Assembly (NCBI GenBank): GCA_028571685.1
Contig: CM053140.1
Coordinates: 20,503,501-20,567,500 of the forward strand
Direction of reading: 5' to 3'
Length of the DNA: 64,000 bases
Source: Heterohyrax brucei
Lineage: Eukaryota > Chordata > Mammalia > Hyracoidea > Procaviidae
A program made the position numbers and the translations under genes. Shown piece by piece: positions 1 through 64,000 of this stretch. Within the stretch, counting starts at the first letter, position 1. Each line of letters begins with the position of its first letter. Below the pieces are notes generated by a model. The model searched no databases and had not been told where the DNA came from. It saw only the letters and a list, made by a program, of their open reading frames with translations.

Positions 1-460
1 TCCTATATACTGTAAATCCTAAACTCTGCTGTGGATAATTGGGCAAGACTGGGTTGTGTTAAGAGGATCGGGGCAGGAATATAACAACCTTTAAGAAGGT
101 CACATCCTGACCCAACGTAAAGGGAATCTTCCCACAGTGTTGCCTACACCATGTGTTATCTTACAAGAGATAAAAAGAAAGGGAAGCAAACAGAGAGTCA
201 GTGACCTCATTCTCAAAGCAGTGCCAGGAGCAGGGCACATCTTTTGGACCTGAGGATTCTGCACTGAGATGCCTGCAGACCAAGAGACTGATGCATCACC
301 AGGACCTTTCTCCAGAGCCAACAGCAAGAGAGAGGCTTCCTCAAGACCTGAAGCCCTAAACTGCACTTCTAGTCTACCAGACTGTGAGAGAATAAGTTTC
401 ACTCTGTTGAGGCCACCTACTTGTGGTATTCTGTTACTGCAGCACTAGATGACTGAGACA
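1..460 (+). repeat. MaLR-type (ERVL-MaLR) LTR, 5' end cut by window edge or degraded
   Basis: The right end reads 'agcactagatgactgagaca', the 3' terminus shared by a family of about 0.5-kb LTRs elsewhere in the window (for example 62706-63206). The segment follows the family's order: gtaaaggga...ccc, then 'agagataaaaag', 'ccagagccaac', and a degenerate AATAAA-like 'gagaataagt'. No internal retroviral sequence follows, so it is a solo or fragmentary LTR. Directly to the right begins an antisense RTE. Family membership rests on shared order and ends, not on an alignment score. Confidence 0.7.
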
Positions 461-1276
461 GGTGCCATCGAGTCAGTGCTGACACACAGTAACCCTGTGT
501 ATGACAGAACAAAACAGCGCTGGGTCGTGTGCCGTCCTCGCAATCATAATTATGCCTCAGTGTTGCAGCCACTGTGTCAGTCCACCTCACTGAGGGTCTT
601 CCTCTTTTTTGCTGACTCTCTGCTTTACCAAGCATGATGTCCTTCTCCGGAAACACATCCCTCCTGATAACATGTCCAAAGCTTGTGAGATGCATACTGT
701 CACCATCTTTGCTTCCAAGGAGCATTCTGGTTGTACTTCTTCTAAGACAGATTTGTTCATTCTTTAGGCAGTCCATGTCATTCTTTGCCAGTGCCACAAT
801 TCAAAGGTATTGGTTCTTCTTCCATCTTCCTTATTCATCCTCCATGCTTACAAGATGACTGAAAGCACCATGGCTTGGATCACGCACACCTTAGTCTTCA
901 AGGTGACATCTTTGCTTTTCAACACTTAAAAGAGATCTTTTGCAGCAGATTGGCCCAATGCAGTGTATCTTTTGAATTCTTAACTGCCTCTTCCATGGAT
1001 GTTGATTGTGGATCCAAGTAAAACAAAACCTTTACAACTTCAGTTTCTTCTCTGTTTATCATGATGTTGCTTATTGGTCCGGTTGTGAGGATTCTTGTTT
1101 TCATTATGTTTCTTTATACTGAAGGCTGTGATCTGTGCTCTTCTTCACTTTCAGCAAGCAGGGTTGGGTCATCTGCATAACACAGGATGTTAATGAGTCT
1201 CCCTTCAATCTTGATGCCACATTATTTTTCACATAGTCCAGCTTCTAGAGTTATTGGCTCCGCAAGAGGCTGAATC

Positions 1277-1431
1277 CACCACTACCATCGAGTTGGGTCT
1301 GACTCATAGGAACCCTATAGGTCCGAGTAGAACTGCCACATAGAGTTTCCAAGGAGCACCTGGCAAATTTGAACTGCTGATCTTTTTGGTTAGCAATATA
1401 GTGCTTAACACACTACGCCACCAGGGTTTCC
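1277..1431 (-). repeat. AfroSINE, antisense, with 13-bp target duplication
   Basis: The minus strand carries the tRNA-derived head (complement of 'ccaccagggtttcc') and the conserved body 'catagagtttccaaggagcacctgg'-like in reverse. The flanks aagaggctgaatc (1264-1276) and aagagaccgaatc (1432-1444) are a 13-bp target duplication with two mismatches. The host is the antisense RTE. Confidence 0.9.
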
Positions 1432-2184
1432 AAGAGACCGAATCGCTTCGTAAAAGGATGCCTACCTTTCCTGACTTCATACCACTCAGTATCCACTTTT
1501 GTTGAAACAACTACCTCTTGATCTATGTATAGGTTCCTCTTAAGCACAATTAAGTGTTCAAAGTTCCCAATCTTTGCAATGTTACCCATGATTTGTTATG
1601 ATCCACACAGTCAGATGCCCTTGCATAGTTAATAAAACACAGGTAAACATCTTTCTAGCATTCTCTGCTTTTATACAGAATCCATCTGACATCACCAATG
1701 ATATCTTCTGTCCCACTGCATATTTTGAATCCAGCTTGAATTTCTGGCAGTTCCCTGTCAATACACAGCTGCAGCTGCTTCTGAAAGATCTTCAGCAAAA
1801 CTTTACTTGCGTGTGATCGTAATGATACCATTCAGTAACTTCGGCATTCAGTTAGATCACTTTTCTTGGAGCATAAATACGAACCTCTTCCAGTGGACTG
1901 GCCAGGGAGTTATCTTCCAAATTTCTTAACATAGATAAATTAAGACTCCGAACACTACATCTGTTTGTTGAAACATCTTAATTGGTGTTCTGTCAATTCC
2001 TGGAGCCCTGTTTCTCTTCGATGCCTTCAGTGCAGCTTGGATTTCTTCCTTCAGTACCAGTAATCTGATCACATGCTACCTCCTTAAATGGTTGATCATT
2101 GACCAGTTCTTTTTAAAATAGTGACTCTGTGTATTCCTTCTGTTTCAGTTATCTAGTGCCGCTTTAACAGAAATGCCACAAATA

Positions 2185-5100
2185 CAGAGAAACAACAGAC
2201 CTTTACAAAGAGAAATACAAGCCCTTACTACAAGAAACTAAGAGAGACTTAGAAAAATGGAAAAACCTACCCTGCTCATGGATAGGAAGACTTAACGTTG
2301 TGAAAATGTCTATTTTACCCAAAGCAATTTATTTATATAATGCAATCCCAATACAAGTTCCAGCGTTATTTTTTAATGAGATGGAGAAACAAATCACCAA
2401 TTTTGTTTGGAAAGGGAAGAAGCCCCGGATAAGTAAGGTACTACTAAAGAAGAAGAACACATTGGGAGGCCTCTCATTACCTGACTTTAGAACATACTAC
2501 ACTGCCACAGTGGTCAAAACAGCCTGGTACTGGTACAAGAACAGACAGATGGATCAATGGAACAGAATTGAGACCCCAGAGATGATACCATCTGATATTC
2601 AACAAAGGCCCTAAGACATTAAACTGGGATAAAAACAGTATCTTCAACAAATGGTGCTGGCAAAATTGGTTATCCATCTGCAATACACTGAATCAAGATC
2701 CATATCTTACACCTTACACAAAAACCAACTCCAACTGGATAAAAGACCTAAATATCAAACCTAAAACGATAAAGCTCATCCAAGAAAAGGTAGGAACAAC
2801 AATGGAAGTTTTAATACACAATGAGGACAGACTCCAAAATCTGTCAAGGAAACCACAATCAACAGAAGAGAAAATAGATAAATGGGAACTATTAATAATC
2901 AAACACTTTTGCTCATCCAAAGACTTTATTAATAGAATTAAAAGAACATCCACAGACATTTGGCAACTCTATGTCAGACCGATGCCTGATCTCCATAATC
3001 TATAAGATACTACAAAATATCACTAAGAAGAAGATAAACCATCCAATTAAGCAATGGGCAAAGGAGATGGACAGACATTTCACTAAAGAGGAGATCCAGG
3101 CAGCCAAAAAACACATGCGGACATGTTCACGATCTTTAGTTATTAAAGAAATTCAAATCAAGACAACAATGAGATACCATCTCACCCCAACAAGATTGGC
3201 CATGATCCAGAAAACACAAAACAACAAATGCTAGAAAGACTGGGGAGAAAGAGGAACCCTCCTACACTGTTGGTGGGGTTGCAAAATGGTCCAGCCTCTT
3301 TGGAAAGCAATCTGGCACTTCCTTAAAAAAATGGATATCGATATACCATTTGACCCATTAATTCCACTACTTGGAATATATCCTACAGAATCAAGGCCTT
3401 TCACAGCAACAGACACATGCACAGTCCACGATAGCAAAAAGATGGAATCAACCCAGATGCCCAACAATAGAAGAATGGATACGTAAACTATGGTACATAT
3501 ACTCAATGGAGCACTACGCAATGATAAAGAATAATGATGATTCCAGGAAACATCTCCTAACCTGGTTTCAACTGGAAGACATTATGTTGAGTGAATGTAG
3601 TCAGCGACAAAAGGACAAATGCTGTATGAGACCTCTACAATAAGATCTGCCGGGAGCCAGCCCCAACACTTTTCAGGGTCCCACACGGAGGGTGGGAAGG
3701 CGTCGGCGGGAAGTGAATAAAGAGAGACAGGAAAGACTTTTCTGGTTTAAGGCAGCCTGACCCAGAGAGCAAGAGATCTGTGTGTCGAGAGCTGTCCGTC
3801 TTTATTTTTTATAGGTAAGGTGACATAGTGTTTACCCTATTTTCTTCATAATATAAACTATTGGTTAACAAGAAACTGACCTAACATTATTGGCTAACAA
3901 GAAAGTGACCCCTCGTGGTCTTCTACTTCTAATTAATTGTCAAGGCCTTTTTGGATAATGGTTTGAACCAGGTGTTAAATGTCAGTGAAAATCAAGTTAT
4001 GCTTTGAACTTAATGACTCTATTCGTGCCTCAAGGTGAAAAGCACAGAAAGGTAGACTCCTCAAAAGCTCACCATTTGGCTGTCTCCATTTGTTTCTCTA
4101 AGTTTTTATTTATATCATCCTGTGTAGATAGTATCTGCCATTCTCTGATTAAGCCCAGCTGCACTAAGAAAGATGTCTCTTCAGTGTTATCAGTTTGCCA
4201 TACCAATTATAAAGAACCTAGAAGTTTATTTGTTCTTTCTGCAGCAGGGAGTGAAATGCTTGTGTAGTTTTAATGGCTGTGTGGAGAACTGTCCTTGGAA
4301 AGCCTTTCAAGGGTTAGCTTGTAAACCTGCGTATGTGGAGAAAAGGGAGGGGGGAATGCAATTAGGGGGAAGCCAGTGAGGCTGGGCAGGCCTCAGTGCT
4401 ATTAGGCATGCTGTATTGAAATCCATTCCTCTGATCTCCTTTTCCCAGAAGTTCCTGGTCAGATTGTCCCAATATAATCTCATAAACTGAGGGGTTGTGA
4501 AGCACCTCTTAGAAGGCATCCTTCTTAATCGTCATATTAGGAGGGGGTATCTTTTTAGGAAAATTTAATTAGGAAGCAAAATATTATCAGGGGTAATAGG
4601 CTAAAAAACATGTCACAGGTGAGATGCTTCAGCTTGTCATTTACAGAAGCTTGTGACTTTGTCTACAAGGGCCTTTCCGGATGGTGGGCCATCACAAAGA
4701 TCTCAAAAACAGACTTGTGTATAAAAGAAAAGACTCTTTGACAGCTGCAAGGGAGGGGAGGAAGGAAGGGTGAGGTGAGGAGGGTTTAGTTTAGATAGTT
4801 GCTAGAAATCTGGTTGGGAGAAAGTGGTGATAGCACACATTAGAAACAAGAACAACATTAAGTGGACTTCAGCATAACTTGAGTACTCCTTCCATCTTAA
4901 CCTAATATTGCAAGGATAGAGTAGCTGGGGCAGGGGGCAGGGGACCATGCTCTTAGGCGAAATCAAGGCCAATTGGCACAACTAGCGTTTTGCTAAGAGA
5001 GCTCTCTGCACCCCACATTGGTGAGTGGCATCTGGGGTCTTAAAAGCTGCCAAGCTGCCATCCGAGGACACAGCAAATAGTCCCAACTCAGCAGGAACAG

Positions 5101-5715
5101 ATGCTCACCAAGGACCAAAATGACATGCGGTAAAGACAACCTAGAAGACAGAGAGACCCACAAGAGTGGGTGACTTCATCGACTTGGGACCAGAAGAACT
5201 GGATGGTGCCCGGTCACCACCAGTGATAGCCACGATGGAACTCACTAGGTTGAGTCTCACTGGCAACACAAGAATAAAAAGGGGTGCATTCTGAGATCTC
5301 CACTAAAAGACCTCAACTGATGGTCCAGCAGTTTCGGGGTTCCCCTGGGAGCATGGCCCCTGGCCCTGATGCTGCCCTTGCCCATAAATCATAATGAAGG
5401 TCTTCTCTTCAGACACGAATGGATTGGACTTGGTGATGCAGAGTGACCATATATTGGATGGAATTTATGGTTCTATACATTTATAGGATATCATCCTGCT
5501 GACCTCCAGCTGGAGGAAGGAGAGTGAATGGAAAGGAGGGGAAAGGAGGCTGTTGGGAGGATGAGACATGTATGGAGCAGAGAGGAATAGTGTGCTGTCA
5601 CTGGACAGGGACAGCAGTGGAAGCTGCATATAGGTGGGCATGTAAATTTATACGGGAATGTACATTTTCACTCAGTCATGTTAAATAAAAAAATTAAATT
5701 AAATTAAAAAAAAAA
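2185..5715 (+). mobile_element. L1 retrotransposon, 5'-truncated, with a betaretroviral LTR inside
   Basis: L1 sequence occupies 2185-3647 and 4697-5715, ending in an A-rich tail. The 16-bp target duplication agaaatgccacaaata is present at 2169-2184 and 5716-5731. The frame at 2300-2614 is the C-terminal part of ORF2 ([20 protein letters not shown], then [12 protein letters not shown]). Later frames at 2971-3640 continue ORF2 with stops and shifts (FDPLIPLLGIYP). The 3' UTR includes the 'gcaacacaagaataaaaa' stretch shared with the L1 copies near 45.0-46.9 kb, 50.4 kb and 59 kb. The element is dead: it is truncated and full of stops. Confidence 0.92.
3648..4696 (-). repeat. Betaretrovirus-like (ERVK class) solo LTR, minus strand
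   Basis: The 1049-bp element is bounded by TG/CA: it starts 'tgccgggagccagcc' and ends 'gggccatcaca' on the plus strand. The 6-bp target duplication aagatc (3642-3647 and 4697-4702) is exact and fits class II retroviruses. On the minus strand a TATA-poor U3 is followed by AATAAA (complement of 3801-3806) and a U5-like tail ending near 3648. The host L1 reads through cleanly when this block is removed, as shown by the uninterrupted copy at 44900-44960. No internal viral sequence remains. Confidence 0.88.
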
Positions 5716-7757
5716 AGAAATGCCACAAATAGATGGCTTTAAAAAGAGAAATTTTATTTGTCACAGACCTGCAAGCTAGAAGTCCAAATTCAGGATGTCA
5801 GCTCTGGGGGAGGCTTTCTCTGCCGGCACTGGAGGAAGGTCCTTTTTGTCAGTCCTTCCTTGGACTGGAAGCTTTTGAGGCGCAAGGATCCCAGTCCTTT
5901 CCAAAGGATGCGCTCATCTATTTTTTGGCAGTAGGAGGTCCCCAAATCTCAGCTTGCTTCCCTTTCTTCTTAATATCTCAAGAGACTGCCTCAAGGCACA
6001 AAACAAACTTACACAGTGAGTCTTGCTCTACCAACACAACTGCCGCCCATCCACCCTCATTAACATCACAGAGGCAGGAATTCCAACATGTAGGAACATC
6101 ACACAATACTGGGAACTAGGGCCCCCCAAACTGCCACAGATTTTTTAGGGAACACAATTCAACCCATGACACCTTTCACCTCGTTCTGATGCTTCCTGAG
6201 TCATTTAGTATTTTCCCTGTGGAATCCTTCAGCATTGCAACTCAAGACTTCAGTATTTTCTTCAGTTCTTGCAGCTTGAGAAATACTGAGCATATTTTTG
6301 GCTTTAGGTTTTTTATCTCCAGGTCTTTGCACAGGGTGTTATACTTTTTCTTCTCAAGCTGTCCTTTGAAATCTTCTGTTCAATTCTTTTATTTCATTAT
6401 TTTTTCCTTTCGCTTTAGCTACTTGACATGTAAAAGCAAGTTTCAGAGTCTTCTGAAATCCATTTTGGCCTTTTCTTTCTTTCCTGTCTGTTTAATGACC
6501 TCTTGCTTTCTTCATGCCTAATGTCCCTGATGTCGTTCCACACCTTGTCTGGTCTTCAGTCATTGGTGTTCAATGTGTCAAACCTATCTTTAGACGATCT
6601 CTGAATTCAGATGGGATATGCTCAAGGTTATATTTGGCTCTTGTAGACTTTTTAAAATTTTCTTAGCTTCGACTTGAACTCGCATAAACCAATTAATAAC
6701 CTATTCCACAGTCAGCCCCCAGCCATGTTCTGACTAATAATATTGAGCTTTTCCATTGTCTCTTTCCACAGGTGTGATTGATTTGACTCCTATGTATCCT
6801 GTCTGACTAGGTCCATGTGTACCAGCCAAGCCAAGTGCCGTCAGTACAGTCACTGTATATGTTGGTGAAAAAAAGGTATTTGCAATGAGGAAGTCGTTGG
6901 TCTTGCCAAATCCTGTAATATGATCTCTGGCATTGTTTCTATCACCAAGGCCTTATTTTTCAATTAGGGTTCTTTCTTTGTTTCCAACTTTCACATTGTA
7001 ATCACCAGTAATTATTAGTACATCCTGATTCATGTTTGATCAATTTCAGACTGCAGAAGTCAGTAAAAATTGTCAGTTTCTTCATCTTTGGCCTAGTAGT
7101 TAGTGTGTAAATTTGAATAATATTAAGTGGGCTTCCTTGTTGGCATAGAAACATTATCCTATCACTGACAGTGGTGTACTTCAGGACAGATCCTGAAATG
7201 TTCTTTTCGATGATGAATGCAGTGCCATTCCTCTTCAAGCTGTCATTCACATCACAGCAGACCATACGATTGTTCCACTCAGAATGCCTAGTACCAGTCC
7301 ATTTCAGCTCACTAATGCCTAGGATATTGATATTTATGTGTCCTACTTCATTGTTAACAATTTCCAATTGTCCTAGACTCATACTTCATACAGTCCACAT
7401 TCTAATTATTAACAGATATTTCTAACTATATCTTCTCATTTTGAGCACATGACGGTCTCAGAACCTTGATTCCATCCACATCATTAGGGTTGACTTTAGT
7501 TCTAGGTAGCAACTCTTCCCCAGTCATCTTTTGAATACCTTCCAATCTGAGGAGCTTATTGTCTGGTACTATCTCAGACAAGGTTCCACTACTATTCACA
7601 AAGTTTTCACTAGCTGACATTTTTTTTCCAGAAGTAGATCACTAGGTCCTTCTTCCTAGTCTGTCTTAGCCTGGAAAGCTCAGCTGAAATCTGTTCACTA
7701 TGGGTGTCCCTGTTGGTGTTGAAATACCTGTGGCATAGCTTCCAGCATCATGGTAAC

Positions 7758-8222
7758 TGTTAGGCTGAAACCCAAGCCCCCTCCCCCAACCATTCCCGGA
7801 GCCACCTGAGTCAAAACATTTTATCTGCCAGCTATTCCTGAAATTCCATTCAAATGAGATGAGATGCCTGGAGCCAGACTAGCTATCACTTCTTTCCCAT
7901 AGGCTCAACTCCACCGAAATGAAACCCACTTATGTTAATTAAGTGACTTTAATTGTCCACAACCCCATAGGCTACCTGCCTCGGACACAGTTCTCATCTT
8001 CACGGGTGCTGTTTTCAGAGCTGTCCTCAATAAGGTCCGCCCGCCCCCTTTATAAGCCCCCAACCCCCAGCCAGTGGGCGGTTTTGCAGACTCCCACCCC
8101 CCGAGCTCTGTAAAGCTGCCCAGAATGCAAATAAATTTTTCCTTTTCTTTCTCCTCCTCTCTTGTTTTCCCTCTACATACTTTCGATTAAATGAAACACA
8201 TTGCATCCAAAAATCTCTAACA
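7758..8222 (+). repeat. Solo ERV LTR with 5-bp target duplication
   Basis: The element opens TGTTAGGCTG and closes CTCTAACA, flanked by gtaac at 7753-7757 and 8223-8227. A TATA-like 'tttataagcc' lies near 8050 and AATAAA at 8129-8134, in plus orientation. The host RTE is continuous when the LTR is removed ('ccagcatcatggtaac' to 'atgcaagcgccc'), as in the related fragment near 14980. The family is not identified; the length (465 bp) and 5-bp duplication fit several ERV classes. Confidence 0.82.
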
Positions 8223-8260
8223 GTAACATGCAAGCGCCCACAGTATGACCAACTGGCAGA

Positions 8261-9180
8261 TGCATAGGGGGGTTAGTAGTAGTAGATATTATTTATTGAA
8301 GACTTATTCTCTGTCAGATGTTAAACATTCTAGATGTATACTTTTAATTTATTATCCCAATAGCTCAAAATTAGTAAAGTCTTTTTTTGTCACTGTATTT
8401 AGTAAAAATGCAGATAAAAAATTTTTAACTAAAAAAAAAATAAACTGTTTCACATGCTTGGACATCTCTGTGACAACTAGCAAAAGACATGGCTGTATCC
8501 ACGGGCTCAACAATATCATCAGAACTCCTTTCTATCTGTTCTACTTTGCTGTAAGTTGCTTCGTCCTTAGACTGTCCTCATGTGATTATGAAGTGAATGC
8601 CATCAACTCCGTGCTTACATCCTACCAAGGTAAAGACCCTAGAAAGACTCCCCCAGCAACTCAGCAGAAGTCCCAGAATAGATTCTGATTGGTCTTGTGC
8701 AGGTCACATGCTCACAGCTGAAGCAATCACTATGGCCAGGGTTGTACATGGGTCATCCACCTACCCTTACAGTAGGAAATGAGGTCAGCTTTAATTAGAA
8801 TTATTTGGACTAAACTTAAGGAGGGGGAACTCCTCAGAGGAAAATCACAATGTCATTACCAAAAGAAAAAAGAAAAGATGAAAAAAAAACAAGGAGATAG
8901 TCTCCCACACCGTATAGATACTCTCACACACTCAGTTTCACATAAGAGGAAACTGAGAACTGAGGCTAAAGGAGGTAAAGTGACCGACCAAAAAAAAAAA
9001 AAAAAACAACTCATGGCTGTTATGTGGCAGAGATAGAATTTAGACTCTAAGACACTATGCTATTCAGACTTCTTGACAACACAACCTTAGTTGATGGTGT
9101 ATTATGGAATTTGAGACTGCTTCATGGCCAACTTGCCTCACTGCCCTTTATCATAGGAAAAATTATGAGGCTGATGAATA
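8261..9180. repeat. Mostly unassigned DNA with MIR-like fragments
   Basis: Around 8925-9068 the order 'gaggaaactgagaactgaggc', 'gtaaagtgaccgacc', 'gtggcagagatagaatttagac' matches a plus-strand MIR core and tail, interrupted by an A-run at 8991-9006. Around 8285-8360 a MIR/L2-like piece ('tattgaagactta...') is weaker. The rest shows no gene signature; the open frames are short and lack recognisable domains. Confidence 0.6.
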
Positions 9181-9184
9181 TGAG

Positions 9185-9540
9185 GACTGCCAGTTAAGTT
9201 CATGAACTCCTCTTAGAAAAGGTACTACATACCCCATAGCTGAATATCACTACAATCACCTTCAAAGTACTCCCTTCGAGAAGCTATGCACCAAAGCCAG
9301 CACCTAGTCCACCTTTTAAAGCAATTTTGGAACTCTTTTTCTAGAATGGCCATCAGAGCTGTCGTCACATTACACTTAATATCCTGAATGCCATAAAAAT
9401 GTCTTCCTTTCAATATTTTCTTTATCTTCAGGTAAAGAAAAAAGTCACTGGGGTCCACATCAAGTGAAAAGGGAGGGTGTTCCCGTACATTTATTGGTTT
9501 ACCAGCTAAAAACTCCCTCACAGACAGCTGCTGGGGAGAG
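9185..9540 (-). mobile_element. mariner transposon 3' end, antisense, transposase C-terminus
   Basis: The minus-strand frame at 9225-9540 carries the end of a mariner transposase: a degraded SLDVDPSDFF motif, where the third catalytic aspartate of the DD34D triad would lie, then KGRHFYGIQDIKCNV, ILEKEFQNCF and REYFEGD. A terminal-repeat-like 'gttaagttcatgaac' is at about 9191. The N-terminal half is missing because an LTR begins at 9541. The copy is inactive. Confidence 0.85.
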
Positions 9541-10037
9541 TGTGGCCTGAAACAGAGGCAGAGACCCACCAGTCCAAGGGTCCAGTGAAGTTTATTTGAA
9601 GAGAAGGAAAGTAGAGTCTGAGCCGAAAGTGGCTCAGCCTACCTTTCCCCAACAGGGCAAGTTTTTTGTAGTTTTAAAGTTTCATTGATGTTATGTGGGG
9701 TGAGGACGTTTATGGTTTGAAAAGGAAAGAAAGAGGAGCAGCAAGAAATTCTGTTTAGGGGGTTCATGGTCTGAATAAGGAAGAAGTGTTGATTAGGAGT
9801 GGAAGCGATGAGATTTGTTTACAGTCAAAATTTTGATAAGGGAAGAGCTTTCATTTAGGAGGGTGAGGAAAACAGACATAAAGTTATTTATGGCTTTATA
9901 GTTATACCAGGTGGGGCATACCAGGCTGTTTTCCCTCCTCTCTGTTGGGCATGCATACCAGGCTGTTTTCAGCTAATGGCAAGGTCTGATCATTGGCTAA
10001 GATGACCTCCCTGAATTTCAGGGACAAAGTTCCCTCA
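9541..10037 (-). repeat. Solo ERV LTR, minus strand, between two mariner arms
   Basis: The plus strand starts TGTGGCCTGAAACAG and ends GTTCCCTCA. On the minus strand it opens TGAGGGAAC and carries AATAAA (complement of 9591-9596) followed by an R/U5-like stretch. Flanks agag and agaa form at best an imperfect 4-bp duplication. The class is unassigned, with ERV1 more likely from the short duplication. An internal near-repeat of 'cataccaggctgttttc' occurs at 9927 and 9953. Confidence 0.65.
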
Positions 10038-10260
10038 AGAACCATACAATTAAGTTTGCAAACTTGGTACCTTGCCACGATTTGTAAACTCACTATCAAC
10101 GGCCATTCCACGAAAAGAGTTCCAAAATTGCTTTGAAGGCTGGACTAGGCCCTGGCACTGGTGCATAGCTTCCTAAAGGGAGTACGTCAAAGGTGACCAT
10201 AGTGATATTCAGCAATAAGATATGTGGCACTTAGGACAATTAAGTTCGTGGACTTTAGTA
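10038..10260 (+). mobile_element. mariner fragment, sense, internally deleted
   Basis: From 10102 the plus strand repeats the inverted complement of 9190-9360: 'gccattccacgaaaagagttccaaaattgctttgaagg' and onward to a terminal 'aattaagttcgtggac' near 10239. A second terminal-like 'caattaagtttgcaaactt' lies at about 10047. This is the same family as 9185-9540 in opposite orientation, with the bulk of the transposase missing. Confidence 0.75.
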
Positions 10261-10441
10261 GTCAGCCCTCGTTTTTATGCCCTTTTTTCTGTAATCTTGA
10301 TCAAAATTATAAAAACAAAACTCCCTAGCAAACCAAATCCAAGAAGTGATCGTTCCATACTGGGTTAGTGGTCCGTTTTGTACAACAACATCATCAGCGA
10401 CAGACTGGGGATGTGATTTGCCCCTGACTGTAGTACTAATA

Positions 10442-10594
10442 GAAACCCTGGTGGTGTAGTGGGTCAGCACTTCAGCTGCTAACCAAAAAGATTAGTTCAA
10501 AGCCATGAGGCTGTCTTTGGAAACCCCATGGGACAGTTCTACACTGTTTTATAGGGTCGTTATGAGTTAGAATTGACCTGACAGCAATGGGTAT
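10442..10594 (+). repeat. AfroSINE, sense
   Basis: Head 'aaaccctggtggtgtagtgg', box-B-like 'agttcaaagcc', and body 'ggaaaccccatgggacagttctacactg...gagttagaattgacctgac'. A full-length but diverged copy. Confidence 0.88.
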
Positions 10595-11369
10595 AATATT
10601 AAAATGAAACAAGATTTCCCAAGCATTTGAAGGTTCCTTAATCATGACTGTTTTATCTATAAATGCATCAAAACATTTTGATCTCATCATCTTTGTCTTC
10701 ATTTTTCTAGACTGTGTCCTTACCAACCTCCTCCAATCTCCATTAGCATGCATGTAGAAGGCCTGAACATCACTTTTTCAGATTGAATTTCATCCTCCCA
10801 AAATATGTGCTGTCAGCCCTAATTTCTATGCTTGTGTTTGTAATCCCATCTGGGCAGGGGTTGTCTCTGTTATGTGAAACAGGCAGGATTAGCATAGGGT
10901 ATGTCTTGAGTCAATATCTTTAGGAGTATAAAAGAGATTGAACTAGCAAGCAGAGAACAGAGCAGAGATACAAGTCACAGGAAGATTGCCCTTGAGCAGA
11001 AACTCAGAATGATAGCATCAGTACATCCTGAAAGAGCCTAGTTTACGTAAAGTTTGCTGAGCTTAAAACTTTCAGAACATCAACCACAAAAGCCCAAGTG
11101 TCAAATATTAACACCTGCACAAGAACTCTGAGCCAGAAGTTTCGAAAAAGGGCTCCTTCATGTAGAAAAAAATCACTCCCTTAAGCAGAATGAGACTTAA
11201 CAGGCTAATAAGACACGCTAATTTTAGCAGATGAATTCTGAGGACTGCCTTCCTCTCCAGCCTCAGCTTGTATACAAACTCAGAATAGATTTCTCTCTGT
11301 TCCTCACCCTGGTGTTGTATTTCTTGGCAAAAGTCACACCGGGCCTGAACCCAGAATTTGAGTTGGATA

Positions 11370-11570
11370 TGAAGAAGAGTGGTAAAGGAGAGGGTCAGTG
11401 AAAAAGAGGAAGACCCTCCGGGAGATGGCTTGACACAGTGGCTGCAACAATGGGCTTAAGCATAAAAAACGACTGTGGGCCTGGTGCCAGAAGGGGCAGT
11501 GTTTCATTCTGTTGTTCACAGGGCCACTGTGAATCACAGCTGACTCTTCCCTATGAGTCAGAACCCACTC
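11370..11570 (+). mobile_element. RTE 3' end fragment, sense
   Basis: 'gagggtcagtgaaaaagagg', 'gcagtgtttcattctgttgt' and 'cacagggccactgtgaatc' match the 3' end seen in other sense RTE copies (16040-16190, 54558-54715). Confidence 0.78.
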
Positions 11571-11629
11571 AAAAACGTCCAGATCCTGAAACTAATTAGA
11601 CTCCGAGTGACTTGATTCTGGTTCCGAGA

Positions 11630-12180
11630 TCAGATTAGAAAGTCCGGTCTCCTGATGGAAAGCTAATGGGGCTCCCCCTCCCCCAAGGTATGCAGCCTCC
11701 TTGGCTGCAAAGTTTTATCAAGGAAAATTTTATTAAGTGAAAGTACATTCCAGAGAGGGAACGGGTCAGTCTCTGCGAGTGGAAGAAAGACCTTGTACAG
11801 ATTTTGGGAGTCCCTTCTATATACTGGCAAGGGAGGAGGGAGCAGACGTTGTTTCTGGTTCAGCTGACCTTGCTCCTAGATGCGAGTCTTAGGCCATGTG
11901 TCAGCAACTGCATGAGGGGTCCCATCCAGAAATTGGGCTAGGTCATCCCCAGCTCACCTTTCCCATGCATGTGGTCACATCCCAGGCAGTCGGAATTGTG
12001 TGTGTCCTTATGGCAACTGTCAGGACGGAACTGTCCTATCCTAATTAACTTTCCCAAGCTAATAATCTTGCCACTTCTAATCATCAGGAAGGAGGCATCT
12101 TATCTGTGATTACCCTTCCCTAGCCCCAAGTGGTGGCAATCAGGTTCCCTTAGGCAACCTTGCCAGCATGCACCTAACAA
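11630..12180 (-). repeat. LTR-like block, minus strand
   Basis: On the minus strand it opens TGTTAGGTGC at 12180 and carries AATAAA at the complement of about 11729-11734, followed by a U5-like GC-rich stretch. The 3' boundary is not resolved and no target duplication was found. A retroviral LTR is the best reading but the family is unknown. Confidence 0.5.
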
Positions 12181-12399
12181 CAAAAAGAAGGGACAAGGAC
12201 CTTCCTCCAGGGCTGACAGAGACAGAAAGCCTTCCACTAGAGCTAGCACACTGAATTCACTCTTCTAGCCTTCTAAACTGTGAGAAAATATATTTGTTTG
12301 TTACAGCCACTCACTAGTGGTATTTCTGTTATAGCAGCACTAGATAACTAAGAAAAACACAATTAACCATCTTGACCTAACTGATATTTATTGACCATT

Positions 12400-12935
12400 G
12401 TACCCAGTAACAGCATAATAGATTATTTCTAAGTGTTTATTAAATATTCATCAAGGTACACCATATGGTGGTTTATAATACAAACTTCAACAACAGAATA
12501 AAATGAATGAATGAATAAGAAAAACTGTGGTAGTTTCATGAGTTGGAATAAAACACAGCAACAAAAGAAAAAAAAAGCAAGTTACCGCTGTGTGCAACAA
12601 CACAGATAAAATCTCACAGACATGTTGACTAGAAGAAGTCAGACCTAATATACTTCATATAGTAATATTCCAATTACACAGTGTCCAAGAAGGGATAGAT
12701 CTCATCTCTGACAATATGAGTCCAAACACTGGTTACTGCTAGGATACATACCAACTGGGAAAAGGGCAGGAGGGAATCTTCTTGTGTGCTGGAAAATTTT
12801 CCTAACGTGATCTCAGAGGAAGTTATATGAGTGTACACAGACGTGAAAATTCATTGCTTTGTACATTTAAGGTGAGTATCCACTATGCACCATGTTATAC
12901 TTGTGTATATATGAGAAAAAAAGTAACTGTTTACA
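12400..12935 (+). repeat. Old L1 3' end
   Basis: Sequence order 'gactagaagaagtcagacctaatatac', 'tccaattacacagtgtcc', 'ggttactgctaggatac', 'ttgctttgtacatttaaggtgag' matches the 3' part of old mammalian L1 elements. Heavily diverged. A short (aatg)n run lies near 12503. Confidence 0.6.
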
Positions 12936-13369
12936 GTTGTCATTTACAAAGGTGCTTCAATTTTTACCTACTGGTCCTCAGAACGATTGGCACTTTCCTG
13001 ACACTCACCCTGTAAAAGTCCTCTCTCCAGGGTCCTCAGCACTCATAAAACATCCCACTGTGTTTTCACAGTTTGTGCCCTGCTCCTAGGGAAAGATACC
13101 TGATATGTAGGAGTCGATAAACCGTGAAGCAGAAGCCCAAGTAGAGATTTCAACAATTCTACAGATGGGGAAATATTTATGAGGAGCAAAGAAATTTCTC
13201 CAAAGAACATGGAAAATTCTTCTCCGGTGGCCAAATACGCAAAACCAAGTTTCTCTGCTCCCCAAGATATCTTCGGTCACTGAAATGCATGTTTCCGTTC
13301 ATATACACACTTAGAATCTGGGCCCTTCTTTATAGAGGACATAAGGGCAGCAAGGTCCAGATCCAAACT

Positions 13370-13960
13370 ACAACTGGTCCAGGGGAGACGCGGGACCCCT
13401 CGGTCACTGAGAAAGAGTTCCCGCACGGAACCCCTCCCCTGCGACACCCAGCCATCCAGAAACCGGAAGTGGCAGCATGTGTCTTCGGGTGGACCGCCTA
13501 GTCTGGTCGCGTTCCTGCTGCGGTGTAAGGTAGGTCTTGTTGGTCGCCAGACGGCCTCATCCTTCACAAAGTGAACCTGCAGACTCCTGCCCCGGGGCCT
13601 AAGGACACTGCTGTCGCTCCCGCGCACTATTGGGCTCTCCAGGGACTCGGGACTTCCCAGCCGGAGGAGCGGCCGCCGCTGTCACTGAGCCGCTTTCTCA
13701 GAGATCCCGGCCCCACTGGGCCGCGGGTGCTTTCTGGACGGCCGACTAGATGGAGGTGGAAATGAGTCTCTCATCAAGTCAGTCCTCGCTAAGCGAAAGT
13801 GTGGTTCTCAGACTGGTGCCAAAGGGGGTCCAGCCCGATGCGTCTTCGTGAGTCGTGCGCGCGGAGCTGAGGAGGGACGTAGTGTTTACTGCAGGCGCAC
13901 AAGCCAGGTGCAGAGAACGTTTCTCGCATTCGGCTCCCGGGTCTGTGGCTGGAAGCTCAT
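13370..13960. promoter_or_regulatory. CpG-rich block, candidate promoter
   Basis: CpG is strongly enriched here compared with the flanks (for example ggagcggccgccgctg, gtgcgcgcggagctg). An ETS-type 'accggaagtg' lies at about 13460 and consensus-like splice donors at about 13529 ('aag|gtaggt') and 13848 ('gtgagtcg'). These would suit a first exon of a housekeeping-type gene. I could not identify a coding exon. The KRAB exon on the same strand is 25 kb away, so a link is possible but unproven. The open frames across the block are not recognisable. Confidence 0.55.
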
Positions 13961-14114
13961 TTGTTTATGCCGTTTTAAACAAGGAGATCAGAACAAATAT
14001 CAGCGGGTTACATAGCTGTCCGGGCACATAGGCGAAGTAGAGTTATTTGCTGAGTTTTCTTGGCGTGGGAAAATGGCGTCCGAGTCTTCCTTTGGGCTGG
14101 GATTTTGCTATGCT

Positions 14115-14280
14115 GACAGCGAGTAGTGGTTAAGTGCGACCGCTGCCAAGCAAAAGGCTGACAGTTCGTATCCGCCAGGCGCTCCTTGGAAACTCCGTGG
14201 GGCAGTTCTGTTTGTCTATCAGCGTTGCTGTGAGTCGGAATGGGCTCCACGGCATTCGGTTTGGGTTGGGTTTGGTTAAT
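14115..14280 (+). repeat. AfroSINE, sense, CpG-retaining
   Basis: 'gtagtggttaagtgcgaccgctgcc', box B 'cagttcgtatccgcc', 'gcgctccttggaaactccgtggggcagttctg' and 'gagtcggaatgggctccacggcattcggtttgggttg'. Many CpGs that have decayed in the other copies are kept here, next to the CpG-rich block. Confidence 0.9.
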
Positions 14281-14584
14281 GAGATCTTTGGATGACTTGA
14301 GGGTCAAACTGGTTCTAATCAGGACAAAACAGAAACTGTGTTAAGTTTTGGGAAGTGGCTGTATGTTCGCCGTTCAATTGAAATGGTGTAATACCTACGC
14401 AGGGCCTGGATCTCAAGACCTCTAGCGTCAGCTTCAACTGATGAGTTGGTGACAAATGCAGATTCATGGGCCTCAAGGATGCCCAGGGTACTTAGCCTGA
14501 GTGAAAATGCCGTGCTTCCACCCCCTGCAGTCTGCTGCACATCGTGTTCCCCTTTATTGCAGCCTCATCTGCCACCACTCAGTT

Positions 14585-15005
14585 TACAGTTTTCCAGCAT
14601 TCAAACTCGTATTTTGTACATTCCTCATTCTGACTACTGATAAATATTTGCAGTTGTTTCTTTTCATTATCAGTCGTGCCACATCAGCAAGTCAAGGTCC
14701 CAAAGTTTGACTTCAACCATGTTACTGAGGTTGACTCTACTTGGAGGAGGCATCTCTTCCCAAGTCATCACTTGAGTGATTTCCAGCCTGGGGCCTCATT
14801 TTCCAGCACCATATCAGTTCTACCGCTACTCTTAGGGTCTTCACCAGCTAATTCTTTTCAGAAAGTAGCTGCCGGGTCCTTCCTCCTAGTCTGTTCTAGT
14901 TTGGAAGCTCATCTGAAACCTGTCAACCATGAGTGATTTACTGGCATTTGAAGAGGAGCAGCATAGCTTCCAGCCTCACAACAACATGCAAACCTCCACA
15001 GTATG
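14585..15005 (-). mobile_element. RTE 5' region fragment, antisense
   Basis: Collinear with 7340-7757 plus 8223-8250 of the first RTE (for example 'cctcctagtctgttctagtttggaagctcatctgaaa' against 7650-7692, and 'ttccagcctcacaacaacatgcaaacctccacagtatgac' against the LTR-free join at 7741-8250). The 3' half of the element is absent. Confidence 0.78.
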
Positions 15006-15028
15006 ACAGACAGACAGACAGACAGAGT
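15006..15028. repeat. (GACA)n microsatellite
   Basis: Five to six gaca units between the 5' end of an RTE fragment and the 3' end of the 18S rRNA pseudogene. Confidence 0.9.
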
Positions 15029-15625
15029 GAATGATCCTTCTACCAGTTCACCCAGAGAAACCTTGTTACAATATTTGCTTCCTCTAGATAGTTAGGACGT
15101 GTCAGGGCTCCCCCAGCGTCATAGGCCAACCCAGAGCCTCATGGAACCATCCAATCAGTAGCAGCAACAGGCAGTGTGTACAAAGGGCAGGGACTTACTG
15201 AACTCAGGCTTATGAACTTGCACTTAACTGCAAATAATTGTATTCCTTGGTCGCTACCACAGATGGGGTTCATCAGGTTACCTGCACCTGCTGACATAGG
15301 GTAACTACACAGTGAGCCAGTCATTGTAATGTGTATGTGGTCCCAGACATCTAAGAGCATCACAGACATGTTATTGCTCAATCTCTGGTGACACTACTTG
15401 TGCTTCTAAGAAGGTGAGGGACACAGACTGCTCAAGGGTCGAGTAACTAGTTAGCATGGCAGAGTCTCACTGGTTGTTCAAATTACCTAGATAAATCACT
15501 CTACTGACTAAGAATGGCCGTGCCCTACCACCCATATAATCAGAAAAGAGCTATCAATCTGTCTGTCTGTCCATGTCCGTCTGTCTGTCCATGTCCAAGC
15601 TAGGTGAAGTTTTCTGTGTTGGTTG
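15029..15625 (-). pseudogene. 18S rRNA retropseudogene (3' ~600 nt), antisense
   Basis: The minus strand is the 3' third of mammalian 18S rRNA. On the plus strand one reads, in order, the complements of the terminal GGATCATT (15029-15037), the AACAAGGTTTC helix near 15061, the CTATCTAGAGGAAG stretch near 15090, CCCTGCCCTTTGTACAC near 15180, the GCAATAACA...TGTGATG segment near 15365, and the GATTGATAGCTCTTT segment near 15550. It is diverged, with indels and an expanded (GTCT)n patch at 15560-15590, so it is not functional. The copy ends at the mature 18S 3' terminus and is truncated at 15625, as expected for a processed, reverse-transcribed rRNA rather than rDNA. The open frame at 15139-15381 is only its shadow. 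Confidence 0.93.
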
Positions 15626-17410
15626 GTTCTTTTTGTGTGTGTGGTCACTTTGCTGTCGGGATTATGCTGGCTTCAGAGAATGAATTCTGTCTTTATTCTA
15701 TGCTCTGAAATAGTTTGAGTAGTATTGGCATGGGCTCTTCTCTAAAAATTTGGTGGAATTCTCCAGTGAAGCCATCTGGACCAGGGCTTTTTGTTGTTGG
15801 GAGTTTTTTTGTTGTATTATTATTATTAATTACCTCTTCAATCTCTTCTTTCTTATGGATCAGTTTAGTTTTTCTACCTCAGTTTGTGTTAGTTTAGGTA
15901 GGTAGTATGTTTATAAATGTCTTAAAAGAAGTATAACCAGAGTGCTCTTTGAGAGCAAGGATGGCAAGACTATGTCTTATGTACTCTGGACATGTTGTTG
16001 GATGGGATCAATCCCTGGAGAAGGACATCATGCTTGGTAAAGTAGATGGTCAGCAAAAAAGAGGAGGACACAGTGGCTTCAACAGTGGGCTCAAACATAA
16101 CGATATTCATGGGTCCAGGCAGTGTTTTGTTTGGTGGTGCATAGAATCACTATGAGCTGGAACTGATTCAGTGGCATCTAACAACAACAGCATGTTTATA
16201 GAAATTTGTCCATTTTCTGTGGCTTTTTAAATTTGTTGGAATGCAGTTTTTCGTAATATTTTGTTGTGATCTTTTTTATTTCAGGTGATTCACTGATCAC
16301 CCTCTTGTGTCTTATTTATGTTATTAGCTAACTGCCCTGTTGTTTGTCAGTTTGGCCACTGATTTGACAGTTGTTGATGTTTTCAAAGAACCAACTTTTG
16401 GTCTTGTTGATTGTATTAGTCTTCTGGTTTTTATCCATTTATTCCCATGCTCCTGTGGGCTTCTTTTGATGCTTTCTATTTGTTCATGTTATAAGGTTAA
16501 TGTTTTATTTTGGCTCCTCTTCTTTGAGGTGTATCTTAATTGCTATAAAGTGACCTCTAAGTACTATTTTTGCTGTGTCCCAAAGGTTTTGGTAAGCTAT
16601 GTTTTCTTTCTCATTTGATTCTATGGATTTTTTTTTTTTTGCCCCATTCTTGTTTTCTTCTATTACATAGCAGTTTTTAAGCGAAGTATTGTTCAATTTC
16701 CATGTATTTGATTTTTTTTTCTTTTTGTTCCTTTTTCTTACTGATTTTTACTTTTATGACATTATGATTAGAAAAGATACTTTGCATCATTCTGATGTTT
16801 TGGATTTTGTTGAGGCTTGCTTAGTGGCCTAAAATGTGGTCTATTCTGGAGATGTTCCATGTGCCTTGGAAGAAAATATATACCTCACTGCTGTTGGGTG
16901 GAATGTTCTGTATATGTTTGTGAGGCTAGGTTGACTCATTACAGCATTTAGATCTTTTGTGTCCTTATTGAGTTTGTTTCTACATGTTCTGTCCTTCACC
17001 AAAAGTGGTCTATAGAAGTCTCTTACTGTTACTGTGTAACTATTTCTCTTTTCAGTGTTATTGAAGTTTCACTGTATTTTGCAGCACTGTCATTGGTGCA
17101 TGTATGTTTATTACTGTTGTCTTCTCCTGACATATTGACCCTTTAATCATTCATTATGTAATGTCTGTCCTTCTTTATCCTTTATAGTGGATTTTGTTTT
17201 AAAGTCTGTTTTATCAGAAATTTATTTTGCACTCCAGCTCTTTTTTTTTATTAGTTTACCTGATATATTTTTTCTGCCCTTGAGTTTTCATTTATGTTTT
17301 TGTGTATAAGGTGGATCTTTTCTTTTAATCCATTCTGCCATTCTTTGTCTCTTTACCCTGATATAGTTAAGCTATTTACATTCAGTGTGACTGTCAATTT
17401 ACTACCGTTG
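15626..17410 (-). mobile_element. L1 ORF2 fragment, antisense
   Basis: The minus strand reads as the reverse-transcriptase and downstream part of L1 ORF2. Plus-strand landmarks are 'gaagccatctggaccagggc' (about 15766), 'agaaccaacttttggtcttg' (about 16387) and 'aatgtggtctattctggagatg' (about 16835). Both ends of the L1 are missing. An RTE piece is inserted at 15916-16191. Frameshifts abound. Confidence 0.85.
15916..16191 (+). mobile_element. RTE 3' end insertion in L1, 9-bp target duplication
   Basis: Begins within the RTE 3' region and ends 'gtggcatctaacaacaacagc'. It is flanked by atgtttata at 15907-15915 and 16192-16200. The landmarks 'ggacatcatgcttggtaaagtaga' and 'ggtcagcaaaaaagagg' are present. 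A 5'-truncated copy. Confidence 0.88.
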
Positions 17411-17821
17411 TACAAGCTAGACTGGAGGAGGCAATGGCCCCAGACATCTAGAACCACTCCTGCTACCCTGTGCTCAGCCAGTGAGGAACCAGGGAAAGGA
17501 CTTGCGAGTTAGGAGATGAAATGCTTGTAAGGAGCTGCTTGTGCATGCACTGGCCCGATTCCTTTCCATTGTGGGCCCATGTGCCCGATTTTGCAAAATC
17601 AATCAATAAAGCCTCACTCTCGCTAACTGGGCTCCAGTTGGATTTCTTGGGTGTTTTTCAGGTAGAGAGACCCTGGTAACAACCTATCAGTGATCTCATA
17701 AGAGATAAGGTGGTCCACCCTGGGCATTGGGGTAAGGTCCTAGTCAGGGGCTTGTATCTACCCACCAGTTGCCAGGTGGGGCTGGAACAGTATCCAGGGC
17801 ACCGACAACGTTTCCCAAACC

Positions 17822-17839
17822 TGGGGGCTCTTCCGGGAC
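17822..17839 (+). other. tRNA-Pro-type retroviral primer-binding site
   Basis: TGGGGGCTCTTCCGGGAC differs at one or two positions from the site complementary to the 3' end of tRNA-Pro used by murine-leukaemia-type viruses. It lies two to three bases after the end of the first LTR. Confidence 0.85.
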
Positions 17840-18270
17840 CTTCTGCCTGCTTGGGGTAGCAGCCTTGGTAGGAGGAGAAGACGCGTCCCAGCTCAGTTTT
17901 GGCGGCCTGCTCCACCAGGGTGCCTGCATCTAACTAAAGCCTGAATAAACCAGAGACCATTGTCCGGAAGCCAGTGAGGGCAACACGAGGGAGTGAAAAC
18001 AAACTACCACGTCCATGAGCCAGGGGGGGAAATTGGACTGTAAGTACTACCCTGGTGGTTGGGCATTTTCAGAGACTGAGTGTGTATGTGTGACTGAGAC
18101 GTATCTCGAATACAAATCAAGTGCAGTGTCCCAATCCATGGTTCTATCCTCCCACGAGGGAAACAGCTGGAGATGAAGGAAGCAAATCTCCGGGTGTGCG
18201 AGAAACATCCAGGGTAAGGGGGGTTGAGTACACGAGAAAGTTCAGACACCAAACACTGAGACCAATAGAA

Positions 18271-19525
18271 AATGGGAAACAAAAGTTCTAGGCTCAGGGA
18301 AGGGAGTGGCAGAAGCCCTCAAGGACATTCCTCCTGACAGTCCTTTGGGGAGGATGTTGAGAGGCTGGGGAGACAGTCCCCAAACCCAAGATGAAGACAG
18401 ACAAAAGACAATCAAATATTGCTATTACATTTAGCCAAAGGAACCAATCCGTAGACCATTTGTGTTCTGGCCCCAATTTGGTGCCAACGAGGACTGGGTC
18501 TGCCAGGCTGTAGTCCTCTATGTGAATGATGGGACACCGCCTTCTCAGGAGGAAGTGGCCTATGCTCTCTGTGTTGGTAGAGGGATTAAAATCAGCCCAA
18601 GGTATGTTTCACCTTAAGGTGGGGAAGCGGGTCCCAAATTAAAATCTTGGGATGCCCTGTCGTGTGTACTGCCCCCTCATGCTACACCAGCTGAGGAACA
18701 GAGGGAAGCAGAAACTGAGAGCAGTGAGGAAGCCGAGCCAACTGCTCCTCTTTGCCCTGGTCTGAGAAAGGAATTAGAACAACGCAAGAAAGACCTCCAG
18801 CAGTTTCCCCTACCCACTAAACAACAGATGTTTCCCCTTTGGGAGGTCCCAACAGGACGGGGAGAAATTGGCTATATTAATGCCTCCCTTACCAGTACCG
18901 AGGTCAGAAACTTCAAAAAGGAAACAAGATCTCTCCTGGAAGACTCTCTTGGCCTGGTGGAGCAATTAGATCAATTCTTAGGGCCTAGTTATTGTACCTG
19001 GGTAGACATTTGGTCCATCATGTCCATCCTGTTCACAGAGGAAGAAAGAGGAATGATTAGAAGAGCAACCATGTCAGTCTAGGAGAGGGAACACCCTCCA
19101 GGGGGCAAGATGCCCCCTTCCCGAACAAAAATTCCTGAACACTGACCTGGAATGGGACAACAGTGACCCCAAGGACTGCTACTGAATGCAGGACCTTAGG
19201 GAAATGATAAAGGAGTAAGAGAATCAGATCTCAGAATGTAGCCAAGGCCTTTGCAGTCCAACAAGAAAAGGAGGAGACCCCATTGGCTTTCCTCCAGAGG
19301 CTTAGGGGATCAAATGAGGAACTACTTTGGGTTGGACCTAGAGGACCCAGTAGGACAAGGACTCTTGAAAAGTAGTTTTGTGACCAAGAGTTGGCTTGAT
19401 ATCACAAAAGAATTAAAAAAGATTGAGAGATGGAGTGGTAAACCCATTGATGAACTGTTGAGAGAGGCTCAGAAAGTGTTTATGAGAAGAGAGGAAGAGA
19501 AGCAAAAGAAGAAAGCTAAAATCAT
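18271..19525 (+). pseudogene. ERV1 gag remnant (matrix and capsid), broken
   Basis: The candidate start at 18271 reads MGNK, a myristoylation-type Gag start, but that frame stops within about 22 codons and matrix homology continues in another frame from about 18300 to 18600, with a further stop at about 18429. Capsid homology is clear in the open frame at 18828-19082 (FPLWEVPTGRGEIGYIN, then DQFLGPSYCTWVDIWSIM). The C-terminal capsid domain is at 19310-19520 (SWLDITKELKKIERW, then a basic REEEKQKKK end), in yet another frame relative to its upstream part. Nucleocapsid with its CCHC knuckle is not seen. The sequence passes directly into pol at about 19525-19535. Confidence 0.82.
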
Positions 19526-19529
19526 GGTG

Positions 19530-21900
19530 CCTGCCACTGGGCAGTGCTACCACAAGGCTTCACTGAGGCCCCAGATTTATTCTCCTAGGTCCTAGGAAGA
19601 GTTTTGGAAGAGTTTCAACCACATACAGAAACCAAGTTATTGCATATGTGGATGACGTACTACTCTCAGAGAAAAACAAGGGCCAGGTGCAAAGAACTAC
19701 TATTAGTCTACTCAATTTCCTGACTGGAAAGGGGCTGCAGGTCTCTAAAAGTAAACTACAGTTTGTAGAAAAGGAAGTGAGGTACCTAAAGCAGCTGATC
19801 AGTGAGGGGAAGTGGAGGATAAACCCAGAGCGAATTTCAGGGATTGCGAACATGCCCCTACCTAATACAAAGAGAGAACTCAGGAAGCTATTAGGATTAA
19901 CCGGCTATTGTCAGCTGTGGATTGATTCCTGTGCTTAAAGAGCGAAAGTCTTATACTCAAGCTTTTAAAAAAGAGCCTGACTCCCTGACATGGTCCTCCC
20001 CCGAGAGTCAAGCAGTGGAGGACATAAAACATGCCCTGATTACAGCCCCAGTTCTGGCATTACCATCCTTAGAGGAGCCTTTTCACCTGTTCACTATGGT
20101 GGCTCAAGGTGTGGCTCTTGGAGTCCTCACCCAGGCATGGTGGCTGGAAGAAGCAGCCTGTTGCCTTTGTGTCCAAACTGTTTTATCCTGTCTCAAGAGG
20201 GTGGTCAGACTGTGTCCAGGGGGTGGTCACTACTGTTCTGTTGGTGGAGAAGAGCCATGAGCTGACCTTTGGGGCGGGCCCTAATTGTGAGCACCCCACA
20301 CCAAGTCAGGAACATCTTAAACCAAAGGGTGGTGAGATGGTTAACAGACTCTTGAATTTTAAGATATGAGGCAATAGTACTAGAAAAGGATGACCTGGTC
20401 TTGACCACCAAGGCTTGCCTAAACCCTGCTGACTTTCTGTGGAAAAGGGAGGGAAGCCCAGGGACCCTGGAGCATAGCTGCCTGCATTACAGAAAACCAA
20501 ACCAAAGTTAGGTGAGACCTAAGGGAAATTCCTTTACCTGAAGGAGACAGATTGTTTGTAGATGGGTCCTCCCAAACGGTTGACGGAGAGAGACATAATG
20601 GCTGTGCAATACTTGATGAGATCAATCAGTCCCTCCATGAAAAGGGGAAGTTGCCTAATAGTTGGTCAGCACAAACTTGCAAGCTCTGTGTCTGTGATTG
20701 AGCCTTAAAACTTCTCAAGGGTTGAGAAGGCACCCTTTACATGGACTCAGAATGATCCTGAGGGTCTGTACATACCTTTGGAAAAATTTAGAGGGAATGG
20801 GGGCTCATGAACAGCAAGGGGAAATAATTGGTCCATGGAAACTTGGTTAGGCAAGTCCTAGACAGTCTCTTATTCCCCACAGAAATAGCAGTGGTCTCTG
20901 TGAGTGGTCACCAGAAGGGAAGTAACGTGGAGGCTCTTGACAACCTGCTTGCACATGAAATGGCAGAACAGGCCTCCCTAGAGGAAGAGATCTGACTTCC
21001 CAGTATCCCAGAAGTAACAAAAAAACCCAATTCTCAGGAGGAACAAGAGGAATTAACCAAAATTGGGACCACCTGGACTAGGGATGGGCAGTGGCGAGTT
21101 CTCCTGGGTGGGAGGGAAATGATAAGCCAACCCATGGTGAGGGAACTGATGTCCATTCTCCATAGAGGGAGTCACTGGGGTCCACAAGCCATATGTGATG
21201 CTATGCTAAGAAACTGCAGGGGTGTGGGAATCTACACTACCACCAAGTGGATATGTGGGGGCGGGGCTGCATAACCTGTCAGAAAATCAATAAGAAGGTA
21301 CTCAGAAGGCACCCGCAGGAGGAAAGCTTCTGGGGCTGAGGCCGTTCCAGAGCATTCAAGTGGATTTCACGGAATTACTTAGAATCGAAAGACTAAAATA
21401 CCTCCTAGTAAATAGTAGATCATCTTTGTAGCTGGGCCAAGGCCTGCCTTGTGGCCTCTGCTACTACTAACAGTGTTATCAAAATCATCCTAGAACGGGT
21501 TGTACCTAGGTTTGGTCTATCAGGAAACGCTGACTTAGACAACAGAAGTCATTTTACTTCCGGAGTACTGAAGGGAGTAATGAAGAGTTTAATTATCATT
21601 GGGATTACATACTCCCTGGCACCCCCCTCTTCAGGAAAGGTGGAAAGAATGAATCAGACTCTTAAACAACAGATTACAAAACTGATCTTAGAACTAAATT
21701 ACCATGGACCAAGTGCCTCCCTGTAGCCCTTCTCAGAATCAGGATGGCTGCAAGGAAAGATTTAGGGTTATCCTCTTATAAACTATTGTACGGCCCCCCC
21801 TGCCTGGGTGGGGCCACAGACCTGCCCAAGGTGGAAACCAGTGATCAGTTTCTAAAGAACTATGTGCTGGCTCTTTCCTCTGTTTTGTCAACCCTCAGGT
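19530..21900 (+). pseudogene. ERV1 pol remnant (RT palm/thumb, RNase H, integrase), broken
   Basis: Pol begins abruptly inside the reverse transcriptase: LPQGF at about 19535, then the catalytic YVDD at about 19643-19654 and a thumb/connection region to 19915 (LRKLLGLTGYC). Protease and the RT fingers are absent. Frameshifted RNase H-like sequence follows: connection at 19922-20100 and a DGSS motif near 20562. Integrase has a zinc-domain remnant near 21165-21290, a core with DNR replacing the usual DNG around 21538, and SSGKVERMN near 21630, which holds the conserved catalytic glutamate. Numerous stops interrupt all parts. Confidence 0.85.
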
Positions 21901-22229
21901 CAAAAAGAATGCTGACCTAAACCCCTCTCCTCAAATTCACCGTTCACCACTTCCGGCCAGGAGATTTTGTGTTGATCGAGACCCGGAAAGAAGATAAACT
22001 TCAGCGGAACTGGGAGGGCCCTTACCAAGTACTTTTGGCCACTGAGACAGCTGTCCAAATCATGGAAAAGGGGCGGACTCAACTATGTACAAGTGAAGGG
22101 TCCACTTGAGAAAAAAATCTCCCCAGGAGAGAACTGGTAACCAGTGGGAGGCACATCCCTTGCCCAGGGAGCCCCTCAGGGTGACTCTGAGGAGGGCCTG
22201 AGAGGATATTCCAAAGCTACACTTCCACA

Positions 22230-23975
22230 GTGAAAAGAGTTTGTTGCTGGGAAAAATGGATTCTTATACTGGGAGTAGAGCGGAGTATCAGCCCAGTAAT
22301 TAATGTGGCCAAAACTACATCTCCCTAGTCCTCAAATTTGATGCTTTTCAGGTCATATGCAGAGACCTAAACTGTCAAAGACAATTAGCAAGCTCAGATA
22401 AACACTTATATCCTGAAGAAAGCTCTGACAATTCCATTAAAAGCAAAGATGATGGGGATGAGCCCACATACCCATGCCCCAGATGGCCCAATGTTTGGTG
22501 GACATCCAGGCCTGGAGGATGGACATATAGTCCATCGTCCTCCCACTCCTGCAAGAGATTAAAAGAAAAGATACACTTTTATAAGGATGAAGCCTCCCCC
22601 AACTGTAAAGAATTAGGTTGCAGCCCTTTACTGCTATCCATTAATACCCCGGCAGCTTTAAATCAGCAGCCACCAGTTGCTACTCGAATATATGGATTGG
22701 GGCCAGACATAACAGGTACAGACCCCCTGGGTAGGCTAACGCTGAAATTAACCACTGCCCCAACACCTGTTTCCCAGACACCCCTACTCCAGTGACCAGC
22801 AGTGATTCCCAGTCACTTTATAATGACCCCAAACGAGTAGAAATAATAAGACTTATGGCAGGCCTTAGAGATAGAGACAGGATATGGAAGTGTGAACGCT
22901 TGGGTGGAATGGGTCAGATATTCAGTGCAAGCTCTCAACAAAAGTGACTTCTGTGCCTCTGCAGCTGGTCGACCACAGGCGCACGTGGTTCCCTTTCCCC
23001 TTGGCTGGGACTTGGATCCGATGGGAATGCACTGCATGTTGGCTGTGTACCAAGACAAAGACACTTGGGAAAATGACAGCTGTAAGGGCTTGTTGTTGCT
23101 CTTTCCTGCACTGCAGAAGGTCAGACCCAAGTGGTCCCCTCATTGTCCATAGGGAGGATGAACCACTCTTCTTGCCTTTCCAGGCAGCGAGCGGAGTTCA
23201 CAGTGCCTATAGCAGAATTGACAATTTGCAACTATATCCAAAACATCACCAGTGAGCCTAGTAGTGGCAACTGTTCAGCCCTCAGAGTACTAGGGTAGAT
23301 GTCTGGTGGTATGGTGGAAAGGGAAACCTCCAAGATGTGCTGCCGTCCAACTGGACTGGGATGTGTGCTTTGGTCCAGCTGGCAATTCTTTCACCCTAGC
23401 GTTCCTTGAAAGGGCCAAGCATGGTGGAAAACCCCAGCCTTGGAGCTGTCTTCCTGGATTGTTTGATCTACATATTTACCTAGACTCCATTGGGGTCCCT
23501 AGAGGGGTACCTAATGAGCTTGAGGCTAGCAATCAAATAGCTGATGAGTTTGAGAGTACACTTTCCTGGTGGTCTACAATAAACAAAAGTGTCGACTGAA
23601 TTAACTGCATTTACTACAACCAACAAAGGTCCATAAACTACACTAGGGATACCTTACAAGGTGCCAGTAGCTGGATGGCCTGCGAAAATAGAATAGCATT
23701 GGACATGATGCTGGCAGAGAAGTGAGGAACATGCGTGATGTTGGGAGACAAGTGTTATACTTTCATTCCTAACAACATAGCTCCTGATGAAGCCATCATG
23801 AAGGCCCTGCAAGGATTAAATATTCTAGCCAATGAATTGGCAGAAAATGCTGGCATCAGCAACCCTATCACTGATTGGCTAGAAGGGTAGTTTGGTAAAT
23901 GGAAAAATATGGCTGCCTCCATCCTGATCTCTCTTATCATAGTAGCAGGAGTTTCGACAGCTGAAGACTAATTGA
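22230..23975 (+). pseudogene. ERV1 env remnant (surface and transmembrane), broken
   Basis: A surface-subunit-like region is spread over frames at about 22240-23580 with stops. The transmembrane part is recognisable at about 23670-23960: an immunosuppressive-domain-like segment (ENRIALDMMLAEK, then a stop), followed by a C-x6-C-type loop whose following residue is no longer cysteine, then a hydrophobic segment (ILISLIIVAGV) at about 23917-23955. The cytoplasmic tail is short or missing. It cannot encode a complete envelope protein. Confidence 0.72.
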
Positions 23976-25384
23976 AATGGCCGTCAATAAACAGACCCCC
24001 ATGACATACCCAGAAACCCACTTACTACTATTAGAAACCTACAAAGATGACACTATACGAGGAATAAAGTCAACAGACACGTGAAAAGTTTGAAAGGCAT
24101 CAATGAAGATGAGACCAACAAGTATAAAAAGAAAGAAAGAACTTGTGAGAAATCTCAAAATGGTCCATCTTCAGAATAAGGGGAACAAAGGCTAGGATAA
24201 GAAGTTACTAGCTAACCTGGACACAAACTATTAGGTGACGTGGCAACCACAGAGCCCACATACCTGGGGAAACGTGTACACAAACAGAATGAATTAGGGG
24301 AGAAGGGGGCGATACTTTTTCAGGAAATACAAATGTAAACTTAAAGGGAAGACTTAGGCAACGTCTAGGAAAGACTGTTTATACCCATATTATTCAGCCA
24401 ATGAGGAACCAGGGGAGGGACTTGCGAGTTAGGGAATAAAAGGCTTGTAAAGAACTGCTTAGGTGTGCCCTGGCCCACTTCCTTTCCTTTGTGGGCTCAT
24501 GTGCCCAATATTGCAAAATTGATTAATAAAGCCTTGCTCTTGCTAACTGGATTCCAACTGTATTTCTTGGGCATTCATCAGGTAGAGAGACCCTGGTAAC
24601 AACCTTTCAGTGACCTCATAAGGGATATGGATATGGCAGGTACACCCCAGACGTTGGGGTAAGGTCTTATTCGGGGGCATATACCAACTCACCAGTTGTC
24701 TAGAGGGACTGAGATGGTGTCCAGGGTACTGACAACATTTCCCACACATGGACCTTAGATTCAGAGGACTCACTGTTCTGGTTGTTGAGGTCACCATGTC
24801 TATCTGCTCATTTCTGTCTTTTATATCTCAAAAGAGATTGACTTAAGACACAACCTAACATTATAGATTGAGTCCTGCCTCATGATTATCGTATTAGGTG
24901 CTGCCAAGTCAGTTCCAACTCACAGCAACCCTGTGTACAACAGCACAAAACACTGCTATGTCTTGCATCCTCCTCTCAGTAATTGTTATGCTTAAGCCCA
25001 TTGTTGTAGCTACTGTGTTGATCCATCTTACTGACAATCTTTCTTTTTTTCACTTAACCCTCTACTTTATACCAAGCATGATGTCCTTCTCCTTCTGCTA
25101 ATAGCATATCCAGAGGATGTGAGACAAACTACCACCTTTGCTTCTAAGGAGCATTCTTGTACTTCTTCCAAGACGGATTTTTTTCCTTTTTTGGCCAATC
25201 CACAGTATGTTCAGTACTCTTCACCATCACAATTGAAAGGCGTCAGTTCTTCTCTGGCCTCTATAATCATTATCCAGCTTTTGCATATGTATGAGGTAAT
25301 TGAAAACATTAAGGCTTGAGTAAGGCTCACCTTAATCTTCGAAGTGATATCCTTGCTTTTAACACTTTAAAGAGGTCTTTTGCA

Positions 25385-25541
25385 CTAGGGAAACCCTGGT
25401 GGTGTAGTAGTTAAGTGATGACGTCTGCTAACCAAAAAGTTGGCATTTCAGATCCTCCACACAGTCCTTGAAAACTCTATGGGGTAGGTCTACTCTGACC
25501 TGTAGGGTCCCTATAGGTTAGAATCGACTCCTCAGCAGTGG
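25385..25541 (+). repeat. AfroSINE, sense, 8-bp target duplication
   Basis: Flanked by cttttgca at 25377-25384 and 25542-25549, inside the antisense RTE. Head, box B and tail are recognisable. Confidence 0.92.
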
Positions 25542-26599
25542 CTTTTGCAGCAGATTTGTCCAATGCAGTGCATTTTTTTATTTCTTGGCTGCTCCTTCCA
25601 TGAGTGTTGATTGTAGATCCAAATAAAATGAAATTCTTGATGTTGCTGCTGAACTAAAGCAAGTTTGTTCCGCCTATCACTGACAGCCAAAATTCAGAGA
25701 TGGGAAAAAAGTTTGATGCTTTTTTAGCAGACAAGCATGCAGGCCCGGGAGATAGTGAGAATGACTTCTCCAAAAAAACTGTCCCACTTGGGTTACAATT
25801 CCAGCGGCTTTTATAGCCAGATGACAAAGGGATTTGCATCTGGAAAATGTCAAACCTTGTCACAGGATAGAACAGGGAGTCAGTCACAAGTTCATTACCT
25901 CCCTGGAGGCTGATTTACTACCCTGGAGGCAGGTAAAAGAGTGTTAAGTCTACAGATCTGGTTGGGACAGGGAATGGAATATAGCTTCACAGTCTCAAGT
26001 CCCAGCTACTAACATTCCCCACTCTTAATCACCAATTTCATATCTGTGTTTTCAAATGAAAATAGCTGCTTTGATTTGCAGCATTTACTCTAGGAACAAA
26101 TCTTGGATTGTGGGCTAGCTCTCTACAGCATGTGGTGTATTTAATCATGAGATACGGTGCACATGGTATACAGTAACAGACACTCCAGTTAGTGTTTGGT
26201 ATGTGCAGCCAACCTACATTGGGGAGCCATGAGAATAATTTCTCAAACTCTGACCCAAAGAAGCCCTCCTGCTGTTTGGTGTTATTTACAATATCTTTTA
26301 CGTTTTTTTAAAAAATCTGTTCTCTATCAATTGGAAACTATCAGACAAGTTAAAGTAACACATCTCCTTAAGATTTTTATATCCGTGATAATGTGTGAGG
26401 AGTAAGTAGTCTGTAGCTGCCTGATTTCCAGAACTGCATCTCTGACTTGTTCCAGTTCAGCACCTGAAGTGCTTATGACCTGCAAGGCAGCATTTAAAGC
26501 CTGTTAAAGCTATTGCCATGTCAGAGGGACAAGGATACATATTAAGCCAGAGCAAACAGGTGTACATCATGATGGCAAACTTTGGGAAGGTTAATCTTT

Positions 26600-27040
26600 T
26601 ATAGTTCAGGCGTGGTTAGGTCAGATATCTTTAATCTGGTCCAGGAACAGGGTGAGCCTTCCCAAGGAGCACAGTCCCCCTGTAGCATTGGTGGGGACAT
26701 ATGAAAAGGCCCTATTTCCACATAATGAGAACCATCCTTTAGGTAACTTAATGGGTTTATTAGCATAGGACACTGTTGTACGTGTTACCTTTGAGGACGG
26801 GGTTACTAAGATTGTAACAGAAGGAAGGGTATCTTGAAAATTTGACACAGTTTTCACTAGGGGTGCCAATCTCAAGTTGGATCAAGAACATCTCTCTGTC
26901 ATTTTTTTTAGCTGGTCCCCAGTTACAGATATCCCCATAAATGGTGTTCTTTTGAACATATCTGAGCATGGTATAATTTCTAATCAGTTCTAGGGGGGTG
27001 CATACACTAGTTAAACGTGTAAAAATTTCTTTCAACATAA
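26600..27040 (-). pseudogene. Provirus env (surface subunit) remnant
   Basis: The minus-strand frames at 26760-27038 and 26621-26875 look like the C-terminal half of a gammaretroviral surface subunit: several N-glycosylation-type sites and the late motif GWFSLCGNRAFSYVP followed by GGLCSLGRL, where a conserved tryptophan-rich, cysteine-containing segment normally precedes the SU/TM cleavage site. The cleavage site and the transmembrane subunit are not found between here and the 3' LTR. Overlapping frames show a frameshift. Confidence 0.68.
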
Positions 27041-27199
27041 GTACCTCCTGCTAGACAAAAATCAGAGATATTCATTACATTTCACGCACAATAAGCCCAT
27101 ACATTTTGACATCTTCGAAAAGGAATAATGTCTTATGAAAGTCCCAGAGCTAAGTACAGTCCTATGGAGAGAGAGATTCTGGCCTGGTTTCTCTTCCAC

Positions 27200-27770
27200 A
27201 GTGGTGATCCACCACTCATGGTCAAGGTCTGTCATGTCCGTGTCTGCCGAGGGATACAACTTCACCCAAGTGTGATATATCCAGGCCTTCAATCGTCCAG
27301 TTTCACAGCAGTGAGGGTGGTCAGGAGAATTTCCCACAAGCCAGTCCACTCCTCTTCCAGCTGTTCTTCAAGCCCCTCTTTCTAAGTTTTTATCTGTGGG
27401 AAGAGTACAGACCTAGGGCATGGAAAATGGTGAATTCTAAACTTTAAGGTCATTTTCTGCCTGTGGGGAAGGCTGTACTGAGGCAGCCTGGAAGGGTCTC
27501 CCATACACAATTTTATAGGGGTCAGTTTGAGCCTGGTTCTAGGGACTCCCCAGATTTTAAATGAGGCAGTGGGCAAGACCTGATCCCAATGTAAATGAAT
27601 GTCTTGACATAGCTTAGAGATCTGTCTCTTTAAAGTATGGCTCATCTCAACCTTTCCTGATGACTGCGGTCTCCAGGCTGTGTGTGGTCTCCATCTAATG
27701 CCCAGGAATTTGTTCGCTTTCAGATCATTGATTTCTCTTGGCCAGTCAGACTCTTCTCCGGATGCTCAAT
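27200..27770 (-). pseudogene. Provirus integrase remnant
   Basis: Reading the minus strand from about 27730: core-domain sequence ending in SSGKVE (about 27650), which keeps the catalytic glutamate, then LKRQISKLCQDIHLHWDQ (27645 leftward), an LTPIKL...GDPSRLPQ stretch, and a C-terminal LKAWIYHTWVK near 27280. At least two frameshifts separate these parts. The N-terminal zinc domain and the first two catalytic aspartates are absent. Confidence 0.75.
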
Positions 27771-27800
27771 CAGGAGCTGCCAGACGTTCTCATGAAGTAG

Positions 27801-28085
27801 TTACAAGTGGAGGCTCTTCTCCTCAGGGAAGAAGGTGGTCTGGGCATCAACTTTAGACAATAAATCTCTTCCTAATAGCAGGACAGGACAATCTACCATA
27901 TACAGAAACTGGTGAGTCATCTGCTTTTCTTCAATCTGACAGTCAAGAGGCATAAATTGCCTCCACAAATATGGTGGCAGGTTGGGTCTTCCCGATCCTG
28001 TTATTAAAATACCTTGAATGTAATTCTCACCAGTTGGGCAGGATTCATTCCCAAAGCTCTGTCCAACTTTTGTAGCTTTTTCCAC
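27801..28085 (-). pseudogene. Provirus protease/RT junction remnant
   Basis: The 94-codon minus-strand frame contains CPVLLLGRDLLSKVDAQ, the conserved end of a gammaretroviral protease where it meets reverse transcriptase. The active-site triad lies upstream of what is preserved. Just beyond 27801 the sequence passes to integrase at about 27730, so RT and RNase H have been deleted. Confidence 0.72.
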
Positions 28086-28199
28086 ATATCTGGTGCTGGT
28101 GTGGGTAGGTGCTGTAAATTGTTTCCAGGAACTCAGATGGAGCCTTGGTGGACTTTTGCTGTACTTCTTGTATCATGTCCAAACTTCTCTGGCTAGTTA

Positions 28200-28720
28200 T
28201 ACCATTTTGGAGACCTGCTAAAATACTCCTTGAATAACAGTTTAGGAGAGGCTAGCCTTCATTGTTGGGGTCCCAGTTGGGCTCAGTCACTGGGATGGCT
28301 ATTGCTGGGTCAGGAGTGTCAGGAGTGTCATTAGGGCTTTCAGAGAGAAGCCTCTTGGCTTCTTCCTTTGCTTTACCCAGGACCAGGAACTTTTCATCAC
28401 TAGTGAGAAGTACATTTAACAAAGCCTGAATAGCAGCCCAATTGAGGCTACAAGTGGCAAAGATTTGAACTCTTCAACTTCATAAATCGGAAGTGGTAAA
28501 TGGTGTGTGTGCCCAATATCTAATTGGTTGCCCTTGTTGATTTACTCCAGTTGGCAACTGTCAAAGAGGGTATTGCCCTGCCTTATTATCCCGGTTCCCC
28601 TGGCCAGAATGAGTTCCCTGCTGGGTGTGTGATGGCGAGACTGCATCTAAGCTGCCTTCAGAAGGGTAAGGGGGAGCTGTTCCTCAAGAAAGGAATGGGC
28701 AGTTGGTAGTGAAACGTTAA
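28200..28720 (-). pseudogene. Provirus gag fragment
   Basis: The minus strand reads as the C-terminal capsid segment of a class I Gag (LLTSDEKFLVLGKAKEEAKR, followed by an acidic proline-rich stretch). No intact frame remains and there is no zinc knuckle. Confidence 0.55.
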
Positions 28721-29144
28721 CAGTATCCATAATAATCTGATTATCTAACATCTCCTGTTTTCAAAAACATTTTCATTAGAAATGGAAGAAATTACAGGGG
28801 AAAGGAGATGTTTCATAGTGCACCAGTTTTACAGAATGTATCACATTTTACACAGTGACCCTGTCCTCCAGACTGTAGGCCATGTCTCTCTTCTCCAGAT
28901 CCTGAGTGGAAGCCCCACCCCAGACATGTCCTGTAGTCCTGCCTTCTAGGCCAACTGGGGGAGCACTTCCTCTTCCCTGGGCTTCGGGCACACAGTTTTT
29001 CAAGCCCACAGGAGTGGCAACTCTACAATTAAAAACATTAGGGGGCATGGCTCCGTTTTTCACACCCTTGAGGTACACCGGTGAAGCTGAGGCAGTTTAG
29101 CTTCCAAGCTCAGCTTTTGTTTCCCAACCAGCTCAAATTAACAA

Positions 29145-29308
29145 TTTAAAACCGAATCAAACTCACTGTTGTGGAGCCAATTTTAATTCATAGAGGCCCC
29201 ATAGGGCAGAATAGAATTGCCACACTGAACCACTGGCATATTTAAACTGCAGATTTTCCCATCAGTAAAGCATAGCACTCATCACTGTGTAACCAGGGTT
29301 TTGTCAGG
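29145..29308 (-). repeat. AfroSINE, antisense, 7-bp target duplication
   Basis: Flanked by ttaacaa at 29138-29144 and 29309-29315, inside the leader/gag region of the minus-strand provirus, so it is younger than that provirus. Confidence 0.82.
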
Positions 29309-29315
29309 TTAACAA

Positions 29316-31987
29316 CTGAGAGGGAACAATGAATCATAACTTAATTTTTGTTAGATAGTATTAAGGGGGAAAACCATATACATTTTAACCCAATAAGAAC
29401 TGGGTAACCTTTGATTCCAATCTGTGCCAAAAACCTTTTAGCTCTTTTGTCTCAAAAAAGGCTGCCTTTGGCTTTTGCTTTCTCTCTGTTTCCACACCTT
29501 GTGGCTTGGTTTTTGTGACTCAGGAATCTTAATGAGAGATCGAATCTTTTCCTTTAAGGGATAAATTAACAGTTTCGCTCAGAAGTCAGAAAAATGTGTT
29601 ATTAAGCAATGAAAAAAAAATCCAATTTTTGTACTGTTAATGTTCTTAGAAATTTCGTAAATCAAACCATTAGACAAACAAAACCTTTGACCATACTAAA
29701 TAAATATTTTTGAACAACAGAAAATAAATTCACTCATTAAGACATATAATACATATATTACTTGTTTCCTGAAAAAGCAAAAAGTGTATTAAATTGTAAT
29801 AGATATCCGATGACTCACTCTAACTTCATTAAGTTACCCAAAAGCTTCTAGAAGTTATTTTAAGCCTGTAATTTTGAAATAAAGTTCATCTAAACATTTC
29901 AAGCTTTTTATTGTATTTTTCCAATCCAATTTAACTCACAAATTTTCCATGAACTGGCTTTGGCAATGACAGAGTCAATCTCATTAGGGTTAAAAAACCC
30001 CTCCAGGCTATTTCAAATGTCTCAGAGTTGCCCTGCAACAGGGAGAGTTTATTTGCATTCTTGGAGCCACCCAATTTCTATTCATCAAAATAAAACAGTA
30101 ATTCTTATCTGCTTTTTGTCTTAAAGCTCTGCACCCAATTGTAAATGTTTTTTTTTTTCCAAAAGCTTCGCTGGGGTTATGACTTGAGGCTGCTCCTGCC
30201 CTGCCCTCTTCTTCCTGGAGGGCAAAAGATCATTAATTTCCATTTTACTGTTCTGGAATTGTTACTTTCTCTTTAAGACAAAACTATCCCTTTAACTAAA
30301 GGGGCCTTTAATTAAGGGCTGTAAAGTTAGTTTTTCAGCTTAATGACATATATCTGGATCTACTTGAGGTTCAACTTTTTTATGTATTTTAGTTCAAGTG
30401 TAGAACTCTGCTCCACAGCTGATAAAGAGGATCTAAGTACAAAAAACCTTTTCTGACCTGCCAAATGAGTTTTTCTCAAAGAATTAAAACAATATCTTAG
30501 AATTAGGCCAGGTGAAACCTATATTGACAATAACAAGAAATACAGCATTTAACAGGCAAAGACTGTTTTACAAATAAGACAGACGTTAAATAAGAATAAT
30601 ACCATGTGGCTTGAGGCCAAACTTATGAAGTCTTACACAGACATTAAACACTCAGTCCACAAGAATCAGACACTTTTCACAGAAACTTACTGATTTGGGG
30701 TCCCCACAAACAGCTTGTATAACTACAACAAAGACATTTCCACAACACGATGGCAAATACAAAACCACACTATAAATGTATTTACCTTATCAAACATACA
30801 AAGGAGGCCTCATTTCTACATATACACAGCTTCACTTACACCACATAAGCACAGCTTCACTTTAAAGTGAGCTTAGCGAAAATTTTCCTGATTTTTGACA
30901 ACAGAGCTCTAATTGCAGAAATGGATCCATTCAATCACTAACTTTCTCCAGAGACTAACTGGTATATTGGCCAGGCCATGTTACAGAGAGGTGGGTACCC
31001 ATACTGAGACCAGACAGAATCCACCCCAATGGCCTTTTCCTAGGAACAGAGACCTTCTCATATTACAGAGTATACGGAGAAAGCTTTTTTAACCAATACA
31101 GAAGTTCTAGCCCTGATGGGAACCTGAGTTCTGTGTGCACAACCAGAAGACATGGGTACCCATACAGACAGAATCTGCCCCATCAGGCTTTTCTTAGGAC
31201 TAGAGGTATTAATACAGAGAAAGCTTTCTCAGTTGAGACAGACATTCCTATCTTACCAGACAGATGGTACCAAGACAGGCAGAAGTCTGAACCTGGTAAG
31301 AACCTGAGTTCTCTGCATCCAACCAGAATAAAGCTCTTGAACCTTTTTAGATTAGTGAATCAATGCCCAGTGTGAGTAGGCAGCTTTCAAAGGCCCCCAA
31401 GAAAAAGATTCTTGGCAACACTGCTCAGGGCATTCAGAAGCTGCACGTCTGGACCCATCTGTCCAAGTAGACAAGGGGGCCTCCTCCAAATTCCCTCTGT
31501 CCTGGGTTGAGCCAGAGAGGAGAGGAGAAAAAGAGAGGAGGTAGAAAAATCTGCTTTCTATCCTAGCAGGATAGTGGAAGTCCAGGGAAATGGGAGGTGT
31601 TATGTTTGGACCACTATGTTCCTCACACTGCACAGAGTTTGTCTTGCAGGGACGGACACTTTCCTCATCCACTCCACATACCCCCTCATCCTGTCATTGG
31701 GGTCTTCCATCAGCAGATGCCATACTGGCTCTTAAATATCTGATCTGTGCCCACAAATATTTTCTTTGGCCTTTGAATGGAACAGATAGGTACCCTCACC
31801 CATCCAGGCCAGAGTTACTGGGGTGGTATGAAGAGCCAAGCCTTCATATCTCATCAGGGAGTGCCCAGATCAGGGTTCTTCCATTGCTATCCACCTGTTC
31901 ACTGAGGTTTTAGAGATGTAGCAGAAAAGTGGAGGAGAGAAAAATTGGTTCTTCCCTGGGAAAGAACTTACTGTAGGGGTCACTGAA
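29316..31987 (-). other. Long AT-rich leader of the minus-strand provirus
   Basis: About 2.7 kb lies between the primer site and the first recognisable gag sequence. No domain is recognisable on either strand. Two imperfect direct repeats are visible: 'gtacccatac...agacagaatc' at about 30997 and 31155, and 'acctgagttctgtgtgcacaaccagaa' at about 31122 with its relative at about 31301. It may be a pre-gag region as in some class I ERVs, or contain an unrecognised insertion. Confidence 0.5.
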
Positions 31988-32005
31988 GCCCCTTTGTGGT
32001 TACCA
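31988..32005 (-). other. Primer-binding-site-like sequence
   Basis: Four bases inside the 5' LTR the minus strand reads TGGTAACCACAAAGGGGC. The position and leading TGG fit a primer site. The tRNA is not clear; the first half is closest to a Trp-type site. Confidence 0.5.
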
Positions 32006-32905
32006 GAAATGCTGCTAAACTAAAGCAAGTTTGTACTGCCTATCACTGACAATCAAAATTCAGAAATGGGGAAAAAGTTCAATGCTTTTTTAGCAGACAA
32101 GCATGCAGGTCCAGGAGACAGTTAAGAATAACTTCTCAAAAAATAATAATAATAACTGTCCCACCTGGGTTATAATTCCAGTGGCTTTTATAGCCGGATT
32201 ACAAAGGGGTTTGCATCTGGAAAATGTCAAATCTTGTCACAGGATAGAACAGGGAGTCACAAGGTTCATTACCTCCTTGAAGGTTGATTAACTACCTGGA
32301 GACAAGTAGAGGAACGTAAGTCTACAGAGCTGGTTGGGACAGGGAACGGAACTTGGTTTAGCAGTTTCAAGTCCCAGCTACTAACAATGTCAGTCATTTC
32401 TCAGCTTTTCTCATGATGTTGCCTTTTGGTCCAGTTGTGAGGATTTTTGTTTTCTTTGTGTTGAGGTATAATAAATACTGAAGGCTGTGATATTTGATTT
32501 TCATCAATAAGTGTTCAAGTCCTCTTAACTTTTAGGAGGTAAGGTTGTCTAATCAGCATATCTCAGGTTATTCATGATTCTTCCTCTAATCATAATACCC
32601 TGTTCTTCATATAGTCTAGCTTCTCAGATTATTTGCTCAGCATATAGATTTATAAGTGTGGTGGAAGGTTATGACCTTGAAGCACATCTTTCCTGACTTT
32701 AAACCACATGGTATCTCCTTGTTCTGTTTGAACAAATGCCTCTTGAGCTATGTACGAGTTCATCATGAGCACAGTTAAGTATTCTGGGATTCCTGTTCTT
32801 TGCAATGGTATCCAGAATTTGTTATGATTCACACAGCGAAGGCCTTTACACAGTCAATGAAACCCAAGTAAACATCTTTCAGATATTATCTGAAGTTGAC
32901 TAGGA

Positions 32906-33050
32906 TCCATCTAGTGGTTAAATGCTGTGGCTGCTGACCTTTAGGTCAGCAAGGCACTCCTTGGAAACTCTGGGGCAGTTCTTCTCTGTCCTATAGGGTC
33001 ACTATGAGTGGGAATCGACTTGATGGCAGTGGGTTTGGTTTTGGTTTGGT
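32906..33050 (+). repeat. AfroSINE, sense, in antisense RTE
   Basis: 'gtggttaaatgctgtggctgctgacc...ggcactccttggaaactctggggcag...ggtttggttttggtttggtt'. The head is shortened. Confidence 0.87.
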
Positions 33051-33240
33051 TATCTAACATCAGCAGTGATGCCCCTGTTCCGTGTCCTCTTCTGAATCCA
33101 GCTCCAATTTGTATAAATCCCCTGTCCATGTACTGCTGTAGATGTTTTTGAATGATCCTCAGCAAAATTTTACTTGTGTGTGACATTACAGATACTATTC
33201 TGTAGTTTCCACAATATAACATCATGCCAGCCAAGCCAAG

Positions 33241-35694
33241 TGTCGTCATAAAGGTAGGATGTATAACACATAAAAAAATCACATGAGATGACAAAATACT
33301 GGACAGTCATACAGTACTGGGAATCATGGCCTAGCCAAGTTGACACACATTTTAGGAGGACATAATTCAGTCTATCACAGTTATGAATTAAATTTAGAGA
33401 GTGTTATTAGATAAAATAATAAAAGGAAGGATGGTGCTGTAAGGGTGACACTGCTATAAAGATGATGTGAGAGAGAGAACATTTAAACTGGTAACAAGGA
33501 TTGAAAGAATAGGAGTCAGCTTGGATGGGAAGTAGAGAACCAGGGTGGAAAGACATGAGAACAAAGGAGGAAAAGGACTCCATAGAAAAAACTTAATGAT
33601 TGATCAATTGTTGATCAATTTATTATAAGGTTGAAAAACAAGGTGTTCGGGAATTCTCCCAGATTTCTCAAAAGCTTACGGACTGGTGGTGTCATGGTTT
33701 GAGAAATAAGGTAGAGGAAAACAACTCAAGGACAGAAAGATGTTCATTGCAAAAGCAACAGGAAAAATACTGACCATGTATTGCAATGTATAAAATTTAA
33801 AGGACAGTAGAAGTGTTTTAACTGCACATTATTAAAAAATGAATGAACCTTGATGAATTCCTTGACAAAACTTGAAAAATACGTCCTTCTTGAAAATTCA
33901 CCATGTTAATGTCCAGTGATGATGTGTATGTGTTGCTAAAGTTACATGGATGAACCTACTTCTTCAGCCTTGGACCCCTGACTCCCTGGATGGAATCAGG
34001 TTCAAGTTTTCCACTGTGGCCAGTCCTGATTGCTTCACATGCTCTGGGATAAGTAAATTGCTCCATATGTGATCTTGTTTCCAGAAAGATCCCATGGAGT
34101 TGCATGAAGAATGAGGTGTGTGCTCTGTAGACTGGAGCCTGTTCTACCTTCAGTGCAGATGCCCTCAGTGGGGAGCGCTGTCCTGAGCCTGGGAGGAAGC
34201 CAAAAACCTGTCACTCCCTCCTTCCTCAACACTGTTTCCTTCCCACCCTTCTTCCACTTCAGGTCTCAAGTGTGGTGCGGGAATAACTAGTCCAGTCTAG
34301 GCATCTGGAAACCTATGGCAACTATCTTGCACATCCATGAATCAAAATAAGGATTTCCACTCCCTTGACTAATGTGTGGACCAGACATTATTCATCTGCT
34401 TCCAGACTACCCAGTGCTCTGCTTCAACTCCCATCCTTCTTATTGAAGTGCCTTCTTGGGCTTAGAGATGATATTCTTTTAGTCTTCCAGAAGCTGGAGC
34501 AAGGAAATGGTGAGTTCTCTGGAGAACTGGGTTATTCTTAATGTAAGTGGGTGAAGCTTGATATGAATTGTTGGTGGACCAGCTGTGTGCCTCATGACTG
34601 GTTGCTCAGTGTAGAAAAAAAGTGGCAGAGGAGGCCAAGGGACTGAGCTGTAGAAGGTACTGGCATTCTAAGGACCTGCTTCACTGTCACTGGGTCCTTC
34701 TGTATATAGTGTTTCAAGATTTAGATGCCTGGGATCACCTCCTTATGTCACTGTGAGAGCTGGCTTCATGGGATGTTAGTATCCCCACCTTGGGCCTTGG
34801 CACTCTATATCGAATGCCAGAGTCTCCTGACCAGAACCTGAAGAGAGAACAGCTCTGGCTGTGGAGGCTGAGACCCGGCCCTGCAGAGCTATCTTTGTCC
34901 TAGTTCTCTTAGCAGTTTTCTTGATGTCCCACAGGCAGTGGACCATGTTCTGTGCAGTTCTGAAACTACGGTTCCACTTCTCACACTGTGTTGTGTTATG
35001 GGTTAGAAAAGGGGGAACAGAGTTTGTGGGTAAAGTCCCTGCTTTAGGGGCCCCAGTGGTGTTGGTGCTCTCCTAACATCATCAAAGGTATGAAGCAGGG
35101 AACAGCAAGTCCACCTGGATCCTATGTGGGGTCTCCTGACCCATTTTTTCCCATCAATGAGGAATGCTTTTGCCTTGAGGATTTCAGGTGTATGGAAAGC
35201 ATGAATTCCCAATCTAGGTCCTTGGCCTCCCACCTATGCCTAGAGCTGATATTTAATCCCTGTCATTTTCTAGTGTTCTTCATAGTCTTGAATTTGAAGC
35301 TAAAAGTGTTTTCTTTTGCTAGAGAACTCCAACATGTAAGGTGTATGTATTTTAGTTCTTGGATTTACAGTTTCCACTGGGAAAAATTTGTACATCATTT
35401 AGTGTGTTTCCACTGAGAATTTTTTAATTTAGTGGATATAAACTTCTCGAATACAGAAGAGCCTATTTTAACTGATATGAAAGTAATTCTAAAACTTACT
35501 TAAATCTTGAGAAGTTTCTTAAAGACTCCTGTTAACTTAACGCATCATTCCAGAACCTCTAATGTGTTATGTATTTTAGCCACTTTAGAAACTTCTCCTG
35601 GCTGAGATCAAGTAGATATATAGACTCTGGTATCCTTGGTTACTGTATTTAGAAAAACAGCTCTTAATTTATACTTTTGTGATTTGAAAAAGTG
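33241..35694. other. No gene recognised
   Basis: A short LTR-like antisense scrap lies at 33290-33380 ('gccaagttgacacacatttta...cagtctatcac'). Elsewhere I see no coding signature. The open frames at 34035-34232, 34861-35076 and 35090-35416 have no recognisable domain and no supporting splice structure. Old, unassigned repeats are likely. Confidence 0.5.
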
Positions 35695-35707
35695 TATTAG
35701 ACTATTT

Positions 35708-35871
35708 GGAAACCCTAGTCGCCTGGTGGTTAAGTCCAGTGGCTGCTGACCATAAGGTCAGCAGTTCAGATCCACTAGGTGCTCCTTGGAAACTCCATGG
35801 GGCAGTTCTACTCTGTAGTGTCACTGTGAATGGGAATCAACTTGGACAGCAGTGGGTTTAGTTTGATTTGA
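35708..35871 (+). repeat. AfroSINE, sense, 13-bp target duplication
   Basis: Flanked by tattagactattt (35695-35707) and tattagaccattt (35872-35884). Full head, box B and tail. Confidence 0.92.
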
Positions 35872-36009
35872 TATTAGACCATTTAATAACAGCTGGGTCC
35901 TAAATGATTAAATAGTTTTGTTGTTACAACATAACATTTGATTTATGTCATGCTTAAAGGATATTATTGTTGTTAGGTGCCACTTGGGCCCACTCATGAT
36001 AAAGAGACA

Positions 36010-36260
36010 GGGCTAATGTGGACATAGTCCATTGGCACTTGGTGACCTAGCCCACAGAGGCCATAAATGAGAGAAGAGATTGGCTTGTCTGAAATGCAAG
36101 GAGTTTTGTGGACTCCTGAGCCTCTGAATGGTGCCCATTGACCTAACCAATGGGGACTGGGAAAGAAAGAGAGAAAAGTACTGATTAGTCGGAAGTGCAG
36201 GGAGGTGTGTGGACTCCTGAGCTTACAGCTGGTGCCCATTGATGCAGCCCACATGGACTA
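36010..36260. repeat. Imperfect tandem duplication of about 105-115 bp
   Basis: Two units share 'gtggactcctgagc' and 'ggtgcccattga' in the same order with similar spacing (about 36100-36145 and 36210-36245), plus 'gagagaagagattgg'/'gagagaaaagtactg'. No coding content is recognised. Confidence 0.55.
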
Positions 36261-36383
36261 GGGAAGAACTGACCAGAACCAGATGAATGACAAGAACGAT
36301 GTTCAGTACCATGCGCTGGTGTAAATTGCTGCAATTTTCTAGCTTCCTCTGGACTGGACTTTTCTTATGGATGCAAAAAAGAA

Positions 36384-36545
36384 ACCAAACTAAACCTGCT
36401 GCTCTCGAGTCAAGTCCAACTCATAGTGACCCTAGATGTCAGAGTAGAACTGCCCCATAGAGTTTTCAAGGAGTGCCTGGCAGATTTGAACTGCCAACTT
36501 TTTTGGTTAGCAGATGTAGCACTTAAAGCACCATGCCACCAGGCA
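36384..36545 (-). repeat. AfroSINE, antisense
   Basis: 'ctcgagtcaagtccaactcatagtgacc', 'actgccccatagagttttcaagg', 'ttggttagcagatg...caccatgccaccaggc'. Confidence 0.88.
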
Positions 36546-38880
36546 GATGTTCAAAATTCCAACCAGAACAAAAGATTTACTGGACCAAGAAACACACTTG
36601 TCTCCTCAGAATACTGGTTTGGTAGGGATGGGCAGTTTAGAAATTGGCTATTTAAAACAGGGAGAGATAAAGGCATGAAGTGGCTGGCTCACACACTTTT
36701 GTAGATGTGGTTAGACTCCAAATGAGGGGGACAAGGGAGGATCCCCACTGAATTGGTGGGGGTCTGAGTAAGAGAGGGTGGAGGAAAATGATAGCATAAT
36801 TCATTTGTGAATGTTGATTGTTAACAGAGTGAATTGTGTTTGTAAAAATTTACTATATAAGCAGTAGCTGAAAGAATGAACTAAGGGGAAGGCACTGCTA
36901 GACTGAAGGACAGTGGCTGAGCCTAAGGTCCCTTAAAGATTTTGCCATGCTGATAACTTCATGAGCCTCGGAGGCTCTCAGAGGAAGGGAATAATCTTCT
37001 GTCAGTTGAATTTTATCAGAGGCCAGATAGGGTGAAGCTGAAAACAACTTTTGGAGAACCTGGCCAGATCAGATGGACACCTGCAGCAGATCTGAATGGC
37101 TGGTACCTGAGTACCCTCACCTGAGAACTCTTTGCCCTGTTGAAGTAATAACTGTTAAGGGCTGTTTTGGAGCAGTAAAATGATTGGGAATAGGAAGTTA
37201 ATCATTCAAATGTGAAAGAGCTAATTACTAGAAGAACCAAAGGGTTACCTGCAGTGCAGTGAATTATTTAATACAGCTGTTCTAGCCGTAATCTTTGTAA
37301 CTCCCACCTAATGACTGGGTGGAGCTAGGCAAATGTGCTATTTGTGTCCCACTGAGGAGATTAATAAGCTTGCTAATAATGCAAAAAAGATGCATGGCAC
37401 CCTCGTGGGGGCAGTACCATGCAAATAAGATATATGGAACCCTAACAAGGGTATTAGTTTTTCCATCCTGCTAGTCTTAAAATAAGCTATTCCAGAGGCG
37501 AAAAGAAAGGAACTTCACATCACTAAGAAAGACGATATGGGAATAGAGTGCATCCTTGGTGCTCAGGTCCTTGCTTGGGGAACCTCCTAGACCTAGGAGA
37601 CAAAGAACTGTAACAGTGGAGGCAGTAGAGATAGTGAGACGCAGCAGCAGAGAAAAAGAAACAGTAGAACCCGGAGACCAGTTCCACTGGCTAGGGCTCA
37701 GGTAGTCATAGTTGTGCCTTCTAGGGCTAGCAAATGTGAGAGAATTTTGAAGTGGAGCCTCTAACGATCTGGTATGTAACTGTTTCCTAGACTTCATGAG
37801 AATTTAACAGGTAAACTGCCCTTTCATTCACTTAAAAAATTATTTTAATTTGTGGTAAGAATTACATATAACAGAACAGTTACCTGTTCAACAGTGTTTA
37901 CGTGTATAACTTGGTGACTGATTATTGTCATCATTTTGTGCAGTTATTACAACATGGGCATATTAACGTCTCAGTCAGCAAACACAAGGGCGTACTGTTC
38001 TTGTGTCTGCAGAGGTAGTGCTCTTTGTTACAACATTAGACTGTGTCTGAGGATGTATGGGTTTATGTATGTTGTGGGGAGCAGTCACTAATAATTAGTG
38101 AACAGTTGCATCATATCTGAAAATTTGAAACTTGTGGGGAGATTGAGACTCATGTTTCTTTTTAACTTTTATTACCTTTTACTTGTCTCTTTGAAAGGTA
38201 CAGAGAAAGTGACAGTACAAGTGAGTTTTTAAAAAAATACCTGGCGTGTAAAACCTCATAATTCTCCAAATGACTATTCTTTTTTCATCCATCGTCAGGT
38301 TGACTTGTCACCTCTTGATTTCCTAGAGTTGTTCAAGAATTATGATCAGCTCACAGCCTTGAGTTGCACGTTAGTTGTGCTGGCCCCTGGTCCTCCTATG
38401 ACTGAGAAGAACAAAAGGAAATACTGCCACTCTGCAGTGTTTCCCAGTTGTTAATTCCTCATTGTGCCTTTGTCCTTTGCTTTTTGTTTAATTGAGTATT
38501 CTGCTGGATCTTATGGAAGTGGATCTCATGTGAACTGTCTGTTCACAATGAAATGATAACCTGAAATTAGAGCTTTTCTAACTATTCTAGACTATGAAGA
38601 GAGAAGAATAAGTCTGAGTGGTGCCATCAAACTGTAGAAAGATTATTTCACTTTTTTTGAATTCTGTGAGATAGGACACAATTAGCAAGAAAGTGAATTT
38701 AGTTAGTGAAGGAAAGAGGATGATGGCTATACCCCAGAGTAAACCTTGCTAGAACATAGAACATAGTATCCATGTCAAAGTCCCTATGAATTCTCAGCTC
38801 CTCAGAACTGTCAGCTTCACCCTTTGTTCTTGTACGTGTTGCAGTACGTGGTACCTTGCTGATGCCTACTGTGTGGGATG
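36546..38880. other. Unassigned intergenic or intronic DNA
   Basis: No gene, RNA or clear repeat was recognised; the stretch is moderately AT-rich. If the zinc-finger gene starts upstream, this is part of its first intron. A weak old-L1-like piece may lie at about 37840-37960. Confidence 0.5.
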
Positions 38881-38886
38881 TTTTAG

Positions 38887-39042
<156 letters not shown>

Positions 39043-39214
39043 TGATTCTTCCAGGGAACAAAAATAATTTATTAATCAACTTTGCTCCAGTATTTGGGCT
39101 GAAGAATGGAAACAAATTGTTAAACAGGCATGACCCTCTGTCTCTTGAGTTCACATGTCCTGGCTTTTCTGTGAACATAAAGCTCAAGCTCTGTGTGAGT
39201 TCTCAGTTCTCTTG

Positions 39215-39784
39215 TGTTTTAGGCTGGGTTCTCTAGAGAAGAAAAACCAGTGAAGGATATAGAGAGAGTGACACAAAGATATATTTATAATAAGGAATTG
39301 GTTCATGCAGTTTTAGAGGCTGGAAAGTTGTAAATCTGTGGATTAGGCATCAGGTTTCCCCTAATTCACATAACTTTAGGGGCTGATGAACTCCAGATTG
39401 GTAGGTCAGATGGCAGGTTGTTGGCTCATGGGCTTCAGAGACTAATGAGTCCAAGATTGGCAGATAAGGTGGCAGGCTGCTGGCTCAAGTCCCAAGAACT
39501 GGAGGCCAGATGATGATGAGCTAGATGCAGGATCCAGAGGGAGCAAAAACAAACAAGCTTTGCCAGAAAGTCTGTATATTGGATACAGGCCATACCCTGC
39601 AAGCAAACATCCGTTCATCTACTTTGCTGCTAATGTCAGATTTGATTATGAAGGTGATTACAGTATATCAGATCTCATCACGGAAATGAATAACATCATT
39701 ACCTAACAGCCAAACTACACCATAGCTGGAAAAACACTGAGAATTATGGCCTAGCCAAATTGACACATAACCTTAGCCATCACA
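39215..39784 (-). repeat. ERVL (MLT2-like) LTR, antisense, in the gene's intron
   Basis: Plus strand begins 'tgttttaggctgggttctctagag' and ends 'gcctagccaaattgacacataa...gccatcaca', the complement of ERVL LTR ends. It lies in the intron between the KRAB-A and linker exons. No clear target duplication. Confidence 0.75.
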
Positions 39785-39963
39785 AAGTGTAAGGACTGGC
39801 TTTAGAGGGCACTGAGATTTGTATTTTGATGTTGTGGAAAATTTTACAATGTTTACTACAAATTTGATATGATTACTTTGCTGCACATAAACTCACATCT
39901 GTTCCATCTGAAGAGGAAAATATTGGCTCAGTGTCAAGGATATGTTATGTGTTGCGTGCTTTG

Positions 39964-40125
39964 AAACTCTGGTGGTGTAGCAGATAAGTGCTATAGCCGT
40001 TAACAAAAATCTTAGCAGTTTAAATCAACCGGGCTGTCCTTGGAAACTCTATGGGGCAGTTCTACTCAGTCCTACAGGGTCACTGTGAGTCAGAATTGAC
40101 TCAGTGGCAACAGCTTTGGTTTTGA
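39964..40125 (+). repeat. AfroSINE, sense, intronic
   Basis: 'aaactctggtggtgtagcag', 'ggaaactctatggggcagttctactc', 'gagtcagaattgactcagtggcaac'. Confidence 0.88.
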
Positions 40126-40920
40126 GCTGTCTTCCCTCATGATATGCATTTCTCCTTAAATACCATGTCATCTATATTTACTATTTTCATAAGAAGGACA
40201 GTGAAGATAGAAATTATACAAGGTCACTGTGTCAGGGAGCACCATGAAAGGAAGAATTTTTTGAACGTCAAGTCCTGCATTTAGCAGAGGCATAACAATG
40301 AGGGGCAGGGGACAGTGACTTGCTCTAGGGTGCAGGTCCAAGGGGGTGCTAGATGAAGCATGGAATGGGATTATAAAATGCCGCAAATATGACAGGCACC
40401 TGACTAAGGCAGCAGGACAAGAGGGGATAAGGTGTTGCTACTGATGCATTGTGACTGTTAATGTCCATTCATCTTGAAATTGGGAGGGAGATTGCATGGT
40501 GGTGCTCATTATCCCCGGCATACAGGAAATTACATTTGAATCCACCAGTTAGAAAAAGACTCTTTTGGGTTGAGGATACAACTTCGCAAATATCAGAGCT
40601 TATTATTTTTCTTATTATATTTTGATGTTAGCAATCCTCTCATATCTTTGGTCATGGTGACCCTTTTCCTTTTTTAATGTTATATTTATTGTGTCCAATA
40701 TCTTTCTACTTAGCTCTGTTAATTAGACCTGTGTATGTCACTGATGCTGTCCATCTTCATGGAACTATTTCTTAGTAAATTGCTTTTTAACTGTTGTCAG
40801 AGTGCAGAAACAATGAATTTGTCTGAGTCTTTCTTTGCTCACAACAGCCTTTTTTTAACCTAATAATTCTTTTTCTTTTTTTTTTCATGTTGTAAACCTC
40901 AACGTGAATTATTGGGCCAG

Positions 40921-41062
40921 TCTCTGAAAACCTTAACAATGGAAAAAAGTTACCCAGCAAACATGTAATAGTGCAATTTATGAAGACAAACACCTGGTTA
41001 AGAGACATCTCTGAATTGCATGTCAATAAAGATTTGCATAAAAACCAGAGGAGACATTTGAG
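40921..41062 (+). CDS. Linker exon between KRAB-A and finger exons (predicted)
   Basis: Predicted from the acceptor 'ttgggccag' (after a T/C-rich tract at about 40869-40887) and donor 'aggtaaat' at 41061-41068. The 142-nt exon is open in the frame set by the KRAB exon. Its end, NKDLHKNQRRHLR, resembles the short exon that follows KRAB-A in chromosome-19-type KRAB zinc-finger genes. Its final AG joins the first A of the finger exon to make the arginine codon before [10 protein letters not shown], so both junction phases agree. The upstream half is less certain; a shorter exon starting at 40972 (acceptor 'gtaatag') is also in frame. Confidence 0.6.
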
Positions 41063-41148
41063 GTAAATGTCATTCATACAAGAGGAAACAGTATCTCAGG
41101 ACAAAATTTTAAGGTGTCATGACTTTATATACTTACTATATATATACA

Positions 41149-41332
41149 TAAAATGCTTAGTAAAGTAGAATGTCAGCAGAAAAGGGGAAATAATGAGATC
41201 GAGTCACACAGTGGCTACAGCATTGAGCTCAAACACAGCGAGATTGTGAGAACGGCACAGGACCAGGCAGTGTTTCATTTTGTTGTACACAGGCTGCTGT
41301 GTGTCAGAACCAACTCAGCGGCACCTAACAGT
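41149..41332 (+). mobile_element. RTE 3' end fragment, sense, intronic
   Basis: 'aaaatgcttagtaaagtagaatgtcagcagaaaagg' through 'cagcggcacctaacag'. 5'-truncated. Confidence 0.82.
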
Positions 41333-41619
41333 ACATATAAATCTAGCTGTAAAGTTGTGTGGTCAGGGAATTTTCAAAATACTACATTCTCATAAATGTG
41401 AGTCACATATTGAATGTTTGAAACATTTTATTTGGATATAATTATCAGAAAGCCACATGTTTTAGAAAACCAGTGACAGTAAGTGTAGGATTTCTGCTAG
41501 CTGATTTATCCTATGAAACATGAGACAAGTTAGGGCAAAAACCGTGCAGGTTCACTATACTTGATAATTGTGAAATGGAAACAGGTTTATTTACAACAGT
41601 ATGTTGTCTATTTTAACAG

Positions 41620-42985
41620 ACATCATACAGTAGAAAACCTCTGTGAAAGTACTGAAGGCATTCATTGTGGGATAACCTTCAGCTGGATTCCAAATCTTCC
41701 TGTACTAAAAAGAAATTCTCCAGAAGTGAATCCTTTTGAATGCTGTGAGTGTGGAAAAGCCTTCATGGATCACTCGTCACATAACCATCATACTAGATCT
41801 CACACTGGATCCAGTAACTGTCAGTATGAGGAATGTGGAGAAACCTGCAGTTGTCCCTCTCACCTAACCACTCTTATGAACACTGTTACTGAAAAGAAAC
41901 CTCAAAAATATATGGTATGGGAGAAAGACTTTATATGTTTCTCAGCATTTAAGAATCCTGTGACAACACTCATTGGTGAGAAATACTACGTGTGTAACCA
42001 GTGTGGGGAGCATTTCTGTAGTTTCCCATCCTTTTGGACACATGTGAAAGGTCATAAACATGAATGCCAAGAATGTTGTGAAACCTATAGTTGGCCTTCA
42101 TCCCTCATTTTACATAAAAAAATTTGTAACAGAGATGTGCCTTATGAATGTAAGCAGTGTGGGAAAGCCTTTAGTCGTTCTTCCACCCTCACTAAACATA
42201 CAAGAATTCACAGTGGAGAGAAACCCTATGAATGCAAGGAATGTGGGAAAGCCTTTAGTTTTTCCTCAGCCTTAACTCAACATATAAGAACTCACAGTGG
42301 AGAGAAGCCTTATGAATGTAAGGAATGTGGAAAAGCATTTAGTTGTTCCTCAGCCCTCGCTCAACACATAAGAACTCACAGTGGAGAGAAACCCTATGAA
42401 TGTAAGGAATGTGGGAAAGCCTTTAGTTATTCCTCACGCCTCGTTGCACATATAAGAGTTCATAGTGGAGAGAAGCCTTATGAATGTAAGGAATGTGGAA
42501 AAGCATTTAGTCGGTCTTCACGCCTCACTGCACACCTAAGGCTTCACAGTGGAGAGAGGACTTATGAATGTAAAGACTGTGGGAAAGCTTTTAGTTGTTC
42601 CTCAGCTCTCACTCAACATACAAGAACTCACAGTGGGGAGAGGCCGTATGAATGTAATGAATGTGAAAAAGCTTTTAGTTCTTCCTCAGCCCTCATTAAA
42701 CATATAAGAACTCACAGTGGAGAGAGGCCCTATAAATGTCAGGAATGTGGGAAGGCCTTTCGTTGTACCTCATACCTCACTCAACATATAAGAATTCACA
42801 GTGGAGAGAGGCCTTATCAATGCAAGGAATGTAGGAAAGCCTTTAATTCTTCCTCATACCTCACTCGACATACAAGAATTCACAGTGGAGAGAGGCGTTA
42901 CGGATGCAAGGAATGTGGGAAAGCCTTTATTTGGTCCTCACAGCTCACTCGACATACAAGAATGCATAGTGGAGAGAGGCCTTAG
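41620..42985 (+). CDS. C2H2 zinc-finger exon of the KRAB gene
   Basis: The exon starts after acceptor 'ctattttaacag' (41619) with [10 protein letters not shown], a family signature. Finger homology then runs: one finger near 41735 with intact C2H2 ligands, two degenerate fingers, one intact C2H2 (about 41990), one C2HC finger (about 42063-42128), then ten canonical fingers at exact 84-nt spacing starting 42143, 42227, 42311, 42395, 42479, 42563, 42647, 42731, 42815 and 42899. All ten keep C-x2-C-x12-H-x3-H. Every linker reads HSGEKP, HSGERP, HSGERT or HSGERR rather than HTGEKP. Predicted DNA-contact residues (-1,2,3,6) run RSTK, FSAQ, CSAQ, YSRA, RSRA, CSAQ, SSAK, CSYQ, SSYR, WSQR. The stop at 42983-42985 replaces the tyrosine that would begin the next finger. 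Probable role: sequence-specific repressor. The orthologue is not identified; it resembles the family of human 19p13.2. Confidence 0.92.
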
Positions 42986-43240
42986 GAATGTAAGGAATGT
43001 GGGAAAGCCTTTGTTTGGCCCTCATAGCTCACTTGATCATAGACTTCATAGTGGAGAGAGGCTTTTTGAATGTAAGCAGTGTGGAAAAGCCTTTATTCAA
43101 GCAATATCCCTCACTCGACATACCTGAATTCACAGTGAATGGAGACCTTATGAATGTAAGGAATGTAGGAAAGCCTTTGTTCCTCACACCTCACTCAACC
43201 TGTGAGAACTCACAGTGGAGAGACTACTCTGTCAAAAGTG
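42986..43240 (+). pseudogene. Decayed fingers beyond the stop codon
   Basis: Three more finger modules follow at the same spacing, but with stops inside or between them (for example TAG in the first at about 43025 and TGA at about 43123). They sit in the 3' untranslated part of the gene and show that the array was once longer. Confidence 0.85.
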
Positions 43241-43541
43241 AGATGTTTCCTTTTTACTGCTATAATTTGAAACAGCAGATTCCCCAAAGTGTGGGATTAA
43301 AGAACAGAGTGCCTCAGTGAGTAAGAAAGCAGTACCAATTGAATGAAGGAGTCATTAGAGCTACTTTGCATGTTTAAGAGAAATGACAGTTTCAGTATAG
43401 CTGCAGGGTTGTCATCAGCAGTATTAGTTACTTTCTAAGCTAAATTTTACCTTTCTTAAACTCTGGCTATTACAAATAAGGCTGCAGAAAATAGCTTTGA
43501 GCAAATGTGGTTAAACATTTTATTGATGTTATTTTGCATAC

Positions 43542-43547
43542 AATAAA
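43542..43547 (+). terminator. Poly-A signal AATAAA of the zinc-finger gene
   Basis: AATAAA lies about 560 nt after the stop codon and is followed within 30-50 nt by a GT-rich stretch ('gctttgagtgttttgtgttg'). It is the first canonical signal downstream of the coding end. Confidence 0.65.
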
Positions 43548-43959
43548 ATACACTGAACTTGTATTTGCTTTGAGTGTTTTGTGTTGTTTCCATGTTTATC
43601 ACACTTCCTTGCTTCCTTTCCTATTATAAATTAATTATTTTATCCTTTATAATTAGTACTTTTCTCATAGGGCAATACTTTGAAACTGCAAATATTCTTT
43701 TTTTCTTTGTACTTTGGCTTATCTTTTTAGTACCCACTGGTAATTATTACCTATGATGATTATTACTCTAGTGTTTACCAAATGTTATTTTCTCTTCCAT
43801 TCATTTCTTCTATAGTTATTGTCATTCTTCAAGGATTAGCTTTCCCTTCTCTACCTTTTTCGTAATTTTTAAATTATTTATACCAGTATACATTAATCTG
43901 TATTACTTTTTCTCTCCTCTTGCTCAAACTGTCCCAGGTTTGCCTATTAGGTGCTGACT

Positions 43960-44313
43960 TAAATAGATTCAGGTAAAGAGAGTTTCCCTGGAGTGTGGCT
44001 GGCACTACCTTTTATCCTCTTATTCTACAAGAGATAAAAAGGAAGCAAGCAGAGAGTTGGGAACCTCATACCGTCAAGAAACCAGCACAGGGAGTAGAGT
44101 GCATCCTTCAGATTGAGGTTCCTGTGTCATGATGCTCCCTGACCAAAGACCAAGAACTTTCCTCTAGAGCCAACAAAGAGAAAGCCTTTCCCTTGCAGTA
44201 GACATCCTGAATTCAGATTTGTAGCCTACTGGTCTGTGTAAGAATAGACTTTTCTTTGCTAAACCATCCACTCAAAATATTTTTATTAGAGCAGTACCAG
44301 ATGACTAAAACAG
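43960..44313 (+). repeat. MaLR-type LTR, 5'-truncated
   Basis: 'gagtttccctggagtgtggct', 'agagataaaaagg', 'ctccctgaccaaag', 'taagaatagacttttctttgct', ending 'gatgactaaaaca'. Between the gene's poly-A site and here the DNA (43566-43959) is AT-rich with no gene recognised. Confidence 0.75.
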
Positions 44314-44806
44314 TTCTTGTATTTTTTTGACATGTCCCCACTGTAATTTGTACATTACTTTCTGCCAACGCTTAACACTCATCTTGTCTTTTCCGCCTGA
44401 TCTTTGGGATGAGACTTTTCTTCAAGAAACCTTGGTTCCTCTTATTAGAGAATGATATTTAAAAGCAAAGTTCTGGGGATTATGTATGCTTATTCCTACT
44501 TGGCCCTCAAACTGGAAAGAGCTAGGAAATACATGTGTGCAAGTATACAGGTATACATTGGAGATCTTGCAGGTTCAGTTCCAGACCACTACAATAAAGC
44601 AAACATTGCAATAAAGCAATTCATGGATTTTTGGTTGCCCTGTGCCTACAAAATTCATGTTTATACTGTACTGTAGTCTATTAGTGTGCAAAAGCATTGT
44701 CTTTAAAAAAAAATACATACCTTGCTCGGCCACCACCAGTGATAGCCACGATGGAGCTCACTAGGTTGAGTCTCACCAGCAACACAAGAATAAAAGGGGG
44801 TGCATC

Positions 44807-45918
44807 TTCTACACAATGATAAGGAATAACGATTCCAGGAAACATCTTCTAACCTGGTTTCAACTGGAAGACATTATGTTGAGTGAAAGTAGTCAGCGAC
44901 AAAAGGACAAATACTGTATGAGACCTCTACGATAAGATCTCAAAAACAGACTTGTGTATAGAAGAAAAGACTCTTTGACAGCTGCAAGGGAGGGGAGGGA
45001 GGGAGCGTGAGGAGGGGAGGGTTTAGTTTAGACAGTTACTAGAAATCTAGTTGGGAGAAAGCGGTGACAGCACACATTAGGAACAAGAACATTAAGTGGA
45101 CTTCAGCATAACTTGAGTACTCCTTCCATCTTAACTCAATACTGCAAGGATAGAGTAGCTGGGGCGGGGGGCAGGGGACCATGCTCTTAGGCAAATTCCA
45201 GGCCAATTGGCACAACTAGCGTTTTGCTAAGAGAGCTCTCTGCACCCCACATTGGTGAGTGGCGTCTGGGGTCTTAAAAGCTGCCAAGCTGCCATCCGAG
45301 GACACAGCAAATGGTCCAACTCAACAGGAACGGATGCTCACCGAGGACCAAAATGACATGTGGTAAAGACACCCGAGAAGACGGAGAGAACCACAAGAGT
45401 GGGCACCTACATCGACTTGGGACCGGAAGAACCGGATGGTGCCTGGCCACCACCAGTGATAGCCACGATGGAGCTCACAGAGAGGAGTCTCACTGGCAAC
45501 ACAAGAATAAAGAGGTGCATCATGAGATCTCCACTAAAAGACCTCAACTGATGGTCCAGCAGCTTTGGGGTTCCCCTGAGAGCATGGCCCCCGGCCCTGA
45601 TGCTGCCCTTTCCCATAAATTATAACAAAGGTCCACTCTTTGGACAGGAATGGATTGGACTTGGCAAGGCAGAGTGACCATATATTGGAAGCACTTTATG
45701 GTTCTATACATCTATAGGATATCATCTTGCTGACCTCTGGCTGGAGGAAGGGGAGTGGAAGGAGACTGTTGGGAGGATGAGACATGTATGGAGCAGAGAG
45801 GAATAGTGTGCTGTGTCACCAGACAGGGAGAGCAGTGGAAGCTGCATATAGGGGGGCATGTAAATTTATATGTGAATGTACATTTTCACTCAGTTATGTT
45901 AAATAAAAATTTTTTTAA
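44807..45918 (+). mobile_element. L1 3' end inserted within another L1
   Basis: Flanked by aaaagggggtgcatc at 44792-44806 and aaaagggggatgcatc at 45919-45934. It contains the end of ORF2-derived sequence ('atgttgagtgaaagtagtcagc') and a complete 3' UTR ending 'gttaaataaaaa'. Confidence 0.85.
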
Positions 45919-46020
45919 AAAAGGGGGATGCATCCTGAGATCTCCACTAAAAGACCTCAATTGATGGTCCTGCGGTTTCGGGGTTCCCCTGAGAGCATGG
46001 CCCCCGGCCCTGATGCTGCC

Positions 46021-46618
46021 TGTGGTGGTCAGGATTATGTCAACTTGTCTACTACATATTTGGCTGCTGTATTAAGTGGCAGGGCGGGGTTTGTGGTGGC
46101 TCCCTGCCCCTCGGCTCTCATCTCGCGACCTTTTACTACGGCTCCTGGTCTCTGGTTCCAGCGTCTGGTTCCGGGACTTAACTAGCAGCTGTTGGACTCA
46201 TCAGTCCTTACAGTCGGCACTTGAGAGTCCTGCTCCCTGATCTGCCGATCCTGGGTTCACCAGCCTCTGCCCGCTCCTGCTCCCTGACCTGCCGACCCTG
46301 GGTTTGCCAGCCTCTGCTTGCTCCTGCTGCCTGACCTGCTGATCCTGGTTTTGCCAGCCTCTATCACTTGGTCTTGCCACCAACTTGGGATCCACTGACC
46401 TACACAATCGGTGATCTAGAACTCTGGTCTCTGACTTGCTGACTTTGGGTTCCTCAGCTTCCGTGGCCACGTGAGGCTTGTGCCAGAGCTTGGGACATTC
46501 AGCTTCTGTGATTACGTGAGCTGTTTCCTATATTTGTATCTATCTATCTATTATAAATCTTTCCTTGTACCTACACATGTTACTGGTTTTGCTTCCCTAG
46601 AAAACCCAGCCTAAGACA
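46021..46618 (+). repeat. ERVL (MLT2-like) solo LTR
   Basis: 598 bp, TGTGGTGGTCAGG to CCTAAGACA, with an exact 5-bp duplication ctgcc (46016-46020, 46619-46623). Internal near-repeats of 'tgctccctgacctgc' occur three times. The same family as 60792-61308. Confidence 0.88.
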
Positions 46619-47559
46619 CTGCCCTTACCCATAAATTATAACAAAGGTCCACTCTTTGGACAGGAATGAATTGGATTTGGCAATGCAGAGTGACCATATA
46701 TTGGATGCACTTTATGGTTCTATACATCTATAGGATATCATCCTGCTGACCTCTGGCTGGAGGAAGGAGAGTGGGTGGAGAGGAGCGGAAATGAGGCTGT
46801 TGGAAGGATGAGACATGTATGGAGCATAGAGGAATAGTGTGCTGTCACCGGAAAGGGAGAGCAGTGGAAGCTGCATATAGGTGGGCATGTAAATTTATAC
46901 AGGAATGTACATTTTCACTCAGTCATGTTAAATAAAAAAGAAAAAAAAATACATACCTTAATATGAAAATATTACTAAAAATGCTAGCCATCTTCTGAGC
47001 CTTCAGTGAGTTATAATCCTTTTGCTGTCAGAGGGTGTCTCACCTTGATGTTGATGGCTGCTGACTGATCAGGGTGGTGCTTGCTGAAGGCTGGGGTGGC
47101 TGTGGCAGTTTCTGTAGATAACAGTGAAGTTTGCTGCATTGACTGACTCTTCATGAAAGATTTCTCTGTAGCATATGATGCTATTTGACAGCATAATACT
47201 CACAGTAGGAGTTTCAAATTTGTAGCCAATCCTATCAAACTGTGTGGTAAGCGGGACGTGATGGCCCAAGATGGCGCCCAGGGCCAGAACAGCACCCCAA
47301 CCACACCCTTGTTTACCAGACCTAGGGCTTTCATGGCGCATGCCTGTGGGCAGTGGCTTCCCGCTAGCTTATCGTGGGCTGCCATCTTGGGAGAGCGTGG
47401 CACATGAGGATTGGAGGAATCTAGGGTATAAATTGAGCAAGCACCAGGAAAGAAGGAGAAGAATAATAAGAGAGAAGAATAAAGTCAGCAACCAGCAAGG
47501 CGGCTCGCATCCGTGTGTCCTGTCTTCTTTCCGCCGGCAGACAGTTAGGCAGCGACAAG

Positions 47560-47577
47560 TGGTGGCCCGTACGGGGA
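47560..47577 (+). other. tRNA-Ile primer-binding site
   Basis: TGGTGGCCCGTACGGGGA lies two bases after the first LTR and is, as far as I can recall the tRNA, a full 18-base complement of the tRNA-Ile(AAU) 3' end including CCA. Confidence 0.85.
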
Positions 47578-47606
47578 CCCACTCTTCAATCAAGGAGCCC
47601 GAAGAG

Positions 47607-47798
47607 GTGAAACGCTAGCGTAAGTAGGACCCCAGAAGTAGGGGCGAAGGGAAAGTGAAACACTAGCATAAGTAGAACCCCGGAAGTAGGGGCGAAGGGA
47701 AAGTGAAACGCTAGCGTAAGTAGGACCCCGGAAGTAGGGGCGAAGGGAAAGTGAAACGCTAGCGTAAGTAGGACCCCGGGAGTAGGGGCGAAGGGAAA
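47607..47798 (+). repeat. 48-bp tandem repeat, four copies, in the proviral leader
   Basis: Units start at 47607, 47655, 47703 and 47751 and are 94-98% alike by eye. Each begins gtgaaacgctagcg. Three carry GCGTAAGTAG, which contains the splice-donor consensus GTAAGT; the second has GCATAAGTAG, losing the GT through an apparent CpG transition. Confidence 0.95.
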
Positions 47799-47845
47799 GT
47801 TATTTTATTGCAGCGATTAGGAGGCCGTGTGAAACTCAGAGGCGA

Positions 47846-48560
47846 TGGGGAACCGGCCTTCCTCTCGGCACTTACTTGATGCCTTAAAGTGCGTATTGAT
47901 GCCGCTGCTGATCACCTCACTAGAGCCACTCTCATCCTTAATGCCACTGAACAAGCTGAAGCTTTTCACAAACGTTTTCATGTGAATGCTCACACCCTCT
48001 CCTCGCGCTTCCATATATCGTGGGAAGCCGCTCGGGCCATAGTAAAACAATGCGCCTCCTGTGCACGCTACCAACCCCAGCCACACATAGGTGTGACCTA
48101 TTGCAGGACCAAGTGGATGTGCTATTCCAGCTGGCACAGCTGGGTTGTGAGCAAAGGCTTCCTGGATTGTGTGTCACCTCCGTACAGTTCAGCAACGTCT
48201 CTAGAGCTGTTAACCTCTCTCGGTCTCTTTCTTTAGAACTACAGGGCAACTGGTCTGCTAATTTAGAGCAGACTCTGGAACAGCTAAGACTCTCCATCGT
48301 TGCGATCAACTCCATGCGAGTCGATACTCACACTCCCAGTGGACTGCTGAAATTTATGAGCTCAGCGTTTTCCACCATCAAGGAATGGACGGGACTTGGG
48401 GTACTCAGTGTAGCTTTCCTCTGTGCCATTTTTGCCATATGTCTTATTGGCCGGCGCGCCTCCCGACAGCGATGACAGGAACAGGCCCTGATTATACAGG
48501 CCATTGCAGCCGTGCAAGATGAACAGCCCTCGGCAAGCGTCTGGCTCAGCATGTTAGAAG
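47846..48560 (+). pseudogene. Proviral interior: Gag start, integrase zinc domain, Env transmembrane end
   Basis: At 47846 MGNRPSSRHLLDALK is a betaretrovirus-type myristoylated Gag start of about 15 codons. It runs straight into integrase N-terminal sequence in a different frame (47920-48090): an HHCC zinc site is visible as FHKRFH followed by CASC. From about 48105 another frame gives an Env transmembrane C-terminal half: a helical segment with NVSRAVNLSRSLSLELQGNW, then a membrane span (LSVAFLCAIFAICLIG) ending about 48450, then a cytoplasmic tail after a TGA at 48474. The deletions appear to have joined distant parts; nothing complete is encoded. Confidence 0.8.
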
Positions 48561-48705
48561 GGTAGCCAAAGACGGGCAACCTCTTCTGGGGGTGCTACCA
48601 ACCTAAGACAGGGGCCTCACCAAGCTGTGAGGTATCCCCATGACGGGTCAGGAGCATCCTAGCCGAAGAGGACCCAAGACAGGCACCTTCTCGGTTTATG
48701 TAAAC

Positions 48706-48719
48706 AAAAAAGGAGGAGA
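48706..48719 (+). other. Polypurine tract
   Basis: AAAAAAGGAGGAGA immediately precedes the second LTR, the normal position of the plus-strand primer. Confidence 0.85.
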
Positions 48720-49904
48720 TGTGGTAAGCGGGACGTGATGGCCCAAGATGGCGCCCAGGGCCAGAACAGCACCCCAACCACACCCTTGTTTACCAGACCT
48801 AGGGCTTTCATGGCGCATGCCTGTGGGCAGTGGCTTCCCGCTAGCCTATCGTGGGCCTCCATCTTGGGAGAGCGTGGCACATGAGGATTGGAGGAATCTA
48901 GGGTATAAATTGAGCAAGCACCAGGAAAGGAGAATAATAATAATAAAGTAAGCAACCTGCAAGGCGGCTCGCATCCGTGTGTCCTGTCTTCTTTCCGCGG
49001 GCGGACAGTTAGGCAGCGACAAAACTGTGTTGCTGCCTTATCAGCTAAGTTTATATAATATTCTAAATTAAATCCTTTGTTGTCATTTCAGCAATGTTCA
49101 CAGAATTTTCACCAGGAGTAAATTCCATCTCAAGGAACCACTGTCTTTCCTCATCCCTAAGATAGAACTCATCATCTGTTAAAATTTTATCATGAGATTG
49201 CAGCAATTTGGACATATTTTCAGGTGCCACTGCTGGTTCACTTGCTATTTCTGCCACATGTTCAGTTACTTCCTCCACTGAAGTCACAAACCCTTCCAGA
49301 AGAGTTGGAATCAACTTCCAAACTCTAGTTAATGTTGATATTCTTACCTTCTTCCACAAATCATAAATTTTCTCAGTGGCATCTCGAATGGTGAATCTTT
49401 TCTGGAACATTTTACTTTACTTTGTCCAGATCCATCAGAGGAATTGCTATCTATGGCAGCTACAGCCTTACAAAATGTATTTCTTAAATAGTAGGACTCG
49501 GAAGTCAAAATTACTCCTTAATTCAGGGACTGCAGAATGGGTGTTGTGTTAACAATCATGAAAACAACATTAATCTACTTGAAGATCTTCATTAGAGCTC
49601 TTGGGTGACCAGTTGCTTTAAGTCAAGGCCAATGAGCAATAATATTTTGAAAGGAATCTGTGAGCAGTAGGTCTAACAGTGGGCTTAAAATATTCAGTAA
49701 ACTATGTTGTAAACAGATGTGCTGTCATCCAGGATTTGTTGTTCCATTTATGAAACACAGGCAGAGTAGATTCAGCATAATTTTTAAGGGCCCTGGGATT
49801 TTCAGAATGAGAAGTGAGCACTGGCCTCAAAGTCACTAGCTGCGTTAGCTCCTACCAACAGAATCAGTCTGTCGTCTGCAGTTTTGAAGCTGGGTAATGT
49901 TGTG

Positions 49905-50317
49905 ATTTTCCTGTGCTGTATGTTAAAGGATTAGGGTGGGACTGTAAATCTCTTCATAAGATCATCCCCCTACTCCATTGTAAAGGGAGTTTCCCTGGAG
50001 TATGGCTTGCACCACCCTTAATCCTTTCATCCAGCAAGAGGTAAAAGGAAGCAGAGAATTGGGAACCTTGCACCATCAAGAAAGCAGCACCAGAACAGCA
50101 CATCCTTCAGACCTGAGGTTCCTGTGCCATGCTTTCTGGACAAAGACTGATGCAATATTGGACTTTCCCCCAGAGCCAACAAGGGAAAAGCCTTCCCCTG
50201 GAGCAGACATCCTGAATTTGGACTTGTAGCCTACCAGAATTTGTGAATAAACCTTTCTTTGTTAAAGCCATCCACTCTAGGATATTTCCATTAGAGCAGC
50301 CCAAATGGTTAAAACGG
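49905..50317 (+). repeat. MaLR-type LTR in Tigger1
   Basis: 'aaaggattagggtgggactgtaaat', 'gagtttccctggagtatggcttgc', 'aataaacctttctttgttaaagcc', ending 'agagcagcccaaatggttaaaac'. Tigger1 resumes at about 50318 ('gccaccttcgtcagttagctagatcttctgg'). Confidence 0.8.
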
Positions 50318-50400
50318 TCAAGCCACCTTCGTCAGTTAGCTAGATCTTCTGGATAACACGCTGCAGCTTCAGCATCAGCTCTTGTAGCTTCCACATCAGC

Positions 50401-50918
50401 CTACATTGACTCGGGACCAGAAGAACCGGATGGTGCCCGACCACCACCAGTGATAGCTGCGATGGAGCTCACTAAGTTGAGTCTCACTGGCAACACAAGA
50501 ATAAAAAGGAGTGCATCCTGAGATCCCCACTAAAAGACCTCAATTGATGGTCCAGTGGTTTCAGGGTTCCCCTGGGAGCATGGCCCCGGCCCTGATGCTG
50601 CCCTTGACCATAAATCATAACGAAGGTCCACGCTTTGGACAGGAATGGATTGGACTTGGATGCACTTTATGGTTCTATACTTCTATAGGATGTCATCCTG
50701 TTGACCTCTGGCTGGAGGAAGGAGAGTGGATGGAGAGGAGGGAAAAAAGAGACTGTTGGGAGAACGAGACATGTATGGAGCAGAGAGGAATAGTGTGCTG
50801 TCACCACACAGGGAGAGCAGTGGAAGCTGCATATAGGTGGGTATGTAAAACAGGAACATACATTTTCACTCAGTTATATTAAATAAAAAATTTTAAAAAA
50901 TAATAATAATAATAGCCA
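50401..50918 (+). mobile_element. L1 3' UTR insertion
   Basis: 5'-truncated copy of the same L1 3' UTR as 45419-45918, ending with an A-rich tail and (aat)n at 50900-50918. Confidence 0.87.
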
Positions 50919-51654
50919 AACTCATCCTACTGGTTTCAGAACAATGTAGTTTTGTGGATGAAGACCAAGCTCATGAGATTTACAATGGTTCTGTTTTCAT
51001 AACTAAATATTTTAAATATTCTACCTTTCTTTTTAAGGGGAAAAAAAAGGGCTGAACAGAGATTCGCTGAGAAGAACACATTCACAATAAACTTGGTTTC
51101 TTTATCTTTGAAATGTAGTTCATTGGTGAGTAACAGGGAGCATTTCATGGGAGTTCCAGGGAGGTACTGTATTGATTTCAGAAATCATCAAATCCATGAC
51201 ACCATTATATGCTCGGTGTCTGAACGTAGGAGAATCAGAAGGGCCCTGAGAAGGTGATGGAAGAACTACACAGCTACAACTGTAGGTGTTAGTTAATAAG
51301 GAATAGATGTAGATGAAGCTCTAGGCAGGTTAGCAGACATTTTGAAGAGACAGTCATTGACTTCAGAAACACAAGAGCACTTGCTGTATATCAAATGTTA
51401 AATCGATCCACCACCTCTAATTTTGTAGCTGTATGTTTCAGTACAGCATTTCTGGCTGGTTCCTTTCAAATCTATAGGATCTCCTGTGACTGTTTCCAGT
51501 TTCTGCTTTGTATCTTCATGACCACAGTAAGCATAAATGTTTTATATCTATGTGTCTGTTTCTACTGTCTATGCTTGTTCATTTCCTGGATGTCTGATAA
51601 ATTCTTAATCTGTAGTAGACACTATATTAATTAGGTTTTCTTATTTTTTTGACA
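50919..51654. other. No gene recognised
   Basis: AT-rich DNA without recognisable repeat or coding signature. The frame at 51395-51634 has hydrophobic stretches but no known domain or splice context. Confidence 0.5.
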
Positions 51655-52852
51655 TACAGTAAATAGAGTACCATCCATTGCTCACATGCAAGTTCAAGTT
51701 TAAGCTGAAGAAAATCAAAGCAAGTCTATGACAGCCAAAGTACAACTTTGAATCTATTCCAGCTTAGAGATCATGTCAAGAATAGATTTGATGTGTTGAA
51801 CATTAATGACCAAAGACCAAACAGGCAATGACATCCAGGACATCATACATAAAGAAGTCATTAGAAAAGACCAAAGTGGTTGTCAGAAGATCCTCTGAAA
51901 CTTGCTCTTGAGTGTAGAGCTGTGAAAGTGAAAGATTTCGAAGGGCAGCTGGAATAGACACAGTGTTACGGTGACATGTGCAGAGACCTGGAGTTTGAAA
52001 GCCAAAAGGGAAGAACACACTTAGCACTTCTCAAGCTGAAAAAACTGAAGAAAAAATTCAAGCTTCAAGGTACAATATTCAAAGATGTCATGGGAAAAGT
52101 ATTAAACAATACAGGAAACATCAAAAGAAGACAGAAGAAATCCACAGTCAGTGTACAAAAAAGAATTGGTCAATATCCAATCATTTCAGGAGGTAGTATA
52201 CAATCAAGAATAAATGATACTGAAGGGAAAAAAGAGTCTAAGCTGCAATGAAGACATTGGTAAAAAAAAACAAAAAAAAACAAGACTTCATGAATTGGTG
52301 GAAAACCAACTGAGGTGTTTCAACAAACGGTTGCAAGGCTGCAGGTATTCACTCATTTATGCCAAGAAATTTGGAAGACAACTACCTGGGCAACCAACTG
52401 GAATAAATTCATATTTGTGCCCATTCCAAAGAAAGGTGAACCAATGGAATACAGATTATCAAGCAATATAACATGCAAGTACAATTTTGCTGAAAATAAT
52501 TCTGAAATATTTGCAGAGTACATTGACAGGGAACTACCAGAAATTCAAGCCTGATTCAGAAGTTATGTGGAAAAGGAGTATCATTGCTGATGTCAGATAG
52601 ATCTTGGCTGAAAGCAGAGACTACCAAAGAGATGTTTATCTATATTTTATAGACTTCACAATGGCATTCAACCACATGGATCATAACAAATTATGAATAA
52701 CATTTTGAAGAATGGGAATCACGTAACACTTAATTGTGCTCATGGAAACCTGTACATAAACCAAGAGGCAATGGTTAGAACAGATCCAGGGAATACCGTA
52801 TGGTTTAAAGTCAGGAAAGGTGTACGTCAAGTTTGTATCTTTTCACCACCAC

Positions 52853-53012
52853 CAGGCACTCCTTGGAAACACTATCGGGCAGTTCTACTTCGACCTATAG
52901 GGTTGCTATGAGTCAGAATCAACTCAACAGCAACAGGTTTGTTTTTTCTATTCTGACCTACAGGGTTGCTATAAGTCGGAATCAATTCAACAGCAACAGC
53001 TTTGTTTTTTCA
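52853..53012 (+). repeat. AfroSINE 3' portion with tandem duplication
   Basis: 'ccaggcactccttggaaacactatcgggcag' is followed by two successive copies of the SINE 3' end ('gacctatagggttgctatgagtcagaatcaactcaacagc' and 'gacctacagggttgctataagtcggaatcaattcaacagc'), each with a 'tttgttttttc' tail. Confidence 0.83.
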
Positions 53013-53559
53013 TTTTTATTTAATCTGTACGATGATACAATGACCAGACAATCCAAGAAGCTGAACTATATGAAGAAAAACATGGCATCAGGATTTTAAG
53101 ACTCATTAACAACATGTAATAATAGCAAGATATCACAACTTTGCTTGGTGAAAGCAACGAGGACCTGAGGCACTTACTAATGAAGATTAAAAACTACAGC
53201 CTTCAGTATGGATTACACTTCAATATAAAGAAAACAAAAATCCTTACAACTGTACCAACAAGCAACATCATGATAAATGGAGAAAATATTGAAGTTGTCA
53301 AGGATTTCATTTTACTTGGATCCACGATCAATGCCCATGGAAGAAATAGTCAAGAATTCAAAAGATGCATTGCATTAGGCAAATCTGCTGCAAAAGACCT
53401 CTTTAAAGTGTTGAAAAGTAAAGATATCATTTTGAGATATAAAGTGTGACTGATCAAGTCATGGCATTTTCCTTCACCTCATATGCATAGGAAATGAATA
53501 AGGAAGACCAAAGAAGTTTTTTTCCTTCTTTTTTTAACGGTGCCAAAAATAAATAATGA

Positions 53560-53712
53560 AATTTCCACCGAGTCAATTCCAACTCATAGTGACCCCACAG
53601 AACAGAGTAGAACTGCCCCATAGAGTTTCCAAGGACTGCCTGATGGATTCAAACTGCCAATCTTTTGGTTTGTACTTGTAGCACTTAACTATTACACCAC
53701 CAGGGTTTCTGA
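53560..53712 (-). repeat. AfroSINE, antisense
   Basis: 'accgagtcaattccaactcatagtgacc', 'actgccccatagagtttccaagg', 'tattacaccaccagggtttc'. Confidence 0.9.
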
Positions 53713-53745
53713 GAATATTGAACATACTACAGACTGCCAAAAGAA

Positions 53746-53904
53746 CAGAAACCCTGGTGGCATAGTGGTTAATTGGTATGGCTGCTAACCAAAAGGTCAG
53801 CAGTTCAAATCCAGCAGGTACTCCTTGGAAACTATATGGGGCAGTCCTACTCTGTCCTACAGGGTCACTATGAGTCAGAATTGATGGCAATGTACATGGT
53901 TTGA
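53746..53904 (+). repeat. AfroSINE, sense, 10-bp target duplication
   Basis: Flanked by gccaaaagaa at 53736-53745 and 53905-53914. Head 'cagaaaccctggtggcatagtgg', box B 'cagttcaaatcc'. Confidence 0.93.
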
Positions 53905-54055
53905 GCCAAAAGAATAAATAAATGTATCTCAGAAGAAGTATACACAACCAGAATGCTCCTTGGACACCAAAGTGGCAAGACACTGTCTATATACTTCGGA
54001 CATGTTATCAGGAGACACCAGTCTCTGGAGGACATCATGCTTGGTAAAGGGTCAG

Positions 54056-54557
54056 AATTTTAGTCAGCTAGGGCTGCTCTAACAGAAATACCACAGAGTG
54101 GATGGCTTTAACAAAGAAAGATTTATTCTTACACAGTCCGGTAGGTTGCAAGTCCATATTCAGGGTGTCCGCTCCAGGGGAAGGCTTTCCCCTTGTCGGC
54201 TCTGGAGGAAAGTCCGGTATTGCATCAGTCTTTGTCCAGGGAGCGTCCTGACGCAAGAACCTCTGGTCTGAAGGACGCGCTTTGCTCCCGGTGCTGCTTG
54301 CTTGATGGTAGCGAGGTTCTCAAATTGTCCTTGGTTCTTTTTCCTTTTATTCCTTGCAGGCTAAAAGCATTAAGGGTGGGGCAAGCCATACTCCAGGGAA
54401 ACTCCCCCCCACAGCAGGAATTTACAGCCCCACCCTAATCCTTTAACCTACAGGTTAGCAAAACCACACAATGGAGGACAGTCCCAAGATACTGGGAACC
54501 ATATCCCAGCCACGTGGCTGCACACATTTTTGGGGGGACACAATTCCAACCATGACA
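54056..54557 (-). repeat. MaLR-type solo LTR, antisense, 5-bp target duplication
   Basis: Flanked by gtcag at 54051-54055 and 54558-54562. Ends with 'ccaaccatgaca'; the other terminus has aa in place of the expected tg. Very similar to 62706-63206 in reverse. Confidence 0.9.
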
Positions 54558-54724
54558 GTCAGCAAAAAAGAATACCCTTGACAAGATGGATTGACACGCG
54601 ACTGCAACAACGGGCTCAAGCATGACAACTGTGAGGATGGTGCAGGACCGGGCAGTGTTTTGTTCTGTTGTACACAGGGTCACTATGAGTCACTACTGAC
54701 CCTGGGCCCCTAACAGCAGCAACA

Positions 54725-54838
54725 ACAAGAATCTTTACAGAAACAGACTGTCCCTTCTGCACAGCGACTGCTAGACTTGAACTGCCAACGCTTTGGTTAG
54801 CAGTGAAGCTGTTAACTGCCACACCACAGACACTCCTT
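54725..54838 (-). repeat. AfroSINE-like fragment, antisense
   Basis: 'gcgactgctagacttgaactgccaacgctttggttagcagtgaagctgttaactgccacacca' is the tRNA-derived head in reverse. The tail is diverged. Confidence 0.65.
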
Positions 54839-54839
54839 C

Positions 54840-56869
54840 AGACAGATGTATATATATAAATTTGTAAGATGTAAAGAAATCTACCCAAGTTTATGTGTTT
54901 CAAAGAGAAGACTTAAAATTGAAAGAAATGGATTCTCTACATCTTGAAAACACAAGTTTTTCCTTTTAAAACATTAATGGCATTTGGTTTCTAAGACTTA
55001 TCTGGAGATTAATTGAAGGAGAAATAGACAAGATTTTTGATAAAAGAAGAGTGTGTCTAATAAAAATGTATGATAGTGACCCCACTGCTCTTCGCCCTGG
55101 CCAGCAGCAAGGCAATGGGTTCTTCCTCAGGTACCAGTGGAGGTCTGTGTTGGGGGGATGTTGGATGTTGTTGCCTGGTGTTTTGCTGTCCTCTGGCTGC
55201 TAAGTTCTCCCAGGTCCTCTTCCTGGTGATCTCCTGCCACTGCTCATGTCAACATTGTTACACCTAGCTAGTGTCCCTCCTCAGGAGTGCACACTCTGCC
55301 CCTCCTGCCCTCTGCCTGTGAGTGCCCCAGGCCAGTCTGCATCACTATCTGGCTGTGTATTCCTGAGTTTCCCAGGACTCAAATCTATGCTGTGCTCCTG
55401 CTCTCCTCTCTCTCAGGTCTGCCTACTGCCTGCATGTGCTCTGCCCACCTAGTCGCTCCTTCCAGGTCTGCCTCTGTCCGAGTCCTCTGTCTTGTTCCCA
55501 CCCTGGGTTTTTGGCAACTGTGAGTAAGGCTGCTGCCACCTGTGGCTCTTTCAAAATGGTCACATTCAGCTGGGCAGCAAGCAGGGTGTCAACAGTCCAA
55601 GAATCTGCCTTTCTGTGGTCTCTGCTTCTAAGATCACTAGTTTTGTCACTTTTACCTGTTTTTTGTCATTGTTGCAGGACTCGTGAGGGTGCTGTTTGTG
55701 CCAACATCTTGCCTCCAATCCCCCAACTCCTCTTTTGCACACTGCAGATTCTAGAACTGGAGGATGAAGAAAAGGAAGGCTCATTTTTGGCAAAGCATTT
55801 CATGTTACACATTCCTCCAGATCCAGTAATGTGGTGGGTGTATCTGGGGTAAGTGCAATTCACATATTTTAGCTGATATGACAATATTTTGCCTACACAC
55901 ACAGGTAGGGTATTCAGTTTTTCTAATAAGAAAGTCTACTTTGGAAATAAAATCCTTTGCAGACAGTGACTTACAGTAGAATTCAGCAAACTTTTTTGTA
56001 AGGGTTAGCTAGTAAACACTGTAGGTTTTGCAGGCTGTATCACACCTGTGAAAAGACTTAAGACAGCCCCTGTAGCTTGAGAGCAGCTGCAGACGGTGAG
56101 TACGTGAATGGTCATGACCATGTTCCAGTTAACGAGGTGATTACAAAAGCAGCTGTTGTAGACACTGGGCCTGAGTCTGTGTAGTGTGTTGACTCCTGAC
56201 TCAGAGAGTAGTTTCAGGTATAAGGTGCAGGCAAGTGATAGAGGACACTGTAAAATTAATAGAAAATATCATATGCAGCTTCCTTTCTACTAGGAGGACT
56301 CACCTGCTAGAAGTTCCAGGATGATTACGTCCATCACTCAGGCTCTGCCCTGTGTCCCTGGCCAAAGCTGATGTAACTGTCAGAGCCTTCGTCATCCTGA
56401 CTCTCCCCTATGCCAACACTCCTCATCTAAAAAAAAAAAAAAAATTTGCCTTCAAATCAACTCAGACTCCTGGCAGGCACTGAGTTTCTTCTGGAAGGAT
56501 GGAAAATTTGAGCACAGATATTGCTGATGGTTGTACAACATGATGCATGTATTTCATGTTACTAAATTGTATACCTGAAGAATGTTCAATTGGCCAATTA
56601 TATATACATATATATATATACACATATATATACATACACACACATACATATCTATATATACAAAAAATTCAGGATAGGACAAATTGTTCTTTTTTAAAAT
56701 ATCTATTTCATGTATTTTACCATTCTTATTGTCTTTTATATTTGGAAAAGGAAATACATCTACTCACTCCTTGGCGATCTCAATTATCCAAAAATTGCTT
56801 TTACATCAGTAGTCAAAAACCCAGCGGAAGGAGCTTTTAGAGCTCTAGATCCAACTCGCCCCTGAGGTG
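54840..56869. other. Mostly unassigned DNA with a hAT-like fragment and a TA microsatellite
   Basis: 55975-56215 follows the order of a short hAT-Charlie-type non-autonomous element ('cagcaaacttttttgtaagggttagctagtaaac', 'ttttgcaggctgtatca'). 56430-56444 is an A-run and 56598-56660 is a (TA)n/(CA)n microsatellite. The pyrimidine-rich stretch 55080-55850 has open frames (for example 55436-55852) without recognisable domains; I do not call a gene there. Confidence 0.5.
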
Positions 56870-58280
56870 AGCCTCTTGCTGGAGAGCAAAGCAGGGGGCA
56901 GCGCAGTCGGGCCTGGCTGGAGTAAGGGCCTGGGGAACTGGAATTGTGGGGTCAGGCCGGACTTTGCAACTGTCCCTTTCCCGTCGTCTGTGGATTTGAC
57001 GCACTGCGGCCGCGCCAAGGCCTGTGCCAGAAGGCCCACGGTGCTGGGCGCAGGTCGTGTGCTCCCCGGGTCGGAAGACCAGAGAGCCCCTGCCCGGGAT
57101 TACGCCTACCGTCTGTGGACCTGCCAGCCCGTTGGTTCAACGTCCGGCCCAGAGTCCTGGCCTGCAAGGGCGAGGCGCTCACTCCCCGGGGAGTCCGGCT
57201 GCCGACCTGCGCCCTGCATACGGTAGTGGTCTCACGAGAGAGCCATTTGGCTGGGAACCGAGAACTTCACCGTACAGTGTGAGGTGCAGCTCCTTCCGGC
57301 CCCTAGCCGGCGGCCCCAGGGCAGCGCGCACCCACCTACCCATGCCAGTTGCGCCTGCGGCCAGATCCTGGTGCCAGGCTACTTCTCCAGCCCCCAGAGC
57401 TCAAATGCTACAAGCACCTGAGCTACAATTTCCTGCAGATGGGTGGGCGCCCGGCTGGAGTGGTGTGGCCCAGGGATCCCAGCAAGCTTGACCACCCCAA
57501 CACACCCCTGCGGAAGCGCTGGCGAGACTTGCGGCCAACGCGGGACCCTATGGCTTGGGAAACAGTGCGCCCCTCAGGAAATGTCCGGCCAGCGATGGAA
57601 CCACGGGCGGGACTAGGGCTAGACCTGTCATCTGGCTCCTCATCAAGTCTCTCCTGAAAACTTTCCTTACTTGCACTGCACATTCTGTACGTTCCTAAGG
57701 TCCGGGCGGGGTCCCGCGGAAGCCTCGTCAGGCCTACTGTCCCACCAGCATCAAGACACTGCCAGGCGCACCTCCCGGCAACACGTGGCTGACTGCTGGG
57801 CAAGCGGCTCCTGCCGGCTGGGTCACTAAAGCGGCGTAGGGGACGGGGCCCGAGAAGGAGGGAGCGCCGGGAGGGGGCGGGGCCTGGGAGAGAAGGAGCG
57901 CCGGGACGGGGCGGGGCCTGGGAGAGAAGGAGCGCCGGGACGGGGCGGGGCCTGGGAGAGAAGGAGCGCCGGGACGGGGCGGGGCCTGGGAGAGAAGGAG
58001 CGCCGGGACGGGGCGGGGCCTGGGAGAGAAGGAGCGCCGGGACGGGGCGGGGCCTGAAAGGGAAGGGCAGAGAAAGGAATGGGGCTTGCCCGGGACTGCG
58101 GGACGGCAAAGGAAGCAAGGCTTCCAAAGCTGGCAGGAGTGGGAGGCCCCTTGGCAAGTACTCCCGAGCAACACTCTGGCGCAGCTCAGCGGCTTCAAGG
58201 GGAACTTCACTTTCTGCCGCGAAGTCAAATCAGGCGGGACTGCAGCCCTGGCCTCTTCATGGGGCGGTTAGAAATTGTTC
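56870..58280. promoter_or_regulatory. GC- and CpG-rich block, candidate CpG-island promoter
   Basis: CpG density is far above the flanks across about 1.4 kb, with several GGGGCGGGGC Sp1-type boxes in a tandem repeat at 57865-58055. Open frames on both strands (for example 57024-57491 plus and 57423-58157 minus) are long, but their composition follows from GC richness and no domain is recognised. It could be the first exon and promoter of a neighbouring gene or a decayed GC-rich retrocopy. Confidence 0.5.
57865..58055. repeat. 34-bp minisatellite, five full copies and one partial
   Basis: Units start at 57865, 57899, 57933, 57967, 58001 and 58035; each reads cgccgggacggggcgg then ggcctgggagagaaggag. 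Four middle units look identical; the first has 'gggaggg' in place of 'gggacgg' and the last diverges after about 21 bases. Confidence 0.97.
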
Positions 58281-58510
58281 TTGGAGAACCACACAGGGGC
58301 AAAATCATCTGAGATGCAGTCAAGATGGGGCAGGACCAGACTGCACCGCATGGGCACCCTCACCCTACCTGGATAGCCTTGACCGCACTGGGATCGCACA
58401 GGGACATTACTTCTCGGGGTGAGTGGGTTTGGAGAAGGCACGCAGTGACCCACGCCTGCTCTGATTCTCCTACCCTAGTTCCAGGTCACCAGCTATAACC
58501 TCCTGAGGCG

Positions 58511-59935
58511 GAAAGAAAGAGTCCTGGTGATGCAGTGGTTAAAAAGCTTTCCTGCTACTGTCCACCACGGCAAAAAGATGGAGTCAACCTAGATGCCCAT
58601 CAACAGATGAATGGATAAATAAACTATGATACGTATACTCAATGGAACACTATGCAATGCAATGATGGAGAACAATGATGATTTCAGGAAGCATCTCATC
58701 ACCTGGTTTGAACTGGAAGACATTATGCTGAGTGAAATCAGTCAGCAGCAAACGGACAAATATTGTATGAGACTCCTGCTATAAGGACTTAAAAGTAGAC
58801 TTATGCATGAAAGAAACGTCTCTTTGGCGGCTACAAGGTAAGAGAGGGAGAGGGTTAGGCATAGATTAGATAGTCGATGGAAATTTGATTAGGTGAAAGC
58901 AGTGACAGCACACAGTAGAGAGTAGATCAGCTTAACTGGGCTTCATCATAAACTGAAAGGTTTTCTAAACTCAACCTAATATTTCAAAGGATTGACAAGC
59001 AGGGCCAGGAGTCTGGGGACCAGCTGGCCAGAGAGTTGAGGCCAGCTGGCATAACTAATCTATTGCTGAGAGTCTTCTGCACCCCATATTGGTGAGTGGT
59101 GTCTGGGGTCTTAAAAGCTAGCAAGCTGCCATCTGAGGTACACCAAATAGTCTCAACTCATCTGGAACAGATGATCACTGAGAACAACGAAGATATGAGG
59201 CAAAGAGAGCCCATGAGACAGAAGGACCCATATGAACGGGAGACTATCAACATCAGTGCAGAATTAGGTGATGCCCGGCCACCACCAAAGACAGCTGTAA
59301 CGGAGGACAAGATGTAGAGTCCCTGAGACAACACAAGAAAAAGAGATGTGCCGTCTAAGAACTCTACCAAAAGACCTGAACTGATGGTCTGCAGCCTGGA
59401 TGCTCTCCTGGGAACATGGCCCCTAGACCTGCTGCTGTCCCTGACTGGAAACCAGTAATAAGTCAACTGTGCAGACAAGAATGGACTGGACTCAGGGACA
59501 CAGTGTGACCACATAGTATGTGTACTTTATGGTTCCAGACATTTACAGGAGGCTTTCCTACTGGTCTCTTTCTAGATGGGAGAGAAGAAGATGGAGAAGC
59601 GGGGAAAGATGCTTCTTAAGAGGCTACTAGATACACAGAGTGAAAAGGAAGAGTGTGCTGTCACCAGGTGGGGAGAACGGAGGGAGCTGCAGATAGGTGG
59701 GCATGCGAAAACGATTTGGATTTATATACTTTCACTTAATGACAACTTAAAAAAAACAGCTTTGCTCTAACAGAAAAGTCAGAGGTTGGAATCCGTAAGC
59801 CTCTGCAGGAGAAAGATGTAACAGTCTACTGCTGTAAAGATTTTATGGACTTGGAATCTCTATGGGGCGGTTCCACTATACTGTTATCAGTAGGTATTGA
59901 CTCCAGGGCAGTGGGTTTTGGGGAGCAAAAGGTAG
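58511..59935 (+). repeat. AfroSINE split by an L1
   Basis: The head ('gaaagagtcctggtgatgcagtggtt') is at 58511-58556. The rest resumes at about 59753 ('gctttgctctaacagaaaagtcagaggttgg...ggaatctctatggggcggttcc...ggcagtgggttttgg'). The A-rich boundary duplication 'aaaaagctttcctgct' (58541-58556) recurs imperfectly at about 59750-59770. Confidence 0.78.
58557..59752 (+). mobile_element. L1 3' end inserted in an AfroSINE
   Basis: 'aaaaagatggagtcaacctagatgcc', 'tacgtatactcaatggaacactatgc', 'tgaactggaagacattatgctgagtgaaatcagtcagc', then the L1 3' UTR. It ends 'cttaatgacaacttaaaaaaa'. A different subfamily from the 45-kb copies, judging by many substitutions. Confidence 0.88.
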
Positions 59936-59989
59936 ATCGGATGGTGCAGCTGTCAGTCCACAGAGGCATTTTCTCCATGAGGGACCTCG

Positions 59990-60221
59990 ATGGCACGAAT
60001 GTGCCCCCTTGGACAAATTTTCCACCTATGGATACCTCCTGCCATGATTACCTCCCCCAATGAACCCCTCTCAGTGGACAACTCCTCCATCGTCGAACAT
60101 TCTCTCCCATGAAAATTCTGTCCCTCTCATAGAAGCCTCCTGCTATATAGATACCTCCCTCCCTTGGGTACCGTCCCCTCATGAATACTCCTCGCCTCTA
60201 ATATCCACCCCCATTTCCTTT
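59990..60221. repeat. Pyrimidine-rich degenerate tandem array, left part
   Basis: A recurring ctcc/tgaa pattern ('acctcctgccatgattacctcccccaatgaacccctctcag...') with loose 30-40 bp periodicity. The same style resumes at about 63400, on the other side of an RTE. Confidence 0.45.
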
Positions 60222-60791
60222 TCTGCTCCTCAGTGTTGTTGTCGGGAGCCCTCGAGTTGGTTTGGACTCATAGCAACCCCATGAACAACAGAACGAAACA
60301 CTGCCCGGTCCTGCACCATGCCCACAATTGTTATGCTTCGGCCCATTGTTTGCAGCCACTGTGTCAGTCCATCTTGGTGAAAGTCTTCCTCTTTTTCGCT
60401 GATCCTCGACTTTACCAAGTGCGATGTTCTTCTCCAGCCATTGATTCCTCCTGACAACATGTCCAAAATATGTAAGACAGTGTCTTGTCATTCTTGTTTC
60501 TAAGGAGCACTCTGGTGTACTTCTGCCTAAACAAATATATTCATTCTTTTGGCAGCCCATATATATTCAGTGTTCTCCAACACCACGATTAAAAGGCATC
60601 AATTCTGCTGTCTTCTTTATTCTTTGTCCAGCTTCCTATACATAAGATATGACTGAAAATACCATGGCTTGGGTCAGGCATACCTTGGTCTTCAAGTTGA
60701 CATCTTTACTTTTCAACACTTTAAAGAGATCCTTTGCAGCAGATTTGCCTAATGCATCTTTTGACTTCTTGACTGCTGCTTCCACAGATGT

Positions 60792-61308
60792 TGTGGTGGT
60801 CAGGATTATGTCAACTTGGCTATTCCATGTTTGGCTGCTGTATCAAGTGACAGGGTGGGGCCTGTGGTGGCTTCCCACCGCTCAGCTCTCATGTTTCTGC
60901 CTTCCACCACCTACTGCCAGTCTGCTCACTTAGCCAGCAGCTCCTGCTCTCTTCTGACATCTGGTTCCTGGACTTAAACTAGCAGCTGTTGGATTCATCA
61001 ACCCTAACAGCCAGCACTTGAGAGTCCTGTTCCCTGACCTGCTGATCCTGGGTTCTCCAGCCCCTGCAGCTCCATCTCGCCGCCAGCTTGGGATCCACCA
61101 GCCTACACAACCGGTGATCTAGAACTCTGGTTTCTGACCTGCTGACCGTGGGTTCACCAGCTCCCATGGCCACGTGAGGCTTGTGCCAGGACTTGGGATT
61201 CAGCTTCTGCAATTGTGTGAGCTGTTTCCTTTATATATATATATAAATCTTTCCTTGTACATACACGTGTTACTGGTTTTGCTTCCCTAGAAAACTCAGC
61301 CTAAGATA
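60792..61308 (+). repeat. ERVL (MLT2-like) solo LTR
   Basis: Same family as 46021-46618: TGTGGTGGTCAGGATTATG to CCTAAGATA (the last ACA is mutated). Duplication gatgt (60787-60791) and gacgt (61309-61313). Confidence 0.87.
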
Positions 61309-62705
61309 GACGTTGATTGTGGAGCCAAGTAAAATGAAGCACTTAACAACTTCAGTATTTTCTGTTTATCGTGTTGTTGCTTATTGGTCCGGCTGTGACA
61401 ATTTTGGTGTTCTTAATGTTGAAGTGTACTCTGTACTGAGGTCTTTGATCATCATCAGTAAGTGCTGAAGTCCTCTTCACTTTCAGCAATCAAGGTTGAG
61501 TCTTCTGCATAATGCTGGTTGTTAATGAGTCTTCCTCCAAACCTGATGCCCCATTCTTCTTCATGTAGTCCAGCTTCTTGGATTATTTGCTCATCATGCA
61601 GATTAAATAGGTATGATGAAAGCATGCAACCCTGATGCACCTCTTTCCTGACTTTAAACCATGCCATGTCTCCTTGTTCTGTTCACACAACTCTCTCTTG
61701 ATCCATGTGCAGATTCCTTGTGAACACAATTGAGTGTTCTGGAATTCCCATTCTCCATCATGTTATCCATAATTTGTTATGATCCACACAGTTGAATGCC
61801 TTTCCACAGTCAATAAAATAGAGATAAACATCTTTCTGGTAGTCTCTGCTTTCAGCTGAGATCCATCTGACATCAGCAATAATCTCCCTGGTTCCAAGTC
61901 CTCTTCTGAATCTGGCCTGAATTTCTGGCAGTTCCCTGTCAACCTACCACTGTAGACACTTTTGAATGATCTTTAGCAAAATTTTATTTGTGTGTGATAT
62001 TAATGATATTGTTCAGTAATTACCGCATTTGGTTGGATCACCTTTCTTGGGAACAGGCATAAATATGGATGTCTTCCAGTCAGTTGGCCAGGTAGCTGTC
62101 CTCCAGATTTCTTGGCATAGGTGAGTGATCATTTCCAGCACAGCATCTATTTGTTAAAACATCTCAGTTGATATGCCATCCATTTCTGGAGTCTTGTTTT
62201 GCCAGTGCCTTCAATGTAGCTTTGACTTCCTCCTTCAGTACCATCAGTTCCCAATTATGTGCTACCTCTTAAAATGGTTGAACATTGACCAGTTTTTTTT
62301 GGTATAATGACTCTGTGTATTCCTCCCATTTTCTTCTGCTGTTTCCTGAGTCATTTAAGATTTTCCCTGTAGACTCCTTCACTATTGCAACTCAAGGCTT
62401 GAACTTTTTCTTCAGTTCTTTCAGCTTGAAAAATGCCAAGAATGTTCTTCCCTTTTGGTTTTCTATCTCCAGCTCTTCACACATCATTATTACTTTGTCT
62501 TCTGAAGCCACCCTTTGAAATCTTCTGTTCAGTTTTTTGACTTTGTCATTTCTTCTTTTTATTTTAGCTATTTGAAATTCAAGAGCAACTTTAAGAGTTT
62601 CTTCTGATGTCCAATTTGGTCTTTTCTTTCTTTTTAATGACCTTTCTTTCTTTCTTCATGTACGATGTCTTTCCACAGCTTGTCTGTTCTTTGGTCATTA
62701 GTATT

Positions 62706-63206
62706 TGTCATGGTTTGAATTGTGTCCCCCCAAAAATGTGTGCAGCCATGTGGCTGGGATATGGTTCCCAGTATCTTGGAAATGTCCTCCATTGTGTGGT
62801 TTTGCTAACCTGTAGGTTAAAGGATTAGGGTGGGGCTGTGAATTCCCGCTATGGGGGAAGTTTCCCTGGAGTATGGCTTGCCCCACCCTTAATGCTTTTA
62901 GCCTGCAAGGAATAAAAGGAAAAAGAACCAAGGACAATTTGAGAACCTCGCTACCATCAAGCAAGCAGCACCGGGAGCAGAACACGTCGTTCAGACCAGA
63001 GGTTCTTGCGTTAGGACGCTCCCTGGACAATGACTGATGCAATACTGGACTTTCCTCCAGAGCCGTCAAGGGGAAAGTCTTTCCCTGGAGCGGACACCCT
63101 GAATATGGACTCGCAACCTACCGGACTGTGTAAGAATAAATCTTTCTTTGTTAAAGCCATCCACTCTGTGGTATTTCTGTTAGAGCAGCCCTAGCTGACT
63201 AAAACA
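62706..63206 (+). repeat. MaLR-type solo LTR, best-preserved copy
   Basis: 501 bp, TGTCATGGTTTGAATTG to GACTAAAACA, with exact 5-bp duplication gtatt (62701-62705, 63207-63211). AATAAA-like 'gaataaatct' lies at about 63134. It serves as the reference for the other copies in this window. Confidence 0.92.
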
Positions 63207-63420
63207 GTATTCAACATGTCAAATCTGTTCTTGAGATGTCTGTCATACTGGGAGGACTTGCACATTGCTGTGATGCTAGGAGCTATGCCACTGGTATTCA
63301 GATACAAGCAGGGTCACTCATGGCAGACACATTTCAGCTGAGCTTCCAGATTAAGACAGACTAGGAAGGAGGACCTGGCGGTCTACTTCTGAAAAGAATT
63401 AGCCAGCAAAAATAGGCTCC

Positions 63421-64000
63421 TCAGTATCCTCTTGGAAACATCTCCTCTTGCCCCAAAGTATCTCCACCTTTTGAATATCTTTTCCTCATTCAAATCTTTG
63501 CTATTTATAATCCTTCATTCCACACATCAATTAAACCAATTGCTGTTGAACTGACTCTGACTCCCTGAGGGTAAATGATGAACATGCTCTGCTGCTAACC
63601 CAGAGGTTGGAGGTTCGAGTCCACTCCGAGGCGCACCAGAAGAAAGGCCTATTTATCTATTTCTAGGGAGAAAATAATCAGCAGGGAAAACCCTGTGGAG
63701 CCTAGTTCTATTCTGACACCCATGAGGTTGTCCCTGCTGTAGCCCCACACACATCTCTTTCTCTGAGAATCAGTCTTTCCCTCGCTCCCCTTCCTCAAGG
63801 ATCCCTTCTGTCCAACTTCCTCCTTTACTTCTTTCCCCTCCCAGTCTCTGCCCACCCATTGTTTTTTTTCCTACTTTGTGAATGACTTTCTTCTACAAAC
63901 TTCTCCTCAGAATGTCGGATGCCTCCACTCCCACCTAGAGTGTTCTCCCCATCCCGGGAATCCTGCCCCTCCTTGGGATTGCTCCCTTCACTCAGCCCCG
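63421..64000. repeat. Pyrimidine-rich degenerate array, right part, with an AfroSINE-like insert
   Basis: C/T-rich sequence with recurring 'ctcctc', 'ccttgggattgctccctt' and 'cccgggaatcctgcccc' motifs at 63421-63530 and 63740-64000. An AfroSINE-like tRNA-derived piece with a good box B ('gaggttcgagtccactcc') lies at about 63535-63735. No gene recognised. Confidence 0.5.

What the first reader, a model, noticed from the sequence alone, without database searches (positions are those of the whole stretch)
47243..49021. Recent, minimal betaretroviral provirus with tRNA-Ile primer site
The 6-bp target duplication, polypurine tract, Gag start, integrase zinc domain and Env tail all point to a class II (betaretrovirus-like) element, a group that mostly uses Lys or Phe primer tRNAs. 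The primer site here is a full-length tRNA-Ile match, best known from a class I family. The two LTRs are nearly identical while the interior is cut to under 1.2 kb. That pattern suggests a non-autonomous element mobilised in trans, possibly a family rather than one deleted copy.
Basis: partly seen in the sequence, partly recalled or inferred. Interest (0 to 1): 0.75.

Follow-up and report, generated by a model that had tools for sequence, protein, structure and literature searches.

The report
Dwarf parasite provirus with isoleucine primer
This is one copy of a family of tiny, gene-less relatives of betaretroviruses that spread through the host genome, most likely by borrowing the machinery of bigger relatives, and that carry an isoleucine rather than the usual lysine tRNA primer site.

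Summary
47243-49021 is a two-LTR provirus with a 6-bp target duplication, an 18/18 tRNA-Ile primer site and a 1,162-bp interior: leader, gag start, integrase zinc domain, Env TM tail. The LTRs differ by 8 substitutions and 2 indels: young, not "nearly identical".
The host genome (3.49 Gb, unnamed; probably afrotherian, recalled) answers the open question. All 40 scored interior matches (window included) span both internal junctions. Of 36 other LTR stretches fetched, 14 hold two-LTR copies with the same order of parts, all 14 with the Ile site at 0-1 mismatch. In an LTR tree the 15 short copies form one clade, support 0.75, without long copies. Of 24 integrase-bearing long relatives sampled, 17 had a readable primer site: 14 Ile, 1 Lys-1,2-like, 1 Lys-3-like, 1 Trp/Arg-like.
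So this is a mobile non-autonomous class II ERV family of the ETn/MusD and cattle D-type kind, born by two internal deletions inside an Ile-primed betaretroviral lineage. Mobilisation in trans is inferred. The kind is known; primer and compactness make it a new variant.

The parts
47237..47242 (.). target-site duplication, left copy (AAACTG)
   Evidence: with the insert left out a minus-strand frame of the older repeat runs across the site
47243..47557 (+). 5' LTR, 315 bp, TG...CA; TATAAA at 47427, AATAAA at 47478
47560..47577 (+). primer binding site, 18/18 to tRNA-Ile
   Evidence: 14 of 14 other two-LTR copies fetched have it, 11 exact and 3 with one mismatch
47607..47800 (+). leader array of four 48-bp units; GTAAGT (splice-donor-like) in 3 of 4 units
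   Evidence: the same region is 48-415 bp long in 14 other copies
47845..47982 (+). gag start codon and a 46-codon frame; about 18 codons are gag, the rest is read out of frame after the junction
   Evidence: ATG kept in 14 of 14 other copies; no library hit
47898..47900 (+). junction 1 (gag to the sequence just before integrase); most of gag, pro and RT are missing
   Evidence: against two long copies; same in 13 of 14 other copies, place lost in the 14th
47900..48096 (+). integrase N-terminal zinc domain fragment, betaretroviral type
   Evidence: 96-97% to two long copies
48089..48096 (+). junction 2 (integrase to Env TM); catalytic core, SU and front of TM are missing
   Evidence: 38 genome sites with this junction type at 0-2 mismatches, reversed control 0
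48094..48472 (+). Env TM C-terminal part with membrane anchor; C-x7-C, no CX6CC
   Evidence: 97% to one long copy
48473..48702 (+). rest of Env tail and 3' untranslated part; TGA at 48473 in this copy and L043, CGA or CAA in the other 13 of 15
48703..48719 (+). polypurine tract
48720..49021 (+). 3' LTR, 302 bp; TATAAA 48904, AATAAA 48942
49022..49027 (.). target-site duplication, right copy (AAACTG)

Best explanation
A member of a non-autonomous class II (betaretrovirus-like) ERV family. An Ile-primed betaretroviral ancestor lost two internal stretches, gag to the end of RNase H and integrase core to the front of TM, at joins with short microhomology (1 nt, and up to 4 nt), probably by template switching during reverse transcription. 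What stayed is what a retroviral RNA needs in cis: promoter and poly(A) signals in the LTR, an Ile primer site, the leader with its repeat array, the polypurine tract. Its RNA was packaged, copied from tRNA-Ile and integrated with 6-bp duplications by proteins of long relatives, many times, leaving short proviruses and solo LTRs. Shown: family, shared junctions, shared primer site, separate insertions, long relatives with the same primer site and integrase. Inferred: trans-supply of proteins, template switching, and any role of the array in packaging or splicing.
For: Same order of parts in 14 other two-LTR copies, gag-start, integrase, Env and tail parts 91-98% and LTRs 89-96% identical to the window; junctions shared. 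Interior query: 40 of 40 scored hits, window included, cover 916-919 of 919 bases; 38 sites with the window-type junction 2, control 0. Exact 6-bp duplications, each a different sequence, at 11 of 14 other two-LTR copies and 20 of 22 solo LTRs. Ile site in 14 of 14 other short copies and 14 of 17 readable long relatives. Short copies one LTR clade next to long copies C14 and C27. Variants in the Env and integrase remnants fall evenly over codon positions, so they look non-coding.
Against: No transcript, particle or mobilisation data. Clade support is only 0.75 and LTR pairs are sisters in only 7 of 15 copies. Junction 2 has variants (7 of 11 window type, 4 of 11 one base shorter; a third form at one site), so more than one event is not fully excluded. 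Of the two closest long copies one lacks the front of Env and the other shows no Env in the 3.9 kb read: an intact helper of this branch was not found. Seven of 24 long relatives sampled had no LTR or primer site at the expected place.
Confidence: 0.9

Rival explanations
1. A single provirus that lost its genes after integration, ordinary decay.
For: Nothing in the window alone excluded it.
Against: The same junctions sit in other copies with their own duplications.
Confidence: 0.02
2. The short copies spread by segmental duplication of one locus rather than by retrotransposition.
For: Integrase-pattern hits on C28 recur in pairs at 57.7-58.7 kb spacing, so duplication of such loci occurs in this genome.
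Against: 14 two-LTR copies and 22 solo LTRs lie in different flanks, most with their own 6-bp duplication, on many contigs.
Confidence: 0.02
3. The Ile primer site is a chance mispriming fixed in this copy, while the lineage is Lys-primed.
For: Inheritance of a tRNA-copied PBS and primer switching are described (PMC7472051 passages); relatives with Lys-1,2-, Lys-3- and Trp/Arg-like sites exist.
Against: Ile site in 14 of 14 other short copies and in 14 of 17 readable long relatives with LTRs down to 73% identical.
Confidence: 0.03
4. Recombinant: a class I (HERV-I-like) leader and primer site joined to a class II body.
For: Ile primers are best known from class I HERV-I (recalled).
Against: LTR, leader, gag start and integrase travel together in two long copies; 6-bp duplications; no class I match turned up for the pieces tested.
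Confidence: 0.04

Closest known systems
ETn / MusD (mouse)
   Same: Betaretroviral pair; ETn is non-autonomous and shares LTR and primer tRNA with coding MusD; ETn copies are far more numerous (PMC7472051, passages).
   Different: Lys-3 or Lys-1,2 primer; the pair shows a central segment swapped for an old piece of retroelement (PMC10924933, passage). Here I saw deletions without a foreign insert, and an Ile primer site.
Cattle ERVK[2-1-LTR] C-type / D-type
   Same: Class II; gene-less D-type copies are 85% of elements, share the PBS with C-type and are proposed as parasite-of-parasite (PMC10924933, abstract and passages).
   Different: D-type is about 6.8 kb and Lys-primed; the short copies here are 1.6-2.0 kb and Ile-primed.
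HERV-I / RTVL-I (class I, Ile-primed)
   Same: tRNA-Ile primer site (recalled).
   Different: Class I (recalled); here integrase zinc domain, Env tail type and 6-bp duplication are class II.
Betaretroviral ERVs of bats and pangolin
   Same: Class II genes; bat LTRs mostly 300-500 bp.
   Different: The bat elements with an assigned PBS use Lys tRNAs, one being uncertain (PMC3621094, passages); pangolin beta elements have PBS-Lys (PMC12584738, passages).

Membership tests
class II (betaretrovirus-like) ERV | integrase of betaretroviral type | tested here: met
   PF02022 7e-14; best solved relatives 3jca, 7usf, 5cz2, MMTV by recall; fragment of about 70 residues only, HIV-2 and others follow at weaker scores
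class II (betaretrovirus-like) ERV | class II-type Env TM (GP41 domain, no CX6CC) | tested here: met
   relatives P0001 and most listed carry PF00517; P0001's best solved relative is 9nnd, labelled Endogenous retrovirus group K member 7; the window frame itself reaches no Pfam or solved-structure match
class II (betaretrovirus-like) ERV | 6-bp target duplication | tested here: met
   window; exact at 11 of 14 other two-LTR copies and 20 of 22 solo LTRs
class II (betaretrovirus-like) ERV | dUTPase in pro, betaretroviral RT phylogeny | not tested
   region missing here; pro and RT of long copies were not fetched
Lys-primed betaretroviruses / 'ERVK' by primer | tRNA-Lys primer site | tested here: not met
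   18/18 tRNA-Ile
HERV-I-like class I ERV | class I pol and gamma-type Env, 4-bp duplication (criteria recalled) | tested here: not met
non-autonomous ERV with coding partner (ETn/MusD kind) | many copies sharing one internal structure, no coding capacity | tested here: met
non-autonomous ERV with coding partner (ETn/MusD kind) | coding relatives with matching LTR and primer in the same genome | tested here: inconclusive
   long copies on C14 and C27 match (LTR 89-90%, Ile site, integrase 96-97%), but their gag, pro and RT were not examined for coding state
non-autonomous ERV with coding partner (ETn/MusD kind) | mobilisation in trans shown by assay | not testable with these tools
   needs a retrotransposition assay

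The most novel reading that the evidence does not exclude
In this host lineage class II ERVs changed primer tRNA more than once (Ile, Lys-1,2-like, Lys-3-like and Trp/Arg-like sites among alignable relatives). The Ile branch left the usual lysine primer, perhaps escaping silencing by lysine tRNA fragments, and then produced a dwarf parasite that kept an exact Ile site in 12 of 15 copies and may by now outnumber its helpers.
Probability: 0.35. Interest if true: 0.65.

Novelty: new variant of a known kind. Interest (0 to 1): 0.48.

Why it matters
Primer choice is commonly treated as a near-fixed mark of betaretroviruses. A group of alignable relatives with Ile, Lys-1,2-, Lys-3- and Trp/Arg-like sites gives a natural series for asking what permits primer switching and whether tRNA-fragment silencing drives it. 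The short family is also a compact natural test of which sequences a betaretroviral RNA needs in cis, and a further case of a parasite-of-parasite ERV pair outside mouse and cattle.

Tried and rejected
IMG/VR scans with the integrase and Env pieces, with P0001, with the PBS and with a 24-base LTR piece: 0 confirmed loci in 5 of 5 scans; prokaryote genome contigs with the LTR piece: 0. Protein search with the integrase frame: 1 candidate, none significant. RNA folding of the leader and of one 48-bp unit: no more stable than shuffles (z 0.61 and 0.69). Env frame against solved structures: only chance-level hits; gag start: nothing. First try for long relatives, by Env protein P0002: 150 scored hits of 1,008 candidates; of these I fetched 14 Env-to-LTR pieces, none the direct relative (tail 67-84% over the parts that align); the uninterrupted-integrase pattern replaced it. 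Counting long copies by a gag piece and the gag/IN junction by pattern never got an answer. Paper searches for an Ile-primed class II ERV: searches gave 0 papers; one search gave 81 with at least 3 of 6 terms, 20 listed, none with 'tRNA-Ile' in its counts. The library is open-licence papers only, so this is no proof of absence; Repbase and Dfam were not searched. One search found no paper printing the SINE strings I recalled.

Full report
What is in the window. 47243-49021 is a provirus with LTRs of 315 and 302 bp, TG...CA ends and a 6-bp duplication AAACTG. It sits inside an older repeat; with the insert left out a minus-strand frame of that repeat runs across the site (I take the repeat for Tigger-like from memory). 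The primer site 47560-47577 is 18/18 the tRNA-Ile PBS printed in PMC1084362 table 2 (one passage seen). Behind it lie a 48-bp x 4 array, a gag start codon, an integrase zinc domain (Pfam PF02022, E=7e-14; best solved relatives 3jca, 7usf and 5cz2, MMTV by recall) and the C-terminal part of Env TM. The Env frame has no Pfam match of its own and only chance-level hits among solved structures. It was recognised through one protein (P0001, 62% over 69 residues). A profile of both found 152 proteins, 120 listed; names given by sources include rabbit ERVK-25 Env-like and entries from pangolin, hamster, blind mole rat, lemur and jerboa. All 120 match the window frame, 119 starting at residues 41-47 and one at 54, and 16 reach its last residue. 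That puts the Env join near 48083-48098; comparison with a long copy narrows it to 48089-48096.

Class. The integrase fragment, the Env TM type (C-x7-C, no CX6CC; P0001's best solved relative is 9nnd, labelled Endogenous retrovirus group K member 7) and 6-bp duplications agree on class II. The gag start alone has no library support.

The family. The host assembly (3.488 Gb, 62 contigs) gave 1,262 first-look LTR candidates, of which 40 were scored, all at 92% or more, the window's own 5' LTR among them. For the interior it gave 687 candidates and 40 scored hits, the window among them; 39 cover 919 of 919 bases and one 916, at 96-97% apart from the window itself. Candidates beyond 40 were not scored, so these are not copy numbers. 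The other 39 LTR hits fall into 36 stretches, all fetched: 14 hold two-LTR copies and 22 solo LTRs. The 14 have interiors of 1,005-1,386 bp in the same order of parts; gag-start, integrase, Env and tail parts are 91-98% and LTRs 89-96% identical to the window. Exact 6-bp duplications flank 11 of 14 and 20 of 22; of the rest L022, L021 and L041 have one mismatch, L037 shares 5 bp, and L039 is a compound with three LTRs whose outer flanks share GAAACA.

Junctions. The gag/integrase junction is the same in 13 of 14 other copies; L031 has lost the place. The integrase/Env junction is kept in 11 of 14 (lost in L014, L025, L030): 7 of window type, 4 one base shorter. The window-type junction 2 occurs at 38 sites, 30 exact, reversed control 0. 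Against the long copies, junction 1 shows 1 nt of microhomology. One site (C19:61617345) has a form of junction 2 that fits 4 shared bases, from which the two other forms differ by small deletions (that order is my inference).

Long relatives. A pattern for uninterrupted integrase found 43 sites at 0-2 mismatches, control 0; at least one, C19:61617345, is a short copy. I looked at pieces of 4 and then 20 of these. Two, on C27 and C14, have LTRs 89-90% like the window, Ile sites (18/18 and 17/18), leader 92-96%, 48-bp-like units, gag start 91% and integrase 96-97%; C27 has the Env part at 97% but its match to P0001 begins only at residue 62, and C14 shows no Env in the 3.9 kb read. C19 (68.55 Mb) has LTRs 84-86% and integrase 88% like the window and a Lys-1,2-like site with one extra base. 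C3 gave no LTR in its 5' piece. Of 20 more, 12 have the Ile site (5 exact, 5 with one mismatch, 1 with two, 1 with three), 1 a Lys-3-like site (2 mismatches), 1 a site 17/18 like the Trp PBS quoted in PMC4724089 (passage, which also says Trp and Arg sites are hard to tell apart), and in 6 no LTR or PBS was found at the expected place. In all, 17 of 24 were readable: 14 Ile, 3 other. LTR identity of the 12 Ile copies to the window is 73-91%. In a tree of 5' LTRs (FastTree, about 300 bp; 15 short copies, 16 long) the 15 short copies form a clade, support 0.75, no long copy inside, next to C14 and C27; the Lys-1,2-like copy falls among Ile copies (other supports were not printed). So the primer site has changed more than once or changed back.

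Age and coding state. K2P between LTRs is 0.027 for the window and 0.0065-0.0611, median 0.0205, for the 14 others. At an assumed 2.2e-9 per site per year (recalled mammalian average) this is about 1.5-14 My, median near 5; a slower host rate would make it older. LTR pairs are sisters in only 7 of 15 copies, the window's not among them, so single dates are rough; short sequences or exchange between copies may be the reason. Minor variants across 15 copies fall evenly on codon positions in the Env (34, 28, 28) and integrase (19, 16, 21) remnants: no sign that they are kept as protein.

Mechanism. Shown: one architecture, many insertions, one primer type, relatives with integrase in the same genome. 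Inferred: transcription from the LTR, packaging and copying by proteins of long relatives. The array region is 48 to 415 bp long in the 14 other copies, with 1-7 GTAAGT motifs in leader plus array; folding gives no unusual structure. Its role, packaging or splicing, is open.

Against what is known. The pairs ETn/MusD, IAP I-delta-1/IAP and cattle D/C types are the same kind (PMC10924933 abstract and passages; PMC7472051 passages). PBS change within a family is also known: ETn from Lys-3 to Lys-1,2, HERV-H with H, F and K sites (PMC4724089 passages), a foamy virus with another tRNA than its kin (PMC4261875 passages). In the bat survey the betaretroviral ERVs with an assigned PBS were Lys-primed (PMC3621094 passages). 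HIV-1 given an Ile site did not keep it in culture (PMC1084362 passage), so an Ile-primed betaretroviral family is of some interest. No Ile-primed class II family turned up in the searches named under Tried and rejected; Repbase and Dfam were not searched, so this family may already have a name there.

Host. Not named by any search. tRNA-derived SINEs in the window look like AfroSINEs (recalled; one search did not confirm the strings), so an elephant-like afrotherian is my guess.

Noticed in passing
L039 (G000:C8, minus strand): Three-LTR compound: a short copy followed by a second, different interior with an exact Ile site, repeats of about 27 bp in its leader and no match to the gag-start, integrase or Env parts, ending in an older LTR; outer flanks share GAAACA. 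Perhaps a second dwarf family.
   Followed up: partly
G000: 150 scored Env loci (1,008 candidates) in several groups; 25 of the 150 rows have the same score, a 308-residue frame and one TAA, as if one group had burst recently.
   Followed up: partly
L083 / L053 (G000:C9): A related class II element with an 83.5% like 3' tail but its own U3 carries a Trp/Arg-like primer site.
   Followed up: partly
G000:C28: Integrase-pattern hits recur in four pairs 57.7-58.7 kb apart along C28, which looks like repeated segmental duplication.
   Followed up: no
17474-24751 and 25644-32386: Two older ERVs with LTR-like pairs 79% and 85% alike and decayed pieces of RT (19567-19935) or protease (27804-28172, minus, below Pfam's cut-off) inside.
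   Followed up: partly
41534-43223: C2H2 zinc-finger array with a 483-residue open frame; further repeat units follow beyond its stop.
   Followed up: no
15037-15623 (minus): Fragments of 18S ribosomal RNA (Rfam RF01960), probably a pseudogene.
   Followed up: no
4697-5691, 44934-46938, 50401-50912, 58788-59705: A repeated element of about 1 kb in several copies, not identified.
   Followed up: no
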